From: Stenotrophomonas oahuensis
GTDB lineage: Bacteria > Pseudomonadota > Gammaproteobacteria > Xanthomonadales > Xanthomonadaceae
Direction: 5' to 3'
DNA length: 64,000 nt
Assembly (NCBI RefSeq): GCF_031834595.1
Contig: NZ_CP115541.1
Coordinates: 4,086,501 to 4,150,500 of the forward strand
Part shown: positions 1 to 64,000 of the stretch, piece by piece
How the letters are laid out: each line of letters starts with the position of its first letter
How positions within the stretch are numbered: position 1 is the first letter of the stretch
Translations under genes and position numbers: made by a program
Notes under the pieces: generated by a model
Told to the model about the DNA's origin: nothing
The model's input: only the letters and a program-made list of their open reading frames with translations
Database searches by the model: none

Positions 1-679
1 AACTTTCACTACCTCACGTCCGGTGCAGTTCGCATTTGCAGTCATCGGCGCAGCCAGCGTGCAGCGCGGCCCGCTCTGGTGGGCGGCGCACCATCGTCAC
101 CATCACCGCCACGCCGACCAGCCGCTGGACCCCCATTCACCTAACCACGGCGGGTTCTGGCGCAGCCATATGGGCTGGTTCCTCACCCGTGAGGCATTCG
201 TCACAGATTTCAGCCGTATTCCCGACCTGGCGCGTTTTCCTGAACTCCGCTGGCTGGATAGATTCGATACTGTGGTACCGGTGTTGCTGGCCGTTGTGCT
301 GTATGCGCTGGGTGAAGCATTGGCGCACTTTGCGCCGTCGCTGCACACCAGCGGCGCGCAGTTGCTTGTGTGGGGCTTCTTCATCTCCACCGTTGTACTG
401 TTCCATGCAACGGTCACCATCAATTCGCTGGCACACCGTTTTGGCCGGCGCCGTTTTCCCACCCAGGACGACAGCCGCAACAACCTCTGGCTGGCCCTGC
501 TCACCTTTGGCGAGGGCTGGCACAACAACCACCACTTCTTTCCGGGAACAGTTCGGCAGGGCTTCCGCTGGTGGGAAGTCGACATTACCTGGTACGGGCT
601 GCGCGGCATGGCGGCACTGGGCCTGGTCAGTGGTCTGAAGCCGATCCCGGAATGGGTATTGACCAAGGCGAGGTACTGA
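1..679 (+). CDS. Acyl-CoA/fatty acid desaturase, 5' end missing
   Basis: This is a membrane di-iron fatty acyl desaturase that begins before the window. The open frame already runs at base 2, so a GTG at 23 is not the true start. Two histidine clusters typical of the family are visible: HHRHHHRHAD near the left edge (second His box) and EGWHNNHHFF near the end (third box). Hydrophobic stretches lie between them. The first His box should be upstream. The stop at 677-679 is two bases before the next ATG, so the gene is the first visible member of a seven-gene operon of lipid-modifying enzymes. It probably introduces a cis double bond that downstream methyltransferases use. The family call is secure; the regioselectivity cannot be read. 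Confidence 0.93.
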   Translation, partial: TFTTSRPVQFAFAVIGAASVQRGPLWWAAHHRHHHRHADQPLDPHSPNHGGFWRSHMGWFLTREAFVTDFSRIPDLARFPELRWLDRFDTVVPVLLAVVLYALGEALAHFAPSLHTSGAQLLVWGFFISTVVLFHATVTINSLAHRFGRRRFPTQDDSRNNLWLALLTFGEGWHNNHHFFPGTVRQGFRWWEVDITWYGLRGMAALGLVSGLKPIPEWVLTKARY

Positions 680-681
680 TC

Positions 682-1959
682 ATGCGCATCGCGGTCATTG
701 GTTCGGGCATTGCAGGGTTGGCCACCGCATACTGGCTGGATGGCGAACACGAAGTCACCCTGTTCGAAGGTGAGGATTATCTCGGCGGGCACACCCACAC
801 CCACGACGTGAAAGTCGCCGGCCAGAGCATGGCCGTAGACACTGGCTTCATCGTCTTCAATCCACAGCACTATCCGCTGCTCAGCGGTCTGCTCAACGAG
901 TTGGGGGTGGCGTCCCAGCCCACCACCATGAGCTTCTCCGCGCATAGCGAGCGCACCGGCGTGGAGTACAACGCGACCTCGCTGGACGGCCTGTTCTGCC
1001 AGCGCCGGAATCTTCTGTCACCGCGCTTCTGGGGCATGTTGCGCGATCTGCGGCGTTTCTATCGGGAAGCACCGGCACTGCTGGATGAGCCCGAAGGCCC
1101 CACCCTCGGCCAGTACCTGCGCCGGCATCGCTATGGCTCCGCCTTCGTGCAGGAGCACCTGCTGCCGATGGCGTCGGCGCTCTGGTCTTCGCCGACGGCA
1201 CAGATCCTCGATTTCCCTGCACGCTACCTCGTGCAGTTCATGGCCAACCACCAGATGCTGCAGATGACCGAGCGCCCCGAGTGGCGCGTGGTCAGCGGCG
1301 GTTCGGCGCGTTACATCGATGCACTGCGCAAGCGCTGGCACGTGCGCGAGCGCATTGGCTGCCCGGTGTACCGGGTCGAGCGCACGCAATGGGGCGCGCT
1401 GGTCTACACCCTCACCACGGTAGAAGGTTTCGACCACGTGGTGTTCGCCTGCCACAGTGACGAAGCGCTGGCGATCCTGAAAGATCCCGACCCGGTCGAA
1501 CACGAGGTGCTGGGCGCGATCCAGTACCAGGCCAACCAGGCCGTGCTGCACACCGACGCCAGCCTGTTGCCGCGCAATCGCAAGGCCTGGGCGGCATGGA
1601 ACGCGCACATCCCCAACGACACCCGCGCGCCCTGCACGGTCAGCTATTACATGAATGCCCTGCAGGGCCTGCCGGGTGACACCCCGCTGATCGTCACCCT
1701 CAACCGCACCGCCGACATCGACCCTTCGAAGATACTGAAACGCTGCTACTACGCCCACCCGGTTCACGACCACGCGGCCGTGCGGGCACAGGAACGCTGG
1801 GCCGAGGTGCAGGGCCGCCGCAATACCTGGTTTGCCGGCGCGTACTGGGGCTGGGGCTTCCATGAAGATGGCATCCGCAGCGCACGGCGTGTGGTGGATG
1901 CGCTGCGCGCTGCCACTGCAGGCCAGGAAGAGGTGCCGTGGGAGGTGGCCATCGCATGA
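682..1959 (+). CDS. FAD-dependent amine oxidase-like oxidoreductase
   Basis: A 425-residue flavoprotein of the NAD(P)/FAD-binding amine-oxidase type. The N-terminus starts directly with the Rossmann motif VIGSGIAGLATAYWL, followed by an acidic residue after the second strand and by GGHTHTH. The C-terminus has the FAD-contact segment WFAGAYWGWGFHEDG. The frame is open further upstream, but ATG 682 puts the dinucleotide motif at the N-terminus and leaves only two bases after the desaturase stop. Its TGA overlaps the next ATG (ATGA). Homologues of this gene commonly occur beside DUF1365 and cyclopropane-synthase genes, including in sigma-E/ChrR-type stress regulons. A role in oxidising or desaturating modified phospholipid acyl chains is inferred. 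No substrate can be read from sequence. Confidence 0.9.
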   Translation: MRIAVIGSGIAGLATAYWLDGEHEVTLFEGEDYLGGHTHTHDVKVAGQSMAVDTGFIVFNPQHYPLLSGLLNELGVASQPTTMSFSAHSERTGVEYNATSLDGLFCQRRNLLSPRFWGMLRDLRRFYREAPALLDEPEGPTLGQYLRRHRYGSAFVQEHLLPMASALWSSPTAQILDFPARYLVQFMANHQMLQMTERPEWRVVSGGSARYIDALRKRWHVRERIGCPVYRVERTQWGALVYTLTTVEGFDHVVFACHSDEALAILKDPDPVEHEVLGAIQYQANQAVLHTDASLLPRNRKAWAAWNAHIPNDTRAPCTVSYYMNALQGLPGDTPLIVTLNRTADIDPSKILKRCYYAHPVHDHAAVRAQERWAEVQGRRNTWFAGAYWGWGFHEDGIRSARRVVDALRAATAGQEEVPWEVAIA

Positions 1960-2723
1960 GCGCCAGCGCGCTGTATGTCGGGCAGGTCACCCATCGCCGG
2001 CACCGGCCGCACGCGCATGCATTCACCTACCCGATCGCCCAGTTGTTGATCGACCTGGATGAACTTCCGACGCTGTTCAAGCGTCGCTGGCTATGGTCGG
2101 TAAACCGGCCCAACCTCGCGCAGTTCAAACGCAGCGACTTTCTCGGCGATCCACAGCAACCGTTGGCCGAAGCCGTGCGCGACCGTGCAGCCGCCATGCT
2201 CGGCTACCGCCCGGCCGGGCCGGTGCGCCTGCTGGCCCACCTGCGCTACGGCGGCCATGTGTTCAACCCGGTCAGCTACTACTACTGCTACCAGCCCGAT
2301 GGCGAACAGCTGGACTGCGTGGTCGCCGAAATCACCAACACGCCGTGGAAAGAGCGGCATGCCTACGTGCTGCCGGTCGCCCAGGCCGAGCAGCACGGCC
2401 GTGCCCTGCGCTGGCAGTTCGACAAGGCCTTTCATGTGTCTCCGTTCATGCAGATGGACTGCCGCTACGACTGGCGCTTCACCGCGCCAGGTGACGACCT
2501 CAACGTGCACATGCAGGTCTGGCGCGATGGCGAGCGCCAGTTCGACGCCACCCAGCAGCTGCAGCGTCGTCCGCTGGACGGCCCCGGGCTGGCCAAGGTG
2601 CTGCTGCGCTACCCGTTGATGACCCTGCAGGTGGTCGCCGCCATCCACTGGCAGGCGCTGCGCCTGTGGCTGAAGCGCAACCCCGTGTACGACCATCCCG
2701 CGCTTTCTGGAAAACGCTCATGA
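1956..2723 (+). CDS. DUF1365 family protein
   Basis: A 255-residue DUF1365 protein. The N-terminus LYVGQVTHRRHRPHAHAFTY and the central HVFNPVSYYYCY and FHVSPFMQMD segments are characteristic of the family. ATG 1956 overlaps the previous stop by four bases, so translational coupling is likely. An in-frame GTG at 1938 would add six residues but lies within the upstream gene. DUF1365 has no established biochemical activity. It is almost always next to the FAD oxidoreductase and a cyclopropane-fatty-acid synthase, as here, which implies a role in the same lipid modification. It has no signal peptide or clear membrane helix and is probably cytosolic or membrane-associated. Confidence 0.9.
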   Translation: MSASALYVGQVTHRRHRPHAHAFTYPIAQLLIDLDELPTLFKRRWLWSVNRPNLAQFKRSDFLGDPQQPLAEAVRDRAAAMLGYRPAGPVRLLAHLRYGGHVFNPVSYYYCYQPDGEQLDCVVAEITNTPWKERHAYVLPVAQAEQHGRALRWQFDKAFHVSPFMQMDCRYDWRFTAPGDDLNVHMQVWRDGERQFDATQQLQRRPLDGPGLAKVLLRYPLMTLQVVAAIHWQALRLWLKRNPVYDHPALSGKRS

Positions 2724-3982
2724 ATCACGTTTCACCCGACATCCCCGCTCCGCGTCTGACCGCGCTCGAGAGTTTCCTGCGCGGGCGGTTGCTGGCGCAG
2801 CTTGCGCCGCTGCAGCACGGTTTCCTGCAGGTGCGAGATGCGCGCGGGGAAGTGACGCTTGGCGATTCGACGGCCGGTGACGGCCCAACCGTCACGGTTT
2901 CGATCAGCGATCCCGCTTTTTACCGCAAGGTCGCCGCGCAGGGCAGCGTCGGTGCCGGCCAGTCCTACATCGACGGGGACTGGGAATGCGATGACCTGGT
3001 CGGGCTGATTCGCCTGCTGGTACGGAACCGGCACCTGCTGGACGGCATGGAACGTGGACCCGCGCGCCTGGGCGGAGCCCTGCTCAACCTGTGGAACCAG
3101 CTGCGCCGCAACACCCGTGCCGGTAGCCGCCGCAACATCGCCGCGCATTACGATCTGGGCAACGACTTCTTTTCGCTGTTCCTGTCGCCCGACCTGATGT
3201 ACTCGTCGGCGCTGTTTGCCAGCGAGGATGAAACGCTGGAAGTGGCGTCCACCCGCAAGCTGGACCGCATCTGCCAGCAGCTGCGGCTGCAGCCGGGCGA
3301 CCGCGTGGTCGAGATCGGCACCGGCTGGGGCGGCTTCGCCGTGCATGCCGCCGCGCACTACGGTTGCCACGTCACCACCACGACCATTTCCGCCGAACAG
3401 TACGCACTGGCCCGCCAACGGGTCAAAGCCGCTGGCCTGCAGGACCGGGTGACGGTACTGATGCGCGACTATCGCGACCTGGAAGGCCAGTACGACAAGC
3501 TGGTCTCCATCGAGATGATCGAGGCCATAGGCGCGCAGTACCTTGAGGTCTATTTCGCCACCCTGCAGCGGCTGCTCAAGCCCACCGGCCTCGCGCTGCT
3601 ACAGGCCATCACCATTGAGGACCACCGCTACGAGCAGGCGCTGCGCAGCGTGGATTACATCAAGCGCTTCGTGTTCCCGGGCAGCTTCATTCCTTCGCTT
3701 GCAGCCATTGCGCAGGCCAAGACGAGCGCCAGCGACCTGCAGATGATCCAGCAGTTCGACTTCGGCCACTCCTACGCGCTCACCCTGCGCGCCTGGCGCA
3801 AGCGCTTCATGGGGCAGCGGCTGCTGGTGCGCGCGCAGGGTTTCGACGAGCGCTTCATCCGCCTGTGGGAGTTCTATCTGGCGTACTGCGAGGGCGGCTT
3901 CCTGGAACGCTCCATCGGCGTATCGCACCTACTGCTGGCACGGCCGGACTATCGTCCGCCGCTGGAAGGGCTGCCGTCATGA
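2720..3982 (+). CDS. Cyclopropane-fatty-acyl-phospholipid synthase family enzyme
   Basis: A 420-residue SAM-dependent enzyme of the CFA synthase family. It carries the mycolic acid/CFA signature around NIAAHYDLGNDFFSLFLSPD and SSALF, the SAM-binding loop VVEIGTGWGGFAVHA, and the active-site region VSIEMIEAIGAQYLEVYF. Family members transfer a methylene or methyl group from SAM to the double bond of membrane acyl chains. ATG 2720 overlaps the DUF1365 stop (ATGA), and the C-terminus overlaps the next gene in the same way. The operon contains a second, diverged methyltransferase (4761-5831), so this cluster may make a branched or methylated acyl chain and not a simple cyclopropane. Confidence 0.93.
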   Translation: MNHVSPDIPAPRLTALESFLRGRLLAQLAPLQHGFLQVRDARGEVTLGDSTAGDGPTVTVSISDPAFYRKVAAQGSVGAGQSYIDGDWECDDLVGLIRLLVRNRHLLDGMERGPARLGGALLNLWNQLRRNTRAGSRRNIAAHYDLGNDFFSLFLSPDLMYSSALFASEDETLEVASTRKLDRICQQLRLQPGDRVVEIGTGWGGFAVHAAAHYGCHVTTTTISAEQYALARQRVKAAGLQDRVTVLMRDYRDLEGQYDKLVSIEMIEAIGAQYLEVYFATLQRLLKPTGLALLQAITIEDHRYEQALRSVDYIKRFVFPGSFIPSLAAIAQAKTSASDLQMIQQFDFGHSYALTLRAWRKRFMGQRLLVRAQGFDERFIRLWEFYLAYCEGGFLERSIGVSHLLLARPDYRPPLEGLPS

Positions 3983-4764
3983 AACCGCTGTGGTGGGTGC
4001 TGATATACGCGGTGATCATCATGAGCTGGGGCTGGGCGTGGCAGCGCCGGCACCAGAACATCGGGGTGGTCGACGTGCTGTGGGCCAAGGGCGTGGCGGC
4101 CGGCGCACTGCTGCTGGCCTGGCTGGGTGACGGGGCGCACGCGCCGCGCATCGCGCTTGCGGTGCTGGGCGGGCTTTGGGGAAGCCGGCTCGCGTTGCAC
4201 CTGTGGCAGCGCGTGCGCCACGAGTCCGAGGACGGCCGCTATCAGTACCTGCGTGCGCATTGGGGAGGCCACCAAGGGAAAATTTACGGGTTCTTCCTGG
4301 CCCAGGCACTGCTGGTGGTGCTGTTCGCCCTGCCCTTCGCCGCCGTGGCCGCCAATCCGCGCGAAGGTTTCACTGGCTGGGTCGCCGCCGCCGTGTTGGT
4401 GTGGCTGCTCAGCGTGGGCGGAGAAGTGCTGGCAGATCGACAGCTGGCGCGCTTCCGTGCTGACCCGGCCAACAAGGGGCGCACCTGCCGGGATGGGCTG
4501 TGGCGCTACAGCAGGCACCCCAACTACTTCTTCGAGTGGCTGCACTGGTTCACCTACGTGCTGCTGGCGGTGGGCTCGCCGCTGTGGTGGCTGGCGTGGA
4601 GCGGCCCGGTGGTGATGTATGTGTTCCTGCGCTACCTCAGCGGCGTGCCTTTTACCGAAAAACAGGCGCTGCGCAGCCGCGGAGACGACTACCGCCGCTA
4701 TCAGCGCAGCACACCGATGTTCTTCCCCTGGTTCCCACATGACGCGCACGAGGACACCCCATGA
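3979..4764 (+). CDS. DUF1295 (steroid 5-alpha-reductase-like) membrane protein
   Basis: A 261-residue integral membrane protein with about six hydrophobic helices. It belongs to the DUF1295/3-oxo-5-alpha-steroid 4-dehydrogenase superfamily, recognised by the C-terminal motif YSRHPNYFFEWLHW and by FLRYLSGVPFTEKQ. Relatives are NADPH-dependent reductases of double bonds in lipids or isoprenoid-like substrates. ATG 3979 overlaps the CFA synthase stop by four bases, and the 3' end overlaps the following methyltransferase in the same way. A reductive step on the methylated acyl intermediate is the natural inference, not something the sequence proves. Confidence 0.9.
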   Translation: MKPLWWVLIYAVIIMSWGWAWQRRHQNIGVVDVLWAKGVAAGALLLAWLGDGAHAPRIALAVLGGLWGSRLALHLWQRVRHESEDGRYQYLRAHWGGHQGKIYGFFLAQALLVVLFALPFAAVAANPREGFTGWVAAAVLVWLLSVGGEVLADRQLARFRADPANKGRTCRDGLWRYSRHPNYFFEWLHWFTYVLLAVGSPLWWLAWSGPVVMYVFLRYLSGVPFTEKQALRSRGDDYRRYQRSTPMFFPWFPHDAHEDTP

Positions 4765-5831
4765 ACGCCACCGCCTCGTCACAGACGCCGCAGGACACCG
4801 AACTGGGACTCACCGGCTGGGCCGAACGCGGCTGGGTGCCCGACCGCGCCTTGCGCTGGGGCATCCGCCGGCTGTGCGGCCAGCGCCTGCAGGACGAACT
4901 GGCCGGCGGCGCGCATGCACAGCAGCAGCGCTTCGGGCGCATGCTGTCCGAACTGTCGGGCAGTCCGCTGGCGCTGCACGTCGACGAAGCCAACCGCCAG
5001 CACTATGAAGTGCCGGCCGACTTCTTCAAGGCCTGCCTGGGGCCGCGGCTGAAGTACAGCAGCTGCTTCTATCCCACCGGCAACGAGACCCTGGCCGAGG
5101 CCGAAGAGGCCATGCTCAGCCTGTATGGAGCCCGCGCCGGGCTCGCCGACGGCCAGGACGTGCTTGAGCTGGGCTGCGGCTGGGGCTCGCTGACCCTGTG
5201 GATGGCCGAGCGCTTCCCCAACATGCGCATCACCGCCGTATCCAACTCGCGCAGCCAGCGCAGCTACATCATGGAGCAGTGCATGCTGCGCGGCCTGCAT
5301 AACGTGCAGGTGCTGACCCGCGACGTAAACCAGCTGGTGCTGCCCGCCGACTCGTTCGACCGCTGTGTGTCGGTTGAAATGTTCGAGCACATGCGCAATT
5401 ACGAAACCCTGCTGGGGCGAATTGCCGGCTGGCTGCGGCCCGATGGCGCGTTGTTCGTGCACATCTTCGCGCATCGCACGCTGATGTATCCGTTCGAGAC
5501 CGGCGGCGAGGACGACTGGATGGGGCGGCATTTCTTCACCGGCGGCCTGATGCCAGCAGCCGACACCCTGCTGCATTTCCAGAATGACCTGCAGCTGCAG
5601 GACCGCTGGCTGATTGACGGCACCCATTACGAAAAGACCGCCAACCACTGGCTGGCCAACCAGGACGCGGCCCGCGCCGAGCTGATGCCAATCCTCACGC
5701 AGACCTACGGTGATGCGGCGGTACTGTGGTGGCAACGCTGGCGCATGTTCTGGATGGCCTGCGCCGAGCTGTTCGGCTATGACAACGGCCAGCAATGGCT
5801 GGTGGCGCATTACCTGTTCCGCCCTCGTTGA
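4761..5831 (+). CDS. SAM-dependent methyltransferase, CFA/coclaurine N-methyltransferase-like
   Basis: A 356-residue class I methyltransferase distinct from the CFA synthase two genes upstream. The SAM loop is VLELGCGWGSLTLWMAERF. The preceding SSCFYPTGNETLAEAEEAML and the following ITAVSNSRSQRSYI resemble the cyclopropane synthase/coclaurine N-methyltransferase branch. VSVEMFEHMRNYE matches the post-II catalytic region. The start overlaps the previous gene by ATGA. Two methyltransferases in one operon suggest two different methyl transfers or a heteromeric enzyme. Clusters with a related gene set are linked to methylated or furan fatty acid formation in alphaproteobacteria. Applying that here is an inference. 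Confidence 0.88.
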   Translation: MNATASSQTPQDTELGLTGWAERGWVPDRALRWGIRRLCGQRLQDELAGGAHAQQQRFGRMLSELSGSPLALHVDEANRQHYEVPADFFKACLGPRLKYSSCFYPTGNETLAEAEEAMLSLYGARAGLADGQDVLELGCGWGSLTLWMAERFPNMRITAVSNSRSQRSYIMEQCMLRGLHNVQVLTRDVNQLVLPADSFDRCVSVEMFEHMRNYETLLGRIAGWLRPDGALFVHIFAHRTLMYPFETGGEDDWMGRHFFTGGLMPAADTLLHFQNDLQLQDRWLIDGTHYEKTANHWLANQDAARAELMPILTQTYGDAAVLWWQRWRMFWMACAELFGYDNGQQWLVAHYLFRPR

Positions 5832-5842
5832 AGGAGGCTGCC

Positions 5843-6376
5843 ATGCGTCTGTTCACGATGATTCCGCTGCTCACCGTTGCGCTGCTCGGCGGTGCCTGCA
5901 GCGCCCGCGACCTGCCGCCGCTGCCGCGCATGGATGCGGTGGATGTGCCGCGCTTCATGGGCGACTGGTATGTGATCGCGCATATTCCCACCCGGCCTGA
6001 GCGCGAGGCGTTTGATGCGGTGGAGAGCTATGCGCTGCGTTCGGATGGACGCATCCAGACGACCTTTACCTACCGCAAGGGCAGTTTCCAGGCACCGAAG
6101 CGGACCATGAATCCGATTGGGCGCGTGGAGAAGGAAGGTAATGGCGCGGTGTGGGGCATGCAGTTTGTGTGGCCGATCCAGGCCGAGTACATTATTTCGT
6201 GGCTGGACCCGGGGTACACCCAGACCATTGTTGCCCGCAGCAAGCGCGACCATGTGTGGTACATGGCGCGCAAGCCGCAGGTGTCGGAGGCCGACTACCA
6301 GGCCGCGGTGGCGCGGATCAAGGCGTTGGGGTATGACACCAGCAAGTTGAGGCGGGTGCCGCAGTCGCGGCGGTGA
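5843..6376 (+). CDS. blc: Lipocalin family lipoprotein (Blc-like)
   Basis: A 177-residue bacterial lipocalin. The N-terminus is a lipoprotein signal peptide ending in the lipobox LLGGAC, so the mature protein is probably membrane-anchored in the periplasm. The lipocalin GxW signature is GDWYVIAHIPTRP, and the fold continues with the expected beta-rich repeats such as GNGAVWGMQFVWP and SWLDPGYTQTIVAR. ATG 5843 has a good AAGGAGG 8 bases upstream and lies 11 bases after the methyltransferase stop. Blc proteins bind fatty acids or lysophospholipids, which suits the last gene of a lipid-modifying operon. Confidence 0.92.
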   Translation: MRLFTMIPLLTVALLGGACSARDLPPLPRMDAVDVPRFMGDWYVIAHIPTRPEREAFDAVESYALRSDGRIQTTFTYRKGSFQAPKRTMNPIGRVEKEGNGAVWGMQFVWPIQAEYIISWLDPGYTQTIVARSKRDHVWYMARKPQVSEADYQAAVARIKALGYDTSKLRRVPQSRR

Positions 6377-6415
6377 CCCGGCGATGGTGTTGGATTGATG
6401 CTGTGTTTGTGGCTT

Positions 6416-6562
6416 TGGTAGAGGCGGTCGCAAGACGCCTGCCGATAACGGTGATCGGCGCTTTAACGCATGGCCCCTGCCGGGCTAACGCCTCCGTTCC
6501 ACGTTCATGCCCTACCGAACGATGCACCGTTATCGGCAGTCGACTGTCGTGCGACTCTACCA
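6416..6562. repeat. ~145-bp inverted-repeat element, full copy
   Basis: A complete copy of a dispersed element. It starts TGGTAGAGGCGGTCGCAAG and ends CGACTCTACCA, so its ends are imperfect inverted repeats of each other (TGGTAGAG.cg...GCCGATAACGGT in both directions). Another full copy, in the opposite orientation, is at 21950-22094. Half copies occur at 7677-7753, 8640-8695 and 11559-11632. It has no coding potential and resembles a paired REP or MITE. It lies just after the lipocalin stop, where it may act as a transcript 3' end. Confidence 0.8.
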
Positions 6563-6663
6563 ATCCCCGTCATGCCCGGTACGGCTCGGGCCCATCGCGT
6601 ACAGCGCGCCCGTTCAACACGTTAATGCCCGCACCCCACCCCGTAATCCCCTCGGCCGGCGCA

Positions 6664-6906
6664 TCACCGCTTGACCCCGGTTTCCAACGCCAACCGAACC
6701 GCCTGTGCGGTATCCCGGCGCAATACGGTCGCGGCCGCACAATGTGCCACCCCGATGCGCCTCAGATACCCATTCTCGGTGGCGTAGGACTGCATCCTTA
6801 CATACGCCTCCAGCAGGTCCTCCAGAACGCACATCGCATCCTCGCGCTCATCCCACGCGGCGCACTGGAAATCCTCGAACAACCGCAGGTCGATATTCAG
6901 TTCCAT
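6664..6906 (-). CDS. Small hypothetical protein (80 aa)
   Basis: An 80-residue acidic to neutral protein that I do not recognise. It has no signal peptide or membrane helix and is predicted helical (FEDFQCAAWDEREDAMCVLEDLLEA). The start is well supported: AGGAGG lies 7 bases before the ATG at 6906. It is the second gene of a leftward pair, 13 bases after the stop of the 109-residue gene at 6920-7249, so the two are very likely co-transcribed. No homologous neighbour suggests a role. The pairing of two small soluble orphans is compatible with a toxin-antitoxin or phage-derived pair, but nothing in the sequence proves it. Confidence 0.7.
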   Translation of the reverse strand: MELNIDLRLFEDFQCAAWDEREDAMCVLEDLLEAYVRMQSYATENGYLRRIGVAHCAAATVLRRDTAQAVRLALETGVKR

Positions 6907-6919
6907 CGCAGCCTCCTGT

Positions 6920-7249
6920 TCAACGAATGTGGTCGGCGTGGATGTCGATGAAGAACACCCGCCGCTTCACATTGCTCTGGTCCAACGCCAGCACATGCTT
7001 GGCCGGCGACACCAGCGTCAACGTCATCTTGCCGGCGTCGGCTTCCACCATCAGCGTGCCGCCGCCGCGCCAGCCGATCTCGTTCAACCAGTAGCCGTAC
7101 AGCACCACCATCGACGGGGGCTCGTCCTGCGGTTCGCCCTTGCAGGACACGTTGATCGGTGCGGCCACGCTGAAGCGCATCAGCGAGGTGTCGAATGTCT
7201 CGGGATCGTTGATATCTGGTTCGGGCGCGTCGGCCCAGTGATTCTGCAT
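6920..7249 (-). CDS. Small hypothetical protein (109 aa)
   Basis: A 109-residue protein of unknown family. The open frame extends to 7369, but ATG 7249 is preferred because it has GGGA at the right spacing, and upstream codons run through a 9-bp perfect hairpin. The sequence is beta-rich in the middle (SMVVLYGYWLNEIGW, GGGTLMVEADAGKMTLTLV) and ends in VKRRVFFIDIHADHIR. No signal peptide or membrane segment is seen. It is followed by the 80-residue gene after 13 bases and preceded by an unusually structured leader (7272-7433). It is an orphan; confidence that it is coding rests on the RBS and the gene pair. Confidence 0.65.
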   Translation of the reverse strand: MQNHWADAPEPDINDPETFDTSLMRFSVAAPINVSCKGEPQDEPPSMVVLYGYWLNEIGWRGGGTLMVEADAGKMTLTLVSPAKHVLALDQSNVKRRVFFIDIHADHIR

Positions 7250-7271
7250 GACAGTCTCCCTGTAAGAAGCG

Positions 7272-7433
7272 CCCCTCGCCGGAGTGGCGAGGGGGTAAGT
7301 CGGGAGGTTCGAACCCGTCCAAAGCAAACGGCGTGGCTGTTCCCCTGTTGAGGGTGTTGTATTAACCACCCTCCCGACGCAGGGACATCAAATACTACCG
7401 CTTTGGCAGGAGGTTCGAAGCTCCTGCGCCAAC
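7272..7433. other. Structured non-coding stretch with three perfect hairpins
   Basis: Three strong stems occur within 160 bases. 7272-7280 pairs with 7286-7294 (9 bp, loop GGAGT). 7351-7356 pairs with 7367-7372 (6 bp). 7407-7412 pairs with 7421-7426 (6 bp), extended by TTGG/CCAA outside a two-base bulge. The motif GGAGGTTCGAA occurs twice, near 7313 and 7410, and looks like a tRNA T-loop, but no D-arm or acceptor stem is present. On the minus strand this is the leader of the 109-residue gene. A cis-regulatory RNA or decayed mobile DNA are both possible. Confidence 0.45.
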
Positions 7434-7530
7434 CTTGGACCAGGTGTACGGCGAAGCAAACCATTATTTTTCGCGCCGCATCGCACAAAATTGAACATGC
7501 TCCTACGTACGTCGTAATCGACGCGAAATC

Positions 7531-7552
7531 GTGAGACGGAAGTCTCGTTTTT
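7531..7552 (+). terminator. Rho-independent terminator-like hairpin
   Basis: A 7-bp stem (GTGAGAC with GTCTCGT, including wobble pairs) closes a GGAA tetraloop and is followed by five T residues. This is the classical rightward terminator form. No recognisable gene ends just upstream on this strand, so it would terminate either a small RNA from the 7300-7530 stretch or read-through. Confidence 0.5.
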
Positions 7553-7676
7553 CCGCGAAATTCGAAGGGTTGCGACAGCGCGATGTCGTAATCGGGCCAA
7601 AGGACGAGAATCGATCACGTAGCGCACAGGGGAACGACGCATGTCGCTGCTGCCCCATTCGCCGCACGAAGCACGG

Positions 7677-7753
7677 GTAGAGTCGCACGACAGTCGACGG
7701 CCGATAGTGGTGCATCGCCCGGTGGGGCATGAACACGGGACGGAGGCGTTAGA
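7677..7753. repeat. Half copy of the ~145-bp inverted-repeat element
   Basis: The stretch begins GTAGAGTCGCACGACAGTCG and continues with the CCCGGTGGGGCATGA segment also present in the copies at 11559 and 21950. The second half of the element is absent. Confidence 0.7.
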
Positions 7754-7814
7754 GTGCACAAGCACTGCCAATGTTGACCTTCATTTCATGGGCTGGCAGC
7801 CGCGTCAGATGCCT

Positions 7815-8414
7815 TTATCTGCATACTGCAGGCTTCTGTCCTTGCCAAACGGGTGAGGATGAGATCAGATTTTCAACTGCTGTGCCTAGGCGACTTTGCT
7901 GACCATCAAGATAGGTCGCGCGAACAACGCTCCCTTTCCTCTGCAGTGCAATGGAGTCCGACTCTCCGACCGCCAGGACGATAAGGTCGCCTCGGCTCTT
8001 GATCTTCATGAGCACTGGAGCAACGGGCCCTCCCTCGTATCTCTGCACGAGTACATAGCCGCCTTCCGCCTCACTGACGAATGACAGTTCAATTCCCAGC
8101 AGGTCTCCCGTATCGGGGTGTATGCACAGGTTTGAATAGGTACCCCTCAGTGCTTGGCTCTCACCGCCAAATGCAATCCCAGGTAGCGCCGGCAGACCCA
8201 GCAAAAGAACGATGGGCATAAGCAACTTGACCGCAAGGATTTGTGCGCTCTTTACGCGCTTCTCATACTCTTGGTAATTGAACAGGCCGTCCTGTGCGAG
8301 GGCCTGCAACCCGGTAGCCACAAGCACAAAGCCCGGAAGGGCGCTTCGGCAATCACGGGTCTTACTATCAATGCGGGATGCCTTGCCCACCCGCCCATCC
8401 CTGGCTGAGATCAT
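7815..8414 (-). CDS. Hypothetical membrane-anchored or exported protein
   Basis: An open frame of about 199 residues from ATG 8414 (AAGGA ten bases upstream; a TTG at 8444 is also possible). It is of unknown family. Two hydrophobic stretches lie in the N-terminal half: ALPGFVLVATGLQALA and VKLLMPIVLLLGLPALPGIA. The second looks like a signal peptide or membrane helix, so translation might start further in. The remaining ~120 residues look like a beta-rich extracytoplasmic domain (LRGTYSNLCIHPDTGDLLGI, GGYVLVQRYEGGP). The codon use is less GC-biased than in neighbouring genes. A 9-bp inverted repeat lies about 110 bases upstream. Existence as a gene is probable; start and function are uncertain. 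Confidence 0.5.
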   Translation of the reverse strand: MISARDGRVGKASRIDSKTRDCRSALPGFVLVATGLQALAQDGLFNYQEYEKRVKSAQILAVKLLMPIVLLLGLPALPGIAFGGESQALRGTYSNLCIHPDTGDLLGIELSFVSEAEGGYVLVQRYEGGPVAPVLMKIKSRGDLIVLAVGESDSIALQRKGSVVRATYLDGQQSRLGTAVENLISSSPVWQGQKPAVCR

Positions 8415-8521
8415 GTCCGCTAAATCCTTGTGTGAAGGTAGCAATAGACAGCGATAGCTGTGGCGACTCTTGCATGCCCTCTCCCCACCCTGTCAAGCCC
8501 CATCCATTCACGTCATCCAAG

Positions 8522-8549
8522 TGAGATACGCTGGCCGGGACGTATCTCA
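8522..8549. promoter_or_regulatory. 9-bp perfect inverted repeat, candidate operator
   Basis: TGAGATACG and CGTATCTCA form a perfect dyad separated by ten bases. It lies in the divergent spacer between the leftward gene ending at 7815 and the arylsulfatase starting at 8789. The size and symmetry fit a dimeric repressor site, but no cognate regulator is identifiable. The spacer 8415-8788 holds otherwise only a half copy of the 145-bp element. Confidence 0.35.
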
Positions 8550-8639
8550 TTCATGCCTCACGGAAGTGCGAGTGAGACGCTGCGAGGCCATCGGCCGATG
8601 GGACATGATCGGCAGCGGACACGTTCTCCTGGAAAGCTC

Positions 8640-8695
8640 CATGCGTCAAAGCGCCGATCACCGTTATCGGCAGGCGTCTTGCGACCGCCTCTACC
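8640..8695. repeat. Half copy of the ~145-bp inverted-repeat element
   Basis: The stretch ATGCGT...GCCGATCACCGTTATCGGC...GACCGCCTCTACC is the conserved outer half of the element, near-identical to the end of the full copy at 21950-22094. Sequence to its left (from 8571) is only weakly similar to the other half. Confidence 0.65.
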
Positions 8696-8788
8696 GAATC
8701 TACTGACGCCGACTCAGTAGGTTTACAGAGGCCGGCACCGTCCCCGGATGTTGAACTGCAACTCTCTCCCGCGCAGGAAGACCCGGCC

Positions 8789-11116
8789 ATGGCCAAGCCC
8801 CCGTTCAAAGGTGTGATCAAGCTCGACATCCGCGATTCCAAAGCTGACTGGGCCCCCTTCCTGCCCCCGACCGCGCCGAAAGACGCGCCCAACATTCTGA
8901 TCGTGCTGTACGACGACACCGGTCAGGCCGCATGGGAACCCTATGGCGGCGCAATCAACATGCCCACGCTGCAGAAACTGGCCGACAACGGGCTGACCTA
9001 CACCCAATGGCACACCACCGCGCTGTGCTCCCCCACCCGCTCGTGCTTCCTGACCGGGCGCAATCATCACCTGAATGGGATGTCCGCGATCACCGAAGCC
9101 GCCAACGGCTTCCCGGGCTGGTCCGGGCGCGTACCCGAAGAGTGCATGTCGGTGGGCCAGGTGCTGCAGGACAACGGCTACAGCACGTTCTGGATCGGCA
9201 AGGACCACAACGTGCCCGAGCAGGACATCTGTGCCGGCGGGCCGAAGTCGGAGTGGCCGCTGCAGAAGGGCTTCGACCGTTATTACGGGTTCCTCGGCGG
9301 CGAAACCAACCAGTGGTACCCCGACCTCACCCAGGACAACGTATTCATCGACCAGCCGTACGGCCCGGAAGACGGCTATCACCTGTCGCGCGACCTGACC
9401 GACCAGGCGCTGCAGATGATCCGCGACCAGAAGGCGTCCAATCCCTCCAAGCCTTGGTTCCTGTGGTTCTGCCCCGGTGCGAATCACGCCCCGCATCACG
9501 CCCCAAAAGAGTACATCGACAAGTACAAGGGCAAGTTCGATGAAGGCTATGACGCCTACCGCAAGTGGGTGGTGCCGCGCATGATCGAAAAAGGCATGCT
9601 GCCCGCCGGCACCTCGGTGCCGGACTTCAACCCGATGCCCGATGACCAGGCCAATGCGGGCGACTACGTGAAGCCGTGGGACAGCCTGAGCGCCGACGAG
9701 AAGCGTCTGTTCGCGCGCATGGCCGAGGTCTATGCCGGCTTCTCCGAGTACACCGACGCACAGGTGGGACGCATCATCGACTACCTGGAGAAGAGCGGTC
9801 AGCTCGACAACACCATCGTGTTCTACTGCTCCGATAACGGCGCGTCCGGCGAAGGCAGCCCGACCGGGTCGGTGAACGAGAACAAGTTCTTCAACAACTA
9901 CCCGGATTCGCTGGAAGAAAACCTGAAGTACATCGATGTGCTCGGCGGGCCGGAAACCTACAACCACTACCCCACCGGCTGGGCGGCGGCGTTCTCGGCC
10001 CCGTACAAGATGTTCAAGCGCTACGCCGAGTATGCCGGCGGCACCTGCTGCCCGATGGTGATCCACTGGCCGAAAGGCATCAAGGCCAAGGGCGAAGTGC
10101 GCAACCAGTACCACCACGCGGTGGACATCGTGCCTACCATTCTGGAGTCGATCGGCCTGTCGATGCCCGACACCTATCGCGGCGTGAAGCAGCACCCGTT
10201 GTCCGGGGTGTCGATGAAGTACAGCTTCGAGAAGGACGGCCCCACGCAGAAGAAGCGCCAGTACTACGCAATGCTGGGCACGCGCGGCATCTGGGAGGAC
10301 GGCTGGAAGGCCGCTGCGGTGCACGCACCGCTGACCAGCAAGGGCCATTTCGACCAGGACCGCTGGGAGCTCTACCACGTGGACGAGGACCGCTCCGAGT
10401 CGAAAGACCTGGCCAAGGAGCATCCGGACAAACTGAAAGCGCTGGTGGATGTCTGGTTTGCCGAGGCCGACGCCAACAACGTGCTGCCGCTGGATGACCG
10501 TACCGCCGCGGAGGTGCTCGGCATTGAACGCCCCAGTACCGAGGCGGTGCGCGAACGGTACGTATACTACCCGGGCACTTCGCCAGTTCCCGAAGGCGTC
10601 GCGGTGAATGTGCGCGGCCGCTCTTACAAGATCATTGCCGAGGTCGAGATCAAGGACGCCGACGCGTCCGGTGTGATCTTCGCGCATGGGTCGCGGTTTG
10701 GCGGGCACAGCCTGTTCATCAAGAAGCGCAAGCTCTACTACGTGTACAACTTCCTGGGTATCAAGCCCGAGCAGACCTTCGTGTCCACCACTGAACTGAA
10801 GCCGGGCACCTGGACGCTGGGCATGGAGTTCGAGCGCACCGGCCAGGGTGAGCATGGCGAGTCGCTGGGCAGGACCAAATTGTACGTAAACGACAAGGTC
10901 GAGGCCGAGGGCGACATGAAGACCCAGCTGGGCAAGTTCACCCTGTCCGGTGATGGGTTATGCATTGGCCGCGACAGTGGTGATGCGGTGAGCGGCGAAT
11001 ACACCACGCCCGGCGAATTCAAGGGGGGTGAGATCCTGGCCGTTGGCGTCACCGTGGAGAAGGCACAGTACCTGGATCTGGAGAAGCTGGCGGCGGCCGC
11101 ATTCGCGGTGGATTGA
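8789..11116 (+). CDS. Arylsulfatase (sulfatase family, formylglycine type)
   Basis: A 775-residue sulfatase. The N-terminus has the metal-binding YDDTG (Asp42-Asp43), and the family signature CSPTRSCFLTGRN gives Cys80 in a C-x-P-x-R motif. This is the cysteine that formylglycine-generating enzyme oxidises to the catalytic residue. Further metal and sulfate contacts are likely at NHAPHHAPKEY and FYCSDNGASGEG. The ~200-residue C-terminal extension ending in CIGRDSGDAVSGEY looks like a beta-sandwich domain found in long AtsA-like enzymes. No signal peptide is apparent, so it may be cytosolic or exported unconventionally. The gene stands alone between repeats. Its likely role is scavenging sulfate from aryl or alkyl sulfate esters. 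Confidence 0.95.
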   Translation: MAKPPFKGVIKLDIRDSKADWAPFLPPTAPKDAPNILIVLYDDTGQAAWEPYGGAINMPTLQKLADNGLTYTQWHTTALCSPTRSCFLTGRNHHLNGMSAITEAANGFPGWSGRVPEECMSVGQVLQDNGYSTFWIGKDHNVPEQDICAGGPKSEWPLQKGFDRYYGFLGGETNQWYPDLTQDNVFIDQPYGPEDGYHLSRDLTDQALQMIRDQKASNPSKPWFLWFCPGANHAPHHAPKEYIDKYKGKFDEGYDAYRKWVVPRMIEKGMLPAGTSVPDFNPMPDDQANAGDYVKPWDSLSADEKRLFARMAEVYAGFSEYTDAQVGRIIDYLEKSGQLDNTIVFYCSDNGASGEGSPTGSVNENKFFNNYPDSLEENLKYIDVLGGPETYNHYPTGWAAAFSAPYKMFKRYAEYAGGTCCPMVIHWPKGIKAKGEVRNQYHHAVDIVPTILESIGLSMPDTYRGVKQHPLSGVSMKYSFEKDGPTQKKRQYYAMLGTRGIWEDGWKAAAVHAPLTSKGHFDQDRWELYHVDEDRSESKDLAKEHPDKLKALVDVWFAEADANNVLPLDDRTAAEVLGIERPSTEAVRERYVYYPGTSPVPEGVAVNVRGRSYKIIAEVEIKDADASGVIFAHGSRFGGHSLFIKKRKLYYVYNFLGIKPEQTFVSTTELKPGTWTLGMEFERTGQGEHGESLGRTKLYVNDKVEAEGDMKTQLGKFTLSGDGLCIGRDSGDAVSGEYTTPGEFKGGEILAVGVTVEKAQYLDLEKLAAAAFAVD

Positions 11117-11130
11117 CCAGGCTTCACGCG

Positions 11131-11195
11131 CATGACGCGCATGGCGCGTCACTACAGGACCGCGCCTGTAGTGACACGCCATGTGTGTCATCGCG
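11131..11195. repeat. REP-like palindrome pair, GTAGTGACACGCCATG type
   Basis: Two inverted REP-like units face each other: ...GGCGCGTCACTAC and GTAGTGACACGCCATGTGTGTC. They share the terminal GTAG/CTAC with the SMAG repeats but differ in the stem. Similar units occur at 55601-55735 and 60860-60884. Confidence 0.75.
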
Positions 11196-11237
11196 GACTG
11201 TGTAAACTCCGCGCATCACCGGCACGGAACAGTACAC

Positions 11238-11540
11238 ATGCTCCCAGGCAGACGCGTCGCCCAGGTCATCGTCGGTCTCTACGCCCTCGCCTGCGCCGGC
11301 GGCCTTGCCGTATTGCTGGTCGGCACCAAAGGCCTGTTCGGCGTCCCCGCCGACGGCCTGGCCGCGGTGGTGGCGCTGATGCTGGCGATGCCATGGTCAC
11401 TGACCTTCATGGCACTGGGCGTGGATACCCCGGCCGCATTCGTCGCCTTGATCGTGCTGGCGATGGTGTTGAACGGCGTGATCCTGTGGGGCGTCATCTG
11501 GCTGCTGCGCAAGGCGGTAGCATCTTTGCTCGGCCGATAA
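11238..11540 (+). CDS. Small integral membrane protein (100 aa)
   Basis: A 100-residue protein with three predicted membrane helices (VIVGLYALACAGGLAVLLVG, ADGLAAVVALMLAMPWSL, ALIVLAMVLNGVILWGVIWL) and basic residues at both ends. ATG 11238 gives a basic start MLPGRRVAQ. The open frame goes further upstream to 11181, but the extra residues are poorly hydrophobic and fall in repeat DNA. It resembles short SCO4225-type hypothetical membrane proteins. No function is known. It lies alone between the arylsulfatase and a convergent alcohol dehydrogenase. Confidence 0.7.
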   Translation: MLPGRRVAQVIVGLYALACAGGLAVLLVGTKGLFGVPADGLAAVVALMLAMPWSLTFMALGVDTPAAFVALIVLAMVLNGVILWGVIWLLRKAVASLLGR

Positions 11541-11558
11541 CCCAGCGGAGACGCACCG

Positions 11559-11632
11559 GCAGAGTCGCACGACAGTCGACTGCCGATAGCGGCTCCGCGC
11601 CCGGTGGGGCATGACCCTTGGACGAATCCGTT
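11559..11632. repeat. Half copy of the ~145-bp inverted-repeat element
   Basis: The stretch GCAGAGTCGCACGACAGTCG followed by GCCCGGTGGGGCATGA is half of the dispersed element. It lies exactly between two convergent genes and abuts the stop codon of the alcohol dehydrogenase. Confidence 0.7.
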
Positions 11633-12662
11633 ACGGCACCAACACGGCCCTGCCCTGGATACGCCCTTCGCGCAGCCGCTGATACACCTCCACCGCCTGA
11701 TCAAGCTTGAACGTCTCCACATCCGCGCGGATCCGCCCGGCTGCTGCCAACGCAATCACCTCCATCAGCTCCGTGCGCGAACCCCAATAGGGCACGGTCA
11801 CCTGACAACCGTATGGCGGGTTGTTGGCGGCGTAGTGCACCGTTCCCCCTCCCAGCCCGACCACGGTGAGCCTGCTGTTGCGACCCACGACCTGGGCGCA
11901 CAAATCCACCGTAGGCTGCGCACCCACAAAATCCAGCGCCACTGCCACGCCACGCGGGCCGGCCAGGTCACGAATCTCTTCAGCTGCGCGCTTGCCGTCA
12001 CGGGTGTTGACGGTGTGCTTCACGCCCAGCTCGCGCGCGTGGGCCCGCTTGCCGTCATCAATGTCGGCCGCAATCAGCTGCGCCGGGGTCAACGCCTGCA
12101 GAATCTGCACCGCCATGTGCCCGAGCCCGCCAATCCCCACCACCAGCACCGTGGCCTCGGGCGTCATCAACGGCAGCGCCGCCTTGATCGCGTGATACGG
12201 CGTCAACGCGGCATCTGACAACGGAGCTGCGTGCACCGGCTCCAGGCCCTGCAGCGGCACCAGCAGGCGCGGCGACGGTACGATCATGTATTCAGCCATG
12301 CCGCCATCAGAACCCAGGCCGCCACCAAACGTGGGAATGGACGCGTGGTTCTCGCAGTAGTTTTCCGCCGAGGTCTGGCAGGTGCGGCAACGGCCACAGC
12401 CCCACGGGCCGTACACCGCGACGGGGTCACCTTCATTCCAGCCTTCAACGCCGTCGCCGACGCCTGCGATCCAGCCTGCGTTTTCGTGGCCGAGGGTGAA
12501 GGGACCTTTCATGCCCAGGTCTTCATCGAGCACGTGCAGGTCGGAGTGACACACGCCTGCGCCTGCGATTTTCAGCAGGATCTGTCCAGCCTGTGGTGTG
12601 GGGGTGGGCAGATCGACAATCTCGGGCGGGCGTCCGGTTTCCACGAAGCGTACGGCTTTCAT
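11631..12662 (-). CDS. Zinc-dependent NAD(P) alcohol dehydrogenase
   Basis: A 343-residue medium-chain dehydrogenase. The catalytic zinc ligands are in GVCHSDLH and GHENAGWIAGVGDGV, and the structural zinc cysteines are in GPWGCGRCRTCQTSAENYC. The cofactor motif is VLVVGIGGLGHMAVQ. ATG 12662 begins MKAVRFVETG, the usual N-terminus; the open frame upstream adds 19 residues without support. The length matches bacterial secondary-alcohol dehydrogenases. The gene is transcribed toward the small membrane protein gene and stands outside any operon. Substrate is not inferable; a broad alcohol/aldehyde or ketone reductase role is typical. Confidence 0.95.
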   Translation of the reverse strand: MKAVRFVETGRPPEIVDLPTPTPQAGQILLKIAGAGVCHSDLHVLDEDLGMKGPFTLGHENAGWIAGVGDGVEGWNEGDPVAVYGPWGCGRCRTCQTSAENYCENHASIPTFGGGLGSDGGMAEYMIVPSPRLLVPLQGLEPVHAAPLSDAALTPYHAIKAALPLMTPEATVLVVGIGGLGHMAVQILQALTPAQLIAADIDDGKRAHARELGVKHTVNTRDGKRAAEEIRDLAGPRGVAVALDFVGAQPTVDLCAQVVGRNSRLTVVGLGGGTVHYAANNPPYGCQVTVPYWGSRTELMEVIALAAAGRIRADVETFKLDQAVEVYQRLREGRIQGRAVLVP

Positions 12663-12719
12663 AGCGTGCGGCCTTGGGGGAAGGAACCCGCAGGATGCGC
12701 GCCAAGGCGCGAACATCAT

Positions 12720-12786
12720 GTAGAGCCGGGCTTGCCCGGCTGAAGATATCCGTGTGATCAGGCAAGCCGGGCAAGCCCGGCTCTAC
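12720..12786. repeat. SMAG (GTAG) REP pair
   Basis: Two inverted units GTAGAGCCGGGCTTGCCCGG... and ...CCGGGCAAGCCCGGCTCTAC are separated by about 20 bases. It lies between the start of the leftward alcohol dehydrogenase and the rightward lipoprotein gene. Confidence 0.9.
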
Positions 12787-12835
12787 GTAAAACTACCCAC
12801 GGGCGCTACAGCACAAATGCCGTTGTGCGGCAGGG
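12787..12835 (+). promoter_or_regulatory. Shared upstream element, copy A
   Basis: GTAAAACTACCCA (12787-12799), then CAGCACAA 22 bases after its first base, then CCG.TG.GCG. The same pattern with the same spacing occurs at 38011 before another exported-protein gene. Here it is 94 bases before the lipoprotein ATG, and at 38011 it is 92 bases before the ATG. It probably marks a common promoter or activator site. Confidence 0.5.
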
Positions 12836-12880
12836 CGTCGGGTGAGAGCGTGGTTCCCTGGCCTCCTGCGGTGCTCCGGC

Positions 12881-13945
12881 ATGCTCAAGCGTCCCTCCAG
12901 CGTTTACCCGGCGCTGCTTGCCACCGCTCTGCTCTGCAGCTGCACCACCCTCGGCCCGCAGAGCATCCAGCGCGACCGCCAGGACTACTCCAGCGCGATC
13001 AGCGAATCGTGGAAGGAACAGACCCTGCTCAATATCGTGCGCCTGCGCTATGCCGACGCGCCGATGTTTCTCGATGTATCTTCCATCGTGGCCTCGTATT
13101 CGGCCGAAGCACAGCTTGACGCCTCGGTCACGTTCCCACCACACGATTCGGCCACGCCTACACTGGGCGGCTACGGGCGCTACATCAGCAAGCCGACCAT
13201 TTCCTATGCGCCGTTGACCGGCGACAAATTCACCCAGAGCCTGCTGCGACCGATTGCACCGGCGTCGGTGTTCCAGATGATCCAGGCGGGATACCCGGCC
13301 GATTTCATCCTGGGCGCGACCACCCGCGCGATCAACGGGCGCTACAACCGCTCGACCGGCGCGACCACGCGCGCCGCCGATGCGGAGTTCGTGCAGCTCA
13401 CCGAAGTGCTGCGCCGCATCCAGCGTGCCGAAGGCCTGGGCATGCGCATCGAGCGTCGCGAGAACGGCGAAGCCACGGTACTGTTCTTCCGTGGCGAAGC
13501 CAGCGCGCAACTGGAGGCCGACGTCGCCCAGGCCCGCAGTCTGCTCGGCATCCAGCCCTCGCCTGAGTTCAATCTGGTGTATGGGGCCACCGCGCGCGGT
13601 GACGCCGAGATCGCCTTGCTGACCCGCTCGATGCTGGAGATCCTGCTGGATTTCTCCAACTGCATCGATGTGCCGGCATCACATGTGCAGGAGGGCCGCA
13701 CGCATGCCGGCTATGCGGAGGATCCCGGCGCGGAATCCGGCCTGCACCGGCTGGCTACCATCCACAGCGGTCCACGTGCACCGGCCGATGCCTACGCGGC
13801 GGTGCGTTACCGCGACAGCTGGTACTGGGTGGACGACCGCGACCTGGCGTCGAAGCGCGCGTTCGCGTTCATGATGATGTTCTTCTCGCTGGCCGAAACC
13901 GGCACCTCCGCACCGGCTCCGGTGCTGACCATCGGCACGAACTAG
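12881..13945 (+). CDS. Hypothetical lipoprotein
   Basis: A 354-residue protein with a clear lipoprotein signal, MLKRPSSVYPALLATALLCSC, in which the lipobox Cys is followed by TTLGPQ. The remainder is predicted soluble and periplasmic with no domain I can name. Segments such as SWKEQTLLNIVRLRYADAPMFLDV and RDSWYWVDDRDLASKRAFAFMMMFFSL recur in uncharacterised proteobacterial lipoproteins. The frame is open to 12842, but only ATG 12881 gives a proper signal peptide. Its TAG stop shares its last base with a SMAG repeat. The convergent neighbour is a CadC-like regulator. Confidence 0.85.
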   Translation: MLKRPSSVYPALLATALLCSCTTLGPQSIQRDRQDYSSAISESWKEQTLLNIVRLRYADAPMFLDVSSIVASYSAEAQLDASVTFPPHDSATPTLGGYGRYISKPTISYAPLTGDKFTQSLLRPIAPASVFQMIQAGYPADFILGATTRAINGRYNRSTGATTRAADAEFVQLTEVLRRIQRAEGLGMRIERRENGEATVLFFRGEASAQLEADVAQARSLLGIQPSPEFNLVYGATARGDAEIALLTRSMLEILLDFSNCIDVPASHVQEGRTHAGYAEDPGAESGLHRLATIHSGPRAPADAYAAVRYRDSWYWVDDRDLASKRAFAFMMMFFSLAETGTSAPAPVLTIGTN

Positions 13946-14008
13946 TAGAGCCGGGCTTGCCCGGCTGGTGGATGTCCGGATGCGTCAGCCGGGCAAGCCC
14001 GGCTCTAC
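13945..14008. repeat. SMAG REP pair between convergent genes
   Basis: GTAGAGCCGGGCTTGCCCGG at the left and its inverted partner at the right. The lipoprotein stop (13943-13945) overlaps its first base. The stop of the leftward regulator is the TAG of its right-hand GTAG (complement of 14005-14007). Confidence 0.9.
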
Positions 14009-16362
14009 AACAGCGGTACAACCGCCAGCGCGCGCTCGCCGGCCAGCGTGCGGGCCTGCCGTTCCGCACTGCTGGCCTGTTCCGTCTCACCGCGCCGCGT
14101 ATAAAGGGTCCAGCCGAACCACGCGACGCGGTAGTCCACCGCGGCATACGCGTCCAGCTCGCCCAGAACCGCGATGGCATCGTCCAGACGCCCCGCGTCC
14201 ATCAACACCCGCGCACGCAGCAGATTGGCGCGAACCCGGTCGTTGGGGCTGCCGTCACGATTGGCAATCGCCAGCGCTGCGTCCGCGTCCTGCAACGCAG
14301 CCGAACCATTGCCAAAACGCAACTGCGTCAGGGCGCGCGCCCAGGCAAGCTCGGGCTGCCGTTCGCGTTGGTCCGGCGGTTGCTGCGCCTCGAACCGGGT
14401 GATCCAGCCCTGCGCCGCTGCGCGGTTACCCGCCGCCTGTGCCGCCACGAGCAGGGTCGCCGGCTCCACGGTTTCGGCCAGATCCGGCAAGCGGGCAGCC
14501 CGTTTCGCCGCCGCGGCAGTGTCGCCACGCGCAACGGCATCCGCCATCCGCAAGCGCGCGTCGGTCTGACCCGACAGGGACGATGCCGGCAACGCCTTCA
14601 GCAGCAGATCCGCTTCCGCCAGCTGACCGTTCGCCAGCGCCACCTCCACCTGCGTGGTGTGGACCACGGCCAGCAGCCGGGCATCTTCCAGGCCGGGCAG
14701 CAATCGTCCCGTTCGCGCAAGGGTAAGCGCGGCGGCGGCCGGCTGCACCACGGCCAGTTCGGCGCTGGCTTTGGCCGTCAGCGTGGCCGCCAGATAGTCG
14801 TTGACCTGGTAGCGCCGGAACACCTCGATCGCACTGTCGAATTCCTGCAGCGCCTGCGGCCAGTGGTTGCGCTTGCCCTCCAGACGTCCCAGATTCGAGC
14901 CAACCATGGCCGCCGACACGGCGTCGCCGGTTCGACGCATGGCCATGCGCGCATGCCCCAGGTCACTGACTGCTGCATTCAGCTGACCCAGTTGTGCATG
15001 CGCCGCTCCCCGTCCGTTGTACGCGTTGCCGGAAAGGCCGACGTCACCGGCGGACTCTGCTGCCGCCGCCACCTCGAGCGCCCGGCTGTAATGGTGTTGT
15101 GCCTGTTCAAACTGGCCTTCGCGCAGCGCCACCGCGCCCAGCCCCATCAATCCTTTGGCGCGCACCGCCGGGGCATCGCCACCGGTCTTCGCTAGTGCCT
15201 GCTCGAACAGTCGGGTCGCCGCGCTCATGTGGCCGGCGCGGTATTCCAGCTGACCCTCGCGGACCTGCAGGATCGGGCTGCCCCGCAGCGCTGCGGGGGC
15301 GCTTTGAATCTGCTCGCGCGCCGCATCCAGCTGACCGGCGTCCAACTCTGCATCGATCCGGCGCAGGCGCTCCTGCAGCGCGGTGGGCGCGGCTTGCGCG
15401 GGTACCTGTCGGCCGCTGCGCTCCAGCCAGCTGTCGGTGGCCACCGCCATCGCCTGCAACGGGGTATCGCCGCTCGCCTCCACCGTCAACTCGTCACTGC
15501 GCCCCACCGCATGCAGCTGCACCCGCCATTGGGTGCCTGCACGGCGCGCGGTGGGCACGATCAACCAGCGCGCATCGCTGCGCACCAGCACGTCGCGCAG
15601 CGCCACAAGGTTGGAGTCACTGCCGCTGCTGTCGCGCAGCAGCACCGCTTCAAGATGCAACGCCTGCTCGGTCGGAGTGACCTGCAGCCGCGCCGCGCGC
15701 AGCCGCTCGGCCGCGTATTCCATCGCCCCCAGACGTACCCAGCTCAGCTCCGCGCTGGCTCCCTGCACCGTAACCGGCAGCATCGTGACGCGGGTGCCGT
15801 TGGCTTCAATCTCCGCCGTGGTCCGCCTGTCCTGCAGATGACGCGTGCCGATGATCGCAGCCGTGACCAGCAGCAGTCCAACGAAAACAGCCACCGCCCA
15901 GCGCAGGTATCGCGCACGCGGAGGTGCCGCTGCAGCGTCGGCTGCAGGTGCGTCCACCCCCACAGATTCAGGCCCGGAAGCAGGCTCAGGTTCGAGTACA
16001 GACGCATCGTCCGGATCGGTGGGCGGGTCAGGGGACGCCGCTTCCAGCGTCTCCACCTCGGCCACCCAGCGGTAACCGAACCCGGCCACGGTGCGGATCA
16101 TGACCTGGCGGTCGCCCGCGTCGTCCAGCGCCTTGCGGGCCCGGCGCAGGGTCTGGCTGATCACCGTGTCGCTGACATCCACCCGCCCCCACACCGCTGA
16201 CACCAGCTCGTCACGCCCCACGGCGCGATGGCGCTGCTCCACCAGGTACACCACGCAATCCAGTGATTTCAGCGGCAGTGCCACGCGCTCGCCATGGCGA
16301 CTGAGTTCACGTGCCGCCGGGTCCAGAACGAAATCGCCGAATCGGTAGCGGATCAACTGCAT
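14005..16362 (-). CDS. CadC-like winged-helix transcriptional regulator with TPR sensor domain
   Basis: A 785-residue one-component membrane regulator. Residues ~1-100 form an OmpR/PhoB-type winged helix (YRFGDFVLDPAARELSRHGE, WGRVDVSDTVISQTLRRARK, GYRWVAEVE). An acidic, Pro-rich linker follows, then a single membrane helix at about 153-172 (LRWAVAVFVGLLLVTAAIIG). The periplasmic part begins with a TolB-N-like region and continues with many TPR repeats to the C-terminus. ATG 16362 (MQLIRYRF) is preferred; ATG 16380 adds six residues. Proteins of this build sense an external signal and bind DNA from the membrane. Targets are unknown; the convergent lipoprotein gene or the neighbouring protease gene are candidates. 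The stop codon is supplied by a SMAG repeat. Confidence 0.9.
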   Translation of the reverse strand: MQLIRYRFGDFVLDPAARELSRHGERVALPLKSLDCVVYLVEQRHRAVGRDELVSAVWGRVDVSDTVISQTLRRARKALDDAGDRQVMIRTVAGFGYRWVAEVETLEAASPDPPTDPDDASVLEPEPASGPESVGVDAPAADAAAAPPRARYLRWAVAVFVGLLLVTAAIIGTRHLQDRRTTAEIEANGTRVTMLPVTVQGASAELSWVRLGAMEYAAERLRAARLQVTPTEQALHLEAVLLRDSSGSDSNLVALRDVLVRSDARWLIVPTARRAGTQWRVQLHAVGRSDELTVEASGDTPLQAMAVATDSWLERSGRQVPAQAAPTALQERLRRIDAELDAGQLDAAREQIQSAPAALRGSPILQVREGQLEYRAGHMSAATRLFEQALAKTGGDAPAVRAKGLMGLGAVALREGQFEQAQHHYSRALEVAAAAESAGDVGLSGNAYNGRGAAHAQLGQLNAAVSDLGHARMAMRRTGDAVSAAMVGSNLGRLEGKRNHWPQALQEFDSAIEVFRRYQVNDYLAATLTAKASAELAVVQPAAAALTLARTGRLLPGLEDARLLAVVHTTQVEVALANGQLAEADLLLKALPASSLSGQTDARLRMADAVARGDTAAAAKRAARLPDLAETVEPATLLVAAQAAGNRAAAQGWITRFEAQQPPDQRERQPELAWARALTQLRFGNGSAALQDADAALAIANRDGSPNDRVRANLLRARVLMDAGRLDDAIAVLGELDAYAAVDYRVAWFGWTLYTRRGETEQASSAERQARTLAGERALAVVPLL

Positions 16363-16425
16363 CAACCGGACCTGCCGCACGTACGCAAGGGGAGGATCAT
16401 CCTACGACAGGCGCAGCCACCACGC

Positions 16426-16812
16426 TCAGCGGATCAGGACATGAAATACCACCGGGCGACGCGGTGATGTGGCCAGTTCCTGCCCGCACTCAAACGCCAG
16501 CTGGCCCTCGCCTGCCGCCACCGCCGCGAATCGCCAATCCTGTACCAGGCCATCCCGCCCGGGCGCGGCAAGCACGGTCAACAGAGGCTCGGTGGCATCG
16601 CGCAGCCAGCACCGGTAGCCACTGGCTGAATGCGCCGGCAGCCGCACGGCCAGCTGCCCGCCGCGTGGCACGCGCACCACGCGCCCACTATCTGCAGCAT
16701 CCACCGTCGTGATCGGAACCACTGCCCGCACCGGCGGGGGCGCGCCGGCCAGGCCGACCCACGCGCCCCCGCCCACCGCGGCCATCAACAAGGTTGATGC
16801 CGCACGCCGCAC
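16426..16812 (-). CDS. Exported chagasin/I42-like protease inhibitor (putative)
   Basis: A 128-residue exported protein starting with GTG. The N-terminus has a signal-like segment (LLMAAVGGGAWVGLAGA). The mature part resembles the I42/chagasin inhibitor fold: HSASGYRCWL in place of the NPTTGYxW loop, GEGQLAFECGQ in place of the GxGG loop, and RRPVVFHVLIR in place of the RPW loop. The matches are degenerate, so the fold is a moderate-confidence call. Its GTG immediately follows the TGA of the upstream serine protease gene, which indicates translational coupling. Chagasins normally inhibit cysteine proteases; here the neighbour is a subtilase, so a self-protection role toward that enzyme is an inference. 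Confidence 0.6.
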   Translation of the reverse strand: MRRAASTLLMAAVGGGAWVGLAGAPPPVRAVVPITTVDAADSGRVVRVPRGGQLAVRLPAHSASGYRCWLRDATEPLLTVLAAPGRDGLVQDWRFAAVAAGEGQLAFECGQELATSPRRPVVFHVLIR

Positions 16813-18585
16813 TCAGTTCACCTTCACCAGCAGGCGTGCGCCGGTGGTGTCCTGGGTGGCCGACACCGCCAGGTAGTAACGACCCTGCGCCGGACTGGTC
16901 ACCGTGATCGCCTGATTGACCCCGGGCCGCACCGAGCTGCCGGCATTCTGGTTCGGCAGCGGGTCCATCTCATAGCCCAGCAGAAGCTGCATCTCACCGC
17001 GTCCACCGTAGGTGGTGATGTCGATGCGGGTCTTGCCGGCCGGTACGTCGATCACATACAGCGCGCGGTCGCCGCTGGCCATCGCCGGCAGCAGCATGGC
17101 GGTGCCGGGGCTGGTGGGAATGCCATCAATCGGCTGGCCGAAGGTACGAGCGCGTTCCACGGCGGCGGCCGCATCCAGCAGCCCGGCTCCGTTCGGCTGG
17201 CTCTGCTTGACCGGGAACGCCCGCGCGGTGGCCTTCAGCAGACCCTCCACCTGCGACGGCGTCAGCGGCTGCGGGGCCACGCTCTGCATCAGTGCAACCA
17301 CGCCGACCACGTGCGGGGTGGCCATCGAGGTGCCGGTGTAGCCGGCCATGATGTCATTGCCGGGCACGGTGGCGCCGTCGTTGAGGGTGGACCAGATATA
17401 GCCGTTGGGATTGCCTTCGGTCCCCGCGCCGCCCGGTGCCGCCAGGTCGATACCCGCACCGTAGTTGGAATAGCTGGCGCGCTGGCCCGAATAGCCGGTG
17501 GCTCCAACCGTGACCACGTTGGCGCAGCTGGCCGGTGCATGCCCGGCCACCGGCGCGTTGTCGTTGCCGGCTGCCACCACCACCACGGTGCCCAGCCCGA
17601 CCGCGGTGTTGATCGCGGCCTGGGTGTCGGACTCGCAGTCATGCGCGCCGCCCAGGCTCATGTTGATCACCTCGGCCGGATTGGGGTTGTCCGGTACGCC
17701 TTCCACATGCCCGCCGGCCGCCCACACGATGGCATCGTTGATGTCGGAGGTGTAGCCACCACAGCGGCCCAGCACGCGCACCGGGACCACCTTGGCGTTG
17801 TAGGCGATGCCGGCCCCGCCGGCATTGTTGTTGGTGACCTCGGCGATGGTGCCGCTCACATGGGTGCCGTGCCAGCTGCTGTTGCTGGCCGGCGCGCCAC
17901 TGCCGCACTCATTGGCGGCGCTGTAGTCGCCGATGTCCCAGCCGCCCGGCACGCGCTCGTCGGTGGCGCGGTGCGAGACGAAGGCGTCGGAGATGAAGTC
18001 ATAGCCCGGCAGCAGGTTCGCTTCCAGGTCGGCATGATGGGTGGCCCCGGTGTCGATGACGGCCACCACCACTCCGGTCCCGGATGCGCCGGCCCCCCAA
18101 GCGCTGGTGATGCGCGCGCCACCGGCACCGGTGCCGTAGTGCCACATCTGGTGCGTGGACAGCACCGGGTCATTGGGCAGCGCGGCCACATGCATCAAGC
18201 GGTCCACGCGCACGGATTCAACATTCGGCTCGGCGGCAATCGCGCGCATCAGGGTTTCGGCCTGGCTTCGGTCCAGTCGCTGCGAGGCGCGCACCACGTG
18301 GTGGCCACCGACGGTGCCGCGCAGGGTCTTGACCTGCAGCGCTGCAGCCCCCTGTGCCGCAGACAGGCGTGCGCCCAGCTGCGGCCGTGCGCGGCTCGCG
18401 GCGGCGTCGAGCGAACGTTGACGCGCCGCAGGCTGGGTGCGCTCGGCGGTGCCGGCCTTGTAGGTGACGATGAAGCGCGGCGACAGGGTGGCGTCATCCA
18501 GCGCGGTGAGGTCCACGCTGCCGGCAAAGGCCGGGGCGCAGGCGGCGGCAACCAACAGGCTGAGGGCGGTACGACGGAAGATCAT
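16813..18585 (-). CDS. Secreted S8 (subtilisin-like) serine protease with C-terminal PPC domain
   Basis: A 590-residue exported subtilase. From ATG 18585 it has a Sec signal peptide (MIFRRTALSLLVAAACAPAFA) and an I9-type propeptide of about 110 residues. The catalytic domain has Asp178 in VVVAVIDTGATHH, His239 in SWHGTHVSGT, oxyanion Asn341 in AAGNDN and Ser420 in GYTGTSMATPH. The last ~100 residues form a pre-peptidase C-terminal beta-domain (RALYVIDVPAGKTRIDI, GRYYLAVSA), usually removed on maturation. It lies 77 bases downstream of the trimeric autotransporter gene and is coupled to the inhibitor-like gene. It is similar to extracellular proteases of Stenotrophomonas and Xanthomonas. It may process or release surface proteins encoded alongside. 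Confidence 0.95.
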   Translation of the reverse strand: MIFRRTALSLLVAAACAPAFAGSVDLTALDDATLSPRFIVTYKAGTAERTQPAARQRSLDAAASRARPQLGARLSAAQGAAALQVKTLRGTVGGHHVVRASQRLDRSQAETLMRAIAAEPNVESVRVDRLMHVAALPNDPVLSTHQMWHYGTGAGGARITSAWGAGASGTGVVVAVIDTGATHHADLEANLLPGYDFISDAFVSHRATDERVPGGWDIGDYSAANECGSGAPASNSSWHGTHVSGTIAEVTNNNAGGAGIAYNAKVVPVRVLGRCGGYTSDINDAIVWAAGGHVEGVPDNPNPAEVINMSLGGAHDCESDTQAAINTAVGLGTVVVVAAGNDNAPVAGHAPASCANVVTVGATGYSGQRASYSNYGAGIDLAAPGGAGTEGNPNGYIWSTLNDGATVPGNDIMAGYTGTSMATPHVVGVVALMQSVAPQPLTPSQVEGLLKATARAFPVKQSQPNGAGLLDAAAAVERARTFGQPIDGIPTSPGTAMLLPAMASGDRALYVIDVPAGKTRIDITTYGGRGEMQLLLGYEMDPLPNQNAGSSVRPGVNQAITVTSPAQGRYYLAVSATQDTTGARLLVKVN

Positions 18586-18662
18586 GAAAGGATTCCTGGC
18601 AGGCATGGAGAGCGTGGCCACCGCTGCGGCGGCCACGCGGAAGGACACGCGGGAAACTACGG

Positions 18663-21600
18663 TCAGAGGTCGATACCAAAGCCCACGCCGGCAGAGCGGT
18701 CGTCGCTGCTGAACGCTCCGCCGATGCTCATCGACACGCGCTCGCCAATGGCCTTGGAGTAGCCCACCGACAGCGCGCTTTCGCCGTTCTGCCAGCCCAC
18801 GCCGGCAGCCACACGGCCGCGCGGGCTGCGTGAGTTGGCCGCATTGATGGCCATGTTCATCATCGCGCTGCCCATCGCGCCCTGGCGATCCAGGCGCTTG
18901 TCCTGGGCGTTGAGGCGGGCATTGACGTCGTCGCGCAGCAGGTCGAAGCGGTCGTTCAGGCCTTGCAGCTGGGCATCGGCATAGGCGTTGGCGCGGCTGA
19001 GGGTCTGGGTGGCGGTGGTGTCGGTATAGCTGTTGGCCGAGGCCAGCGTGGTGGCGTTGCCGTCCTGCATCTGGCCGACGGTGGCGGCGTCGGTGGCGGC
19101 GGTACCGTCGGCCACCTGGGTGATCCGGCGCTGTTGGGTGGCATTGCCTACCGACACGGTGTTGGCTTCATCGGCCACCGCACCCTGCCCCAACGCGACC
19201 GAACCGCTGGCCGTCGCGTGGCTGTCGGCCCCCAGCGCCACCGCGTTGTCGGCACTCGCATCCACCAGCGCGTTGCTGCCCACGGCGGTGCTGTTGGCCG
19301 CATTGACGTTGGCTCCGCTGCCCACCGCAGTGTCGTTGCGGTCGTGCGCATTCGAGCCGCTGCCCAGCGCCAGGCCATCACCGCTGCCGGTGGCTGCGCC
19401 GCTGCCATCGCCGGCCGGCGGTGCGCTGGCTGCGGTTTCCAGCGCGCTCACGCGCCCGGTGAGTGCGGTGAACGCCGCATCGATGGCGCTGAAGGTGCCG
19501 CCCACGCTGGCGAAGCTGCTGCCCTGGAAACCGAAGCTGGGCGCGCTGATGCCGCTGCTGGTCACGGCCGCGCCGCCGCCCAGGGCGGTGGCCACGCTGT
19601 CCAGTTGCGCCCCGACCGTGCCGCCCACGTCGGCGACCACCGCATCCAGCTGACCCTTGTTGACCGCGTCGGTGGCGTTGATGCCGTTGCCTACGTTGAC
19701 CAGCCTGCGCTCTGCTCCGACATCGCCGAACGACACCACGTCGGCTTCGTCAGCGCGGGCGTTGGCACCGATCGCAACGCTGTTGGCCGCGCTCACCCAG
19801 GCCCCCGTGCCCAGCGCCACCCCCGCCGTGGATTCGACCACGGCGTAGCTGCCCAGGGCCATGCCGTCATCCGCACCGGCGTAGCTGTTGTAGCCGCTGG
19901 CGATGCTGTTCATGCCGGTGGCGAACGCGTTGGTGCCGCTGGCCAGCGCCGATTCGCCGGCCGCATAGGCATAGGTGCCCAGCGCGGTGGCCGAGGCGGC
20001 CGTGGCCTGGCTGCCGGTGCCCACGGCCGTGCTGCCGTCAGCCTGCGCCTGCGCGCTGCTGCCAACGGCGGTGGAGGCGGCACCGTTGGCGACCGCCGTG
20101 TCCCCCATCGCCATCGCCGACGTCTCGGTGGCCTGCGCGCCGGTACCGAACGCAATGGCGTTGCTGGTCTCGCCGCCCACGCCGGGCGCGGTCATCGCGT
20201 CCTGGCCGAAGGCGATGTTGCCGGTGCCGGTGTAGCCGTCGGCAAACGCGTTCTCACCGATGGCGATATTGCGGTGCCAGGTGGCGGTGGCCTGGTCGCC
20301 CAGGGCGATGCTGGCCACGCCGTAGGCCACCGACTGGGTGCCGATGGCAATGGCGTCCGCATCGGCGGCGCTGGATTCGCGGCCCAGCGCGATGCTGGAG
20401 CGGCCGGCCGCCTGGGCAAAGAAGCCACCGGCGAACGAACCGGACACCACGGTCGGATCGGTGCTGTCGTAATTGCGGATCACGCTGGTCGGTCCCGGGT
20501 TTTCGGTATCGCGGTCACCGGTGGCCGCCGCCGGACCGATGGCCGTTCCGTAGTTGCCGAATGCATAGGTGCCGCTGCCGAACGCGGCCGAACCGAGACT
20601 GGTGGCGAAGGCCTTGCCATACGCGTTGGAGATGCTGCCAGGACCACGCGGAGTACCGCCGAACACCTGCGCCCAGTCCAGCCAGCCACCGACCGCGACC
20701 GAGCCCGTGCCCAGCGCGTAGGACATGTAGCCCATGGCCGTGGAGTACGGGTTGTAGGCGACGGAGGTGTAACCGAACACCGTGCCCGGGCCCCGGATCG
20801 TCTGCGCCCCGGCACCGACCACGGTGGAGTTCTGGTCGGCCTGCCAGTTGGGGCTGAACAAGGAATAGAAGTAATCCCCGCCGGTGCCCGCGCCGGCCCC
20901 GATGACCACGTTGTTGTTGCCCTGCGACCTGGCTCCGTTGCCGATGGCGATGGAGTTGACGGCCGCTTCGGTGGTGCGCACGCCGCTGAAATCCGTCCAG
21001 CTGCCGTCAAAGGTCGCCACGCCCTTGTTGCCATCGACGATCGCGCCGTTGCCCAGGGCGATGGAGCCGTTGCCGTTGACGCTGGCCCCGGTACCGATCG
21101 CCAGCGAATTCTGCGCTGGCCCCTCGGTCACGGTTTCCACCTTGGTGATGGCCGCATTGGCGTCTTCTGCAAAGCTGATGGTGCCGTTGATGGAACGGAC
21201 CTTGGCACCGGTGCCCAGGGCGATGACGTTGGTGCCGTTGGCGCTGGCCCCGGTGCCGATGGCCACCGCATTCATGCTGCTGCCGGCAGGCGTGGTGGTC
21301 TGCGTGCTGGCCGTGGTCTGCTGGTTGGAAGGCGGCGTGTAGGTGGTGGTGCGGGTGGTGACCGACCCCGCATGCACCGCCCCGGCCTGGTTGCCGATGG
21401 CGACGCTGCCATCGGTGGCGGTCACGGCACGCACGCCGATGGCGGTGCTGTTGTTGCCGCGTGCCTGGGCGGCCGCACCCAGTGCGGTGCTGTTGGCCCC
21501 TTGGCCCCAGGTGATCTCGTCGGGGTCGACCAGGCCGTCGCCGTCCAGGTCCAGCCAACTGCCCACGGCCACCGCATGGTCACCTTCGGCCGACGCATGC

Positions 21601-21776
21601 GACCCGCAGGCCAGTGCCTGCTCACCCGCTGCGGTGCTGTCCACGGTCAGCGGCGTACCCGCGTCGTCGACCAGCTGGCATTTTGCGCCAGCAGCGGCGT
21701 AGGCAGGCAGGGTCAGTACGGAAAGAAGCGCGGCAGTGAGGGCTTTGCGACGCAGGGTGTGCGGGATCGGAAGCAT
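18663..21776 (-). CDS. Trimeric autotransporter adhesin (YadA-like)
   Basis: A 1037-residue surface adhesin. After a signal peptide (LTAALLSVLTLPAYAAA) come ~600 residues of YadA-head repeats with the typical SVAIG, NSTALG and AIGxGA patterns, and HIM/neck motifs such as RLVNVGNGINATDAVNKGQL and RRITQVADGTAATDAATVGQM. The C-terminus is the ~70-residue YadA anchor ending GVGFGIDL, which trimerises into an outer-membrane pore. Unusually, residues 76-87 (DLDGDGLVDPDE) form a perfect EF-hand-like calcium loop inside the head. It is located upstream of, and in the same direction as, a secreted protease. Expected role: adhesion, autoaggregation or biofilm formation. Confidence 0.95.
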   Translation of the reverse strand: MLPIPHTLRRKALTAALLSVLTLPAYAAAGAKCQLVDDAGTPLTVDSTAAGEQALACGSHASAEGDHAVAVGSWLDLDGDGLVDPDEITWGQGANSTALGAAAQARGNNSTAIGVRAVTATDGSVAIGNQAGAVHAGSVTTRTTTYTPPSNQQTTASTQTTTPAGSSMNAVAIGTGASANGTNVIALGTGAKVRSINGTISFAEDANAAITKVETVTEGPAQNSLAIGTGASVNGNGSIALGNGAIVDGNKGVATFDGSWTDFSGVRTTEAAVNSIAIGNGARSQGNNNVVIGAGAGTGGDYFYSLFSPNWQADQNSTVVGAGAQTIRGPGTVFGYTSVAYNPYSTAMGYMSYALGTGSVAVGGWLDWAQVFGGTPRGPGSISNAYGKAFATSLGSAAFGSGTYAFGNYGTAIGPAAATGDRDTENPGPTSVIRNYDSTDPTVVSGSFAGGFFAQAAGRSSIALGRESSAADADAIAIGTQSVAYGVASIALGDQATATWHRNIAIGENAFADGYTGTGNIAFGQDAMTAPGVGGETSNAIAFGTGAQATETSAMAMGDTAVANGAASTAVGSSAQAQADGSTAVGTGSQATAASATALGTYAYAAGESALASGTNAFATGMNSIASGYNSYAGADDGMALGSYAVVESTAGVALGTGAWVSAANSVAIGANARADEADVVSFGDVGAERRLVNVGNGINATDAVNKGQLDAVVADVGGTVGAQLDSVATALGGGAAVTSSGISAPSFGFQGSSFASVGGTFSAIDAAFTALTGRVSALETAASAPPAGDGSGAATGSGDGLALGSGSNAHDRNDTAVGSGANVNAANSTAVGSNALVDASADNAVALGADSHATASGSVALGQGAVADEANTVSVGNATQQRRITQVADGTAATDAATVGQMQDGNATTLASANSYTDTTATQTLSRANAYADAQLQGLNDRFDLLRDDVNARLNAQDKRLDRQGAMGSAMMNMAINAANSRSPRGRVAAGVGWQNGESALSVGYSKAIGERVSMSIGGAFSSDDRSAGVGFGIDL

Positions 21777-21907
21777 GGTCGGGCTCGGCTTGGGAAGCCC
21801 CTAGAACGCCGCAACCGCCCGGGTGATGCATGACCAGATAATGACATTGACGTCATTGGCGGTGTCAAACGGGTGACATGGGTGACATTGCGGTGAAATC
21901 CGGCCAT

Positions 21908-21931
21908 GTAGAGCCGGGCTTGCCCGGCTGA
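21908..21931. repeat. Single SMAG unit
   Basis: GTAGAGCCGGGCTTGCCCGG followed by CTGA. It is an unpaired unit in the 338-base spacer 21777-22114, whose other content is a full 145-bp element. Confidence 0.85.
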
Positions 21932-21949
21932 CGGGATGTCTGAACATCC

Positions 21950-22094
21950 GTAGGGTCGCACGACAGTCGACCGCCCATGACGGTGCATCGCGCGGTGGGG
22001 CATGACCCTGGAACGTAGGCGTCCACCCGGTGGGGTCCATGCGTTAAAGACCTGATCACCGTTATCGGCAGGCGTCTTGCGACCGCCTCTACCA
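21950..22094. repeat. ~145-bp inverted-repeat element, full copy
   Basis: A full-length copy in the opposite orientation to 6416-6562. It starts GTAGGGTCGCACGACAGTCG and ends CGACCGCCTCTACCA. Halves read toward each other around CCCGGTGGGG. It separates the small DUF11 gene from the autotransporter gene and may end the upstream transcript. Confidence 0.8.
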
Positions 22095-22114
22095 ACGCTG
22101 TTATCCCGGTTACG

Positions 22115-22861
22115 TCAGGGCGGCAACCCCGTCGCGGTGACCGTGCAGGCGAAGGTGACCTCCACCGCGCTGCCCACCGGCAATGACGGGACGGTCAAGC
22201 CGGTACCCAGCTGATCCCCCGCGGGAATACTGCCCGGGCACACCGCCCCGCCACTGGCCGCGCAGCTGCCCGGTGTGGTGCAGCTCAACCCGGCCCCGAC
22301 GCTGTCGGTCAACACCGCATCGGTAACATCGGTGCTGCCTACATTGCTGGCGGTCAAGGTGTAGGTCACGGTCCCGCCACTGGCTACCACGGTGGGGCTG
22401 GCGGTCTTGCTGATGGCCAAGTCCGGGTCAACCACCGCCTGCGCATTGGTGAAGGTGCACACCACCGTCGAGGCCAACTGCAGCGTGTTGCCCGGAATCA
22501 GGATGGCCGAGCCGCCGCCGGGCCCGCCGATGGGGCCGGGAACGGTGCCGCTGGTATCCACGCATTCCGCGCCAATCAGCTGGAACCCCACGGCAGGCGT
22601 CTCGTCGATGGTGATGTCCACCGCGATGCTGGTCACCGTGTGCACGTTCGGCGACAGGGTCGGGCTGCCATCCACCGTGGTGGTGATGCTGTCACTGGCA
22701 CTGCTGAGGTTGGTCAGGGTGAAGTCGTAGGTGCCGGTGCCGCCCTGGGTGGTCTTGGCCAGCTGCACGGTCTGCGCGCCGGCCGGCTGGCAATACAGCG
22801 CTGCCAGGGCCAGCAGCAGCCCGGACCACGTTGACGCACGGTAGTGGCGTTGCGCTCGCAT
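22115..22861 (-). CDS. Small exported DUF11-domain protein
   Basis: A 248-residue exported protein starting at ATG 22861, nine bases after the stop of the outer-membrane barrel gene. It has a signal peptide (GLLLALAALYCQPAGA), a beta-sandwich of about 110 residues (QLAKTTQGGTGTYDFTLTNLS) and one DUF11 repeat (LAISKTASPTVVASGGTVTYTLTASN). It ends abruptly at TVTATGLPP just inside the repeat region, so it may be shortened compared with its ancestor. It is the third gene of the giant DUF11 operon and is related in sequence to that protein's repeats. It may be an accessory or alternative surface subunit. Confidence 0.82.
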   Translation of the reverse strand: MRAQRHYRASTWSGLLLALAALYCQPAGAQTVQLAKTTQGGTGTYDFTLTNLSSASDSITTTVDGSPTLSPNVHTVTSIAVDITIDETPAVGFQLIGAECVDTSGTVPGPIGGPGGGSAILIPGNTLQLASTVVCTFTNAQAVVDPDLAISKTASPTVVASGGTVTYTLTASNVGSTDVTDAVLTDSVGAGLSCTTPGSCAASGGAVCPGSIPAGDQLGTGLTVPSLPVGSAVEVTFACTVTATGLPP

Positions 22862-22870
22862 CACATTCCC

Positions 22871-25800
22871 TCAGTAAGTGCCGACCATGTTCAGGAACCA
22901 GCCCTTGTGGTCGTAGTCAAAGTCAGTGAGGTCGTCACTGAACTCGGTGAAGTTGTAGCCCACGCCCAGGCGGAAGTTCTGTCCGATGTCGCGGTCCACA
23001 CCGACCAGGAAGCCAGACTGGCTGCCGCCCTCCTTCACATCCAGCCAGCGGTACTCGCCCAGCGCGTACAACTTCTGCCGCAACTGGTATCGCGCCTGCA
23101 GCACGCTCAGGGTGGTGGCGGAATCAAACCACGGGCCACTGCCGCGCCCCAGTCGCACCTCACCGTCGCGACGGGCCAGCTTGGTCGCGAACTCCCAGTG
23201 GGTGTCCATCTTGTACACTCCCTCGAAGGCGATGATCTGGGTCTTCTGGTCCTGGTCGGCCCCACCCAGCTGCGCTTCGGTGGCCAGGTCGTACAGGTAG
23301 GTGTAGCGACCGAACAGCGCCCAGCGCTGGCTGTTCCACGGCCGGTAGGCAAAGCCCACATTGGCTTCCCAGAAGCGCGCCCCGGCCAGGGCGTTCAGCT
23401 CGTCGGTGGTGCGCGAGTAATTCAACCGCGCGGCGATGCGCCAGCTGTCGTTGAACTTGTGGGTCAGGCGGTTGGTGGTCACCCACTGGGTGCGCCGCTC
23501 GCTGCCGCTGTCCTTGCGCCATTCGATCTTGCTGCGCCAGTCGGTGTCGACCGAGGTGCGCCCGCCGCTGATGCTGACCGCGTCGCGGTCGACATGGCCG
23601 CCGTCCACGGTGTCCAGCTCACCGGACTGCAGGGTGAAGCCCAGGTTCCAGCCCTGCGCCGGGTAGAAGTCCATGCCGAAGGTGTGCGCCAGCCCGGACT
23701 GGTCCGGTTCCTTCAGGAACTGGCTTTCGTTGTACAGGTTGGTGCGGTTGCTCAGCCGCCAGCGCTGCCCCAGCGTCCAGCCGTTCTGCCGGGTCGGGTT
23801 GAACAGCGACTCGTACTCGGTGGTGTCGGTGGAATACGTGTACGCCCCGTACAGCGAGTGGTCGCGGTCCAGCTTGTACTCGGCATCCACCGTGGCCGAG
23901 TCGCCGCGGTCGCCGGTGCTGACCTCGCCACCGACACTGGCGCGGTCGCCCAGCAGGTACTCGCCGCCCACTGCCACCGCGTTGTTGTCTGCATAACGGC
24001 CGCCGTCGTCATCCAGGGTGGCCTGCACCAGTCCATACAGCTCCAGCGTGTTGCCGAACTGGTGGCTGTACTTCACCGCGCCCAGCAGGCCGGCGGCCGG
24101 GTCATCGGTGCTGCCCTCTTCCACCCGGCGCAGCTCGGCGCTGAGCGTGTTCCAGTCGTCCGGCCGCCACTCAAGGCTGGCCTGGGCCTGGGTGAACTGC
24201 TCAGGACCGCTTTCAGCTTTGCTGTAGCGCGCATACATGCCCAGCTGTTGGGTGATGCGGCCCAGTACCTCGGCACCGTATTCGGTGACCTCGAAGCCGG
24301 TGTCGTGCCGGGCGATGGAGTAGCCCGGGTCGGTATTGCGCCACCAGGCACCGCCGCTCCAGTCGCGCTTGGTCCAGCCCAGCTCGCGCAGGTTGATCCG
24401 TCCTTCCAGTGCCTGCGCATCGCCCTTGCGGTCCGGCTGCGTGCTGTTGGCCTGGATGAAGGTGAAGCCGCCGTTATCGGAGAAGAACGACGGCACCCCG
24501 AACGATTCGGTGTGCGCGTACTCGGCCTTCAGGTAGGTACCCTTGCCGGCCTGCAGCGTCAGGTCACCCGCAGCCAGGGTGTAGTCCTGCCCGTCGCGAT
24601 TCTCATCCACGTAGGTCACCCCGACCCCGACGTGGTCACCGAACCACTGCTTGCCCCGCACGCCCGCGGTGAGCTCGCCGTCGTCGAAGCCGGACGGCAG
24701 CCATTCGTAATCCACCAGCAGGCGCTGCTCGTAGCCGTCCAGCGGCGTGTCGCGGGTCAACGTCGGTACGTTCTCGCGGGTCACCTGGGACAGCGGCCGG
24801 GTCAGCAGCAGCCGACCCTGCATCTCGTCGATCTCATAGTCGGTGCCACGCTGCAGGGTGATGCGGTTCTCGACGCGGCCGGTGGTGCGGTCACGTATCT
24901 CCAGTACCACCTGATCCGAACCGGGCAGGATGTCGGTGTTGCGCAGGTAGTACAGGCTGCCGCCGGTGCCGATGAATTCGTTGTGCCCGGGCGCGGTCTG
25001 TTCCTGCGCACCAAACAGACGCAAGGTGCTGCGCGGGTCACCCCACGGGTTGATCGCCTGCGAGCGCCAGCTCAGCGCCGCGCCGTACAAGGAGCGCACG
25101 TATTGCGCATACTCGGTACCGGTCATGCCGGTGGCGAAGTTGCCCCACAGCGCCTGGTTCTTGTCCCAGTCCACGCGCAGGTAGAAGCGGCCCATGCTGT
25201 CCACGTCGCGATAGGTGGTGGAGTCGTCGCCGTAGGTCGGGTAATACAGGTCCGGGTCCAGGCGGCGGAAGATGTCCTGCGGCCAGGCCTCGGTGAAGCC
25301 GTCGAACAGATGCTCCAGGTCCTGCTCGGTGGTGTCGGCCTGGGCGGTGACCAGGTACTTGCCGTGCACCTTGCCCTTGCCATAGAACGCCAGCCGACCG
25401 TCACTGATCACATCATCCGCATACCGTTCTTCCACCGCGAAGGGAGCCACCGAGCCGCTGACGCTGTTCTGGGCAATGGTCACATCGGCCAGGCCGACGC
25501 CGAAGAAGTACTTGCCGATGACGTTGATATCCAGCGCGTGCTGCTGCTCCAGTCCGTCGCGGCCGCCACGCACGGCGATGTCGAAACGATGCTGACCCAC
25601 CGACACCAGGTATTCGGCGACGAACTTGCGCTCCATGTCGACCGGATAGCTGTCGCCATTGATGGTCAGGCTGGTGCCGTCAGGCAGGTCCCGGCCGGTG
25701 ATGCGGATGCGCGAGCCATAGATGGGAATGTTCTGCAGGCGCAGGCCGTTCTCGGCGAAGGCGGTGTCGATCAGGCTCTGCTGCAGCGCCTGCTCCAGCC

Positions 25801-26542
25801 CCAGTGCGGTCCCCTGGCTGCGCTCCACTCGCGTACGCAGGCCACTGAGCTGGCTGTCGGCTTCAATCGGCCGCACCAGTTGCAGGGTGTGCGGCACGGT
25901 TTCGTCATAGATGCCGTTGGCCCCGTGCGCGCGCACGATGTAGACCAGCTGGTCGCCGTTGCGGAACGGTTCGTCATCGGGCAGCACGCCGTCCCATTCC
26001 AGCTGGCTGACCGCCGCGACCTCCACCGGCACCGTGACCAGCGGTGCGATGCGGTCAACGTCGGTATTGCGGAAAATCAGGATCTCCATCCGCTCGATGA
26101 AGTCGCTGTAGTTGCCGCGCACGTAGAACGGCACCGGCTTGACGATGCGCCCGCCCTCGAAGGCCACCAGCGACGGCGCGGAGACCGACAGTTCCGGCTG
26201 CCCCAGATTCGGGTCTTCGGTGGCCCAGATCACGCCCCCGCTGGGCAGGCGCAGGCTGAAGCGACCGGTGGCGACGGCGCGGCCCGGCGGCGGCTGCGAC
26301 ACGGTGACCCGGCGGTCGGGCTGCAGCGCCTGCTCACCCGAGCGCGCGCTGGTGCCTTCGGTCACCGGTTGTCGCTCGCCCTTGCTGCGGATGCGCAGCA
26401 GCACGCCCTCGCCTTCGCGGCACTCCTGTTCGGTGCAGCGTACCGGTGGCGGTTCGGCGGGCTCGGCCTGCTGTGCGCGCAGGGGCGCGCTGGCCCCGGC
26501 CAGCAGGGCGGCAAGCGCCGCATGCAGCAGCGATGGTTTCAT
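22871..26542 (-). CDS. Large outer-membrane beta-barrel protein of the DUF11/OmpA operon
   Basis: A 1223-residue exported protein. A signal peptide (LLHAALAALLAGASAPLRA) is followed by an N-terminal periplasmic region of ~400 residues with SpaA/invasin-like beta segments (SRIRITGRDLPDGTSLTING, VSVGQHRFDIAVRGG). A TonB-receptor-like or porin-like barrel fills the remainder, with alternating amphipathic strands such as RTNLYNESQFLKEPDQ and FRLGVGYNFTEFSDD, and a C-terminal aromatic residue (FLNMVGTY) typical of BAM substrates. ATG 26542 overlaps the stop of the giant gene (ATGA), so the two are made together. A role in exporting or anchoring the giant DUF11 protein is an inference from coupling. 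No plug domain or TonB box is obvious. Confidence 0.8.
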   Translation of the reverse strand: MKPSLLHAALAALLAGASAPLRAQQAEPAEPPPVRCTEQECREGEGVLLRIRSKGERQPVTEGTSARSGEQALQPDRRVTVSQPPPGRAVATGRFSLRLPSGGVIWATEDPNLGQPELSVSAPSLVAFEGGRIVKPVPFYVRGNYSDFIERMEILIFRNTDVDRIAPLVTVPVEVAAVSQLEWDGVLPDDEPFRNGDQLVYIVRAHGANGIYDETVPHTLQLVRPIEADSQLSGLRTRVERSQGTALGLEQALQQSLIDTAFAENGLRLQNIPIYGSRIRITGRDLPDGTSLTINGDSYPVDMERKFVAEYLVSVGQHRFDIAVRGGRDGLEQQHALDINVIGKYFFGVGLADVTIAQNSVSGSVAPFAVEERYADDVISDGRLAFYGKGKVHGKYLVTAQADTTEQDLEHLFDGFTEAWPQDIFRRLDPDLYYPTYGDDSTTYRDVDSMGRFYLRVDWDKNQALWGNFATGMTGTEYAQYVRSLYGAALSWRSQAINPWGDPRSTLRLFGAQEQTAPGHNEFIGTGGSLYYLRNTDILPGSDQVVLEIRDRTTGRVENRITLQRGTDYEIDEMQGRLLLTRPLSQVTRENVPTLTRDTPLDGYEQRLLVDYEWLPSGFDDGELTAGVRGKQWFGDHVGVGVTYVDENRDGQDYTLAAGDLTLQAGKGTYLKAEYAHTESFGVPSFFSDNGGFTFIQANSTQPDRKGDAQALEGRINLRELGWTKRDWSGGAWWRNTDPGYSIARHDTGFEVTEYGAEVLGRITQQLGMYARYSKAESGPEQFTQAQASLEWRPDDWNTLSAELRRVEEGSTDDPAAGLLGAVKYSHQFGNTLELYGLVQATLDDDGGRYADNNAVAVGGEYLLGDRASVGGEVSTGDRGDSATVDAEYKLDRDHSLYGAYTYSTDTTEYESLFNPTRQNGWTLGQRWRLSNRTNLYNESQFLKEPDQSGLAHTFGMDFYPAQGWNLGFTLQSGELDTVDGGHVDRDAVSISGGRTSVDTDWRSKIEWRKDSGSERRTQWVTTNRLTHKFNDSWRIAARLNYSRTTDELNALAGARFWEANVGFAYRPWNSQRWALFGRYTYLYDLATEAQLGGADQDQKTQIIAFEGVYKMDTHWEFATKLARRDGEVRLGRGSGPWFDSATTLSVLQARYQLRQKLYALGEYRWLDVKEGGSQSGFLVGVDRDIGQNFRLGVGYNFTEFSDDLTDFDYDHKGWFLNMVGTY

Positions 26543-29500
26543 CGCCCCTCCCCGCGCGTCGGACGCGCATCCAAGGGTGCGGCGGGGTCGGCGCTGGCAT
26601 CCACCCGCACCTTGTCGCGCACCGCCGGGCTGAGCTGTTCGCGCAGCGCGGCGTAGACCGCTTCGGCACGACGCATGCCCAGCGCCTGGTTGTAAGGCAC
26701 CGCGCCGCGCACATCGGCATGCCCGACGATGACCAGCCTTCCACCACCACGCTGTTCCAGGTCCTGCGCGATGCGCGCCAGCAGCGGCTGCATGGCCGGG
26801 CGGATCACCGCGCTGTCGGTGTCGAACAGCACGGTGCCCACCAGCGACCCGCCCTGGTTCACGCCGACCAGCAGCGAGGCCGGGTCATCCACATCGGCGC
26901 GCGCGACCACGCTTACCTGGGCCGCGCCGCCGTCCAGCGCTTTCAGCAACGCCTCACGCACCGCATTGGCACGTTCGTAGGCAATCACTTCGCTGCCACC
27001 GTTGGCCGACACGATGACCTCGCCCTCGCCGTGCTGGCGCACCTGCGCGGCCATCTGCTCGATCACCGGGCGGTAGCGCTCAGCGATCTGCGCGCTGTCC
27101 GGGGCGAAGAACACTTCGCCCAGCACCATCTCGACCTCGCGCTTCTCTTCCAGCACGGTGGCCGGCAGCTGCACGGCGAAGTCGAAACGGGTCGGCACGC
27201 CCGGGGTCACCCGGCGCAGCTGCGGGTTGCGGGTGATGAAGGTGCTGCCTTCGGGCAGCGTGGCCGCGTCCACCTTCAGCACATAGTTGCGCCCGCGCGC
27301 CTGGCCGCCGCCGCTCACGCCGACCACGTGGTAGCGGCCGAACTGGTCGGTCTCCATCAGCAGGCCTTCCACCGAGCCGATGCGCACGCCGGGAATGCCG
27401 GCTTCGTCGATGCCGTCATTGGCGATCACGTAGTCCACCACGTAGCCGCCCTCGCCCGGGCTGACCGTGCGCTGCACGCGCGGTGCGGCGGCGGTGAGGC
27501 CCTTGGCCGCATCACCGCTGCGCTCGATGCGGGTGCCGCCCTGCGCATCCAGATGCACGCGCACGCCCTGACGGTTGTCGAGCACGAAGTCGTCGGTGAA
27601 GCGCGGTTCGCGCAGGCGCTGGCGGATGACGATCTGCGGCGGCGGCTCGGCCTCGCTGCGACGGCCGGACAGTGTACCCAGCGCCAGACCATGCAACAGC
27701 GGTGCGCTGGCGTCGGCGACCGGTTGCGGGCCGTTGCCGCGGTCCACCTGGGTCGAACCCGGCACATAGGCGTCGGCGGCGAAGCCGCCCTGTACCCGCA
27801 GGCCGGTCAGTTCTGCAGGGTCCTGCCAGCTGTCGCCATCTCGGTCATCGAACACCGTGCCGGCAATCAGGCTGTCATCCAGCAGCGGATCATTGCCCAG
27901 CACCACTTCAGCGGTTGCCACGTTGGACGCTGGCAGGTCGGTGGGGGCGTACGTCTGCGCGCGGTTGATCTGGGTGCCCGGGCGCACGCCAGCGCCCACC
28001 CGCATCAAGTAGGAAATGCGCGCGGTGTTGCCGGCGGCAATGTCCAGGTCGTTGATGCGCAGCGGCGAAATTCCGCTGGCAGTGACGTGGTGGTCATCAT
28101 CGTCGCCCTGCAGCGAGCCCTCCACATAAGTGAAGCCAGCCGGCGGGGTGTCGATCAGGTAGCCGTCCACCAGGTCGATATCACCCACGTTTTCAGCGGT
28201 GAGGGTGTAGCGCACCAGATCGCCTATCTTCACTTCGCGCGCACCGGCCACCTTGGTCAGACGGATGCTGGCCGGCTCGTTCTCCACTTCCACCACCGCC
28301 GCTGCGGTGGCCGTGGCGCTGGCCAGCCCGGCACCGGTGGGCTGGGCGGTGGCGAGCACGCGGTTGGTCAGGGTGCCACCGTCCACCCCGGCTTCGGCCT
28401 CGGTGATGGTGTGGTCGTACGGCGCACAGGTTGCGCTCTGCGCCGGTGCCAGCTGGGTCGGGGCGCAGTCCAGCGTGGTGGTGGCACCGCCCTGGAAGGT
28501 GTCGGTCACCACCAGCTGGTCGAGGGTGACGTTGCCGGTGTTTGTGACGCCAACGGCATAGGTGATCACATCGTCGATGTTGCCCTTGCCCGGCGTGCCG
28601 CGATCCACGCTCAACGTGGCGGTCTTGGTGGTTGCCAGGGTCGGCCGCCGCGCGATGGGCAGATTCAGCACCGGGTGGCAGCGCGCATCGGCCGAGCCGG
28701 CCGGGCACACCGCCGGCGGCAGCGGCGCGCCGCCAGCTGACGGTTCGGCGGTGATGTCGGCGGTATTGTCCACGGTGCCGGCATCGGTGTCGGCCTGGGT
28801 GACCACGTATGTGCCGGTCAGTTCGCAGCTGCCGCCCGGGGCGACGCTGGCGCAGACCGCGCGGCCTGGGGTGATCAGCGCATCGTCGATGGTCAGGTTC
28901 ACCAGGGTGGTGTTGCCGGTGTTGGTGGCGCGCACGGTGTAGGTCAGCGTGGCCCCGGTGGTGACCTCGCCGCTGGCGTTGCTGTTGGCACTGAGCACCT
29001 TGGTGGTTTCCAGTGCCGGCTGCTCGACGATGTGCTCGGTGCTGCAGGACACGCAGGTGGGATCGGGGTCGCCGCCCGGCAGGTTGCCGGCGGTGATCAC
29101 ATTGCGCTGCGTCCCGTTGGCATCGGCCGCCACGGTCACCTGGTACACCAGCGGATAGGTGCCCGGCAGCGTTCCCGCAGGCAGCACGCACAGCAGATTG
29201 GCACTGCAGCTGTAAGCGCCTGCGGTTACCACCGTGGCCTGGCCGAGACCGGCATCCAGGGTGTCGCTGAGCAGCAGCGGCTGGGTGGTCACCGAACCGG
29301 CAATCACCGTGGTCACGGTGTAGGTGATGGTCTGGCCGCGCTGCACGAAGCTGCCGCTGACCGGGTCGGCCGCCTTGGTCACCGTCGCGGTGGACGGCAC
29401 CACCGGGTGTTCGGTGCTGCAGCTCTGGCACACCGGGTCCGGATCGACGCCGGCCGGCTTGGTCGGCACCACCGCATTGCGCAGCGTGCCGGTGGCGTCG

Positions 29501-32500
29501 GCGTCGACGCTGGCGGTGTACACCAGCGGGTAGCTGCCCGGTGCGGTGCCCACCGGCAGCGTGCACACCAGCGGGTTCGCTGTGTTGCAGGTGTACGCAC
29601 CGGCGTTGGTCACCGCCACCAGGGTGTAGCCATCGCTCAGGGTGTCGGTGAGGGTCACCACCTCGTGCGTCTCGTTGTTGGCCACGGTGGTGGTGACGGT
29701 GAACTGCACCACGTCGCCCGGTGCCACCTGGGTGGTGGTGACCGGCGCGGACACCTTGTTGACCGTGATCGCGGCCGGCGTCAGCGCGGTCGGCGTGGTC
29801 ACCGAATCGGTGGCGGTCGCATCGGGCGCGGTGCCGGGCGCATTACCGGTGGCTGTCGCCGTGTTGTTGACCGTGGTGGCGGTTTCATCGGCGAAGGTGA
29901 TGACGTAGGTATTGTTGCTGGCGGTGCAGCTGGCGGTGGCACCCGGCGGCAGCGCGAGCACGGTGCAGGTCAGCCCCGGCAGCAGCGGATCGGACACGGT
30001 CACCGGAGCCAGCAGCACGTTGCCGGTGTTGGTCACGCTGAAGGCATAGGTGATCACATCGCCCGCATCGCCGGTGATGCCATCGCTGTTGCTGTCGGCG
30101 ACGCTGGCGGTCTTGTCCAGCGTGATCGCAGGCAGTTGGGTGGCGTTGATGGTCACGCTGTCCTGCGGCGAGGTGCTGGTGCCGTCGGTTGCGGTGGCGA
30201 TGTTGGTGACGCTGCCCTGGTTGAGGTCGGCCTGGGTGACCACATAGCTGCCGGTGCAGGTCAACTGGCCGTTCGGCGCCAGTCCGCCGGGCGGCAATGC
30301 CGGGCAGCTCACTGTGTTCGGCGCGGTGATGCGGTCGTCGGTGACGGTGATCGGTGCGGTGATGGTGACCGTGCCGCTGTTGGTCACCAGGTAGCTGTAG
30401 GCCAGCAGGTCGCCCACGGCGGTGTAGGTGGCGGTGCTGCTGCTCTTGTCCAGGGTGAGGCCACGGGTCTGCTGCACCGGCACGATCACGGGGTTCGACG
30501 GAACCGGATCGGTGCTGTCGCTGTCGCCGCTGCCGATGTTCTCCACCTGCCCGGCATCCACGTCGGGCTGGGTCACCGTGTAGATGCCGGTGAGCACGCA
30601 GGTTCCACCCGGGGCCACGCTGGCACAGGTGGTGCTGTTGGGCGTCAGCTTGGGATCACTGATCACCACGTTGCCCAGCGTGGTGTTACCCGTGTTGGTG
30701 CCGGTGACGTCATAGGTGATCACGCTGCCCAGCACTGTTGGCGTGGGCACGTTGGTGGCGGCCTTGGCCATGCTCAACGCCGGATTCTGCACGCCGGTCA
30801 CCGTCACCGAATCCGGGCCCGAGGTGGTGGTGCCCGACTGCGCGGTGGCGGTGTTGGTCACGCTGCCGGCGTCGAGGTCAGCCTGGGTGATGGTGTAGGT
30901 GGCCGTGCAGGTCAGCTGCCCACCAGGTGCCAGCCCACCCGCCGGCAACGCCGGGCACACCACCGTGTTCGGCGCGGTGATGCGGTCGTCAGTGACGGTA
31001 ACCGGCGCGGTCAGGGTCACGTTGCCGGTGTTGGTGACCAGGTAGCTGTAGGCCAGGATGTCGCCCACAGCATCGTAGCTGGCAGTGCTGGTGGTCTTGT
31101 CCAGCGACAAGCCGGGGGCCTGCACTGCGTTGATGGTAACTGTGTCGGTGGGCGACAACAGCGTACCGGCGCGCGCGACGGCGATGTTGGTGACGCTGCC
31201 TGCGTCCAGATCGGCCTGGGTGACAATGTAGGTAGCAGTACACACAATGTCAGCGCCCGGGGCCAACCCACCTGGGGGCAGCGCAGGGCAATTCACTACA
31301 TTCGGGGCCAGTATCTTGTCGTCCACGATGCTGACCTGGTCGGTCAACGTCACGTTGCCGGTGTTGGTGACCTGGTACCCGTATATGAGCGGATCACCGA
31401 CGGCGCTGTAACTGGGGGTCGATGTGGTCTTCAGCAACGGAATCGACCGGGTCTGAATGCCGTCGATGGTCGCCTGGGCTGTCACAGGCGCCAACGTCCC
31501 CTGTGCAGGCGTGGCCGTGGCAGTCGCGGTGTTGGTCACGCTGCCGGCATCCAGGTCCGCCTGCGTGATCAGATAGGTGGCCGTGCAGGTGGTGCTTGCC
31601 CCAGGTGCCAGCAAGGTGGCGGGGCAGCTGACGCTGGCAATTCGATCATCAGTGAGCGTGAGTGCGGAAAGCGAAACGTTGCCCGTATTGGTGACCAGAT
31701 AGCTGTAGCTGATCTGCTGGCCGACAATGAAATATTCGGTCGGGCTGGCGGTCTTGAGCATCGTCATTGCCGGCGAAGCCGCCAACGGCGTGGTGGTGCT
31801 GTCGTCTCCGGTAGCGTCCGGGCCGGACGGCGGCGTGCCCTGCCCCGTTGCGGTGTTCACGACCTGGCCGGCATCCAGGTCGGCCTGGGTGATGGTGTAG
31901 ACCACGGTGGAACAGGTGGTGCTGGCTCCCGGAGCCAGCTGCCCGGGCGGACAGGTGATCGGCGGCATTCCGGGCAGCGGGTCGCCCACGGTGATGTTGT
32001 TGAGGGTGACGTTGCCGTTGTTGGTGACCACGAAGCTGTAGGAAATGGTGTCACCGGCGTCGGTGAGGCCGGGCAGCGCGCCGCCGCTTACGGTGGGCGC
32101 AGCTGCGCTCTTGTCCAGCACCAGCACCGGCAATGCCTGCAGGTTCACCACCGCTGAATCCGGCGAGGAACTGACCCGCGCGCTGCCCGGTGGCGTGCCT
32201 TCGGCGGTGGCGGTGTTGGTCACCGTGCCGTTGTCCATGTCGGCCTGGGTGATCGTGTACACGCCGGTACAGGTCGCTACCGAATCGGGCCCGGTGGCGG
32301 TCAGCGTGGTCCGGTCGCAGGTGGCGGCAGCATCCAGGTGGGTGTCGATCACCGCCAGCGCCGACAGACTCTGGTTGCCGGTGTTGGTGACGGTGAAGGT
32401 GTAGGTCACGGTGTCGCCGGCGTCGGTCACCGCCGGGTCACGCCCCAGCGCCACGGTCGGGGTGCCCGCGACCTTGTCGATCGACAGCGACTGGTTCGGC

Positions 32501-35500
32501 AGCGGCAGGCCGACCCGCGCGCTGGCGGTGTTGCTGGCGGTATCGCTGCTGGCGGTGGCGGTGTTGTCGATGGCCTGGTCGCCGCCACCGTTGGTGTCGA
32601 AGTCGGCCTGGGTGGTGATGTAGGTCCCTTCGCAGCGGATGTCTTCGCCGGGGGCCAGTGCGGCCACCGGCAGGGTCGGCGTGCAGGTCAGCGCCGGCAG
32701 CATCGGGTCGCTCACGGTGACGTTGGTGAGCGTGCTGTTGCCGCTGTTGCTCGCCACCAGGGTGTAGAGGATGGCGTCGCCGGGGGCATTCACCTGTGCC
32801 ACGTCGGCGGTTTTCGACAGCGACAGTGCCGGGCTGCGCACCACCGGGATATCCAGTGCGCCGGTCCGGCTGATCGCCCCCGCGACCTGCGACGTGCCAT
32901 TGGCGTTGGCCACGTTGCTGATGACATTGAAGGTGTCGACCTCGGCCTGGGTCACCGTGCGCGCGGTGCCCGTGCAGACCACGCCTGCACCGGTGCCGGC
33001 CCCGCCAAACACCAGCACCTGGCCAGGTGCCATGTCCACGCTCGGGCACGACAGCCCCAGCGCGGGATCGGTCACGGTGACATCTTCAAGGGTGACGTTG
33101 CCGGTGTTGCTGACCGTGAACTGGTAGTTGATCGTGCCCGGCGCGGTGATGGTCGCCACGTCCGCGCTCTTGACGAGGGTCATCTGCGGGCCGCGCACCG
33201 GCAGGTTGACCTGGTGTTCAGCGGTGTCGGTCACCGTCGCCCCGGCCACCGGCGTGTCGGCCACCACGGTGGCGACGTTGTCGATCTGGCCATTGCCCGG
33301 CAGGCTGTCGCTGCTGCCGCTGTCGATGTCGGCCTGGGTGACGGTGTAGACGTTGCCGGTGCAGCCGCTGAACACCACGGTGTCGCCCGGCCCCAGGCTG
33401 GACAGCGGCAGGCACACCAAGCCCGGCAGCAGGGGATCGGTGACGGTGACATTGAACAGGGTGACATTGCCCGTGTTCTGCGCGCTGAAGCTGTAGGTGA
33501 TCGGCTGACCGGGGCCGCTCACCGATGCCACGTCGGAGCTCTTGCTGAAGAAGATCGCCGGTGTCCGTTGCGGCAGCGAGACGTCGGCGCTGGCCGTGGC
33601 GGTGACCGTCACCACCGGGTTGGTGCCGATCTGGTACTCGGCCTGGCCGGTGACGTCGTTGTGGATCACCCGGCTGTCGTTGACCGGGTTGCCCTGGTTG
33701 TCGATGTCCGACTGCTGCACGGTGTAGGTGTCGCCGGTGCACGAGAAATTCACGCTGCTGTTCGGCGGCAGCGTGGGAATCACATCGCACGACAGACCGC
33801 TGCCCAGCAGCGTGTCATCGATGATCTGCAGGTTCTGCAGGGTCACCGTGGAGGGGTTGTCGACCCGGAACGAATAGGTGATCACCTCACCCGTGGCGGT
33901 GACCGCGATGCGGTCGGCGGTTTTGACGAATTCCGGCTGCACGGTGCCATGATTGATGATCACCGTGGCCCCGTCGCTGTCATCCACCGGTGTGCCGTCA
34001 TAGTCACCGGCCGCGTTGGCGACATTGACCACCGCGTTGCTGCCGTCGATGTCGGCCTGGGTGACCGTGTAGGTGGCGGTGCAGCTGGCACTGCCGCCCG
34101 GAGCCAGGCTGAAGGGCGCTGCCGGCAGGCAGGTGATCGCGCTCAGACCGGCCTTCGGGTCGGTGACGCTGATGTTGTCGATGGTGACATTGCCCGGATT
34201 GGTCACCAGGAACGTGTAGGTGATCACATCACCGGCGGCACTGACCTGGGTCGGGCTGGCGCTCTTGTCCATCGCCAGCTGCGGAGCCGGCGGATCCACC
34301 GGTACGCTGGCGGTGGCGTCGCCGGTGGTACTACCGCCGCCCGGCGCAACCGCGGTGCCGGTGGCGGTGTTGTCGATGTCGCCGTCACCGCCGCCGCGGT
34401 CGTCAATATCGGCCTGGGTGATGGTGTAGGTGTTGCCGGTGCAGGCGATGTCTGCCGGTGGCGAGGTGCCGAAGCTGAGCGACTCGCCCGGAGCCAGCGG
34501 CCCGCCTGGCGGGCAGCTCAACCCGGGCAGCATCGGGTCGGCAATGGTCACGCTCTGGATCGTAGTGTTGCCGGCATTGGTGACGGTGAAGTTGTAACTG
34601 ATCACCTCGCCCACGCTGCCGGTGCCATTACCGTTGCTGTCGGCCAGGCTGGGGTCTTTGGTGAATTCGGCCACGTAATTGCGCGGCGGCAGCGTGGTGT
34701 CGGTGCTGGCGTTGTCGACCACCGTGTTGCCGTCGGGGTCGGTGCCGCCGGCGTTGACGGTGTTGGTGATGACGTCATCGTCGCTGCCATCGCCGCTGCC
34801 GACCCGGTCGATGTCGGCCTGGGTCACCGTGTAGCTGCCGGTACAGGAGATGCTGCCCCCCACCGCCAGCGTAGCCACCGGAATCGCCGGCGTGCACACC
34901 ATGTTGCCGGCGATCAGCGGGTCGGCGACCGTCACGTTGGTCAGCGGCACGTTGCCGGTATTGTTGACGGTGATGGTGTACGGAATGTTCTGACCCGCCG
35001 TGGTGACGCTCTGCACCGGGGTGATCTTGCTCACGTCCAGCGACGAACGCGGCACGAAGGTGTTGCTGTAGGTGCAGGTGATGGTGGTGTCGGCGTCTGC
35101 CACGGCAATGAGCAGTCCGTCGGCCGGGTTGGTATCGGTGCCGTCGCAGCTCAGCGAACTGCTGTAGTCACCGCCGTTGCCACCGGGGAAGCTTTCCGCG
35201 CCCAGGTTGCCATTCTCGAAGGCATATACCGTGACCGGCCCGACCTGGTCCGGGCCGGGCGAGGTGGAGGTGAATCCGGGCGTATTGTTGGTGAAGCCGG
35301 TACTGGGTGGAATCGACACGGTGGTCGGCGGGCCGCCGCTCCACACCTTGCGCACCACCAGTTGCGCGCTGCGCCGGTCGTTCACATAGGTACAGGTCAT
35401 CGGCCCGTCAGTGGGTCCCACCGTCAACGTGCCGGTGGTGGGATCGTTGATGACCAGGCCGCTGGTGTTGGTGCACGACAAAGTGGTGGCATACAGGTTG

Positions 35501-37875
35501 GAGGTGACCGAGCGGAACGACTCGGTCAGGCTGATCACATCGCCGGCATACACCGTCTGTGCGGGACCGGTGTCGGTCTGGCTGGCCGAGCCGTTGGCCA
35601 CCGAATCCAGCGAAGCCAGCCCGGTGGCGACGATGGTCACTTCGTCGTTGGCAAAGCCGTTGAGCCAGGTCTTCTGCAGGGTCAGCGTGGTGCTGCTGCG
35701 GGTGTTGGTGTAGGTGCAGACGATGGGGTTGCCGGCGTCGGCCGGGGTGATGTCCAGCGTGTTCGCCGCCTTGCCGTCGCTGCCACCCAGGCTGCCCGCG
35801 TTGCAGGTCAGCGCCACACTGTAGTTGGCCAGCGCGCTGCCGCTCATGGTTTCGGCGGGCAGCAGCGCCTGTTCGCCGATGAACACCGGCACCGTGGTGC
35901 TGTTGGCCTGGACCGAAGCGGTGGAGGTGAACGCGTTGGTGTTGTTCTGCAGGCCGCTGGTGCCGGCCAGTTGCGCCACGTCGCCGTTGCGGCTGTTGGC
36001 GGCCCACACCTTGACCAGCTGCAGCGTGGCCTGCGGGCGGGTGTTGGTATAGGTGCAGACAATGTCGGTGTCGCCCTGCCCGACCAGCAGCGTGCTGCCG
36101 GTCAGGCCGGCGGTGCCGGTACAGGCCAGGGTGCTGTTGTAGTTGGCCGCATTCCCCGGCACCGCGAAAGTCTCGGCCAGGGTCAGGTTCTCGCCGGCAT
36201 ACACCTGCACCGGCGTGCCGGTGTCGGTTTCGCTGGCGCTGTCGGCCACTGAGGTCAGCGCGATCGGGCTGGTGGTGCTGCCGGTGGCGCTGACCTGCAC
36301 GGTTTCGCCAATCGCGGCATCCACCCAGGTCTTGCGCAGGGTCAGGTTGACCGCGCGGCGGGTATTGGTCTGCGTGCAGCTGATGGCAGCGTCGCCGGTC
36401 GCGACCGTGAGCTGGTTGCCGGCCAGCGGCGTGCTGTTGCCCGTACACGCCAGCGTGCTGTCGTAGTTGCCAGGGTTGCTGAGCGTCTCGGAGATCGTGC
36501 CGGTTTCACCGGCATACACCGTCACCGGGCTGCCGGTGGTGGTGTTGCTGCCGGTGGAGGTCGAAAGGCCGCTGCTGGCGGTGTTCTCGAATCCGCTGCT
36601 GCTGACGGTGGCGGTGTCGCCGGGTAGACCGTCGACCCAGGTCTTGCTCAGCACCAGCGTCGCCTGTTGGCGGGTGTTGGTCTGCGTGCAGACGATGGCG
36701 GTGTCGCCCGCCGTCACCGTCAGCGTGTTGCCGGACAGCGGCGTCGTATTGCCGGTGCAGGCCAGCGTGGCGGTGTAGTTGCCTGCATTGCTCAGCACTT
36801 CACTGAGCGTGCCACTGTCGCCGGCATACACGGTCACGGCGGTGCCGGTGGTGCTGTTGTTGCCAGTGGAGGTGGACAGCCCGGTCGTGGCCTCATTGGT
36901 GAAACCGGTGCTGGTGACGGTTGCCGTTTCACCGGCCAACGCATTGACCCAGGTCTTCACCAATTGCAGCGTTGCTGCCTGCCGGGTATTGGTGAAGCTG
37001 CAGTTCACTCCGGTGTTGGTGGGCATGCTGAGCGTGCCGCCCGGAGCGGGCACCGCTGCGCCATTGTCCGCCCGCGCACAGGCAAGCACGGTGCTGTAGT
37101 TGCCCGCGGTGCCGCTGGTGAAGGTCTCCGCAACGCTGACCGCCGCACCCGGCGCAACCGCCGCACGACCGGCCACCGAGGCCCCACCCACGGTGGAGTT
37201 GCCGGTCTGCAGCACGATCACCTCATCGGCGCTGCCGCTGATGTCCAGGTCCACGGAGTTGCCGTCCTGGCCATTGACCCACAGCTTGGTCAACAGCAGG
37301 CTGAAGTACACCGGGTGGGTAACGGTGCAGGTGGCAGCCGGGGTGCAGCCCTGCCCGCCGGTAACCGTATTGCTGACCGTGCCGCTGGCATCTGCATCCA
37401 CCGTGGCCTGATACGACCAGCTGTATGTCCCGGGTGCGCTTCCGACGGGCAACGTGCACTGCGTGGTCTGCCCGGCCCCGCTGCATCCGGCCGGCAGCGA
37501 ACCGCCGACCAGGGTGAGCCCGCTGCTGAGCGTATCGGTGAATACGGTGGGTTCGGTGGTCGTCGCGCCGCTGACGGTGACCGTCAGCGTGAAGCCCAGC
37601 GTGTCGCCGGGGGCGACCGGTTCCCCATCGGCGGGGCTACCGGTCTTGCCGACCGTGGCCGCGTACACCTGCACGGTCACCGCGTCGGTGTTGTCGCCGG
37701 GGTTGACGTCGGTCTGGCCGGCCGGCGGCTGGATGCTGGCGCTGTTCTGCACCGAGGTCTGGGCGACGGCGTCAATGGTCACCAGCAGGGGCAGTGCGAC
37801 CAGCAGCCAGCGACAGCACCTTGAGCGGATGTGCTTCGCTGCTGTGCTGGCCCCTGCTTCGCCGCTGCTCCGCAC
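26539..37875 (-). CDS. Giant DUF11-repeat surface protein with C-terminal OmpA-like domains (3778 aa)
   Basis: One uninterrupted 3778-codon gene with a GTG start and a signal peptide (WLLVALPLLVTIDAVAQ). After one DUF11 unit come about seven prealbumin/Cna-like units of ~95 residues, each opening with a KTWVN-type motif (LQLVKTWVNA, LVLSKTWVDG, LTLRKTWVDA). About 20 DUF11/DUF7507 units follow, with the recurring YTVTQADIDAG...VTNTATA motif. The C-terminal ~1000 residues include uneven DUF11 units, a beta-rich domain with EF-hand-like DDRDGDSW, and two OmpA-like modules (LGEVFFAPDSAQIAERY and GTVLFDTDSAVIRPAM) that should bind peptidoglycan. The gene is coupled to the barrel protein downstream. 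A very long cell-wall-tethered fibre or adhesin is the likely role. Confidence 0.92.
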   Translation of the reverse strand: MRSSGEAGASTAAKHIRSRCCRWLLVALPLLVTIDAVAQTSVQNSASIQPPAGQTDVNPGDNTDAVTVQVYAATVGKTGSPADGEPVAPGDTLGFTLTVTVSGATTTEPTVFTDTLSSGLTLVGGSLPAGCSGAGQTTQCTLPVGSAPGTYSWSYQATVDADASGTVSNTVTGGQGCTPAATCTVTHPVYFSLLLTKLWVNGQDGNSVDLDISGSADEVIVLQTGNSTVGGASVAGRAAVAPGAAVSVAETFTSGTAGNYSTVLACARADNGAAVPAPGGTLSMPTNTGVNCSFTNTRQAATLQLVKTWVNALAGETATVTSTGFTNEATTGLSTSTGNNSTTGTAVTVYAGDSGTLSEVLSNAGNYTATLACTGNTTPLSGNTLTVTAGDTAIVCTQTNTRQQATLVLSKTWVDGLPGDTATVSSSGFENTASSGLSTSTGSNTTTGSPVTVYAGETGTISETLSNPGNYDSTLACTGNSTPLAGNQLTVATGDAAISCTQTNTRRAVNLTLRKTWVDAAIGETVQVSATGSTTSPIALTSVADSASETDTGTPVQVYAGENLTLAETFAVPGNAANYNSTLACTGTAGLTGSTLLVGQGDTDIVCTYTNTRPQATLQLVKVWAANSRNGDVAQLAGTSGLQNNTNAFTSTASVQANSTTVPVFIGEQALLPAETMSGSALANYSVALTCNAGSLGGSDGKAANTLDITPADAGNPIVCTYTNTRSSTTLTLQKTWLNGFANDEVTIVATGLASLDSVANGSASQTDTGPAQTVYAGDVISLTESFRSVTSNLYATTLSCTNTSGLVINDPTTGTLTVGPTDGPMTCTYVNDRRSAQLVVRKVWSGGPPTTVSIPPSTGFTNNTPGFTSTSPGPDQVGPVTVYAFENGNLGAESFPGGNGGDYSSSLSCDGTDTNPADGLLIAVADADTTITCTYSNTFVPRSSLDVSKITPVQSVTTAGQNIPYTITVNNTGNVPLTNVTVADPLIAGNMVCTPAIPVATLAVGGSISCTGSYTVTQADIDRVGSGDGSDDDVITNTVNAGGTDPDGNTVVDNASTDTTLPPRNYVAEFTKDPSLADSNGNGTGSVGEVISYNFTVTNAGNTTIQSVTIADPMLPGLSCPPGGPLAPGESLSFGTSPPADIACTGNTYTITQADIDDRGGGDGDIDNTATGTAVAPGGGSTTGDATASVPVDPPAPQLAMDKSASPTQVSAAGDVITYTFLVTNPGNVTIDNISVTDPKAGLSAITCLPAAPFSLAPGGSASCTATYTVTQADIDGSNAVVNVANAAGDYDGTPVDDSDGATVIINHGTVQPEFVKTADRIAVTATGEVITYSFRVDNPSTVTLQNLQIIDDTLLGSGLSCDVIPTLPPNSSVNFSCTGDTYTVQQSDIDNQGNPVNDSRVIHNDVTGQAEYQIGTNPVVTVTATASADVSLPQRTPAIFFSKSSDVASVSGPGQPITYSFSAQNTGNVTLFNVTVTDPLLPGLVCLPLSSLGPGDTVVFSGCTGNVYTVTQADIDSGSSDSLPGNGQIDNVATVVADTPVAGATVTDTAEHQVNLPVRGPQMTLVKSADVATITAPGTINYQFTVSNTGNVTLEDVTVTDPALGLSCPSVDMAPGQVLVFGGAGTGAGVVCTGTARTVTQAEVDTFNVISNVANANGTSQVAGAISRTGALDIPVVRSPALSLSKTADVAQVNAPGDAILYTLVASNSGNSTLTNVTVSDPMLPALTCTPTLPVAALAPGEDIRCEGTYITTQADFDTNGGGDQAIDNTATASSDTASNTASARVGLPLPNQSLSIDKVAGTPTVALGRDPAVTDAGDTVTYTFTVTNTGNQSLSALAVIDTHLDAAATCDRTTLTATGPDSVATCTGVYTITQADMDNGTVTNTATAEGTPPGSARVSSSPDSAVVNLQALPVLVLDKSAAAPTVSGGALPGLTDAGDTISYSFVVTNNGNVTLNNITVGDPLPGMPPITCPPGQLAPGASTTCSTVVYTITQADLDAGQVVNTATGQGTPPSGPDATGDDSTTTPLAASPAMTMLKTASPTEYFIVGQQISYSYLVTNTGNVSLSALTLTDDRIASVSCPATLLAPGASTTCTATYLITQADLDAGSVTNTATATATPAQGTLAPVTAQATIDGIQTRSIPLLKTTSTPSYSAVGDPLIYGYQVTNTGNVTLTDQVSIVDDKILAPNVVNCPALPPGGLAPGADIVCTATYIVTQADLDAGSVTNIAVARAGTLLSPTDTVTINAVQAPGLSLDKTTSTASYDAVGDILAYSYLVTNTGNVTLTAPVTVTDDRITAPNTVVCPALPAGGLAPGGQLTCTATYTITQADLDAGSVTNTATAQSGTTTSGPDSVTVTGVQNPALSMAKAATNVPTPTVLGSVITYDVTGTNTGNTTLGNVVISDPKLTPNSTTCASVAPGGTCVLTGIYTVTQPDVDAGQVENIGSGDSDSTDPVPSNPVIVPVQQTRGLTLDKSSSTATYTAVGDLLAYSYLVTNSGTVTITAPITVTDDRITAPNTVSCPALPPGGLAPNGQLTCTGSYVVTQADLNQGSVTNIATATDGTSTSPQDSVTINATQLPAITLDKTASVADSNSDGITGDAGDVITYAFSVTNTGNVLLAPVTVSDPLLPGLTCTVLALPPGATASCTASNNTYVITFADETATTVNNTATATGNAPGTAPDATATDSVTTPTALTPAAITVNKVSAPVTTTQVAPGDVVQFTVTTTVANNETHEVVTLTDTLSDGYTLVAVTNAGAYTCNTANPLVCTLPVGTAPGSYPLVYTASVDADATGTLRNAVVPTKPAGVDPDPVCQSCSTEHPVVPSTATVTKAADPVSGSFVQRGQTITYTVTTVIAGSVTTQPLLLSDTLDAGLGQATVVTAGAYSCSANLLCVLPAGTLPGTYPLVYQVTVAADANGTQRNVITAGNLPGGDPDPTCVSCSTEHIVEQPALETTKVLSANSNASGEVTTGATLTYTVRATNTGNTTLVNLTIDDALITPGRAVCASVAPGGSCELTGTYVVTQADTDAGTVDNTADITAEPSAGGAPLPPAVCPAGSADARCHPVLNLPIARRPTLATTKTATLSVDRGTPGKGNIDDVITYAVGVTNTGNVTLDQLVVTDTFQGGATTTLDCAPTQLAPAQSATCAPYDHTITEAEAGVDGGTLTNRVLATAQPTGAGLASATATAAAVVEVENEPASIRLTKVAGAREVKIGDLVRYTLTAENVGDIDLVDGYLIDTPPAGFTYVEGSLQGDDDDHHVTASGISPLRINDLDIAAGNTARISYLMRVGAGVRPGTQINRAQTYAPTDLPASNVATAEVVLGNDPLLDDSLIAGTVFDDRDGDSWQDPAELTGLRVQGGFAADAYVPGSTQVDRGNGPQPVADASAPLLHGLALGTLSGRRSEAEPPPQIVIRQRLREPRFTDDFVLDNRQGVRVHLDAQGGTRIERSGDAAKGLTAAAPRVQRTVSPGEGGYVVDYVIANDGIDEAGIPGVRIGSVEGLLMETDQFGRYHVVGVSGGGQARGRNYVLKVDAATLPEGSTFITRNPQLRRVTPGVPTRFDFAVQLPATVLEEKREVEMVLGEVFFAPDSAQIAERYRPVIEQMAAQVRQHGEGEVIVSANGGSEVIAYERANAVREALLKALDGGAAQVSVVARADVDDPASLLVGVNQGGSLVGTVLFDTDSAVIRPAMQPLLARIAQDLEQRGGGRLVIVGHADVRGAVPYNQALGMRRAEAVYAALREQLSPAVRDKVRVDASADPAAPLDARPTRGEGR

Positions 37876-37914
37876 CCTTTCACCCCGCCGCCGGATTCAA
37901 TCGCATCGTGTCCC

Positions 37915-37940
37915 TGACTGCGGAAACGTCCGCAATCAGT
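37915..37940. other. Perfect-loop hairpin in the divergent spacer
   Basis: CTGA-TGCGGA pairs with TCCGCA-TCAG around an AACG loop, with one unpaired base on each side. It lies 40 bases before the GTG of the giant gene, in its presumed 5' leader. It could be an operator or a leader stem; there is no following T tract. Confidence 0.35.
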
Positions 37941-38010
37941 GTCCACGTGCGTTGCATCAGCGCCTTCCGGGGAAACACTGCTCCTGGCTAAGTAAATCTA
38001 CTGGGGCTGC

Positions 38011-38055
38011 GTAGAACTACCCAGCGCCGGCCAGCACAAGTTCCGATGCGCGCGG
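38011..38055 (+). promoter_or_regulatory. Shared upstream element, copy B
   Basis: GTAGAACTACCCA (38011-38023), CAGCACAA starting 21 bases after the first base, then CCGATGCGCG. It parallels copy A at 12787, with near-equal distance to the start codon (92 against 94 bases). Outside this element the two genes are unrelated, so the similarity is more likely regulatory than duplicated coding DNA. Confidence 0.5.
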
Positions 38056-38102
38056 GCGCGCGCACTGACAGCGTGGAGGCACCTCCACCGCCGGGAACGA
38101 GC

Positions 38103-38546
38103 ATGAAGATCATTACCCTACGCGCCGCCACCGCTGTGCTGCTGGTGCTGCTGAGCCTGCTGGTGGTTCCGCTGGTGCGTGCCCAGCAGGCCCCGTTGCC
38201 GTCCAGCGATGCCGCGGACATCGCCGAGCGTCCGCACGCCTCCAACAAGTGGCGAATCGCGTTCGACGAGCGTGCGAAGTCGGACGGCACCATCAGCTTC
38301 CGCATCTGGCCAGCGCAGGCGGATCCGATCCTGATCGAGGTGCCGATCAAGGATGGCGTGTCAGAAAACCACATTGCCGCGGCAGTGCGTGATGCGATTG
38401 GCACGCGCCTGGGCAAGGGGTATCACGTGGAAACTGACGACGGCGAGGACGTGCTGGTGAAGGCGCGCCATGGCACCGCCGATTTCGGACTCGACCTCGT
38501 GAGCAACACCGTCCGCGACGTGGATATCAAACTGCACCGGGAGTAG
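38103..38546 (+). CDS. Small exported hypothetical protein (147 aa)
   Basis: A 147-residue protein with a Sec signal peptide (ITLRAATAVLLVLLSLLVVP, cleavage likely after VRA). The mature part of ~120 residues has no family I recognise. ATG 38103 is chosen because it begins the signal peptide; the frame is open to 38046 but without hydrophobic sequence. The final codon is followed by a TAG that belongs to the GTAG of a SMAG repeat. It shares an upstream element with the lipoprotein gene at 12881, which suggests common regulation. It is divergent from the giant DUF11 gene. It might modulate that envelope protein, but no direct evidence exists. Confidence 0.8.
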   Translation: MKIITLRAATAVLLVLLSLLVVPLVRAQQAPLPSSDAADIAERPHASNKWRIAFDERAKSDGTISFRIWPAQADPILIEVPIKDGVSENHIAAAVRDAIGTRLGKGYHVETDDGEDVLVKARHGTADFGLDLVSNTVRDVDIKLHRE

Positions 38547-38610
38547 AGCCGGGCTTGCCCGGCTGCTTTTCCAGATCGCGCCAACGGCAGCCGGGCAAGC
38601 CCGGCTCTAC
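38543..38610. repeat. SMAG REP pair
   Basis: A complete inverted pair, GTAGAGCCGGGCTTGCCCGG and its complement. The TAG of the first unit is the stop codon of the preceding gene. The following stretch, 38611-38819, has no gene and is the presumed promoter region of the lanthipeptide locus. I could not find a convincing -35/-10 pair. Confidence 0.9.
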
Positions 38611-38819
38611 ATATCCCATCGCGCCAGCAGGTCCGCCGCGCACCCATTCTGTGAAGCACTTCCCAGTTTGACTCGCGACAAAAATGGGCGCACCGTTAAA
38701 ACGCGGCCAGACCTTTGTTGTTCGGTATCGCAGTTGCTTCTTGATGCCAGGGAATGGCCGTAACGAAAGGACGTTCATCATCGAACGCCCTCATCGCAAC
38801 AACACAAGGAGAAAGCGGA

Positions 38820-39029
38820 ATGCAACTGAATGACGACGTCGTTTCAGGCTGGCTCAACGGTGCCGACAGCGTAGATGGCTGCGACAATCCGGCCGGTTCC
38901 CTTTTCATCTATGGCCAGCAGGCAACCGACGCTGCATTGACCCACGCTGCCCCGATGCTCGCCACCGGCGGTGCTGCCACCCTGTGCACCACCACCGCTT
39001 CTGTGGTGAACAACTGCCTTTGTTGCTGA
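38820..39029 (+). CDS. lanA: Class II lanthipeptide precursor (LanA)
   Basis: A 69-residue precursor peptide. ATG 38820 has a strong AAGGAGA eight bases upstream; the open frame upstream to 38754 is unlikely to be used. The acidic leader starts MQLNDDVVSGWLNG and ends in the double-glycine motif ATGG (Gly50-Gly51), the usual cleavage site for LanT/C39 peptidases. The predicted core, residues 52-69, is AATLCTTTASVVNNCLCC. It has four Cys (56, 66, 68, 69) and five Ser/Thr (54, 57, 58, 59, 61), so up to four lanthionine or methyllanthionine rings are possible. A fifth Cys (21) is in the leader. The LanM gene begins 95 bases downstream. No transporter/peptidase gene is nearby in the window. Confidence 0.88.
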   Translation: MQLNDDVVSGWLNGADSVDGCDNPAGSLFIYGQQATDAALTHAAPMLATGGAATLCTTTASVVNNCLCC

Positions 39030-39041
39030 TCTGAGCTGTAC

Positions 39042-39074
39042 CGGCGCGCAGTGGCCTCAGGCCGCTGCGCGCCG
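39042..39074 (+). terminator. 15-bp hairpin between lanA and lanM (attenuator-like)
   Basis: CGGCGCGCAGTGGCC pairs with GGCCGCTGCGCGCCG around a TCA loop, with one wobble pair. No T tract follows. It sits 12 bases after the lanA stop and 50 bases before lanM. This arrangement commonly allows partial termination or transcript stabilisation, so that precursor is made in excess over enzyme. Confidence 0.7.
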
Positions 39075-39124
39075 TCGCGCGGGCCATCGCCTGCGCCCTA
39101 CCACCACAGACTGCAGGGGATGCA

Positions 39125-42019
39125 ATGACCGTCGCAACTGCCGCCGAAACCTTTTCGCGCATCGTGCACCATCGGCTTTCCGCGCACCGCACCCAATTAC
39201 AGACCGGATTGCAGCAGCTCTCCCCTGGGCTCGCGTCAGAAGAAGTTGAACGCCTGTTCGAACAGGCCTATGCCGCCCTGCATGCCAATGCGCAGCTGAA
39301 GCTCAATCGCGTGCTGCTGCTGGAACTGCACGCCGGCGTGCGCAGCGGCCAGATTACCGCGACCAGCACGTCGGAGCAACTGCAGCAGTTCGAAGCCTGG
39401 GCCGCGACACCCTCCTTCGCCGCCCACGTGGCGCATCGCTATCCCCCACTGGATGCGCGCCTGGACGGAGTTGCGGATGCGTACACCCGCGCCGTGATTG
39501 AACTGGCCACGCATATCGCTGACGACCGCGAGGCGCTGCGCACACTGCTGCAGGTGCCCGCCGGCAAGCTCCTTAAAGTGGCCTTCGGTTCCGGCGACAC
39601 CCACGGCGGCGGGCGCGCTGTGGCAGCGGTGACGTTCGAAGGCGGCACCGTCATGTACAAGCCGCGCTCCCTGCGCATCGATGTGGTGCTTGATGCGTTC
39701 CTGGAAGCCGTCTTCCCGAATGATCCATTACGGGTCCGGATTCCACGCGTGCTCGACCGGGGTGCCCACGGTTGGGCTGCCTTTGCCGCGCATCGCTACT
39801 GCAACGACGATGCCCAGCTTGCTCGTTACTACCAGGGCCTGGGGCACTGGCTGGCGGTGCTGCGCCTGATCGGCGGCACCGACATCCATCTTGAGAATCT
39901 GATTGCGGTGGGCGCGACCCCGGTAGTGATCGACGCCGAAAGCGTGTTCTGCCTGCCGATCGAAATGGCAGCCTCCGGCTACGGCCATGCGCATGATCTG
40001 GCCGCCATGCTGATGCGCAACTCGGTGTTACGTACCGGCATTGTGCCGTTCCGCACGTCCGGGCTGGGCATGGACGGCGTGGATCTCTCCGCCGCAGGTG
40101 CGCTGCCTGGCGAACAACCCAAGGTGCGGGTGCCGGTGCTCATGGAAGACGCGAACACGCCACCCCGTCTGGGCATGATGGAAACCGACTTCGCTCCGGC
40201 GCAGAATCATCCGTCTCCCCGCCCGGACGTCTCCCGGTTCTGGGACGAGATCAGCAGCGGCTTCATGGCCGCCAGTAGCCGCCTTCGCGAGCTCGATCAC
40301 AGCGGCCGCCTGGACGATCTACTGGCTCCCTTCGCAGGCTGCGAAGTGCGCGAGATCAAGCGCCCCACCATGGCGTATGCCGAGATTGGCCGCATGCTGT
40401 GGCATCCGGCGTCGCTGCACAACGAACCGGCAGCGGTCGAGCGCGCGCTCGACCTGCTGGTCCGCAACGCCGCCATCTCACCGGCCGCTTCGGCAGAGCC
40501 GGCGGAAGTACTGCAGGAGATCGATGACATGCGCTTCGGTGACATTCCCTTGTTCAGCGCCGTGCTGGATGCGGGACGCATTGCCACAGTGGTCGACAAC
40601 TGGCGTGCGATGCGCATCGACCTGGAGGAAGTGACCATCCGCAGCACGCTGGTGGCGACCGACCTCAATGAACATGCCATGGTCCGCGCGGAAGCGCGCG
40701 ATGGCTTTTCCTATGCGGCGAAAGCACCGCATGGCGATGCGCTGGAGGCCCGTCGGCGTCGGCAGGCGGCTGAAGCGGTCAACAATCTGATCCGGCTCTC
40801 GGTGCGCGGCAACGACGGTACGATGACCTGGATTACCCCTGAGATCACCCAGACCGGCTGGACCGTGCGGCCGGTGCAGCCCGACGTGTATTTCGGGCTG
40901 GGCGGCATTGCCTTCAGTCTGGCGGCGTACCATCAGGAGGTGCAGCAGGGCCGTGCTGACGCCGCGCCCGGTGTGGAGGCCGCGATGAACGGTGCCATCG
41001 CCCTCTACCTGCGCATGTGCGCGCTTGATCTGCCCGATGTCGGCGGCGGCCTGGTCGGTGCCGGCTCGCGGGTCTGGACGCTGCTGGCCCTGCATGACCT
41101 GCTGGGACGTGCGGATCTGCTGGATGCGGCACGTTCGGCTGCGGCGACGTTGGAGCGCACGGATTTCGCCGAGGTTCCAAAGTACGAAATGCTCGACGGC
41201 GTATCCGGTGCGATCGTGCCGCTCATCGGGCTGGCCGAGGCGACTGGCGAGGTGCGCTGGCTGTCGATTGCCGCAACCGCCGCGCGTCGTCTGCAGGCCA
41301 CCGCCATCGTTGACGCCGGCGGCGCGCGTTGGCCGTCGCCGCAGTTTGATGAACCCATTGGCGGTTTCGGTCACGGTGCGCTGGGCATTGGTTGGGCGCT
41401 GGCCCGACTGGCGTTGACCGAGGCCGGGACCGTCGAGGACCGCGCCGCATGGCAAACGCTTGCCGAGGGCGCGTTCGCGTTCCAGGACGCATTGTTTGAA
41501 CCAGAAACCGGTCGCTGGCACGACCTGCACCTGAAGGACGGCCAGAAGACCTTCCCGACCTGGTGCCATGGCAGCGTCGGTATGGGACTGGCCGCCGCCG
41601 ACCTCTACGCACGAACCGGGGATCCCGCCTATCTGCGCGATCTACGTCGCGCGGTTGCCGACGCCAACGGCCGTTGGGGCTTCAGCCACACGCTGTGCCA
41701 TGGCGATCTTTCCACCCGCGAACTGCTGGTCAAGGCGGCGCAACTGGATCCCCAGGGCTGCCCCTACCCGGTGGATACCGCTGCCATGGAGGTGATCTCA
41801 TCCATCGAGGAGCACCGGGGGATGGTCGGTGGCCTGACCCGTGCCGCGTTTACCCCGGGATTGATGATCGGGCTCGCCGGCGCAGTGTATGGGTTCTGTC
41901 GTATGCACCCGGACTGCAACCTGCCTTCGCCGCTGCTTCTGGAACGTGCCGCTTCGGCAAGCACTCTACCTTCCACCGAACGGCTGAAGGCATCCGGGAC
42001 GGAGCCAGTCCCCGCGTAG
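39125..42019 (+). CDS. lanM: Class II lanthipeptide synthetase LanM
   Basis: A 964-residue bifunctional synthetase. The N-terminal ~600 residues are the DUF4135 dehydratase. They contain GDTHGGGRAV (from 157), YKPRSLRID, the kinase-like DIHLEN (253-258) and VVIDAESVF (Asp270, Glu272), which phosphorylate and eliminate Ser/Thr. The C-terminal ~400 residues are the LanC-like cyclase with zinc ligands Cys814 in TWCHGSVGMG and Cys858-His859 in HTLCHGDLS. ATG 39125 follows a GGGG-containing leader. Length and motifs are complete, so the enzyme should be functional on the adjacent LanA. The TAG stop is inside a SMAG repeat. A partial second copy of the C-terminus lies at 51996-52209. Confidence 0.95.
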   Translation: MTVATAAETFSRIVHHRLSAHRTQLQTGLQQLSPGLASEEVERLFEQAYAALHANAQLKLNRVLLLELHAGVRSGQITATSTSEQLQQFEAWAATPSFAAHVAHRYPPLDARLDGVADAYTRAVIELATHIADDREALRTLLQVPAGKLLKVAFGSGDTHGGGRAVAAVTFEGGTVMYKPRSLRIDVVLDAFLEAVFPNDPLRVRIPRVLDRGAHGWAAFAAHRYCNDDAQLARYYQGLGHWLAVLRLIGGTDIHLENLIAVGATPVVIDAESVFCLPIEMAASGYGHAHDLAAMLMRNSVLRTGIVPFRTSGLGMDGVDLSAAGALPGEQPKVRVPVLMEDANTPPRLGMMETDFAPAQNHPSPRPDVSRFWDEISSGFMAASSRLRELDHSGRLDDLLAPFAGCEVREIKRPTMAYAEIGRMLWHPASLHNEPAAVERALDLLVRNAAISPAASAEPAEVLQEIDDMRFGDIPLFSAVLDAGRIATVVDNWRAMRIDLEEVTIRSTLVATDLNEHAMVRAEARDGFSYAAKAPHGDALEARRRRQAAEAVNNLIRLSVRGNDGTMTWITPEITQTGWTVRPVQPDVYFGLGGIAFSLAAYHQEVQQGRADAAPGVEAAMNGAIALYLRMCALDLPDVGGGLVGAGSRVWTLLALHDLLGRADLLDAARSAAATLERTDFAEVPKYEMLDGVSGAIVPLIGLAEATGEVRWLSIAATAARRLQATAIVDAGGARWPSPQFDEPIGGFGHGALGIGWALARLALTEAGTVEDRAAWQTLAEGAFAFQDALFEPETGRWHDLHLKDGQKTFPTWCHGSVGMGLAAADLYARTGDPAYLRDLRRAVADANGRWGFSHTLCHGDLSTRELLVKAAQLDPQGCPYPVDTAAMEVISSIEEHRGMVGGLTRAAFTPGLMIGLAGAVYGFCRMHPDCNLPSPLLLERAASASTLPSTERLKASGTEPVPA

Positions 42020-42122
42020 AGCCGGGCTTGCCCGGCTGAGGCACGCATTGCCCCGTAGAGCCGGGCTTGCCCGGCTGCTCTTCGCATGTGCGCCAAAGGC
42101 AGCCGGGCACCCCCGGCTCTAC
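42016..42122. repeat. SMAG cluster after lanM (one single unit plus one pair)
   Basis: A single unit (42016-42039) whose TAG ends lanM, then about 15 bases, then an inverted pair (42055-42122). The same order (single unit, short gap, pair) follows the lanM remnant at 52206-52312, so the repeats are part of a duplicated block. Confidence 0.88.
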
Positions 42123-42184
42123 CGGAGCTGTCAGCGGCATGATAGAAAGGCGACCGCCCCCATCGTCCTTTCTGCCGAGGCACC

Positions 42185-42904
42185 ATGTCTCCTGCGTGGA
42201 CCAACCCGTACGGCCAGCCGATCGGCATGCCCCTGCCCGGCTGGCGCGCGCGCCAGCGCCCGAATGCAATCTCGCTGCAGGGGCGCTTCTGCCGGCTGGA
42301 GCCGCTGGACCCGGCCGTACATGGCCAAGCCCTGGCCGAAGCCTACGCACTCGCCGCCGAACCGCGCGACTGGACCTACATGGCGAACGGCCCATTCGAC
42401 TCTGACGCCGCCTTCTTCCAGTATCTGTCCACAGCCGCACGCAGCGACGACCCACGCCACTACGCCGTGGTCGATGCCCGCAGCGGACGCGCCACCGGCA
42501 CGCTGGCGCTGATGCGACAGGATCCGGCCAATGGCGTCATCGAAGTCGGCCATGTGATGTTCTCGCCGTTGCTGCAGCGCACGCCGGCCGCAACCGAAGC
42601 GCAACACCTGCTGATGCACTACGTATTCGACGTGCTGGGTTATCGCCGTTACGAATGGAAGTGCGACAGCCTCAATGCCGGCTCGCGCAAGGCGGCCGAG
42701 CGGCTGGGCTTCCAGTTTGAAGGCATTTTCCGCCAGGCGCTGGTGTACAAAGGCCGCAATCGGGATACCGCGTGGTTCTCGGTAATCGACAGCGAGTGGC
42801 CGAAGCTGGATGAAGCGTTTACTACGTGGTTGGCTGCCGACAACTTCAGTACCGAGGGCACACAGGTGCGGTCACTTGCCGCCTGCCGTGGTGCCGCGTC
42901 GTAG
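42185..42904 (+). CDS. GNAT family N-acetyltransferase (RimJ/RimL-like)
   Basis: A 239-residue acetyltransferase of the type often annotated ribosomal-protein serine/alanine acetyltransferase. The GNAT core is visible: LEPLDPAVHGQALAEAY, HYAVVDARSGRATGTLALM, VIEVGHVMFSP (beta4 and acetyl-CoA region) and WKCDSLNAGSRKAAERLGF, then GIFRQALVYKGRNRDTAWFSVID. It lies downstream of lanM, separated by SMAG repeats and a ~165-base gap. Tailoring of the peptide N-terminus is thinkable, but a housekeeping enzyme is equally likely. The stop TAG is inside a SMAG-like GTAG at 42901. A diverged C-terminal fragment of a similar gene is at 44563-44700. Confidence 0.9.
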   Translation: MSPAWTNPYGQPIGMPLPGWRARQRPNAISLQGRFCRLEPLDPAVHGQALAEAYALAAEPRDWTYMANGPFDSDAAFFQYLSTAARSDDPRHYAVVDARSGRATGTLALMRQDPANGVIEVGHVMFSPLLQRTPAATEAQHLLMHYVFDVLGYRRYEWKCDSLNAGSRKAAERLGFQFEGIFRQALVYKGRNRDTAWFSVIDSEWPKLDEAFTTWLAADNFSTEGTQVRSLAACRGAAS

Positions 42905-42940
42905 AGCCGGGATCCACCGGCCCCGGCGAGTGCCGGCCTT

Positions 42941-42962
42941 TCCGGGGTCCATTGACCCCGGA
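42941..42962. terminator. Bidirectional terminator-like hairpin
   Basis: TCCGGGGTC and GACCCCGGA form a perfect 9-bp stem with a CATT loop. It is placed between the convergent GNAT gene and the truncated dehydrogenase. There is only a weak A/T flank. A related hairpin is at 52402-52425 in the paralogous block. Confidence 0.55.
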
Positions 42963-42986
42963 AAGCGGCAGCATTCCCGCGGCGTG

Positions 42987-43827
42987 TCAGCCTCCGGCCG
43001 GTACAGGCGTTTCAGTTGCCGGCGCAGCCTGCGGCACCACATCCGGCGTAATCCGCCACACGGTATTAGCCAGATCATCGGCGACGATCAGCGCGCCCTT
43101 CGGGTCCAGCGTCACGCCCACCGGACGCCCACGGGTCTTGCCATCTTCACCGCGGAAGCCGGTCGCGAAGACCACCGGCTCACCGCTCGGCTTGCCGTTG
43201 CTGAAGGGCACGAACACCACCTTGTAGCCCACCGGCGGATTGCGGTTCCAGCTGCCGTGTTCGCCAACGAACACGCCATCGGCAAACGCGCCCCCCATCA
43301 CCGGCGAGGAGAAGGTCACGCCCAGCGCAGCCACATGCGAGCCCAGCGCGTAATCCGGGGTCAGCGCAGTCTCCACCAGCTCCGGCTTCTGCGGCATCAC
43401 CCGGGTATCCACGTGCTTGCCCCAGTAGCTGTACGGCCAGCCGTAGAAGCCGCCTTCTTTCACCGAGGTCAGGTAATCGGGCACCAGATTCGGACCGATC
43501 TCGTCGCGTTCGTTGACCACCGCGTACAGCGTGCCGGTGCCTGGCTGCACGGCCAGTGCGGTCGGGTTGCGGATGCCGCTGGCGTAGGTACGGTGCGCGC
43601 CGGTCTGGGCGTCGATCTCCCACACCACGGCACGGTCCACTTCCACGTCCATGCCGCGCTCGCTGACGTTGCTGTTGGAGCCGATGCCCACGTACAGATG
43701 GCGGCCATCGGCGCTGGCGGCCAGCGATTTGGTCCAGTGGTGGTTGATCGCCGACGGCAGGTCCGTCACCTTCACCGGCGCGGCGCTGGCCTTGGTCTCG
43801 CCTTCGGTGTAGTCGAACCGCACCAGG
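42987..43827 (-). pseudogene. Truncated sorbosone dehydrogenase-like gene (3' two thirds)
   Basis: This is a near-identical copy of the C-terminal ~280 residues of the intact gene at 52438-53784, with about 11 amino-acid differences over that span. Conserved segments include VRFDYTEG, SKHDT-equivalent SNVSERGMDVEVDRAVVWEI and FVGEHGSWNRNPPVGYKV. Homology stops sharply at base 43827 (CACCAGG); the signal peptide, lipobox and first ~165 residues are missing. Beyond that point the DNA encodes a DUF4034 fragment on the other strand. The open frame continues to 43871, but those extra residues are not homologous. It is probably not expressed as a functional lipoprotein. Confidence 0.9.
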
Positions 43828-44560
43828 ACACCTGGGACACCCGCGCGGCGCGCTGCTACCTGTGGAACCAACGCTACCCGCGTTCATCCACCGCACAACT
43901 TGCATGTGCCCAGCTTGTGGACAATTTTGCATGGTCATTGCGCGGAACAAGCGGGTACGCAATCGAAGTGAAACAGGACAGCTGGCCGAAGTTCAAAGCC
44001 CAAAGCCGGTTTGCCGCGCAGTACCTGCTCAAGATGGACAAACGGGCCCGGAAGGATCCGCACTGGTATGTACTGGCATTGAATGTCGCCCGCTACGAGG
44101 GCGTGGACGTCCAGAGTTTCATGAACCTCTACGATGAGGGCATTCGCAGACATCCCCGCCTTTACGGCATCCATTTCAGTGCCGTCGAGTACTTCGTGCC
44201 GAAGTGGGGTGGGAATGCGGACGCGATCGATGCCCTCGTCCAGCGCGCCCAGAAACGGCTTCCGCGCAAGGAACACGATGCGCTGTACGCGCGCATGTAC
44301 CGGCTTGCTGCGCAGAGCCAGTTCCGCACCTCGCTCTTCGCCTGGTCCAAGGGGGATGGCCCACCATGCGAAGCGGTTTCCAGGACATCCTTGAACACTA
44401 CCCCTCGGAATGGAACCTTCAGTCCTTCGCCTACTTCGCCTACTTCGCCTGCGAGGCAGGCGACATGGAGACCGCACGCACGCTGGTGTCGAAGATGACG
44501 CAGATTCCGGATCGCGAAGCCTGGCTGGGAAAGGACAGCTATGCACGCTGTCAGTCGAAG
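43828..44560 (+). pseudogene. DUF4034-like gene remnant, frameshifted
   Basis: Sequence on the plus strand encodes a DUF4034-type helical repeat protein: DNFAWSLRGTSGYA, DPHWYVLALNVARYEG, HFSAVEYFVPKWGGNADAID and KEHDALYARMYRL. The 5' end is missing, replaced at 43827 by the truncated dehydrogenase. Near 44350-44360 the frame shifts: SKGD continues only in another frame as WPTMRSGFQDILEHYPSEWN. A single lost T would explain this. A short in-frame duplication FAYFAYFAC is also visible. At about 44560 it joins an acetyltransferase fragment. The gene is broken in at least three ways and should not yield an active protein. Confidence 0.82.
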
Positions 44561-44562
44561 GC

Positions 44563-44700
44563 CGCAGCCGCGATACCGCCTGGTACTCAGTCATCGACCG
44601 CGAATGGCCCCGATTACACGACGCATTCGTAAAATGGCTGGCACCCGACAACTTCGACGCAAACGGCAAGCAGCGCGCCACGCCGTCAGCACTCCGGTAG
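44563..44700 (+). pseudogene. C-terminal fragment of a GNAT acetyltransferase
   Basis: The stretch encodes DTAWYSVIDREWPRLHDAF and WLAPDNFDANGKQ, matching DTAWFSVIDSEWPKLDEAF and WLAADNFSTEGTQ of the GNAT at 42185-42904, with clear divergence. It is joined directly to the DUF4034 remnant at a shared GGCCGCA motif. No start or N-terminal domain is present. It is a recombination scar. Confidence 0.8.
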
Positions 44701-44894
44701 CGCCGGCCGTTGGCTGGCCCAGGCGGTGCGCGGCACAACCGACCAGCCAGCAATCGTCCGCACGCCACTACACGGCCCTGCACTCCGCCGACACCCTGCC
44801 ATTAGTCACCCCCATAAAGTCCGTTCAGTCTTGATATAGTCATCTTCAACCTCCCGGGGTGTCGACACAAGCTGTCGAGGAGGGGGATTTCATT

Positions 44895-44962
44895 ATGTTG
44901 AAAGAAGGGCTGAGCGAATGACCGCTACTGACCACGGCGAGTCCGTGCCTGATTCTTCGTGA
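44895..44962 (+). other. Two tiny overlapping ORFs with strong ribosome binding site
   Basis: ATG 44895 follows GAGGAGGGGG at ideal spacing and encodes MLKEGLSE. Its TGA overlaps ATG 44918, which encodes a 14-residue peptide, MTATDHGESVPDSS. They lie in the 329-base spacer 44701-45029 upstream of the RHS genes. A leader peptide for the RHS operon or the relic of a lost gene are both possible. A TGTCGACA palindrome lies just before. Confidence 0.35.
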
Positions 44963-45029
44963 CGGCCATTGAAAGATCACATCTGGACTGACGGAACAGC
45001 ACATGCAGGGATCCAGCGGAAAGCAGTCG

Positions 45030-47885
45030 ATGAGTAAGAAAACGTCGGGTCGCATTGCCTTGATGGGCGCAGCGCTGGCCTCCCTGTCGAGCTTCACCGT
45101 CGCGGCACAGACCTCAACCTCCAACTTCGAGTGGGAGGAATTCTCTGACCGCCTTGCAAAGACGGAGAGGATCAGCCCGTTGGGGCCGGACCTGTTTGGC
45201 GACAAAGTGCGGCTGGCGAATGGCGAACTCGGGTTCGAGTTGACCGACATCGCCCTGCCCGGAAACAACAGCCTTGAGGTCAAACTGACGCGCTCCTATC
45301 AGGTGATGAGTCGCAAGACCTATGTGCCGGACGCCATGTTGGCAGACTGGCAGATCAATGTTCCGAACATCAGCGGTAGCTTCGCACCAGACTGGGGCGT
45401 GGGCAGCGACGTCGCCAACGCAACACGCTGCACAAACGGCTGGCCGCCCGACGTACCCTTCCGATTCGAAACGCGCGAGTTCTGGACCGGATTGAGGGTG
45501 GAAATCCCCGACGGCGGCGGAGAGCTGCTACGCACAGCGGCACGAACCTCGCAGCCACAAGACGGTGCCTCGTACCCGTGGACCACGACTGGCCAGATCT
45601 TCTTTACCTGTCTTCCTTCCATCAAGAATGCCGGCGGCGAAGGCTTCCTGGCCATCACGCCAGATGGAACGCGCTACTGGTTCGACTGGTTGGCCCAGCG
45701 GATTGAACCAACACTCAAGAAGTACGAGCTCGTCGAGGACGACGGCACCGCGCCCACTCCGCAACCATGGCACTTCCTGCAGCGCCGCAGGAACATGTTG
45801 CTTGCGACCAAGGTGCAGGACCGTTTCGGCAACACCGTTCAGTACACCTATGCGAATGCGTGGAATGCATCACCTCGCCTGACCGCTATCACCGCCAGTG
45901 ATGGCCGGCAGCTTACCCTGACGTACAGCGGCGACAATGTGAGCGCTGTCAGCGACGGAGCGCGCCAGTGGCAGTATCGCTACAACGACAGCGCGTCACG
46001 TCGCAGCCTGGCGGCCGTTGCACTTCCAGACGGTAGCCAATGGACGATCGACTTCAACGACTTCACCCGTGCCGTACTCAAGTACGCTGAAGTGGTTTCG
46101 CCCGAGCCCGGCGAGTTGTTCCGCACCTGCTTCCAAAACGAGATTCCGCTGCCCTATCCGTCGGCATTGATCACCGGAACGATGGTGCATCCCTCGGGAG
46201 CGGTGGGTCGCTTCGCCGTCGCTGCGCTGGAACATGGGCGTAGCCATGTACCACTCAATTGCCAGAACGTGGAATACAACGCCGGCTTTGGCAACAATCA
46301 GAACGACGATATCAATACCTATGCGATCTCTGGTTACAGCCTTACCTTGACCGCAAAATCCATCAGCGGGCCGGGATTGCCCAATCTGCAGTGGCAGTAC
46401 GCCTATACACCCAACATCAGCTACGACACCTACCCCGGCCAAGATCCACTGAATCCGGTTTGCCAGTATGGCAGCTCCACCGCCTGCGAAGCACCTCTCT
46501 GCACGAGCGAGGACTGCGCACAGTCCAACACCACGACGGTCACTGGTCCCGGCGGGGAGTGGATCCGCTACAGCCATGGCAATTCTTACCGTTACAACGA
46601 GGGGAAACTTCTGAAGGTTGAGGTCGGCACCGGCCCGAACGACATCCAGCGCACCACGTCCTATCGCTATGACCTCGGATTCGCCGGCCAGAATTACCCG
46701 GCCAGATATGGTGTAAGTACGCAGTTCTTTGGAGAGGGCTGGGCCAGCGAGTACCACCGCCCGCAGCTTGAAATGCACACGAGCCAGCAGGGAATCGTTT
46801 TCTCGTCTGTGTCCAGCGAGCTGGACTACTTCGCCCGTCCGCATCGCGTCGCAAGGTATAGCACGCTGGGGTTTGCGCGTACCGACGGTCACACCTATTA
46901 CGACGACACGGCGCGCTGGGTCGTAGGCCAGCGTCAGAGCACTACCTGCCTTGCACCTGCCAGTTGTGCAGGGCAGGTCATGGCCAGCGTGGTGTTTGAC
47001 CCGGAGACTGCGCAACCCGTGCATTTCAGCGCTTTCGGCGCGCTGCAGCAGACGTTGACCTACCATCCCACTGGCAGCATCGCAACCGTCTCCGACGCGC
47101 GCGACGGCGCTGGTGTGGATACCACCATGACCTTGCTTGACTGGAAACGGGGCATCCCACAATCGGTCTACTACGGAGACGGTGCCATGGAGCTGGCGAC
47201 AGTGAATGATCAGGGTTGGATCACGCAGTACGCCGATGCCAATGGCTTCCCGCGCAGCTTCGCCTATGACGCCATGGGCCGGCTGGCACGCAAGGACCTG
47301 CCGCAGGGCGACACAGTGGCATGGAACCCGACCCTGTCCGCCTTCGAGGCGGTGCCGTATGAAGAGTACGGGTTACCGGCTGGTCACTGGCGCGGCAGCA
47401 GCCGGACGGGCAACTGGCGCAAACAGGTGTACTACGACGCGCTCTGGCGCCCGGTCGTGACCGTCGAGGAGGACCTCGCCAACCCACAGGCCACGCAGCG
47501 GTGGGTCGCAACCCGCTACGACGACATGGGTCGAGTATCCTTCACCTCCTATCCTCGAAACCTCCATCAGGAAGGATCTGCCAACTACACCGATGCGGGC
47601 CTTCAAGGCATTTACACCGTCTCCGATCTGTTCGGGCGGCCGCTCACCGTCCAGCAGGACTCCGAACTTGGCCTATTGACGACCCGGAACGAGTACCTGA
47701 CCGGCTTCCAGACCCGTACAACCTCACCAAAGGGGCAGAAGACCACCATTCGGTACATGGCCTTTGACAAGCCCGACACCGGATTGCCCGTCTTCATCGA
47801 CGAACCCGGTGGCGTCATCACCACCATCGAGCGGGACGCCTACGGAAAGCCGCTGGAGATTTCGCGCAGCGGGGGTGTGCAATGA
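45030..47885 (+). CDS. Exported RHS/YD-repeat protein, first half of a split system
   Basis: A 951-residue protein (ATG 45030; ATG 45003 adds nine residues). MSKKTSGRIALMGAALASL begins a clear Sec signal peptide cleaved after VAAQ. The remainder resembles the N-terminal and YD-repeat portion of RHS proteins, with motifs such as RFGNTVQYTYANAWNASPRL, YRYNDSASRRSL, FPRSFAYDAMGRLARKDLPQ and TIERDAYGKPLEI. It stops within the YD array. The TGA overlaps the ATG of the next gene, which continues the array and carries the RHS core. A long DUF-like N-terminal region with paired Cys (STACEAPLCTSEDC) suggests folding outside the cytoplasm. The two halves probably assemble into one shell. Base composition is less GC-rich than in adjacent genes. 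Confidence 0.88.
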   Translation: MSKKTSGRIALMGAALASLSSFTVAAQTSTSNFEWEEFSDRLAKTERISPLGPDLFGDKVRLANGELGFELTDIALPGNNSLEVKLTRSYQVMSRKTYVPDAMLADWQINVPNISGSFAPDWGVGSDVANATRCTNGWPPDVPFRFETREFWTGLRVEIPDGGGELLRTAARTSQPQDGASYPWTTTGQIFFTCLPSIKNAGGEGFLAITPDGTRYWFDWLAQRIEPTLKKYELVEDDGTAPTPQPWHFLQRRRNMLLATKVQDRFGNTVQYTYANAWNASPRLTAITASDGRQLTLTYSGDNVSAVSDGARQWQYRYNDSASRRSLAAVALPDGSQWTIDFNDFTRAVLKYAEVVSPEPGELFRTCFQNEIPLPYPSALITGTMVHPSGAVGRFAVAALEHGRSHVPLNCQNVEYNAGFGNNQNDDINTYAISGYSLTLTAKSISGPGLPNLQWQYAYTPNISYDTYPGQDPLNPVCQYGSSTACEAPLCTSEDCAQSNTTTVTGPGGEWIRYSHGNSYRYNEGKLLKVEVGTGPNDIQRTTSYRYDLGFAGQNYPARYGVSTQFFGEGWASEYHRPQLEMHTSQQGIVFSSVSSELDYFARPHRVARYSTLGFARTDGHTYYDDTARWVVGQRQSTTCLAPASCAGQVMASVVFDPETAQPVHFSAFGALQQTLTYHPTGSIATVSDARDGAGVDTTMTLLDWKRGIPQSVYYGDGAMELATVNDQGWITQYADANGFPRSFAYDAMGRLARKDLPQGDTVAWNPTLSAFEAVPYEEYGLPAGHWRGSSRTGNWRKQVYYDALWRPVVTVEEDLANPQATQRWVATRYDDMGRVSFTSYPRNLHQEGSANYTDAGLQGIYTVSDLFGRPLTVQQDSELGLLTTRNEYLTGFQTRTTSPKGQKTTIRYMAFDKPDTGLPVFIDEPGGVITTIERDAYGKPLEISRSGGVQ

Positions 47886-50800
47886 GGGCTCAGCAGGTGT
47901 TGCAGCGCTCGTGGGGCGAAAGACTCTTTGCCAAAGCCTTGCTCTTGGCTTCGCTGATGCTGGCTGTCAGCGACGTCATGGCCCAGGCGTCGTTGGAGCT
48001 GACTGCACCCGGCGGGACGACGTTCACAAGCCCGTCCGGCTTCGATCTCATGCTCGTCGCCAACGATGGATCCACAGGCAACACATTCGAGCAGGTGGAG
48101 TTCTACTGGTTGACCCGAAACGGGGATCGCATCGACTTCGACCAGGTAATGCCGTCGCGCATTTATCACGAATCAGGGCTTCCGTCCGGCGTGTATCAAT
48201 ACTCGCTGGAAGGTCGTGCCATGTACCGCGATGCCCGCGGGAATGAACGCTACAAATCGATCCTCCCGATTCCAAGACTGACCGTTACTGTTCTTGCGGG
48301 CTATGGCGGAATCACCGCCTCGGCCTCGTCCTGCACCATTCCCTGGGGCCAGTCGAGCTGCCCCGTCACCATCAACTGGACGTCGAACGCGCCTGCCGCC
48401 CAGGTCTTCATGTCCGCGTTGGACAACAGCAACATGCAACTCGTGGGCCAGGGCCAGTCCGGCGCAATCACCGCTTCCGTCACCCCGGCCGGTCAGCGCT
48501 TCCATCTGCGCAATGGCGCAGCCACATTTGCCACGACGGAAGCGCGTGGTATCGCCACGGTCAATCAGGCACCGACAATCAGCATTGCGACACCGACAGC
48601 CGGTGCCATGTTCCCGGCGGGTGCAAGCGTGCCCATCAGCGCCTCCGCCGCTGACAGCGACGATGGTGTCGGACGTGTGGACCTCAAGGTTGACGGGACC
48701 ACCGTTGCTAGCCTCACGTCACCGCCCTACTCCACCCGGCTGACGACGCTTGCCCCAGGAACGCATACGGTCACCGCCACTGCGATAGACACGCGCGGGA
48801 CGTCCACCACCTCAGCGCCAGTCAGCATCAGCGTGTCCACGATACCCGGCACAACTCTGACGCGACGCTACGTCTACGACTCGCATCAACGTCTCTGCAA
48901 GTCCATTGAGCCCGAGACAGGCTCGACGGTGATGGGCTATGACGCAGCAGGCAATCTCGCGTGGAGTGCTGCCGGTCTCGATCTGCCCAGCACCACCAGC
49001 TGCGACCTGGCGGCGGCCGAAGCCAGCGGCCGCGCGGTACGTCGGACCTATGATGCGCGCAACCGCATTGCAACGCTGCGCTTCCCTGACCGCAACGGGG
49101 ATGTGGACTATCAATATACCCCCGACGGGCTCGTGCAGCAGACTACGGCCTACAACGATAGTGGGACCACAACCGCGACGAGCAGCTACCAGTACAACAA
49201 GCTCAGGCTGCTGTCGGGAGAATCGCTTGCCCAGACGGGGGCCACTACCCGTAGCATTGGCTACGGCTACAGCCCGAACGGCCATCTTGCCGGCCAGACC
49301 TACCCCAGCGGCCGCTACATTGACTACGCCCCGAATGCCATGGGTCAGGCGACCCGGGCTGGCGACTATGCATCTGGCGTGAGCTACTACCCTAACGGTG
49401 GGATCAAGCAGTTCACGTATGGAAACGGGGTGGTTCACACCACGACGCAAAACGCGAGGCGACTGCCGTGGCGGAGTGTAGACAGCAACATCATTGGCTT
49501 CGAGACTACGCTTGATGCCAATGGAAACGTGATCGCCATCGCAGACCTGCAGTTGGGTGCGACCTATGGCAGGCAGATGCAGTACGATGATCGAAATCGG
49601 CTAATTGCAGCCGGAAGTGCGATGTTTGGTGGTGATGGCTGGCATCGATTTTCTTATGATGCGCTCGACAACATTCGTAGTTGGTCTCTTGGCGGAGTGA
49701 AGGCTGACCAGTACTGGTTCGACGCGAAGAACAGGCTAACCAATGTCCGGAACGAGTATGGGGCAACGACTGCTGGCCTTTCCTACGATCTTCAAGGAAA
49801 CCTTCACACCAAGAATGGCCGGGAATACTCTTTCGATTACGGAAACCGTCTCAGGGCAGTAGTTGGAAGTGCAAGCTACCGATACAACGCCGCAGGGCTA
49901 CGCGTGCTGTCCACTGATTCCAACGGTGCAAAGGAGGAATCGTTTTACAGCACCGCAGGGCAACTACTCAGCGAGATTGACGAGCTTGGCGGGTCTTTCA
50001 CGGAGACGATCTACCTCTCCGGCAGCGCCATCGTCCAGCTTCAGGGAAGCACGGTTGGAACTGCGGTGGTGTACCAACACACGGACCCACAGGGCAGCCC
50101 AACAGCAAGCTCCGGACCATCTGGACAGCTGCTGCAGCGCACCCACTACGAGCCGTACGGAAAGCCCATCAATCGAGTTGTAGACGGCATCGGCTACGCC
50201 GGCCACAAAATGGACGCGGACATCGATCTGTCGTACATGCAGCAACGGTACTACGATCCTAATCTGGCGAGGTTTCTAAGCGCAGATCCAGAATCGGTAG
50301 ACCTCGGCAGTGGCCGCAACTTCAATAGATTCAAGTATGGAAACAACAGCCCCTACACGTTCGTAGATCCGGACGGACGTGCCGAGTCGCCGTACTTGAT
50401 GCGCCTGATAATACCGGGTCAAGTCACCTGGGATAACGGGGTTACCGCTGCCGAGCAGGGCGACTATCCAATGGCCATCGCTCTTGGGGCGACGGCAATT
50501 GCTGAGGCGGGAATGGCCGTCGTCACGCTGGGCCAAGGAAGCGCGATCATGAACTCCAGTCGCGCGGTGGCTCAAGAGATTGCAGCCGTAAGCGCAGCAC
50601 GCAATGCGGCTCAAGCAGCAAGGAATGCAAAGGCAGAAGGGGGCGCAGTGGCCGGACTTGTGACTGAGGCCGGCGAAGTTTTCACTGGTGCAAGCACAAA
50701 AGCAGGCGGCCCCGGAATTGCCACAAACAGGACGGTTTCAGACGCGGCCGAACAGCTGGCCCAAAGTGAGAGAAGCGCTGTCCATGGTTGCTGCGCTGAG

Positions 50801-50974
50801 ATAAATGCAATGAGTAACGCCGCAAATGCTGGCGCTAAACTCAAGGGCTCTAGATTGGCGACTGTGCGCGTGAGTGGCGGAGGCAAGAACAAGTTGATGA
50901 CCCCTTGTGCCACCTGCCAAGCCGTAGCTGATAAGTTGGGCGTTGTCACAGTGTCCCCACCCCTCAAGCCATAG
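47882..50974 (+). CDS. Exported RHS protein with C-terminal YwqJ-like deaminase toxin
   Basis: A 1030-residue polymorphic toxin. It has a signal peptide (LLLASLMLAVSDVMAQ), then a bacterial Ig-like domain (PTISIATPTAGAMFPAGASV...VSISVST), then YD repeats (RRTYDARNRIATLRF, MQYDDRNRLIAAG). The RHS core has YYDPNLARFLSADPESVD and NNSPYTFVDPDGR (829-833), where self-cleavage normally releases the C-terminal toxin. Residues ~834-1030 are variable-type sequence ending in a deaminase signature: HGCCAEINAM (CAE at 971-973) and MTPCATC (Cys1009, Cys1012). This is the zinc/proton-shuttle pattern of YwqJ-like and related nucleic-acid or nucleotide deaminases. The small gene after it is the likely immunity gene. 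The substrate base is unknown. Confidence 0.9.
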   Translation: MRAQQVLQRSWGERLFAKALLLASLMLAVSDVMAQASLELTAPGGTTFTSPSGFDLMLVANDGSTGNTFEQVEFYWLTRNGDRIDFDQVMPSRIYHESGLPSGVYQYSLEGRAMYRDARGNERYKSILPIPRLTVTVLAGYGGITASASSCTIPWGQSSCPVTINWTSNAPAAQVFMSALDNSNMQLVGQGQSGAITASVTPAGQRFHLRNGAATFATTEARGIATVNQAPTISIATPTAGAMFPAGASVPISASAADSDDGVGRVDLKVDGTTVASLTSPPYSTRLTTLAPGTHTVTATAIDTRGTSTTSAPVSISVSTIPGTTLTRRYVYDSHQRLCKSIEPETGSTVMGYDAAGNLAWSAAGLDLPSTTSCDLAAAEASGRAVRRTYDARNRIATLRFPDRNGDVDYQYTPDGLVQQTTAYNDSGTTTATSSYQYNKLRLLSGESLAQTGATTRSIGYGYSPNGHLAGQTYPSGRYIDYAPNAMGQATRAGDYASGVSYYPNGGIKQFTYGNGVVHTTTQNARRLPWRSVDSNIIGFETTLDANGNVIAIADLQLGATYGRQMQYDDRNRLIAAGSAMFGGDGWHRFSYDALDNIRSWSLGGVKADQYWFDAKNRLTNVRNEYGATTAGLSYDLQGNLHTKNGREYSFDYGNRLRAVVGSASYRYNAAGLRVLSTDSNGAKEESFYSTAGQLLSEIDELGGSFTETIYLSGSAIVQLQGSTVGTAVVYQHTDPQGSPTASSGPSGQLLQRTHYEPYGKPINRVVDGIGYAGHKMDADIDLSYMQQRYYDPNLARFLSADPESVDLGSGRNFNRFKYGNNSPYTFVDPDGRAESPYLMRLIIPGQVTWDNGVTAAEQGDYPMAIALGATAIAEAGMAVVTLGQGSAIMNSSRAVAQEIAAVSAARNAAQAARNAKAEGGAVAGLVTEAGEVFTGASTKAGGPGIATNRTVSDAAEQLAQSERSAVHGCCAEINAMSNAANAGAKLKGSRLATVRVSGGGKNKLMTPCATCQAVADKLGVVTVSPPLKP

Positions 50975-50982
50975 GTTTCCCG

Positions 50983-51411
50983 ATGAACCAAGAATCACCC
51001 TCTTCAATTGGTCTCGAAGAGCTGCGCAGGCAGCTAGACGCCGCACTCGAGGATGGTGCTTTAGATCAGGACGTACGAGCCGCCGCTCTAACAGCGCTTG
51101 AGTTCTGCGAACTACTTAGCGACCAGCTAGACGAAGATCAGCGAAATGCATGCCATGCAGCCCAGCAGTTCTGGATGGAAGGAAGTACTGATGCACGCAT
51201 TCACTGGCTTAGCATTTATTCGAAGAGGCTTGATGCCGCGGGAAAGCTGTCTGATCTAGACAGGCTCATTTGGTGTTCCTTGAACTCCAATACAGGCATG
51301 TCCGACCACATGGCTGAGTTCCTGGTACTTCTGGGAAGAGACGTTGGCCTGGAACCAGCAGAAATGAAATCTGTTTTCTCCAAGCACATTCCCAACCTCG
51401 ATGGCTATTGA
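50983..51411 (+). CDS. Candidate immunity protein for the deaminase toxin
   Basis: A 142-residue acidic, all-helical-looking cytosolic protein (LEELRRQLDAALEDGALDQDV, LSDQLDEDQRNACHAAQQFW, HMAEFLVLLGRDVGLEPAEM). It has no signal peptide or membrane segment. It begins eight bases after the toxin stop. Position, size and acidity are those expected of an immunity protein that blocks the toxin active site. I do not recognise a named Imm family. The local base composition is clearly lower in GC than the chromosomal background, which supports acquisition together with the toxin tip. Confidence 0.72.
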   Translation: MNQESPSSIGLEELRRQLDAALEDGALDQDVRAAALTALEFCELLSDQLDEDQRNACHAAQQFWMEGSTDARIHWLSIYSKRLDAAGKLSDLDRLIWCSLNSNTGMSDHMAEFLVLLGRDVGLEPAEMKSVFSKHIPNLDGY

Positions 51412-51562
51412 GCTAGATACATGACCAGCGACACGAGCGCATTCGTTCTATACACCTGAACCTTTCGATAGTCTTTCGCTGCGCGGTGCTACTTCTGGAA
51501 GGAGCGCTACCGGCGGTCATCCACCCACTGAAAGGCACTCCGGACTAACGCAGAGCATGCTC

Positions 51563-51922
51563 ATGAAGCGATTTTTTACAGTGACAGTCTTGATGCTGTC
51601 TGCCTGCGCCGGCACGAGCCCAACGAAGGCCGATGCAGTAAGTAACGCTCTGGAGTCGACGCTCGTCGATGCAGTCATTATCACCCGGTCCGCCACCCCT
51701 CCGTTCACCGGCGTCGTGAAGACATGGATAGCCTTGACGGCACGAGTGGATGGTCGCTCTGTTGAGGTTCTCATTCCATACTTCAGCGAAACACAGGACA
51801 TTCCTCAGGTCGGAGAAGTGTGCAGCATTGGTGTCGTGAAAGAGGAAGCCAATGGCATTGCGGGCAACAGGATGATCAACGGAGTGTTTAGCATAGTCAC
51901 CAAAGCCGGGTGTGATAATTGA
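51563..51922 (+). CDS. Small lipoprotein of unknown function
   Basis: A 119-residue lipoprotein: MKRFFTVTVLMLSAC gives a lipobox with Cys15. The mature ~100 residues are predicted beta-rich (GVVKTWIALTARVDGRSVEV, GEVCSIGVVKEEANGI) with two further Cys. ATG 51563 is preferred over 51557 because it starts the signal peptide. It lies 150 bases downstream of the candidate immunity gene and could be a second, periplasmic protection factor or unrelated cargo. Its GC content is low for this genome. Confidence 0.72.
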   Translation: MKRFFTVTVLMLSACAGTSPTKADAVSNALESTLVDAVIITRSATPPFTGVVKTWIALTARVDGRSVEVLIPYFSETQDIPQVGEVCSIGVVKEEANGIAGNRMINGVFSIVTKAGCDN

Positions 51923-51995
51923 CCGTCCATTTGCGCGAGTTCACGCAGAGAAACTTTCCTCATATTCGTTCAGAGTATCCCTAACTGCGGATCAG

Positions 51996-52209
51996 CGAAG
52001 TGCTCGACGTTGGCGGCTGGCTGACCCGTGCGGCGTTTACTCCCGGCCTGATGATCGGGCTCGCTGGCGCAGTGTATGGGTTCCGTCGCAAGTACCCCGG
52101 ATCCAATCTGCCCTCGCCGTTTCTGCTGGAGGGTGTGGGTTTGGTTGGCACCGTACCCGGCACGGAACGACTGGCGACCGCAGCCGCGAAGGAACCTATG
52201 CCCGCGTAA
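51996..52209 (+). pseudogene. lanM 3' remnant
   Basis: The last ~70 codons of a second lanM: LTRAAFTPGLMIGLAGAVYG matches the intact enzyme exactly over that stretch (41830-41890), then YPGSNLPSPFLLE against HPDCNLPSPLLLE and TERLATAAAKEPMPA against TERLKASGTEPVPA. It has no upstream lanM sequence; the preceding DNA belongs to the RHS module. Divergence is larger than between the two dehydrogenase copies. It ends with TAA where intact lanM has the SMAG-borne TAG, because this SMAG unit is degenerate (TAACGCCGGGCTCGCCC). Confidence 0.9.
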
Positions 52210-52243
52210 CGCCGGGCTCGCCCAGGTGCTCTCGGCATGTGGC

Positions 52244-52312
52244 GTAGAGCCGGGCTTGCCCGGCTGAAGCTTTCGCGTGATCTGACAGACAGCCGGGCAA
52301 GCCCGGCTCTAC
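52244..52312. repeat. SMAG REP pair in the right-hand copy of the duplicated block
   Basis: GTAGAGCCGGGCTTGCCCGG and its inverted partner. It corresponds to the pair at 42055-42122. After it, 52313-52380 holds two or three degenerate direct repeats of about 36 bases built on GCATTCCGTGTCAGTCAGCC. Confidence 0.9.
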
Positions 52313-52401
52313 GCATTCCCGTGTCAGTCAGCCCCCAGTACGTCCCAAGCATTCCGTGTCAGTCAGCCCCGATCACGCGCCGAGCATTTCGGGCGTCTGC
52401 C

Positions 52402-52425
52402 AGGCCCCGGCAAGTGCCGGGGCCT
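52402..52425. terminator. 11-bp hairpin after the dehydrogenase gene
   Basis: AGGCCCCGGCA and TGCCGGGGCCT form a perfect dyad with a two-base centre, 13 bases beyond the leftward stop at 52438. No long T run follows on either strand, so it is a terminator-like or transcript-stabilising stem. The related copy is near 42920-42962. Confidence 0.6.
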
Positions 52426-52437
52426 TTCCGGGCTGTG

Positions 52438-53784
52438 TCAGCCCCCCGTCGGTACCGGCGTTTCCGCAACCGGCACCGCCTGCGGCACCGCATCCGGCGT
52501 GATCCGCCACACCGTATTGGCCAGATCATCTGCCACGATCAACGCGCCCTTGGGATCAACCGTCACACCCACCGGACGCCCACGGGTCTTGCCATCTTCA
52601 CCGCGGAAGCCGGTCGCGAAGTCCACCGGCTCACCGCTCGGCTTGCCGTTGCTGAAGGGCACGAACACCACCTTGTAGCCCACCGGCGGATTGCGGTTCC
52701 AACTGCCGTGCTCACCGACGAACACGCCATCGGCAAACGCACTGCCCATCACCGGCGAAGAGAAGCTCACGCCCAGCGCGGCCACGTGCGAGCCCAGCGC
52801 GTAATCCGGTGTCAGCGCGGTGGCGACCAGCTCCGGCTTCTGCGGCATCACCCGGGTATCCACGTGCTTGCCCCAGTAACTGTACGGCCAGCCGTAGAAG
52901 CCGCCCTCCTTCACCGAGGTCAGGTAATCGGGCACCAGGTTCGGGCCGATCTCATCACGTTCGTTGACCACCGCGTAAAGCGTGCCGGTGCCTGGCTGCA
53001 CGGCCAGTGCGGTCGGGTTGCGGATGCCGCTGGCATAAGTACGGTGCGCGCCGGTCTGCGCATCGATCTCCCACACCACAGCCCGGTCCACTTCCACGTC
53101 CATGCCGCGTTCGCTGACATTGCTGTTTGAGCCGATGCCCACGTACAGATGACTGCCATCCGCACTGGCGGCCAGCGATTTGGTCCAGTGATGGTTGATC
53201 GCCGACGGCAGGTCCGTGACCTTCACAGGCGCGGCGCTGGCCTTGGTGTCGCCCTCGGTGTAGTCGAAGCGCACCAGGGCATCCTGGTTGGCCACGTAGA
53301 TGGCATTGCCGATCATCGCCAGCCCATAAGGCGCATTGAGCTTGTCGGCGAACACGGTCTTCAGTTCGTACACGCCATCGCCATCGGCGTCACGCAGCAG
53401 CGTCAGACGATTGCCGCTCTTGACCTGGGTGTTGCCCTTGGCCTTGATCTTGCTGGCAATCACATCCTTGGGCTTGAGCGGCTTGGCGCTGCCGCCGCGT
53501 CCCTCGGCGATCAGAATGTCGCCGTTGGGCAGCACCAGGGTTTGGCGCGGAATGGCCAGATCAGTGGCGATGGCACGAACGGAATAGCCCTTCGGCACGG
53601 TCGGCACCTGGTCGCCCCAGGCCGTGGGCTGGGCGATGGTCATGTCCGGCATCACGCCGCGGTGCGGCTTCGGCAGCTCCGGCGCGTTGCCGTATTGGGC
53701 CATGTCCGGGGCCTTCTGCCCGCTGCACGCGGCCAGAGCCACGCTCAACGCGGACAGGCTGATGATCCTGAAGGCGCGGCTCAT
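52438..53784 (-). CDS. PQQ-type sorbosone dehydrogenase-like lipoprotein
   Basis: A 448-residue lipoprotein with the lipobox LSVALAACSGQ at the N-terminus. It belongs to the sorbosone/soluble glucose dehydrogenase-like beta-propeller family: LNAPYGLAMIGNAIYVAN, SNVSERGMDVEVDRA, GIRNPTALAVQPGTGTLYAV and FVGEHGSWNRNPPVGYKV are typical. Such proteins oxidise sugars or aldoses in the periplasm, with electrons passed to the respiratory chain, if PQQ or another cofactor is bound. ATG 53784 overlaps the stop of the upstream DUF2231 gene (ATGA); the open frame continues to 54255 but is another gene's antisense of no relevance. A truncated paralogue is at 42987-43827. Confidence 0.92.
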   Translation of the reverse strand: MSRAFRIISLSALSVALAACSGQKAPDMAQYGNAPELPKPHRGVMPDMTIAQPTAWGDQVPTVPKGYSVRAIATDLAIPRQTLVLPNGDILIAEGRGGSAKPLKPKDVIASKIKAKGNTQVKSGNRLTLLRDADGDGVYELKTVFADKLNAPYGLAMIGNAIYVANQDALVRFDYTEGDTKASAAPVKVTDLPSAINHHWTKSLAASADGSHLYVGIGSNSNVSERGMDVEVDRAVVWEIDAQTGAHRTYASGIRNPTALAVQPGTGTLYAVVNERDEIGPNLVPDYLTSVKEGGFYGWPYSYWGKHVDTRVMPQKPELVATALTPDYALGSHVAALGVSFSSPVMGSAFADGVFVGEHGSWNRNPPVGYKVVFVPFSNGKPSGEPVDFATGFRGEDGKTRGRPVGVTVDPKGALIVADDLANTVWRITPDAVPQAVPVAETPVPTGG

Positions 53785-54200
53785 CGCACACCTCCTGCGT
53801 TGCGTAGGCAGCACAGGCCAAGCACCGTGGCGACCAGCGCCAACAGGGCCAGAATGACCGACATCACCAGTCCACCAGGCATCACCGCCCAGGCGTCGCG
53901 GGCGTGGTGCAGCGAGTTGACGAAACCCAGCACCCAGGTGATGGCCAGCACGATGACGTAGGCGAAGCGGCGGCTGCCTCGAACCAGGCCGACCACCCCG
54001 CTCAGCAGGGCCAGGGTGGTCAGCACCATCGCACCGACCAGCAGCCAGGCCGCAAAGTTGGCCCACTGGATCTGGTAGGTGGTCCAGTACGCGTAATCGG
54101 CCAGCAGCGTGGCCAGATAGAACGGGAACACCCCGCCAAGGAAGGCCGCGTGTAGTGGATGGATGACCCAGGGGCGGGTCACGACGACAGTTGAAGCCAT
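53781..54200 (-). CDS. DUF2231 membrane protein
   Basis: A 139-residue integral membrane protein with four helices (HAAFLGGVFPFYLATLLADY, FAAWLLVGAMVLTTLALLSG, RFAYVIVLAITWVLGFVNSL, GLVMSVILALLALVATVLGL). The N-terminal VVTRPWVIHPLHAAFLGG and the spacing of His residues match DUF2231, a family often found beside periplasmic PQQ or sorbosone dehydrogenases. It is possibly an electron-transfer or heme-binding partner. ATG 54200 is preceded by GGAG. The TGA overlaps the ATG of the dehydrogenase gene, so the two form an operon. Confidence 0.9.
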   Translation of the reverse strand: MASTVVVTRPWVIHPLHAAFLGGVFPFYLATLLADYAYWTTYQIQWANFAAWLLVGAMVLTTLALLSGVVGLVRGSRRFAYVIVLAITWVLGFVNSLHHARDAWAVMPGGLVMSVILALLALVATVLGLCCLRNAGGVR

Positions 54201-54359
54201 GGAGGTCTCCTGCAGTGGACAGAGCGCTGGAAGCAGCGGGGGGGAGCCCGTTCATCCTGCCAGAGCCGGCGTGACGGTGGGATTGACCTTAGGTTTGATT
54301 GTGCAAAGCCTTGGCGTGTGCCGCGTGGCACCATGTGCGGGTTACCACGAAGTGCTGTC

Positions 54360-55583
54360 ATGTCCACCGAATCCACGCCCCCGGCCGCCGCGAAGCTGCC
54401 CGAAACGACCCCGCCCGCCGCTTCCGGCTTCGCCATCCGCATTGTCGGTGCAGCCGCCGTCGCGCACCTGCTCAACGACATGATCCAGGCGGTGCTGCCG
54501 GCGGTGTATCCGCTGTTCAAAGCCGAGTTCGCGCTGAGCTTCGGCCAGATCGGCCTGCTCGGGCTGGTCTATCAGATCACCGCCTCGCTGCTGCAGCCGT
54601 GGATCGGCATGTACACCGACAAGCATCCGCTGCCCTATCTGTTGCCGGCCGGCATGGTCGCGACCTTCGTCGGCATCGCGATGATGGCGATGGCGGGCAG
54701 TTACGAAATGCTGCTGGTGTCGGCCGCGGTGATCGGGATCGGCTCGGCCACCTTCCATCCCGAAGCCTCGCGCGTGGCGCGGATGGCCTCCGGCGGGCGT
54801 TTCGGCACCGCGCAGTCCACCTTCCAGGTCGGAGGCAACACCGGTTCGGCGATTGGCCCGCTGCTGGCGGCCGCTGTGGTGATCCCGCACGGGCAGCGCG
54901 CCATCGGCTGGTTCCTGCTGATTGCCTCGGTGGGGATCGCTGTTCTGTTCCGGCTTGGACGCTGGTCTGCACACCACCGTACTGCGACGTTGAACAGTCT
55001 ATCGCGTTCGCAGGGCGTGGGCCTGAGCCGCAACAAAGTGATCCAGGCCATCGGCGTGATTGCGGTGCTGATGTTCGCCAAGTTCGTCTACATCGCCTCG
55101 ATCACCAATTACTTCACGTTCTATCTGATCGAGCGCTTCCAGCTCAGCGTGCAGCAGAGCCAGATCTATCTCTTCATCTTCCTGGCCTCGGTGGCGCTGG
55201 GCACCTTCATGGGCGGCCCGGTCGGCGACCGCATTGGCCGCAAGGCGGTGATCTGGATCTCGTTCCTGGGCGTGGCCCCGTTCGCGCTTGCCCTGCCCTA
55301 CGCCAATCTGTTCTGGACCGCGGTGCTGGCGGTGGCGATCGGGCTGGTGATGTCGTCCGCCTTTGCCGCGCTGGTGGTGTATGCGCAGGAGGCCGTGCCG
55401 GGCCGTGTCGGGTTGGTGTCAGGGCTGATGTTTGGCCTGATGTTCGGCATTGGTGGCATGGGCGCGGCCGGGCTGGGTCAGCTGGCCGACGCCCATGGCA
55501 TCGTGTGGGTGTACCACTTCACCTCGTTCCTGCCGCTGCTGGGGTTGGCGACGGCGTTGTTGCCGAAGACCGCGATGCGGTAG
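54360..55583 (+). CDS. MFS transporter, fosmidomycin-resistance (Fsr) type
   Basis: A 407-residue, 12-helix major facilitator. AHLLNDMIQAVLPAVYPLFK at helix 1, YTDKHPLPYLLPAGM in the first loop and GSATFHPEASRVARMASGGR are characteristic of Fsr-like exporters. GDRIGRKAVIW is the second-half MFS loop motif. ATG 54360 gives a Pro/Ala-rich cytoplasmic tail before helix 1; the frame is open to 54318 without support. It is divergent from the DUF2231 operon and alone. The likely role is efflux of small drugs or metabolites; the natural substrate is unknown. Confidence 0.92.
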   Translation: MSTESTPPAAAKLPETTPPAASGFAIRIVGAAAVAHLLNDMIQAVLPAVYPLFKAEFALSFGQIGLLGLVYQITASLLQPWIGMYTDKHPLPYLLPAGMVATFVGIAMMAMAGSYEMLLVSAAVIGIGSATFHPEASRVARMASGGRFGTAQSTFQVGGNTGSAIGPLLAAAVVIPHGQRAIGWFLLIASVGIAVLFRLGRWSAHHRTATLNSLSRSQGVGLSRNKVIQAIGVIAVLMFAKFVYIASITNYFTFYLIERFQLSVQQSQIYLFIFLASVALGTFMGGPVGDRIGRKAVIWISFLGVAPFALALPYANLFWTAVLAVAIGLVMSSAFAALVVYAQEAVPGRVGLVSGLMFGLMFGIGGMGAAGLGQLADAHGIVWVYHFTSFLPLLGLATALLPKTAMR

Positions 55584-55600
55584 TCGAACGGTTCGATATG

Positions 55601-55735
55601 GCGTGGACACGCATGGCGTGCGCGCGTCTTCGTTCGGCATGGCGTTGACACGCATGGCGTGTCACTACGCTACGTTGGTCGAATGATGTTGGGGTCGAAC
55701 GATGACGCATGTAGGGACACGCCATGCGTGTCTGC
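55601..55735. repeat. REP-like units, GACACGCATGGCGTGTC type
   Basis: Three related palindromic units: near 55601-55626, at 55644-55668 (ending ...GTCACTAC) and at 55711-55735 (GTAGGGACACGCCATGCGTGTC). The last two face each other. The class matches 11131-11195. They lie between two convergent genes. Confidence 0.75.
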
Positions 55736-55774
55736 GGGGTGCGGGACACTTTCGTGCCCGCACCGATCGTCGGG

Positions 55775-58114
55775 CTACTTCGACATCGAATACGGCTGTT
55801 CCGCGCCCTGACCCGGCCATGCCTTGTTCGGCTCGGCCTGCAGGGCAAAGTGCAGCTCGCCGCCGGCCAGAATCTCCGAATGGCGCAGGAAGGTGCGGTT
55901 CAGCGGCTTGCCGTTGAGCGTGACCGAGCCGACATAGTCATGCCCCTTGCCCACGCCGTCGGCAGTCACGGTAAAGGTCTTGCCGTTGGGCAGGTTGAGC
56001 GAGGCCTTGGGCAGGAACGGACGACCGATGATGTACTCGGCGCTGCCCGGTGCCACCGGGTAGAAGCCCAGCGCGGTGAACACGTACCACGCCGACATCT
56101 GGCCCAGGTCGTCATTGCCGGCCAGGCCATCCGGACGGTCGGCGTACTGCGAATCCATGATCTGCTTCAACCGCGCCTGGGTCCGCCACGGCTGGCCGCT
56201 GTAGGCATACAGGTAGGCCACGTGGTGGCTGGGCTCGTTGCCGTGCGCATACCAGCCGATCAGGCCGGTGATGTCTTCCATGTGCTCGAAGATGGACGGA
56301 TCCACCTTGGCCTCGAAGACTTCGTCCAGCCGCGCCAACAACTTGTCCGCGCCGCCGTGCGAGGCGGTCAGGCCAGCCACGTCATGCGGCACATACCACG
56401 AGTACTGCCAGGCATTGCCTTCGGTGTAGTCAGTGCCGTAACCGCTGGCACTGGGATCGAACGGGGTGCGGAAGCTGCCGTCACGCTTGCGTGCGCGCAT
56501 GAAGCCGGTGTCCGGATCGAACGCGTTGCGCCAGTTGCCGGCGCGCTTGTCGAAGGTGGCGGCGACATCGGTGCGACCCATCGCCTGCGCCATGCGCGCG
56601 ATGGTCCAGTCGTCGTAGGCGTACTCCAGGGTCTTGCTGGCCGCCTCGCCTTCTTCGTCAATCGGCACCCAGCCCAGTTCGCGGTACTGCGCGATGCCGT
56701 CATACGGACCGTAGTTGGCGGTGGCGACCATGGCATCCAGCGCCTTGTTCGCGTCGAAACCGCGGATGCCCTTCACGTAGGCATCGGCGATCACCGGCAC
56801 CGCGTGGTAGCCGATCATGCACCAGGTTTCCTGGCCGTGGAACGACCACACCGGCAGCATGCCGTAGGCGCTGTGCTGCTGATGCGCCAGCAGCGAGTTG
56901 ATGAAATCGCTGCTGCGCTGTTCCGGCTGCACCAGGGTCAGCAGCGGATGCAGTGCGCGGTAGGTATCCCACAGCGAGAACGTGGAGTAATTCGTGTAGC
57001 CCTCGGCACGGTGCACGGCATTGTCCGAGCCGCGGTACTGGCCGTCGGCATCCATGAACAGCGTCGGGCCGAGCAGGCTGTGGTACAGCGCGGTGTACAG
57101 GCTGCGGCGGTCGTGTTCCGGACCCTGCGCATCCAGCACCGACAGCGCCTGCTGCCACTGGCTGCGGGCCTGCGCGCGCACGCGGTCGAAGTTCTGGTCT
57201 TTGGCTTCGGCGTCGAGGTTGGCGATGGCACCCGCCTCGCTGACCGACGAGATCGCCACGCTGACCACCAGCGGCGCATCCAGCTTGCCGAAGTCGAAGG
57301 TGCCGACCAGCTGGCGGCCCTCGATCTGCGGCCGCTGCGACGGGTTGTTGTGGCCCGGCGGCGGGAAGCCCTTGTAGGCGATGTCGGTTTCGGTGTTGTG
57401 CAGCTCATGCGCCTGCAGGGGGCGCGAGAAGCGCATCGCGAAATACAGTTGACGACCCGGAGCCCAGCCGCGGGTTTCGCGGAAACCGGTCACGGTGCCG
57501 TCCTCGCGGATGCGCACGCGTGACCACAGGATCTTGCCCGGGTAGTCGTACAGGCTGGTGCGCAGGTCCAGCAGCACCTTGGCATCCTCGCCCTTCGGGT
57601 AGGTGTAGCGGTGCACACCGGTGCGCGGGCTGGCGGTCAGCTCGGCGCGCACCTTGTAGTCATCCAGGGTGACCGCGTAGTAGCCGGGCTCGGCCACTTC
57701 GCGGTCATGGTGGAAGCGCGAGGCATAGCCACTGCGCGGATTGTCCGGGTCGCCGCGCTCCAGCCCCGGGGTGCCGGTGTACGGCATGACCAGCACGTCG
57801 CCCAGGTCGGAATGGCCGCTGCCGGAGAAGTGGGTGTGCGAGAAACCGACAATGCTGCTGTCGTCGTAGCGATAGCCGGCGGCCCAGTCATAGGCCTTCT
57901 CGCGCGGCTGGATGCGGGTGTCCGGGCTGAGCTGGACCATGCCGAACGGCACCGTCGCACCGGGGTAGGTGTGCCCTTCCCCGCCCGTGCCGATGAAGGG
58001 GTCCACCGCCGCATAGGCGCGTTCCCCGACCGTGGCCGGAGCCGCGCCTGCCGTTCCTGCCAGCATCGCTGCTACCGCCAGCCCCACCCACCGTACCGCC
58101 CCCGCTTTAGCCAT
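55775..58114 (-). CDS. GH92 family glycosyl hydrolase (alpha-1,2-mannosidase-like)
   Basis: A 779-residue exported glycosidase. A signal peptide (WVGLAVAAMLAGTAGAAP) is followed by the GH92 N-terminal signature VDPFIGTGGEGHTYPGATVPFGMVQLSPDT and GFSHTHFSGSGHSDLGDV. The catalytic (alpha/alpha)6 part contains NYSTFSLWDTYRALHPLLTL, EYAYDDWTIARMAQAMG and YAHGNEPSHHVAYLYAYSG, and it ends with QMSAWYVFTALGFYPVAPGS. The length is standard for the family. GH92 enzymes are calcium-dependent exo-alpha-mannosidases that trim host or fungal N-glycans. The gene is monocistronic; the next leftward gene is a transporter whose stop lies 86 bases upstream, so coupling is weak. Confidence 0.95.
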   Translation of the reverse strand: MAKAGAVRWVGLAVAAMLAGTAGAAPATVGERAYAAVDPFIGTGGEGHTYPGATVPFGMVQLSPDTRIQPREKAYDWAAGYRYDDSSIVGFSHTHFSGSGHSDLGDVLVMPYTGTPGLERGDPDNPRSGYASRFHHDREVAEPGYYAVTLDDYKVRAELTASPRTGVHRYTYPKGEDAKVLLDLRTSLYDYPGKILWSRVRIREDGTVTGFRETRGWAPGRQLYFAMRFSRPLQAHELHNTETDIAYKGFPPPGHNNPSQRPQIEGRQLVGTFDFGKLDAPLVVSVAISSVSEAGAIANLDAEAKDQNFDRVRAQARSQWQQALSVLDAQGPEHDRRSLYTALYHSLLGPTLFMDADGQYRGSDNAVHRAEGYTNYSTFSLWDTYRALHPLLTLVQPEQRSSDFINSLLAHQQHSAYGMLPVWSFHGQETWCMIGYHAVPVIADAYVKGIRGFDANKALDAMVATANYGPYDGIAQYRELGWVPIDEEGEAASKTLEYAYDDWTIARMAQAMGRTDVAATFDKRAGNWRNAFDPDTGFMRARKRDGSFRTPFDPSASGYGTDYTEGNAWQYSWYVPHDVAGLTASHGGADKLLARLDEVFEAKVDPSIFEHMEDITGLIGWYAHGNEPSHHVAYLYAYSGQPWRTQARLKQIMDSQYADRPDGLAGNDDLGQMSAWYVFTALGFYPVAPGSAEYIIGRPFLPKASLNLPNGKTFTVTADGVGKGHDYVGSVTLNGKPLNRTFLRHSEILAGGELHFALQAEPNKAWPGQGAEQPYSMSK

Positions 58115-58199
58115 GGCGTGATTTAGATCGATTCAAGGAAATCCGATCGTAGCATTGGTCCGCGCGGGGTGCATGTTGCGGTGCGTGGGGCCCGTCCAA

Positions 58200-59687
58200 T
58201 CACGCCGGACGGGGTTCCTCCGGCAGCAACTGCGGCGGCAGCATCGGGCGCGACGCATCCACCGTGACCGGCTCATCGCCCTTCAGCAACTCGTGCGCCT
58301 CTTCCTCACTGCCCACCGCCGGCGGCGAGCCGCGCAGCGGCAGGTTCGCGGTTTCGTTGACGAACAGCATGGTGATCAAGCCAATCACCGCTGCACCCAT
58401 CAGATAGTACGCCGGCACCAGCGGATCGCCGGTACGCTCCACCAGCCACGCGGTCACCAGCGGCGTGGTGCCACCGAACAGCGACACGGAAATGTTGAAC
58501 GCAATCGAGAGCGCGCTGTAGCGCACCGGCGTGTAGAACAGCGCCGGCAGGGTGGACGGCATGGAACTGGTGAAGCACACCAGCGCGATGCCCAGCAGCA
58601 TCAGGCCGAGGAAGATGAGCCCGTCATGCTCGCTGCCGACCAGCAGCAGGCACGGCACCGCCAGCGCGAACAGCGCAATGCAGGCCCCGATGATCATCGG
58701 CCGACGGCCGAGGCGATCACTGAACAGGCCACCCACAATATTGAGCGGCATCATCACCAGCATCACCAGGATGATCAGCAGCAGGCCCTTGCTTTCGGCA
58801 TAGCCCATGGTGACGCTGAGATAGCTGGGCATATAGGTCAGCAGCATGTAGTCGGTGACGTTGAACACCAGCACCAGACCCACGCACTTCAGCAGCTGCG
58901 GCCAGTGCACGCGCAGCAGTTCGCCCAGGCCCGGGCGTTCATGGTCACGCTTGTCTGCCTCTTCCGCGTAGGCCTTGAACGCCGGGGTTTCCTCCAGTTT
59001 CATGCGCATGTAAAGACCGAGCAGACCCAGCGGACCGGCCACCAGGAACGGCACGCGCCAGCCCCAGTCGAGCATCTGCTCGCTGCTCAGCGCCATGTGC
59101 AGCGCGGTAACCGTAGCGGCACCGGCGATGTAGCCGCCGAGCGTGCCGAACTCCAGCCAGCTGCCCATCAGGCCACGATTGCGGTCGGTGGAGTACTCGG
59201 CAATGAAGGTCGCGGCACCGCCGTACTCACCTCCGGTGGAGAAGCCTTGCACCAGGCGCGCCAGCAACAACAGCGCGGGTGCCCACAGGCCAATGCGTTC
59301 GTACGACGGAATCAGGCCGATGCTGAAAGTGCCCAGGGCCATCAGGATCATGGTGAAGGCCAGCACTTTCTGTCGGCCATAGCGATCGCCGAGCGGGCCG
59401 AACACCATGCCGCCGAGCGGACGCACCAGGAAGGCAACGGTGAACGTTGCGAAGGTGGCGATCAGCTGCGCGGTGGGATTGCTGGAGGGGAAGAACACGT
59501 GGCCCAGGGTGACCGCGAGATAGCCATACACACCGAAATCGAACCATTCCATGGCATTGCCCAATGCTGCGGCACCGACTGCGCGCTTCAGCATTGGGCG
59601 ATCCACCACGGTGACCTCGTCCACTTTCAGTTGTCGGCGGCGTTTGAACCAGCCGAAATGGGCATGTGCCGCATGCAGATCCTGCAT
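58200..59687 (-). CDS. MFS transporter of the metabolite:H+ symporter family (ProP-like)
   Basis: A 495-residue secondary transporter. ALGNAMEWFDFGVYGYLAVTLG at helix 1, LVRPLGGMVFGPLGDRYGRQKVLAFTMILM, and QGFSTGGEYGGAATFIAEYS are hallmarks of the ProP/ShiA/KgtP group. ATG 59687 (MQDLHAAHAHF) has an optimal GAGGAGA; the open frame upstream lacks a better site. A basic ~45-residue N-terminal tail precedes helix 1. The C-terminus lacks the long coiled coil of E. coli ProP, and ends in a Pro/Glu-rich tail. The substrate is probably proline/betaine or a dicarboxylate. Confidence 0.93.
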   Translation of the reverse strand: MQDLHAAHAHFGWFKRRRQLKVDEVTVVDRPMLKRAVGAAALGNAMEWFDFGVYGYLAVTLGHVFFPSSNPTAQLIATFATFTVAFLVRPLGGMVFGPLGDRYGRQKVLAFTMILMALGTFSIGLIPSYERIGLWAPALLLLARLVQGFSTGGEYGGAATFIAEYSTDRNRGLMGSWLEFGTLGGYIAGAATVTALHMALSSEQMLDWGWRVPFLVAGPLGLLGLYMRMKLEETPAFKAYAEEADKRDHERPGLGELLRVHWPQLLKCVGLVLVFNVTDYMLLTYMPSYLSVTMGYAESKGLLLIILVMLVMMPLNIVGGLFSDRLGRRPMIIGACIALFALAVPCLLLVGSEHDGLIFLGLMLLGIALVCFTSSMPSTLPALFYTPVRYSALSIAFNISVSLFGGTTPLVTAWLVERTGDPLVPAYYLMGAAVIGLITMLFVNETANLPLRGSPPAVGSEEEAHELLKGDEPVTVDASRPMLPPQLLPEEPRPA

Positions 59688-59893
59688 CTGTTTCTCCTCG
59701 GAGCGTGGCCACCACGCGTCCGAGGTTCCGCGCACGGCACGGAAAGCCACCACCTCATGAAGTGCGGCGAAATGCGCAGGAGGGGTTCAACAGACGGTCC
59801 CGGACGGCCGCGTGGACACAGCGGCGCTGCAGGAAGGGCGACCGTGACGGGCAACGGCCCGGGTCAATGGTCAAACGACACATGATACAACAG

Positions 59894-59931
59894 ATGCAAC
59901 ACTGAGACCCTCCCGGATCACAGTGTTGCAT
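59894..59931. promoter_or_regulatory. 11-bp perfect inverted repeat
   Basis: ATGCAACACTG and CAGTGTTGCAT are separated by 16 bases. They lie 14 bases after the stop of the leftward thioredoxin gene and ~207 bases before the ProP-like gene. It may be that operon's transcript end or an operator for the transporter; no T tract follows. Confidence 0.45.
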
Positions 59932-59944
59932 TAAGCATCCGCAT

Positions 59945-60286
59945 TCATGCCACGGAAGATTTTGTCATCACGGCATCAAATGCAGCGAAATCATCAAGAG
60001 AATGCGGCCTCACCACGCGCGCCCGTTCTTCGCCATCGCACAGCAGAATCAGCGTGGGCCACAGCTTCACCGTAAACGAGCGGCCCAGTGGCCGCCCTTT
60101 GCCGTCTTCGACTTTGTGGTGGGTGACGGCATGCTGCTCCACCCACGCTTTCACCGAGGGTTGCGCGCCCTGGCAGTGCCCGCACCAGTCAGTGCCGAAT
60201 TCAATGACATGCCAGCCGCGCAGCGCATCGACCGCACTGCGCAGCGGCTCAGGTTCACCGTTTTCAAAGCGGCTCACGTAACCCAT
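59945..60286 (-). CDS. Thioredoxin family protein
   Basis: A 113-residue cytosolic thioredoxin-fold protein. The active site is WCGHC (in FGTDWCGHCQGAQPSV), and the cis-proline is in LWPTLILLCDG. Length and order of strands are those of a minimal thioredoxin with no signal peptide. ATG 60286 lies three bases after the stop of the upstream gene, so both are one transcript. The WCGHC variant suggests a disulfide-isomerase-like potential. Its partner reductase is not in the window. Confidence 0.93.
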   Translation of the reverse strand: MGYVSRFENGEPEPLRSAVDALRGWHVIEFGTDWCGHCQGAQPSVKAWVEQHAVTHHKVEDGKGRPLGRSFTVKLWPTLILLCDGEERARVVRPHSLDDFAAFDAVMTKSSVA

Positions 60287-60289
60287 GAC

Positions 60290-60703
60290 TTACGCAGCCA
60301 GTGCGCGCTGGATGTCTTCCAGTGGCGCGTTGGTGTAATCCTTGGCCAGATCGAACAGCAGCCGCGATTCCACCTCTTTGTGCAGCTGCGGACGAATGCG
60401 CCCCAGCGTCTGCGGGTCAGCCACCAGAATCAGATGCGAGTAGCGGTTGTTGAGCGCTTCGGAGTTCAACTGCTCCGCCAGCTGCTTTGCAAATGTCGCT
60501 TCATTGAGCTGGGAGATGCTCATGTCTTTCGGCACGGCACCCGACGGCCCCTGCCCGGACACCCCTTGTTCGCTCACATCCTGCACCTGCAGCTGATCAT
60601 CCTGGCGCAGCTGCAGCGTACGGCCGTCACCCACATTGGTGAATACACGTGCCGAACCGCCATCAGCCACAACGATGAGGGTACCTTCGGGAATCTTCTG
60701 CAT
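60290..60703 (-). CDS. Host-attachment family protein
   Basis: A 137-residue protein of the family annotated as required for attachment to host cells (PF10116 type). Typical features are LIVVADGGSARVF near the N-terminus, ISQLNEATFAKQLAEQLN in the middle, and YSHLILVADPQTLGRIRPQLHKEVESRL at the end; the overall fold resembles eRF1/baeRF-like domains. ATG 60703 has AGGAGA. It is followed by the thioredoxin gene after a three-base gap. No signal peptide is present, so the annotation name probably reflects an indirect phenotype. Confidence 0.9.
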   Translation of the reverse strand: MQKIPEGTLIVVADGGSARVFTNVGDGRTLQLRQDDQLQVQDVSEQGVSGQGPSGAVPKDMSISQLNEATFAKQLAEQLNSEALNNRYSHLILVADPQTLGRIRPQLHKEVESRLLFDLAKDYTNAPLEDIQRALAA

Positions 60704-60859
60704 GGGGGTCTCCTGTTTCGTGAGCGTATCGAATGTTGCGCCTGCAGGTTAGGTGAGGCGATGTAAGCACCGTGCATACGGATGTGTGCAGGTTGTATGC
60801 GGCACGGCGCTGCGGCGCTGCGATTACATGCACCGCGCTCGCCTGATTGCATACAATCC

Positions 60860-60884
60860 GTAGAGCCACGCCATGCGTGGCTGC
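60860..60884. repeat. GTAG-type REP unit
   Basis: GTAGAGCCACGCCATGCGTG closes an 8-bp perfect stem (AGCCACGC with GCGTGGCT). It is in the 687-base gene-free stretch 60704-61390. Confidence 0.75.
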
Positions 60885-60963
60885 TGTTGGATTCGGGCGA
60901 ACAGCCCTCGGTTCACGGCATCCCTGGTCTGGCGGCTCGGGGCGGGCGTTCCGGGGGACGCTG

Positions 60964-61248
60964 CAAGTACGTCCATGTAAGCTCGATCGCCGCATCCATG
61001 CGGCTCACGCCCCCTCCAGCCCACCCCGAGCCACCATCGACAGAGTGTCGGTGGCCAACGAACGTCAAAATCAACGGCAGCCCCGATCCATTGTCATGCG
61101 TTACCGGGTGTTGGACGTTTCACGGTCGTCGTCTGTCGACCGACGCTAGCGGCCGCGTCGCGCGATCTGTCGGGGCGGCCGTCGGGTAGCCCCCGGAGGG
61201 ACACTCCACGGCATGGATGCCGTGGAGTAGCCTACATGGACGTACTTG
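60964..61248. repeat. Widely spaced inverted repeat
   Basis: CAAGTACGTCCATGTA at 60964-60979 is repeated exactly in inverted orientation at 61233-61248. Weaker similarity extends about 30 bases further on each side, including a CGGCATCCATGCCG-like stem. No coding sequence is supported in the 250 bases between them. Confidence 0.7.
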
Positions 61249-61390
61249 CGGCGTGTCCCGGAGCGGGGCTGCCCGATGGCCGCCCCAGCACGTATGAATC
61301 GAGACGCTGCTCTTCGCGACAAGCATGAACGAAGCGCTGAACCCGTTAAATCGTCATTCCAGTGTAAAATTCACGGTTTTGACCGGAACC

Positions 61391-62059
61391 ATGGCGAAGA
61401 AGCCTCAACCGCCTGTCCCCGGCCCGCCCTTCATCCGATTGCTGGCGGCGCTGGCCGACCGCAATGCCCCGCGTACCAGCCCTGATCTGGCCGATCGGCT
61501 CAGCCAGTGGATCGACTGGACCCGTGCCGTGGCCCTGTCGCGTGCCTTGGACGGCCGCCTGCCGGCTGCCGCTGAAGCTGAACCCGGCCCGGTTGAACCC
61601 CTGCTTGCCGAATGCCAGCGGGTGCGTGACAGCCTGGGCCAGGCCATCCAGAAGCCCCCCGTGCCCGGCAAACCCGAACCACGCGAGACCATGGCCTGGC
61701 GGACCCGCTGCCTGAACCACCAGCGCGCCATGCTCAGTGCCAGCGGCCGCCTGCGTGGCCTGCTGCGTGACCGGCTCAGCGCCCTGCCCGACGACCGCGC
61801 CCGCCTCGCCGAGGTCGATGCCGTCATGGAACAGGCCCTCAGCCCCCGCGAGCACAGCCTGCTCGCCGCCGTGCCCGCCCTGCTCGGCACCCACTTTGAA
61901 CGCCTGCGCGACGCCGCCAGCGCCGATGACACCGACGACGGTGCCGATCCCGCCTGGCTGCAGTTGTTCAGGACCGACATGCAGAACGTGCTCCTGGCCG
62001 AACTGGATGTCCGTTTCCACCCCATCGACGGCCTGCTTGCAGCCCTGCGCGCCCACTGA
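61391..62059 (+). CDS. DUF3348 family protein
   Basis: A 222-residue cytosolic protein of the DUF3348 family: FIRLLAALADRNAPRTSPDLADRLSQWIDWTRAVALS is the conserved N-terminal signature, and the C-terminus has LLGTHFERLR and WLQLFRTDMQNVLLAELDVRFHPIDGLLAAL. ATG 61391 begins MAKKPQPPVPG; the frame is open to 61325, but the upstream residues are not typical. It is followed after 13 bases by a DUF802 gene. This pair, usually with an OmpA/MotB-like and a DUF2894 gene, is conserved in Xanthomonadaceae and pseudomonads. Function is unknown; a cytosolic accessory to the membrane channel is plausible. Confidence 0.9.
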   Translation: MAKKPQPPVPGPPFIRLLAALADRNAPRTSPDLADRLSQWIDWTRAVALSRALDGRLPAAAEAEPGPVEPLLAECQRVRDSLGQAIQKPPVPGKPEPRETMAWRTRCLNHQRAMLSASGRLRGLLRDRLSALPDDRARLAEVDAVMEQALSPREHSLLAAVPALLGTHFERLRDAASADDTDDGADPAWLQLFRTDMQNVLLAELDVRFHPIDGLLAALRAH

Positions 62060-62072
62060 ATCCGTAGCCCCT

Positions 62073-64000
62073 ATGTCCAGAACCGCTCTTCATCTTGTTG
62101 TCTTCCTCGCCGGCCTGCTGGCCGTGTGCTGGATCGGGGCCGGCTACATCGGCCATAACGCCGTTGGCGTTGGCGTCGCCCTGGTGATCGCCGCTGGCTA
62201 CGTCGCCGGTGCGCTCGAACTGCGTCGCTACCGCGCCGACACCGCCGCCCTGGAGCAGGCCGTCGCCGCTGCCGAGACTGCCCCGGTCAACCTCGCCGAG
62301 TGGCTGCAGCAGGTGCCCGCCACCCTGCGCAACGCGGTCCGCCTGCGCGTCGAAGGCGAGCGCACCGCCCTGCCCGCGCCCACCCTCACCCCCTATCTGG
62401 TCGGGCTGCTGGTTCTGCTGGGCATGCTCGGCACTCTGCTCGGCATGATGGCCACCCTGCGCGGCACCGGCCTGGCGCTGGAAAGCGCCACCGACCTGCA
62501 GGCCATCCGTGGCTCGCTTGGCGCACCGGTCGAGGGCCTGGCCGTCGCCTTCGGCACCTCCATCGCCGGTGTTGCCACCTCGGCCATGCTCGGCCTGCTG
62601 TCGGCACTGAGCCGCCGCGAGCGCCTGGGCGTGGTGCAGCAGCTCGACACCCGCATTGCCACCACCCTGCACGTGCATTCGCAGAGCTGGCAGCGCGCTG
62701 AAACTTTCCGCCTGCTGCAGGCCCAGGCCGGACTGCTGCCGGCCCTGGTGGAGCGGCTGGAAGCAGTGAGCACCGCGATCAAGCAGCACAGCGGCAGCAC
62801 CGGCGAGCGCCTGCTCAGCAGCCAGCAGTCGTTCCATCAGTCGGCCGAGCGGAGCCAGCAGCAACTGGCCAGCGCCCTGCAGCAGACCCTGCAGGACGGC
62901 GTGGCGCAGAGCGCGCGTGCCGTCGGCGAAGCGCTGCAGCCGCTGATGGCGCAGACCCTGGCGGGGCTGAGCGAGCAGAGCACGCAGCTGCAGCACAGCG
63001 TGCGCGATGCGGTGCAGGCGCAGCTGGGCGCACTCAGCAGCGGTTTCGAACAGAGCCAGACCCACACCCGCGAGACCTGGAGCAGCGCCCTTCGCGACCA
63101 GCAGCAGGCCCATGCCCAGCTCGCCGGCGACCTGCGCAGCACGCTGGAAGGCTTCAGCACTGCCCAGGGCGAGCACAGCCGCCAGCTTCTCGACGCGGTG
63201 GCCGCGCGCCTGGACGACACCGCCGCGCAGTGGAACAACGCGCAGCAGGTCCAGCAGCAGACCCATGCCGCGCTGATCGAACAACTGCGCGAGGCACTGC
63301 ACACCACACAGTCCGAGCAGAACGCTCACGCCACCGCGCTGGTGGATGCCCTGGCCGCGCACATGCAGTCCAGCGCCGACACCTCGGCACAGGCGTGGCG
63401 TGACACCCTGGCCAGCCAGCAGAGCGTCAACGCCGAACTGGCCGAGCGCAACCAGCAGGCCCTGGTCAGCGCCACCGCCAGCTTCGACAGCCACGCCCGC
63501 GCCCTGGTGGATGGCCTGCAATCGGCCCACACCGGCCTGCAGGACACCCTGGAAGCGCGCGATGCGCAGCGTCTGGACACCTGGCGCGACGCATTCGCCC
63601 GCCTGTCCGAACAGCTGGGCCAGCAGTGGGAAACCAATGGTGCGCAGGTCGCGGCCAGCCAGCAGGCGGTCTGCGAGACGCTGGCCAGCACCGCGCACCA
63701 GATAGGCACCCAGGCGCAGGATCACGCGCGCGAAACCATTGCCGAGATCTCGCGTCTGGTGACCCTGGCATCGGAAGCACCGAAGGCCGCCGCCGACGTG
63801 GTCGCCGAACTGCGCCAGAAGCTGTCCGACAGCATGGTCCGCGACACCGCCATGCTGGAAGAACGCACGCGCCTGCTGGGCACGCTGGAAACCCTGCTGG
63901 ACGCGGTCAATCACGCCAGCACCGAACAGCGCACCGCCGTGGACGCGCTGGTCAGCACCTCGGCCGAGCTGCTGGAACGCGTCGGCACCCGCTTTGGCGA
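62073..64000 (+). CDS. DUF802 family MotA/ExbB-like membrane protein, 3' end beyond window
   Basis: The frame from ATG 62073 is open to the end of the window (over 640 codons). Two N-terminal helices (HLVVFLAGLLAVCWIGAGYI and VGVGVALVIAAGYVAGA), then a ~55-residue cytosolic segment, then two more helices, LTPYLVGLLVLLGMLGTLLG and VEGLAVAFGTSIAGVATSAM. The latter pair matches the MotA/TolQ/ExbB proton-channel layout. After residue ~190 a very long Gln/Ala/Ser-rich heptad-like region (LLSSQQSFHQSAERSQQQLA, REALHTTQSEQNAHATALVD) continues to the window edge. Downstream an OmpA/MotB-like partner is expected. This build, channel plus long cytosolic tail, recalls ZorA. Confidence 0.88.
   Translation, partial: MSRTALHLVVFLAGLLAVCWIGAGYIGHNAVGVGVALVIAAGYVAGALELRRYRADTAALEQAVAAAETAPVNLAEWLQQVPATLRNAVRLRVEGERTALPAPTLTPYLVGLLVLLGMLGTLLGMMATLRGTGLALESATDLQAIRGSLGAPVEGLAVAFGTSIAGVATSAMLGLLSALSRRERLGVVQQLDTRIATTLHVHSQSWQRAETFRLLQAQAGLLPALVERLEAVSTAIKQHSGSTGERLLSSQQSFHQSAERSQQQLASALQQTLQDGVAQSARAVGEALQPLMAQTLAGLSEQSTQLQHSVRDAVQAQLGALSSGFEQSQTHTRETWSSALRDQQQAHAQLAGDLRSTLEGFSTAQGEHSRQLLDAVAARLDDTAAQWNNAQQVQQQTHAALIEQLREALHTTQSEQNAHATALVDALAAHMQSSADTSAQAWRDTLASQQSVNAELAERNQQALVSATASFDSHARALVDGLQSAHTGLQDTLEARDAQRLDTWRDAFARLSEQLGQQWETNGAQVAASQQAVCETLASTAHQIGTQAQDHARETIAEISRLVTLASEAPKAAADVVAELRQKLSDSMVRDTAMLEERTRLLGTLETLLDAVNHASTEQRTAVDALVSTSAELLERVGTRFG

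Follow-up and report, generated by a model that had tools for sequence, protein, structure and literature searches.

Side by side on one strand, Stenotrophomonas oahuensis carries a gene for a short peptide (lanA) and a gene for a lanthipeptide synthetase (lanM). This locus raises the question of what such a bare pair makes, and how its product would be cut and exported. We addressed it in the 64,000-nucleotide stretch that holds the pair (the window), in the rest of the genome (100% complete, two contigs), and in genomes of the same genus, family, and order. Our preferred reading, which we regard as likely, is that the pair forms a two-gene cassette for a class II lanthipeptide, within the DUF6229 family, in which LanA would be modified by LanM and cut and exported free of C39 by proteins encoded elsewhere, yielding an antibacterial product, with the cassette itself subject to allelic exchange. 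The features of the pair are the following:

38820..39029, plus strand: lanA, 69-residue DUF6229 lanthipeptide precursor
38820..38972, plus strand: presumed leader, residues 1–51, with MLATGG at its end and a putative cut site after Gly51
38973..39026, plus strand: presumed core AATLCTTTASVVNNCLCC, residues 52–69
39030..39124, plus strand: spacer between lanA and lanM, with a predicted G+C-rich hairpin
39125..42019, plus strand: lanM, class II lanthipeptide synthetase, 964 residues
39440..40561, plus strand: LanM dehydratase domain (DUF4135), residues 106–479
40871..41926, plus strand: LanM cyclase domain (LANC_like), residues 583–934

Re-reading of the precursor gave the same gene as an earlier model-made reading of the letters (the sequence-only reading): 69 residues at 38820–39029, ending in ...MLATGG-AATLCTTTASVVNNCLCC, with four Cys and five Ser/Thr in the 18 residues after the double Gly. 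LanA matches the Pfam model of DUF6229 (PF19740) from position 1 to 62 of 62 at 64.8 bits (cut-off 25), and no NCBIfam model matches it. A protein search returned 10 homologues of the precursor at 99 to 61% identity, and the alignment displays a conserved leader block, MxLNDxVVxGWLxG...NPAGSLFIxG. Two of these records bear the name Stenotrophomonas, and in sequence they are the same as the precursors of genomes G631 and G664. Among 15 coding-distinct genes of the genus (105 pairs), the median dN/dS of lanA is 0.18; by part, it is 0.14 in columns 1–49 and 0.35 beyond (101 usable pairs each). Hence lanA is under purifying selection across the genus, and the locus is maintained.

The synthetase is complete, with dehydratase motifs and the residues Cys814, Cys858, and His859, as had been claimed from the letters alone. 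With the NCBIfam model for LanM, TIGR03897, it scores 483 bits, above the cut-off of 304, and its two domains are matched by PF13575 (285 bits) and PF05147 (123 bits). In the alignment, the positions of CylM Asp347, His349, Asn352, Asp364, Arg506, and Thr512 are all conserved, as Asp253, His255, Asn258, Asp270, Arg409, and Thr415 of LanM; we take these residues to act in catalysis and the Cys/Cys/His triad, read off the sequence, to bind zinc. The solved LanM enzymes LicM2 (6st5) and CylM (5dzt), whose clusters belong to Gram-positive bacteria, share the dehydratase and cyclase architecture and the catalytic residues with LanM but are remote from it, with alignments of only 145 and 87 bits. 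The locus has the makeup of class II: dehydratase and LanC-like cyclase in one enzyme, catalytic residues and zinc ligands in place, and an adjoining short precursor, lanA, with a Ser/Thr- and Cys-rich C-terminus. The pairing is beyond chance because of the scores of both proteins, the low dN/dS of lanA, and an AAGGAG ahead of the lanA ATG.

LanA does not found a new precursor family, since it belongs to PF19740, which is already in print. DUF6229 proteins have been named lanthipeptide precursors (PMC9576775, accessible part), and in Lysobacter they account for 21 of 27 unique class II precursors, in the portion available of a second report (PMC11451712). Nor did the presumed rarity of such loci in this group hold up: of the 395 genomes of the family, 34 carry DUF6229, with 54 matches, as do 28 of 299 in the order and none of 14 control genomes, and full-length relatives of LanM occur in 16 of 91 genus genomes, that of S. 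oahuensis included (the other 15 at 65–70% identity), a 17th genome holding only a weak partial match. A search of assembled contigs with LanM yielded only two Luteibacter loci, at 49%. Of the 53 DUF6229 matches in family genomes besides that of LanA, 43 were covered by 40 stretches of about 19 kb each, and LanM adjoins the DUF6229 match in all 40; the regular expression used to extract precursors missed two of these stretches (L038 and L071), whose Pfam DUF6229 matches do adjoin LanM. The pair belongs to an already described family of lanthipeptide precursors and, judging by its sequences, very probably makes a ring-bearing peptide. Closer to the genus, the accessible text of one report gives S. 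rhizophila T3E a class II lanthipeptide region called by antiSMASH (PMC12589107), a likeness at the level of that call alone, and that of another, on 33 Stenotrophomonas genomes, describes lanthipeptide clusters of classes I and III as strain-specific, with class II unnamed there (PMC11138164).

The best-described relative is the product of the LanII gene cluster of Dyella sp. 333MFSha, which, made in E. coli, carried four dehydrations and three rings, and for which the name rhodanocins was proposed (PMC9576775, in part). As far as that published description goes, rhodanocin shares with the pair studied here a DUF6229 precursor, a class II LanM, and a possible double-Gly motif. Its core differs, with 23 residues, three ring Cys, and rings 6–11, 12–23, and Cys8–14, whereas LanA has four Cys within 18 residues after the double Gly, in the pattern CTTTxSxxxxCxCC, and so is not a rhodanocin proper. 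The DUF6229 class II lanthipeptides of Lysobacter likewise share the precursor family, in the accessible part of their description, and LanM-precursor adjacency and the leader block recur in the sampled family stretches; their core patterns are other, and 30 of the 40 extracted precursors that are not of the Stenotrophomonas type have no GG before the first core Cys.

CTTTxSxxxxCxCC marks a subgroup of 18 distinct Stenotrophomonas-type precursors. All 18 have both [AVIL]TG[GA] and CTTTxS, and 17 of the 18 have four core Cys, the same fraction as has one Thr or more ahead of the first Cys, in the stretch that follows GG/GA. One precursor (P0005) is the sole member without the spacer Thr and also the sole one with three core Cys, a single case. 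The sequence-only reading had held that the core matches no known lanthipeptide, which stands insofar as a product with this core did not turn up in the partly covered literature on Stenotrophomonas, Xanthomonadaceae, and Lysobacteraceae lanthipeptides and on rhodanocin; it falls insofar as relatives are known, the family is in print, and the pattern recurs across the subgroup.

In the preferred reading, the conserved LanA leader would be recognised by LanM, which would phosphorylate Ser/Thr in the C-terminal part and eliminate the phosphate to leave Dha/Dhb; the zinc cyclase domain would then add Cys thiols, so that the core would bear as many as four (methyl)lanthionine rings. For cleavage behind Gly51, the core is calculated at 1786.772 Da before modification, at 1714.730 Da after four dehydrations, and at 1696.719 Da after five. 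All four Ser/Thr of the conserved core block lie C-terminal of the first Cys. With this arrangement, the first core Cys is predicted either to pair with an upstream Thr of shifting position or to form one ring backwards, as rhodanocin does from Cys8 to residue 14.

Between the two genes lies a gap of 95 bases, predicted to fold into a hairpin with an 11-pair stem. Nine stem pairs are retained in all 12 genus spacers compared, one of them via a change on both sides in four, and the outermost and the innermost pair are each broken in two of the 12. Because the window sequence has no T run downstream of it, the hairpin is read as a putative attenuator or stabiliser, which would probably hold the output of LanA above that of LanM.

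The surroundings of the pair bear on how it came to its site. Two further features are relevant here:

42956..43835, minus strand: partial second copy of a GSDH-type gene adjoining the cassette, 91% identical in nucleotides to 52405–53287 (95% in protein)
52003..52206, plus strand: remnant of a second LanM gene, the C-terminal 68 codons only, 10 kb downstream, 64% identical to LanM 898–964

A near relative (genome G631, locus L145) carries GSDH, GNAT, lanM, lanA, and a 166-residue ORF, in this order, at the same site. Its proteins are 98.6% (GH92), 97% (MFS), 97% (GSDH), and 90% (GNAT) identical to those of the window, against 69.5% for LanM and 78% for LanA. In the more distant G387, GSDH is 79% and LanM 68% identical. 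LanM of the near relative is therefore as far removed as that of the distant one, a pattern consistent with recombinational replacement of the cassette. This comparison, with G631 as the one near relative, suggests that the lanA-lanM cassette was replaced at its site, as would be expected if it is exchanged between strains as an allele. Part of the G631 flank is divergent too, since the 166-residue ORF reaches only 82% identity over 105 residues. A clean empty site was sought in 12 LanM-lacking genomes with GSDH: all 12 fetched stretches have the GSDH gene, and none has GNAT, the 166-residue ORF, or the DUF11 gene. The LanM remnant adjoins the intact GSDH gene and, among 16 LanM proteins compared, is nearest to the window's own, which does not support its being an allele of the G631 form. 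The remnant and the partial GSDH copy show a past duplication with loss of the second LanM.

No exporter gene accompanies the pair. The sequence-only reading had reported neither LanT nor C39 in the window, and our searches agree: Pfam scans of 28 further ORFs and four neighbours found no C39 peptidase or ABC exporter, and tblastn with an HlyB-type ABC transporter query found no ABC transporter across the 64 kb. The window also holds a subtilase gene (16813–18648, minus strand) and two MFS genes. Across the family, too, no linked LanT or C39 was found: in the 34 DUF6229 genomes, many of them drafts in contigs, the nearest C39 match on the same contig lies 59 kb away (G369, 46 bits), and four genomes have no C39 match at all. 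To lack a C39 exporter at the locus is characteristic of the DUF6229 family, in support of the earlier expectation that maturation uses a distant or unusual exporter. A comparison of neighbours took in ORFs of at least 70 residues lying wholly outside −900 to +2950 relative to the LanM start, and so not the genes right after LanM; no family is common to more than six of 41 loci, and most shared ones track close kinship.

ABC genes do adjoin LanM in five of the 50 fetched loci (L038, L042, L045, L046, and L048; LanM identity there 37–39%), as found by tblastn over these loci and the window with the HlyB-type transporter of S. oahuensis (L002) as sole query. The exporter in L048 has no C39 match in Pfam, and the other four proteins are 51–78% identical to it. 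Its nearest relative in S. oahuensis is an ABC protein (G000:C1:4560147–4561631; 35% identity), also without C39 in Pfam, and relatives at 33–35% are the best match in 15 of the 16 LanM-bearing genus genomes. The S. oahuensis protein has the look of a general exporter and counts only as a candidate for peptide export. Leader cutting and export would fall to proteins encoded elsewhere, with no C39-type LanT involved; the likeliest pair is a C39-less ABC exporter together with a distinct protease, either secreted or in the envelope.

The classical alternative is that of a double-Gly lanthipeptide, with an unlinked bacteriocin-type C39-ABC transporter cutting after Gly51 and exporting the core. 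The invariant [AVIL]TG[GA] of the subgroup is consistent with the C39 rule "lv-x-GG" given in the accessible part of PMC5557850, and transporter-type C39 matches (85 bits or more, a limit of our own, counted on score and not on the catalytic Cys) occur in eight of the 16 LanM-bearing genus genomes. These eight are unlinked to the locus, though, the other eight genomes have none, and no association with LanM shows across the genus (8 of 16 genomes with LanM, 28 of the remaining 75, p 0.40). The search for C39 and ABC genes elsewhere in the genome that had been proposed with the sequence-only reading returned two C39 matches. One is a secreted peptidase adjoining FapE- and FapC-like genes, for which FapD is the best NCBIfam model (253 bits, below the cut-off of 330); the other is an HlyB-type transporter (1074 bits, above cut-off) adjoining an HlyD gene, in which the catalytic Cys is absent by eye. 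No active C39 transporter was thus found elsewhere in the genome, and neither cluster nor genome shows a C39-ABC transporter with the catalytic Cys. The double-Gly motif at the leader end is present, as had been noted, and it may or may not serve as the cut site: GG, GA, or GS precedes the first core Cys in only 10 of the 40 further precursors extracted from the family, and, in the accessible text of PMC9576775, the C39 protease LahT150 left the Dyella relative uncut although it has a possible double-Gly motif. We therefore think the C39 route unlikely. A bolder proposal would have DUF6229 lanthipeptides, as a class, mature with no dedicated peptidase-transporter, so that, within the genus, FapD, a housekeeping periplasmic amyloid protease, cuts at [AVIL]TG[GA] and a general C39-less ABC exporter exports. 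The bare pair would then work in any recipient, and would for that reason move and be exchanged, allele for allele, at a fixed site. FapD is described, in the part available of PMC5557850, as periplasmic with an unclear target, and we hold this proposal to be quite improbable.

The locus might instead be silent or decaying, the mature peptide no longer being made in this strain. The LanM remnant and partial GSDH duplication nearby speak of rearrangement and loss, the locus has no exporter, and a consensus scan of 38550–42250 found no sigma-70-like promoter. Yet neither gene is broken, the catalytic residues are present, lanA is constrained across the genus, and the two-gene layout is usual in the DUF6229 family, which makes decay very doubtful. 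That the modified peptide stays in the cell, with an intracellular role or as a signal, would agree with most fetched loci having no linked exporter, but the ABC exporters adjoining LanM in five of them argue against it, as does inhibition of Klebsiella by a relative's product, and we regard it as highly improbable. That inhibition was weak (126 uM), by a Dyella product probably not cut as in nature, in the accessible part of PMC9576775. In our preferred reading of an exported, C39-free cassette, the product is probably an antibacterial peptide against related bacteria; a point against this reading is that no self-immunity gene was identified.

With this locus, the DUF6229 family, which has one solved product, is extended by a Stenotrophomonas branch whose core pattern is distinct. 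Flanking proteins at 97–99% identity on one side, against 70% for LanM, look like the outcome of a natural cassette exchange, and the locus makes testable how two-gene, LanT-less lanthipeptide cassettes are cut and exported in Gram-negative bacteria.

The lanA-lanM cassette is flanked on both sides by repeats of the GTAGAGCCGGGCTTGCCCGGCT type, a motif that has 12 matches in the window where none would be expected by chance, and the repeat recurs after the LanM remnant, which comprises the C-terminal 68 codons of a second LanM gene. In appearance they resemble the GTAG-tagged REP (SMAG) elements of Stenotrophomonas. Among others, they occupy:

38543-38610
42016-42122
52244-52312

Between the intact LanM and the LanM remnant lies a region of YD/RHS-repeat ORFs (45003-51411):

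45003-47885, YD/RHS-repeat ORF
47882-50974, YD/RHS-repeat ORF with a YwqJ-like deaminase domain at its end

In the Pfam scan, this terminal domain scored 26.8 bits against a cut-off of 25.9, and the 142-residue ORF that follows had no match; the latter could be an immunity protein for the deaminase-ended ORF. Upstream, a surface-protein region spans 16813-37875, with all four listed genes on the minus strand:

16813-18648, minus, subtilase
18663-21776, minus, YadA-type adhesin
22115-22864, minus, SpaA/DUF11 protein
26539-37875, minus, 3778-residue ORF with DUF11-like repeats, as judged by eye

Elsewhere in the same genome, locus L001 (G000:C1:257500-260901) carries FapC-, FapD- and FapE-like genes in a Fap-like operon for functional amyloid; the best NCBIfam matches of these genes fall under the models' cut-offs.

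In the divergent LanM branch, an ABC exporter gene adjoins LanM in loci L038, L042, L045, L046 and L048; for L048, the one protein scanned from these five loci, the membrane part had no Pfam ABC_membrane match. In three further loci (L055, L056 and L057), a tandem pair of DUF6229 precursor genes precedes a single LanM, the paired precursors having different leaders and an almost identical core.
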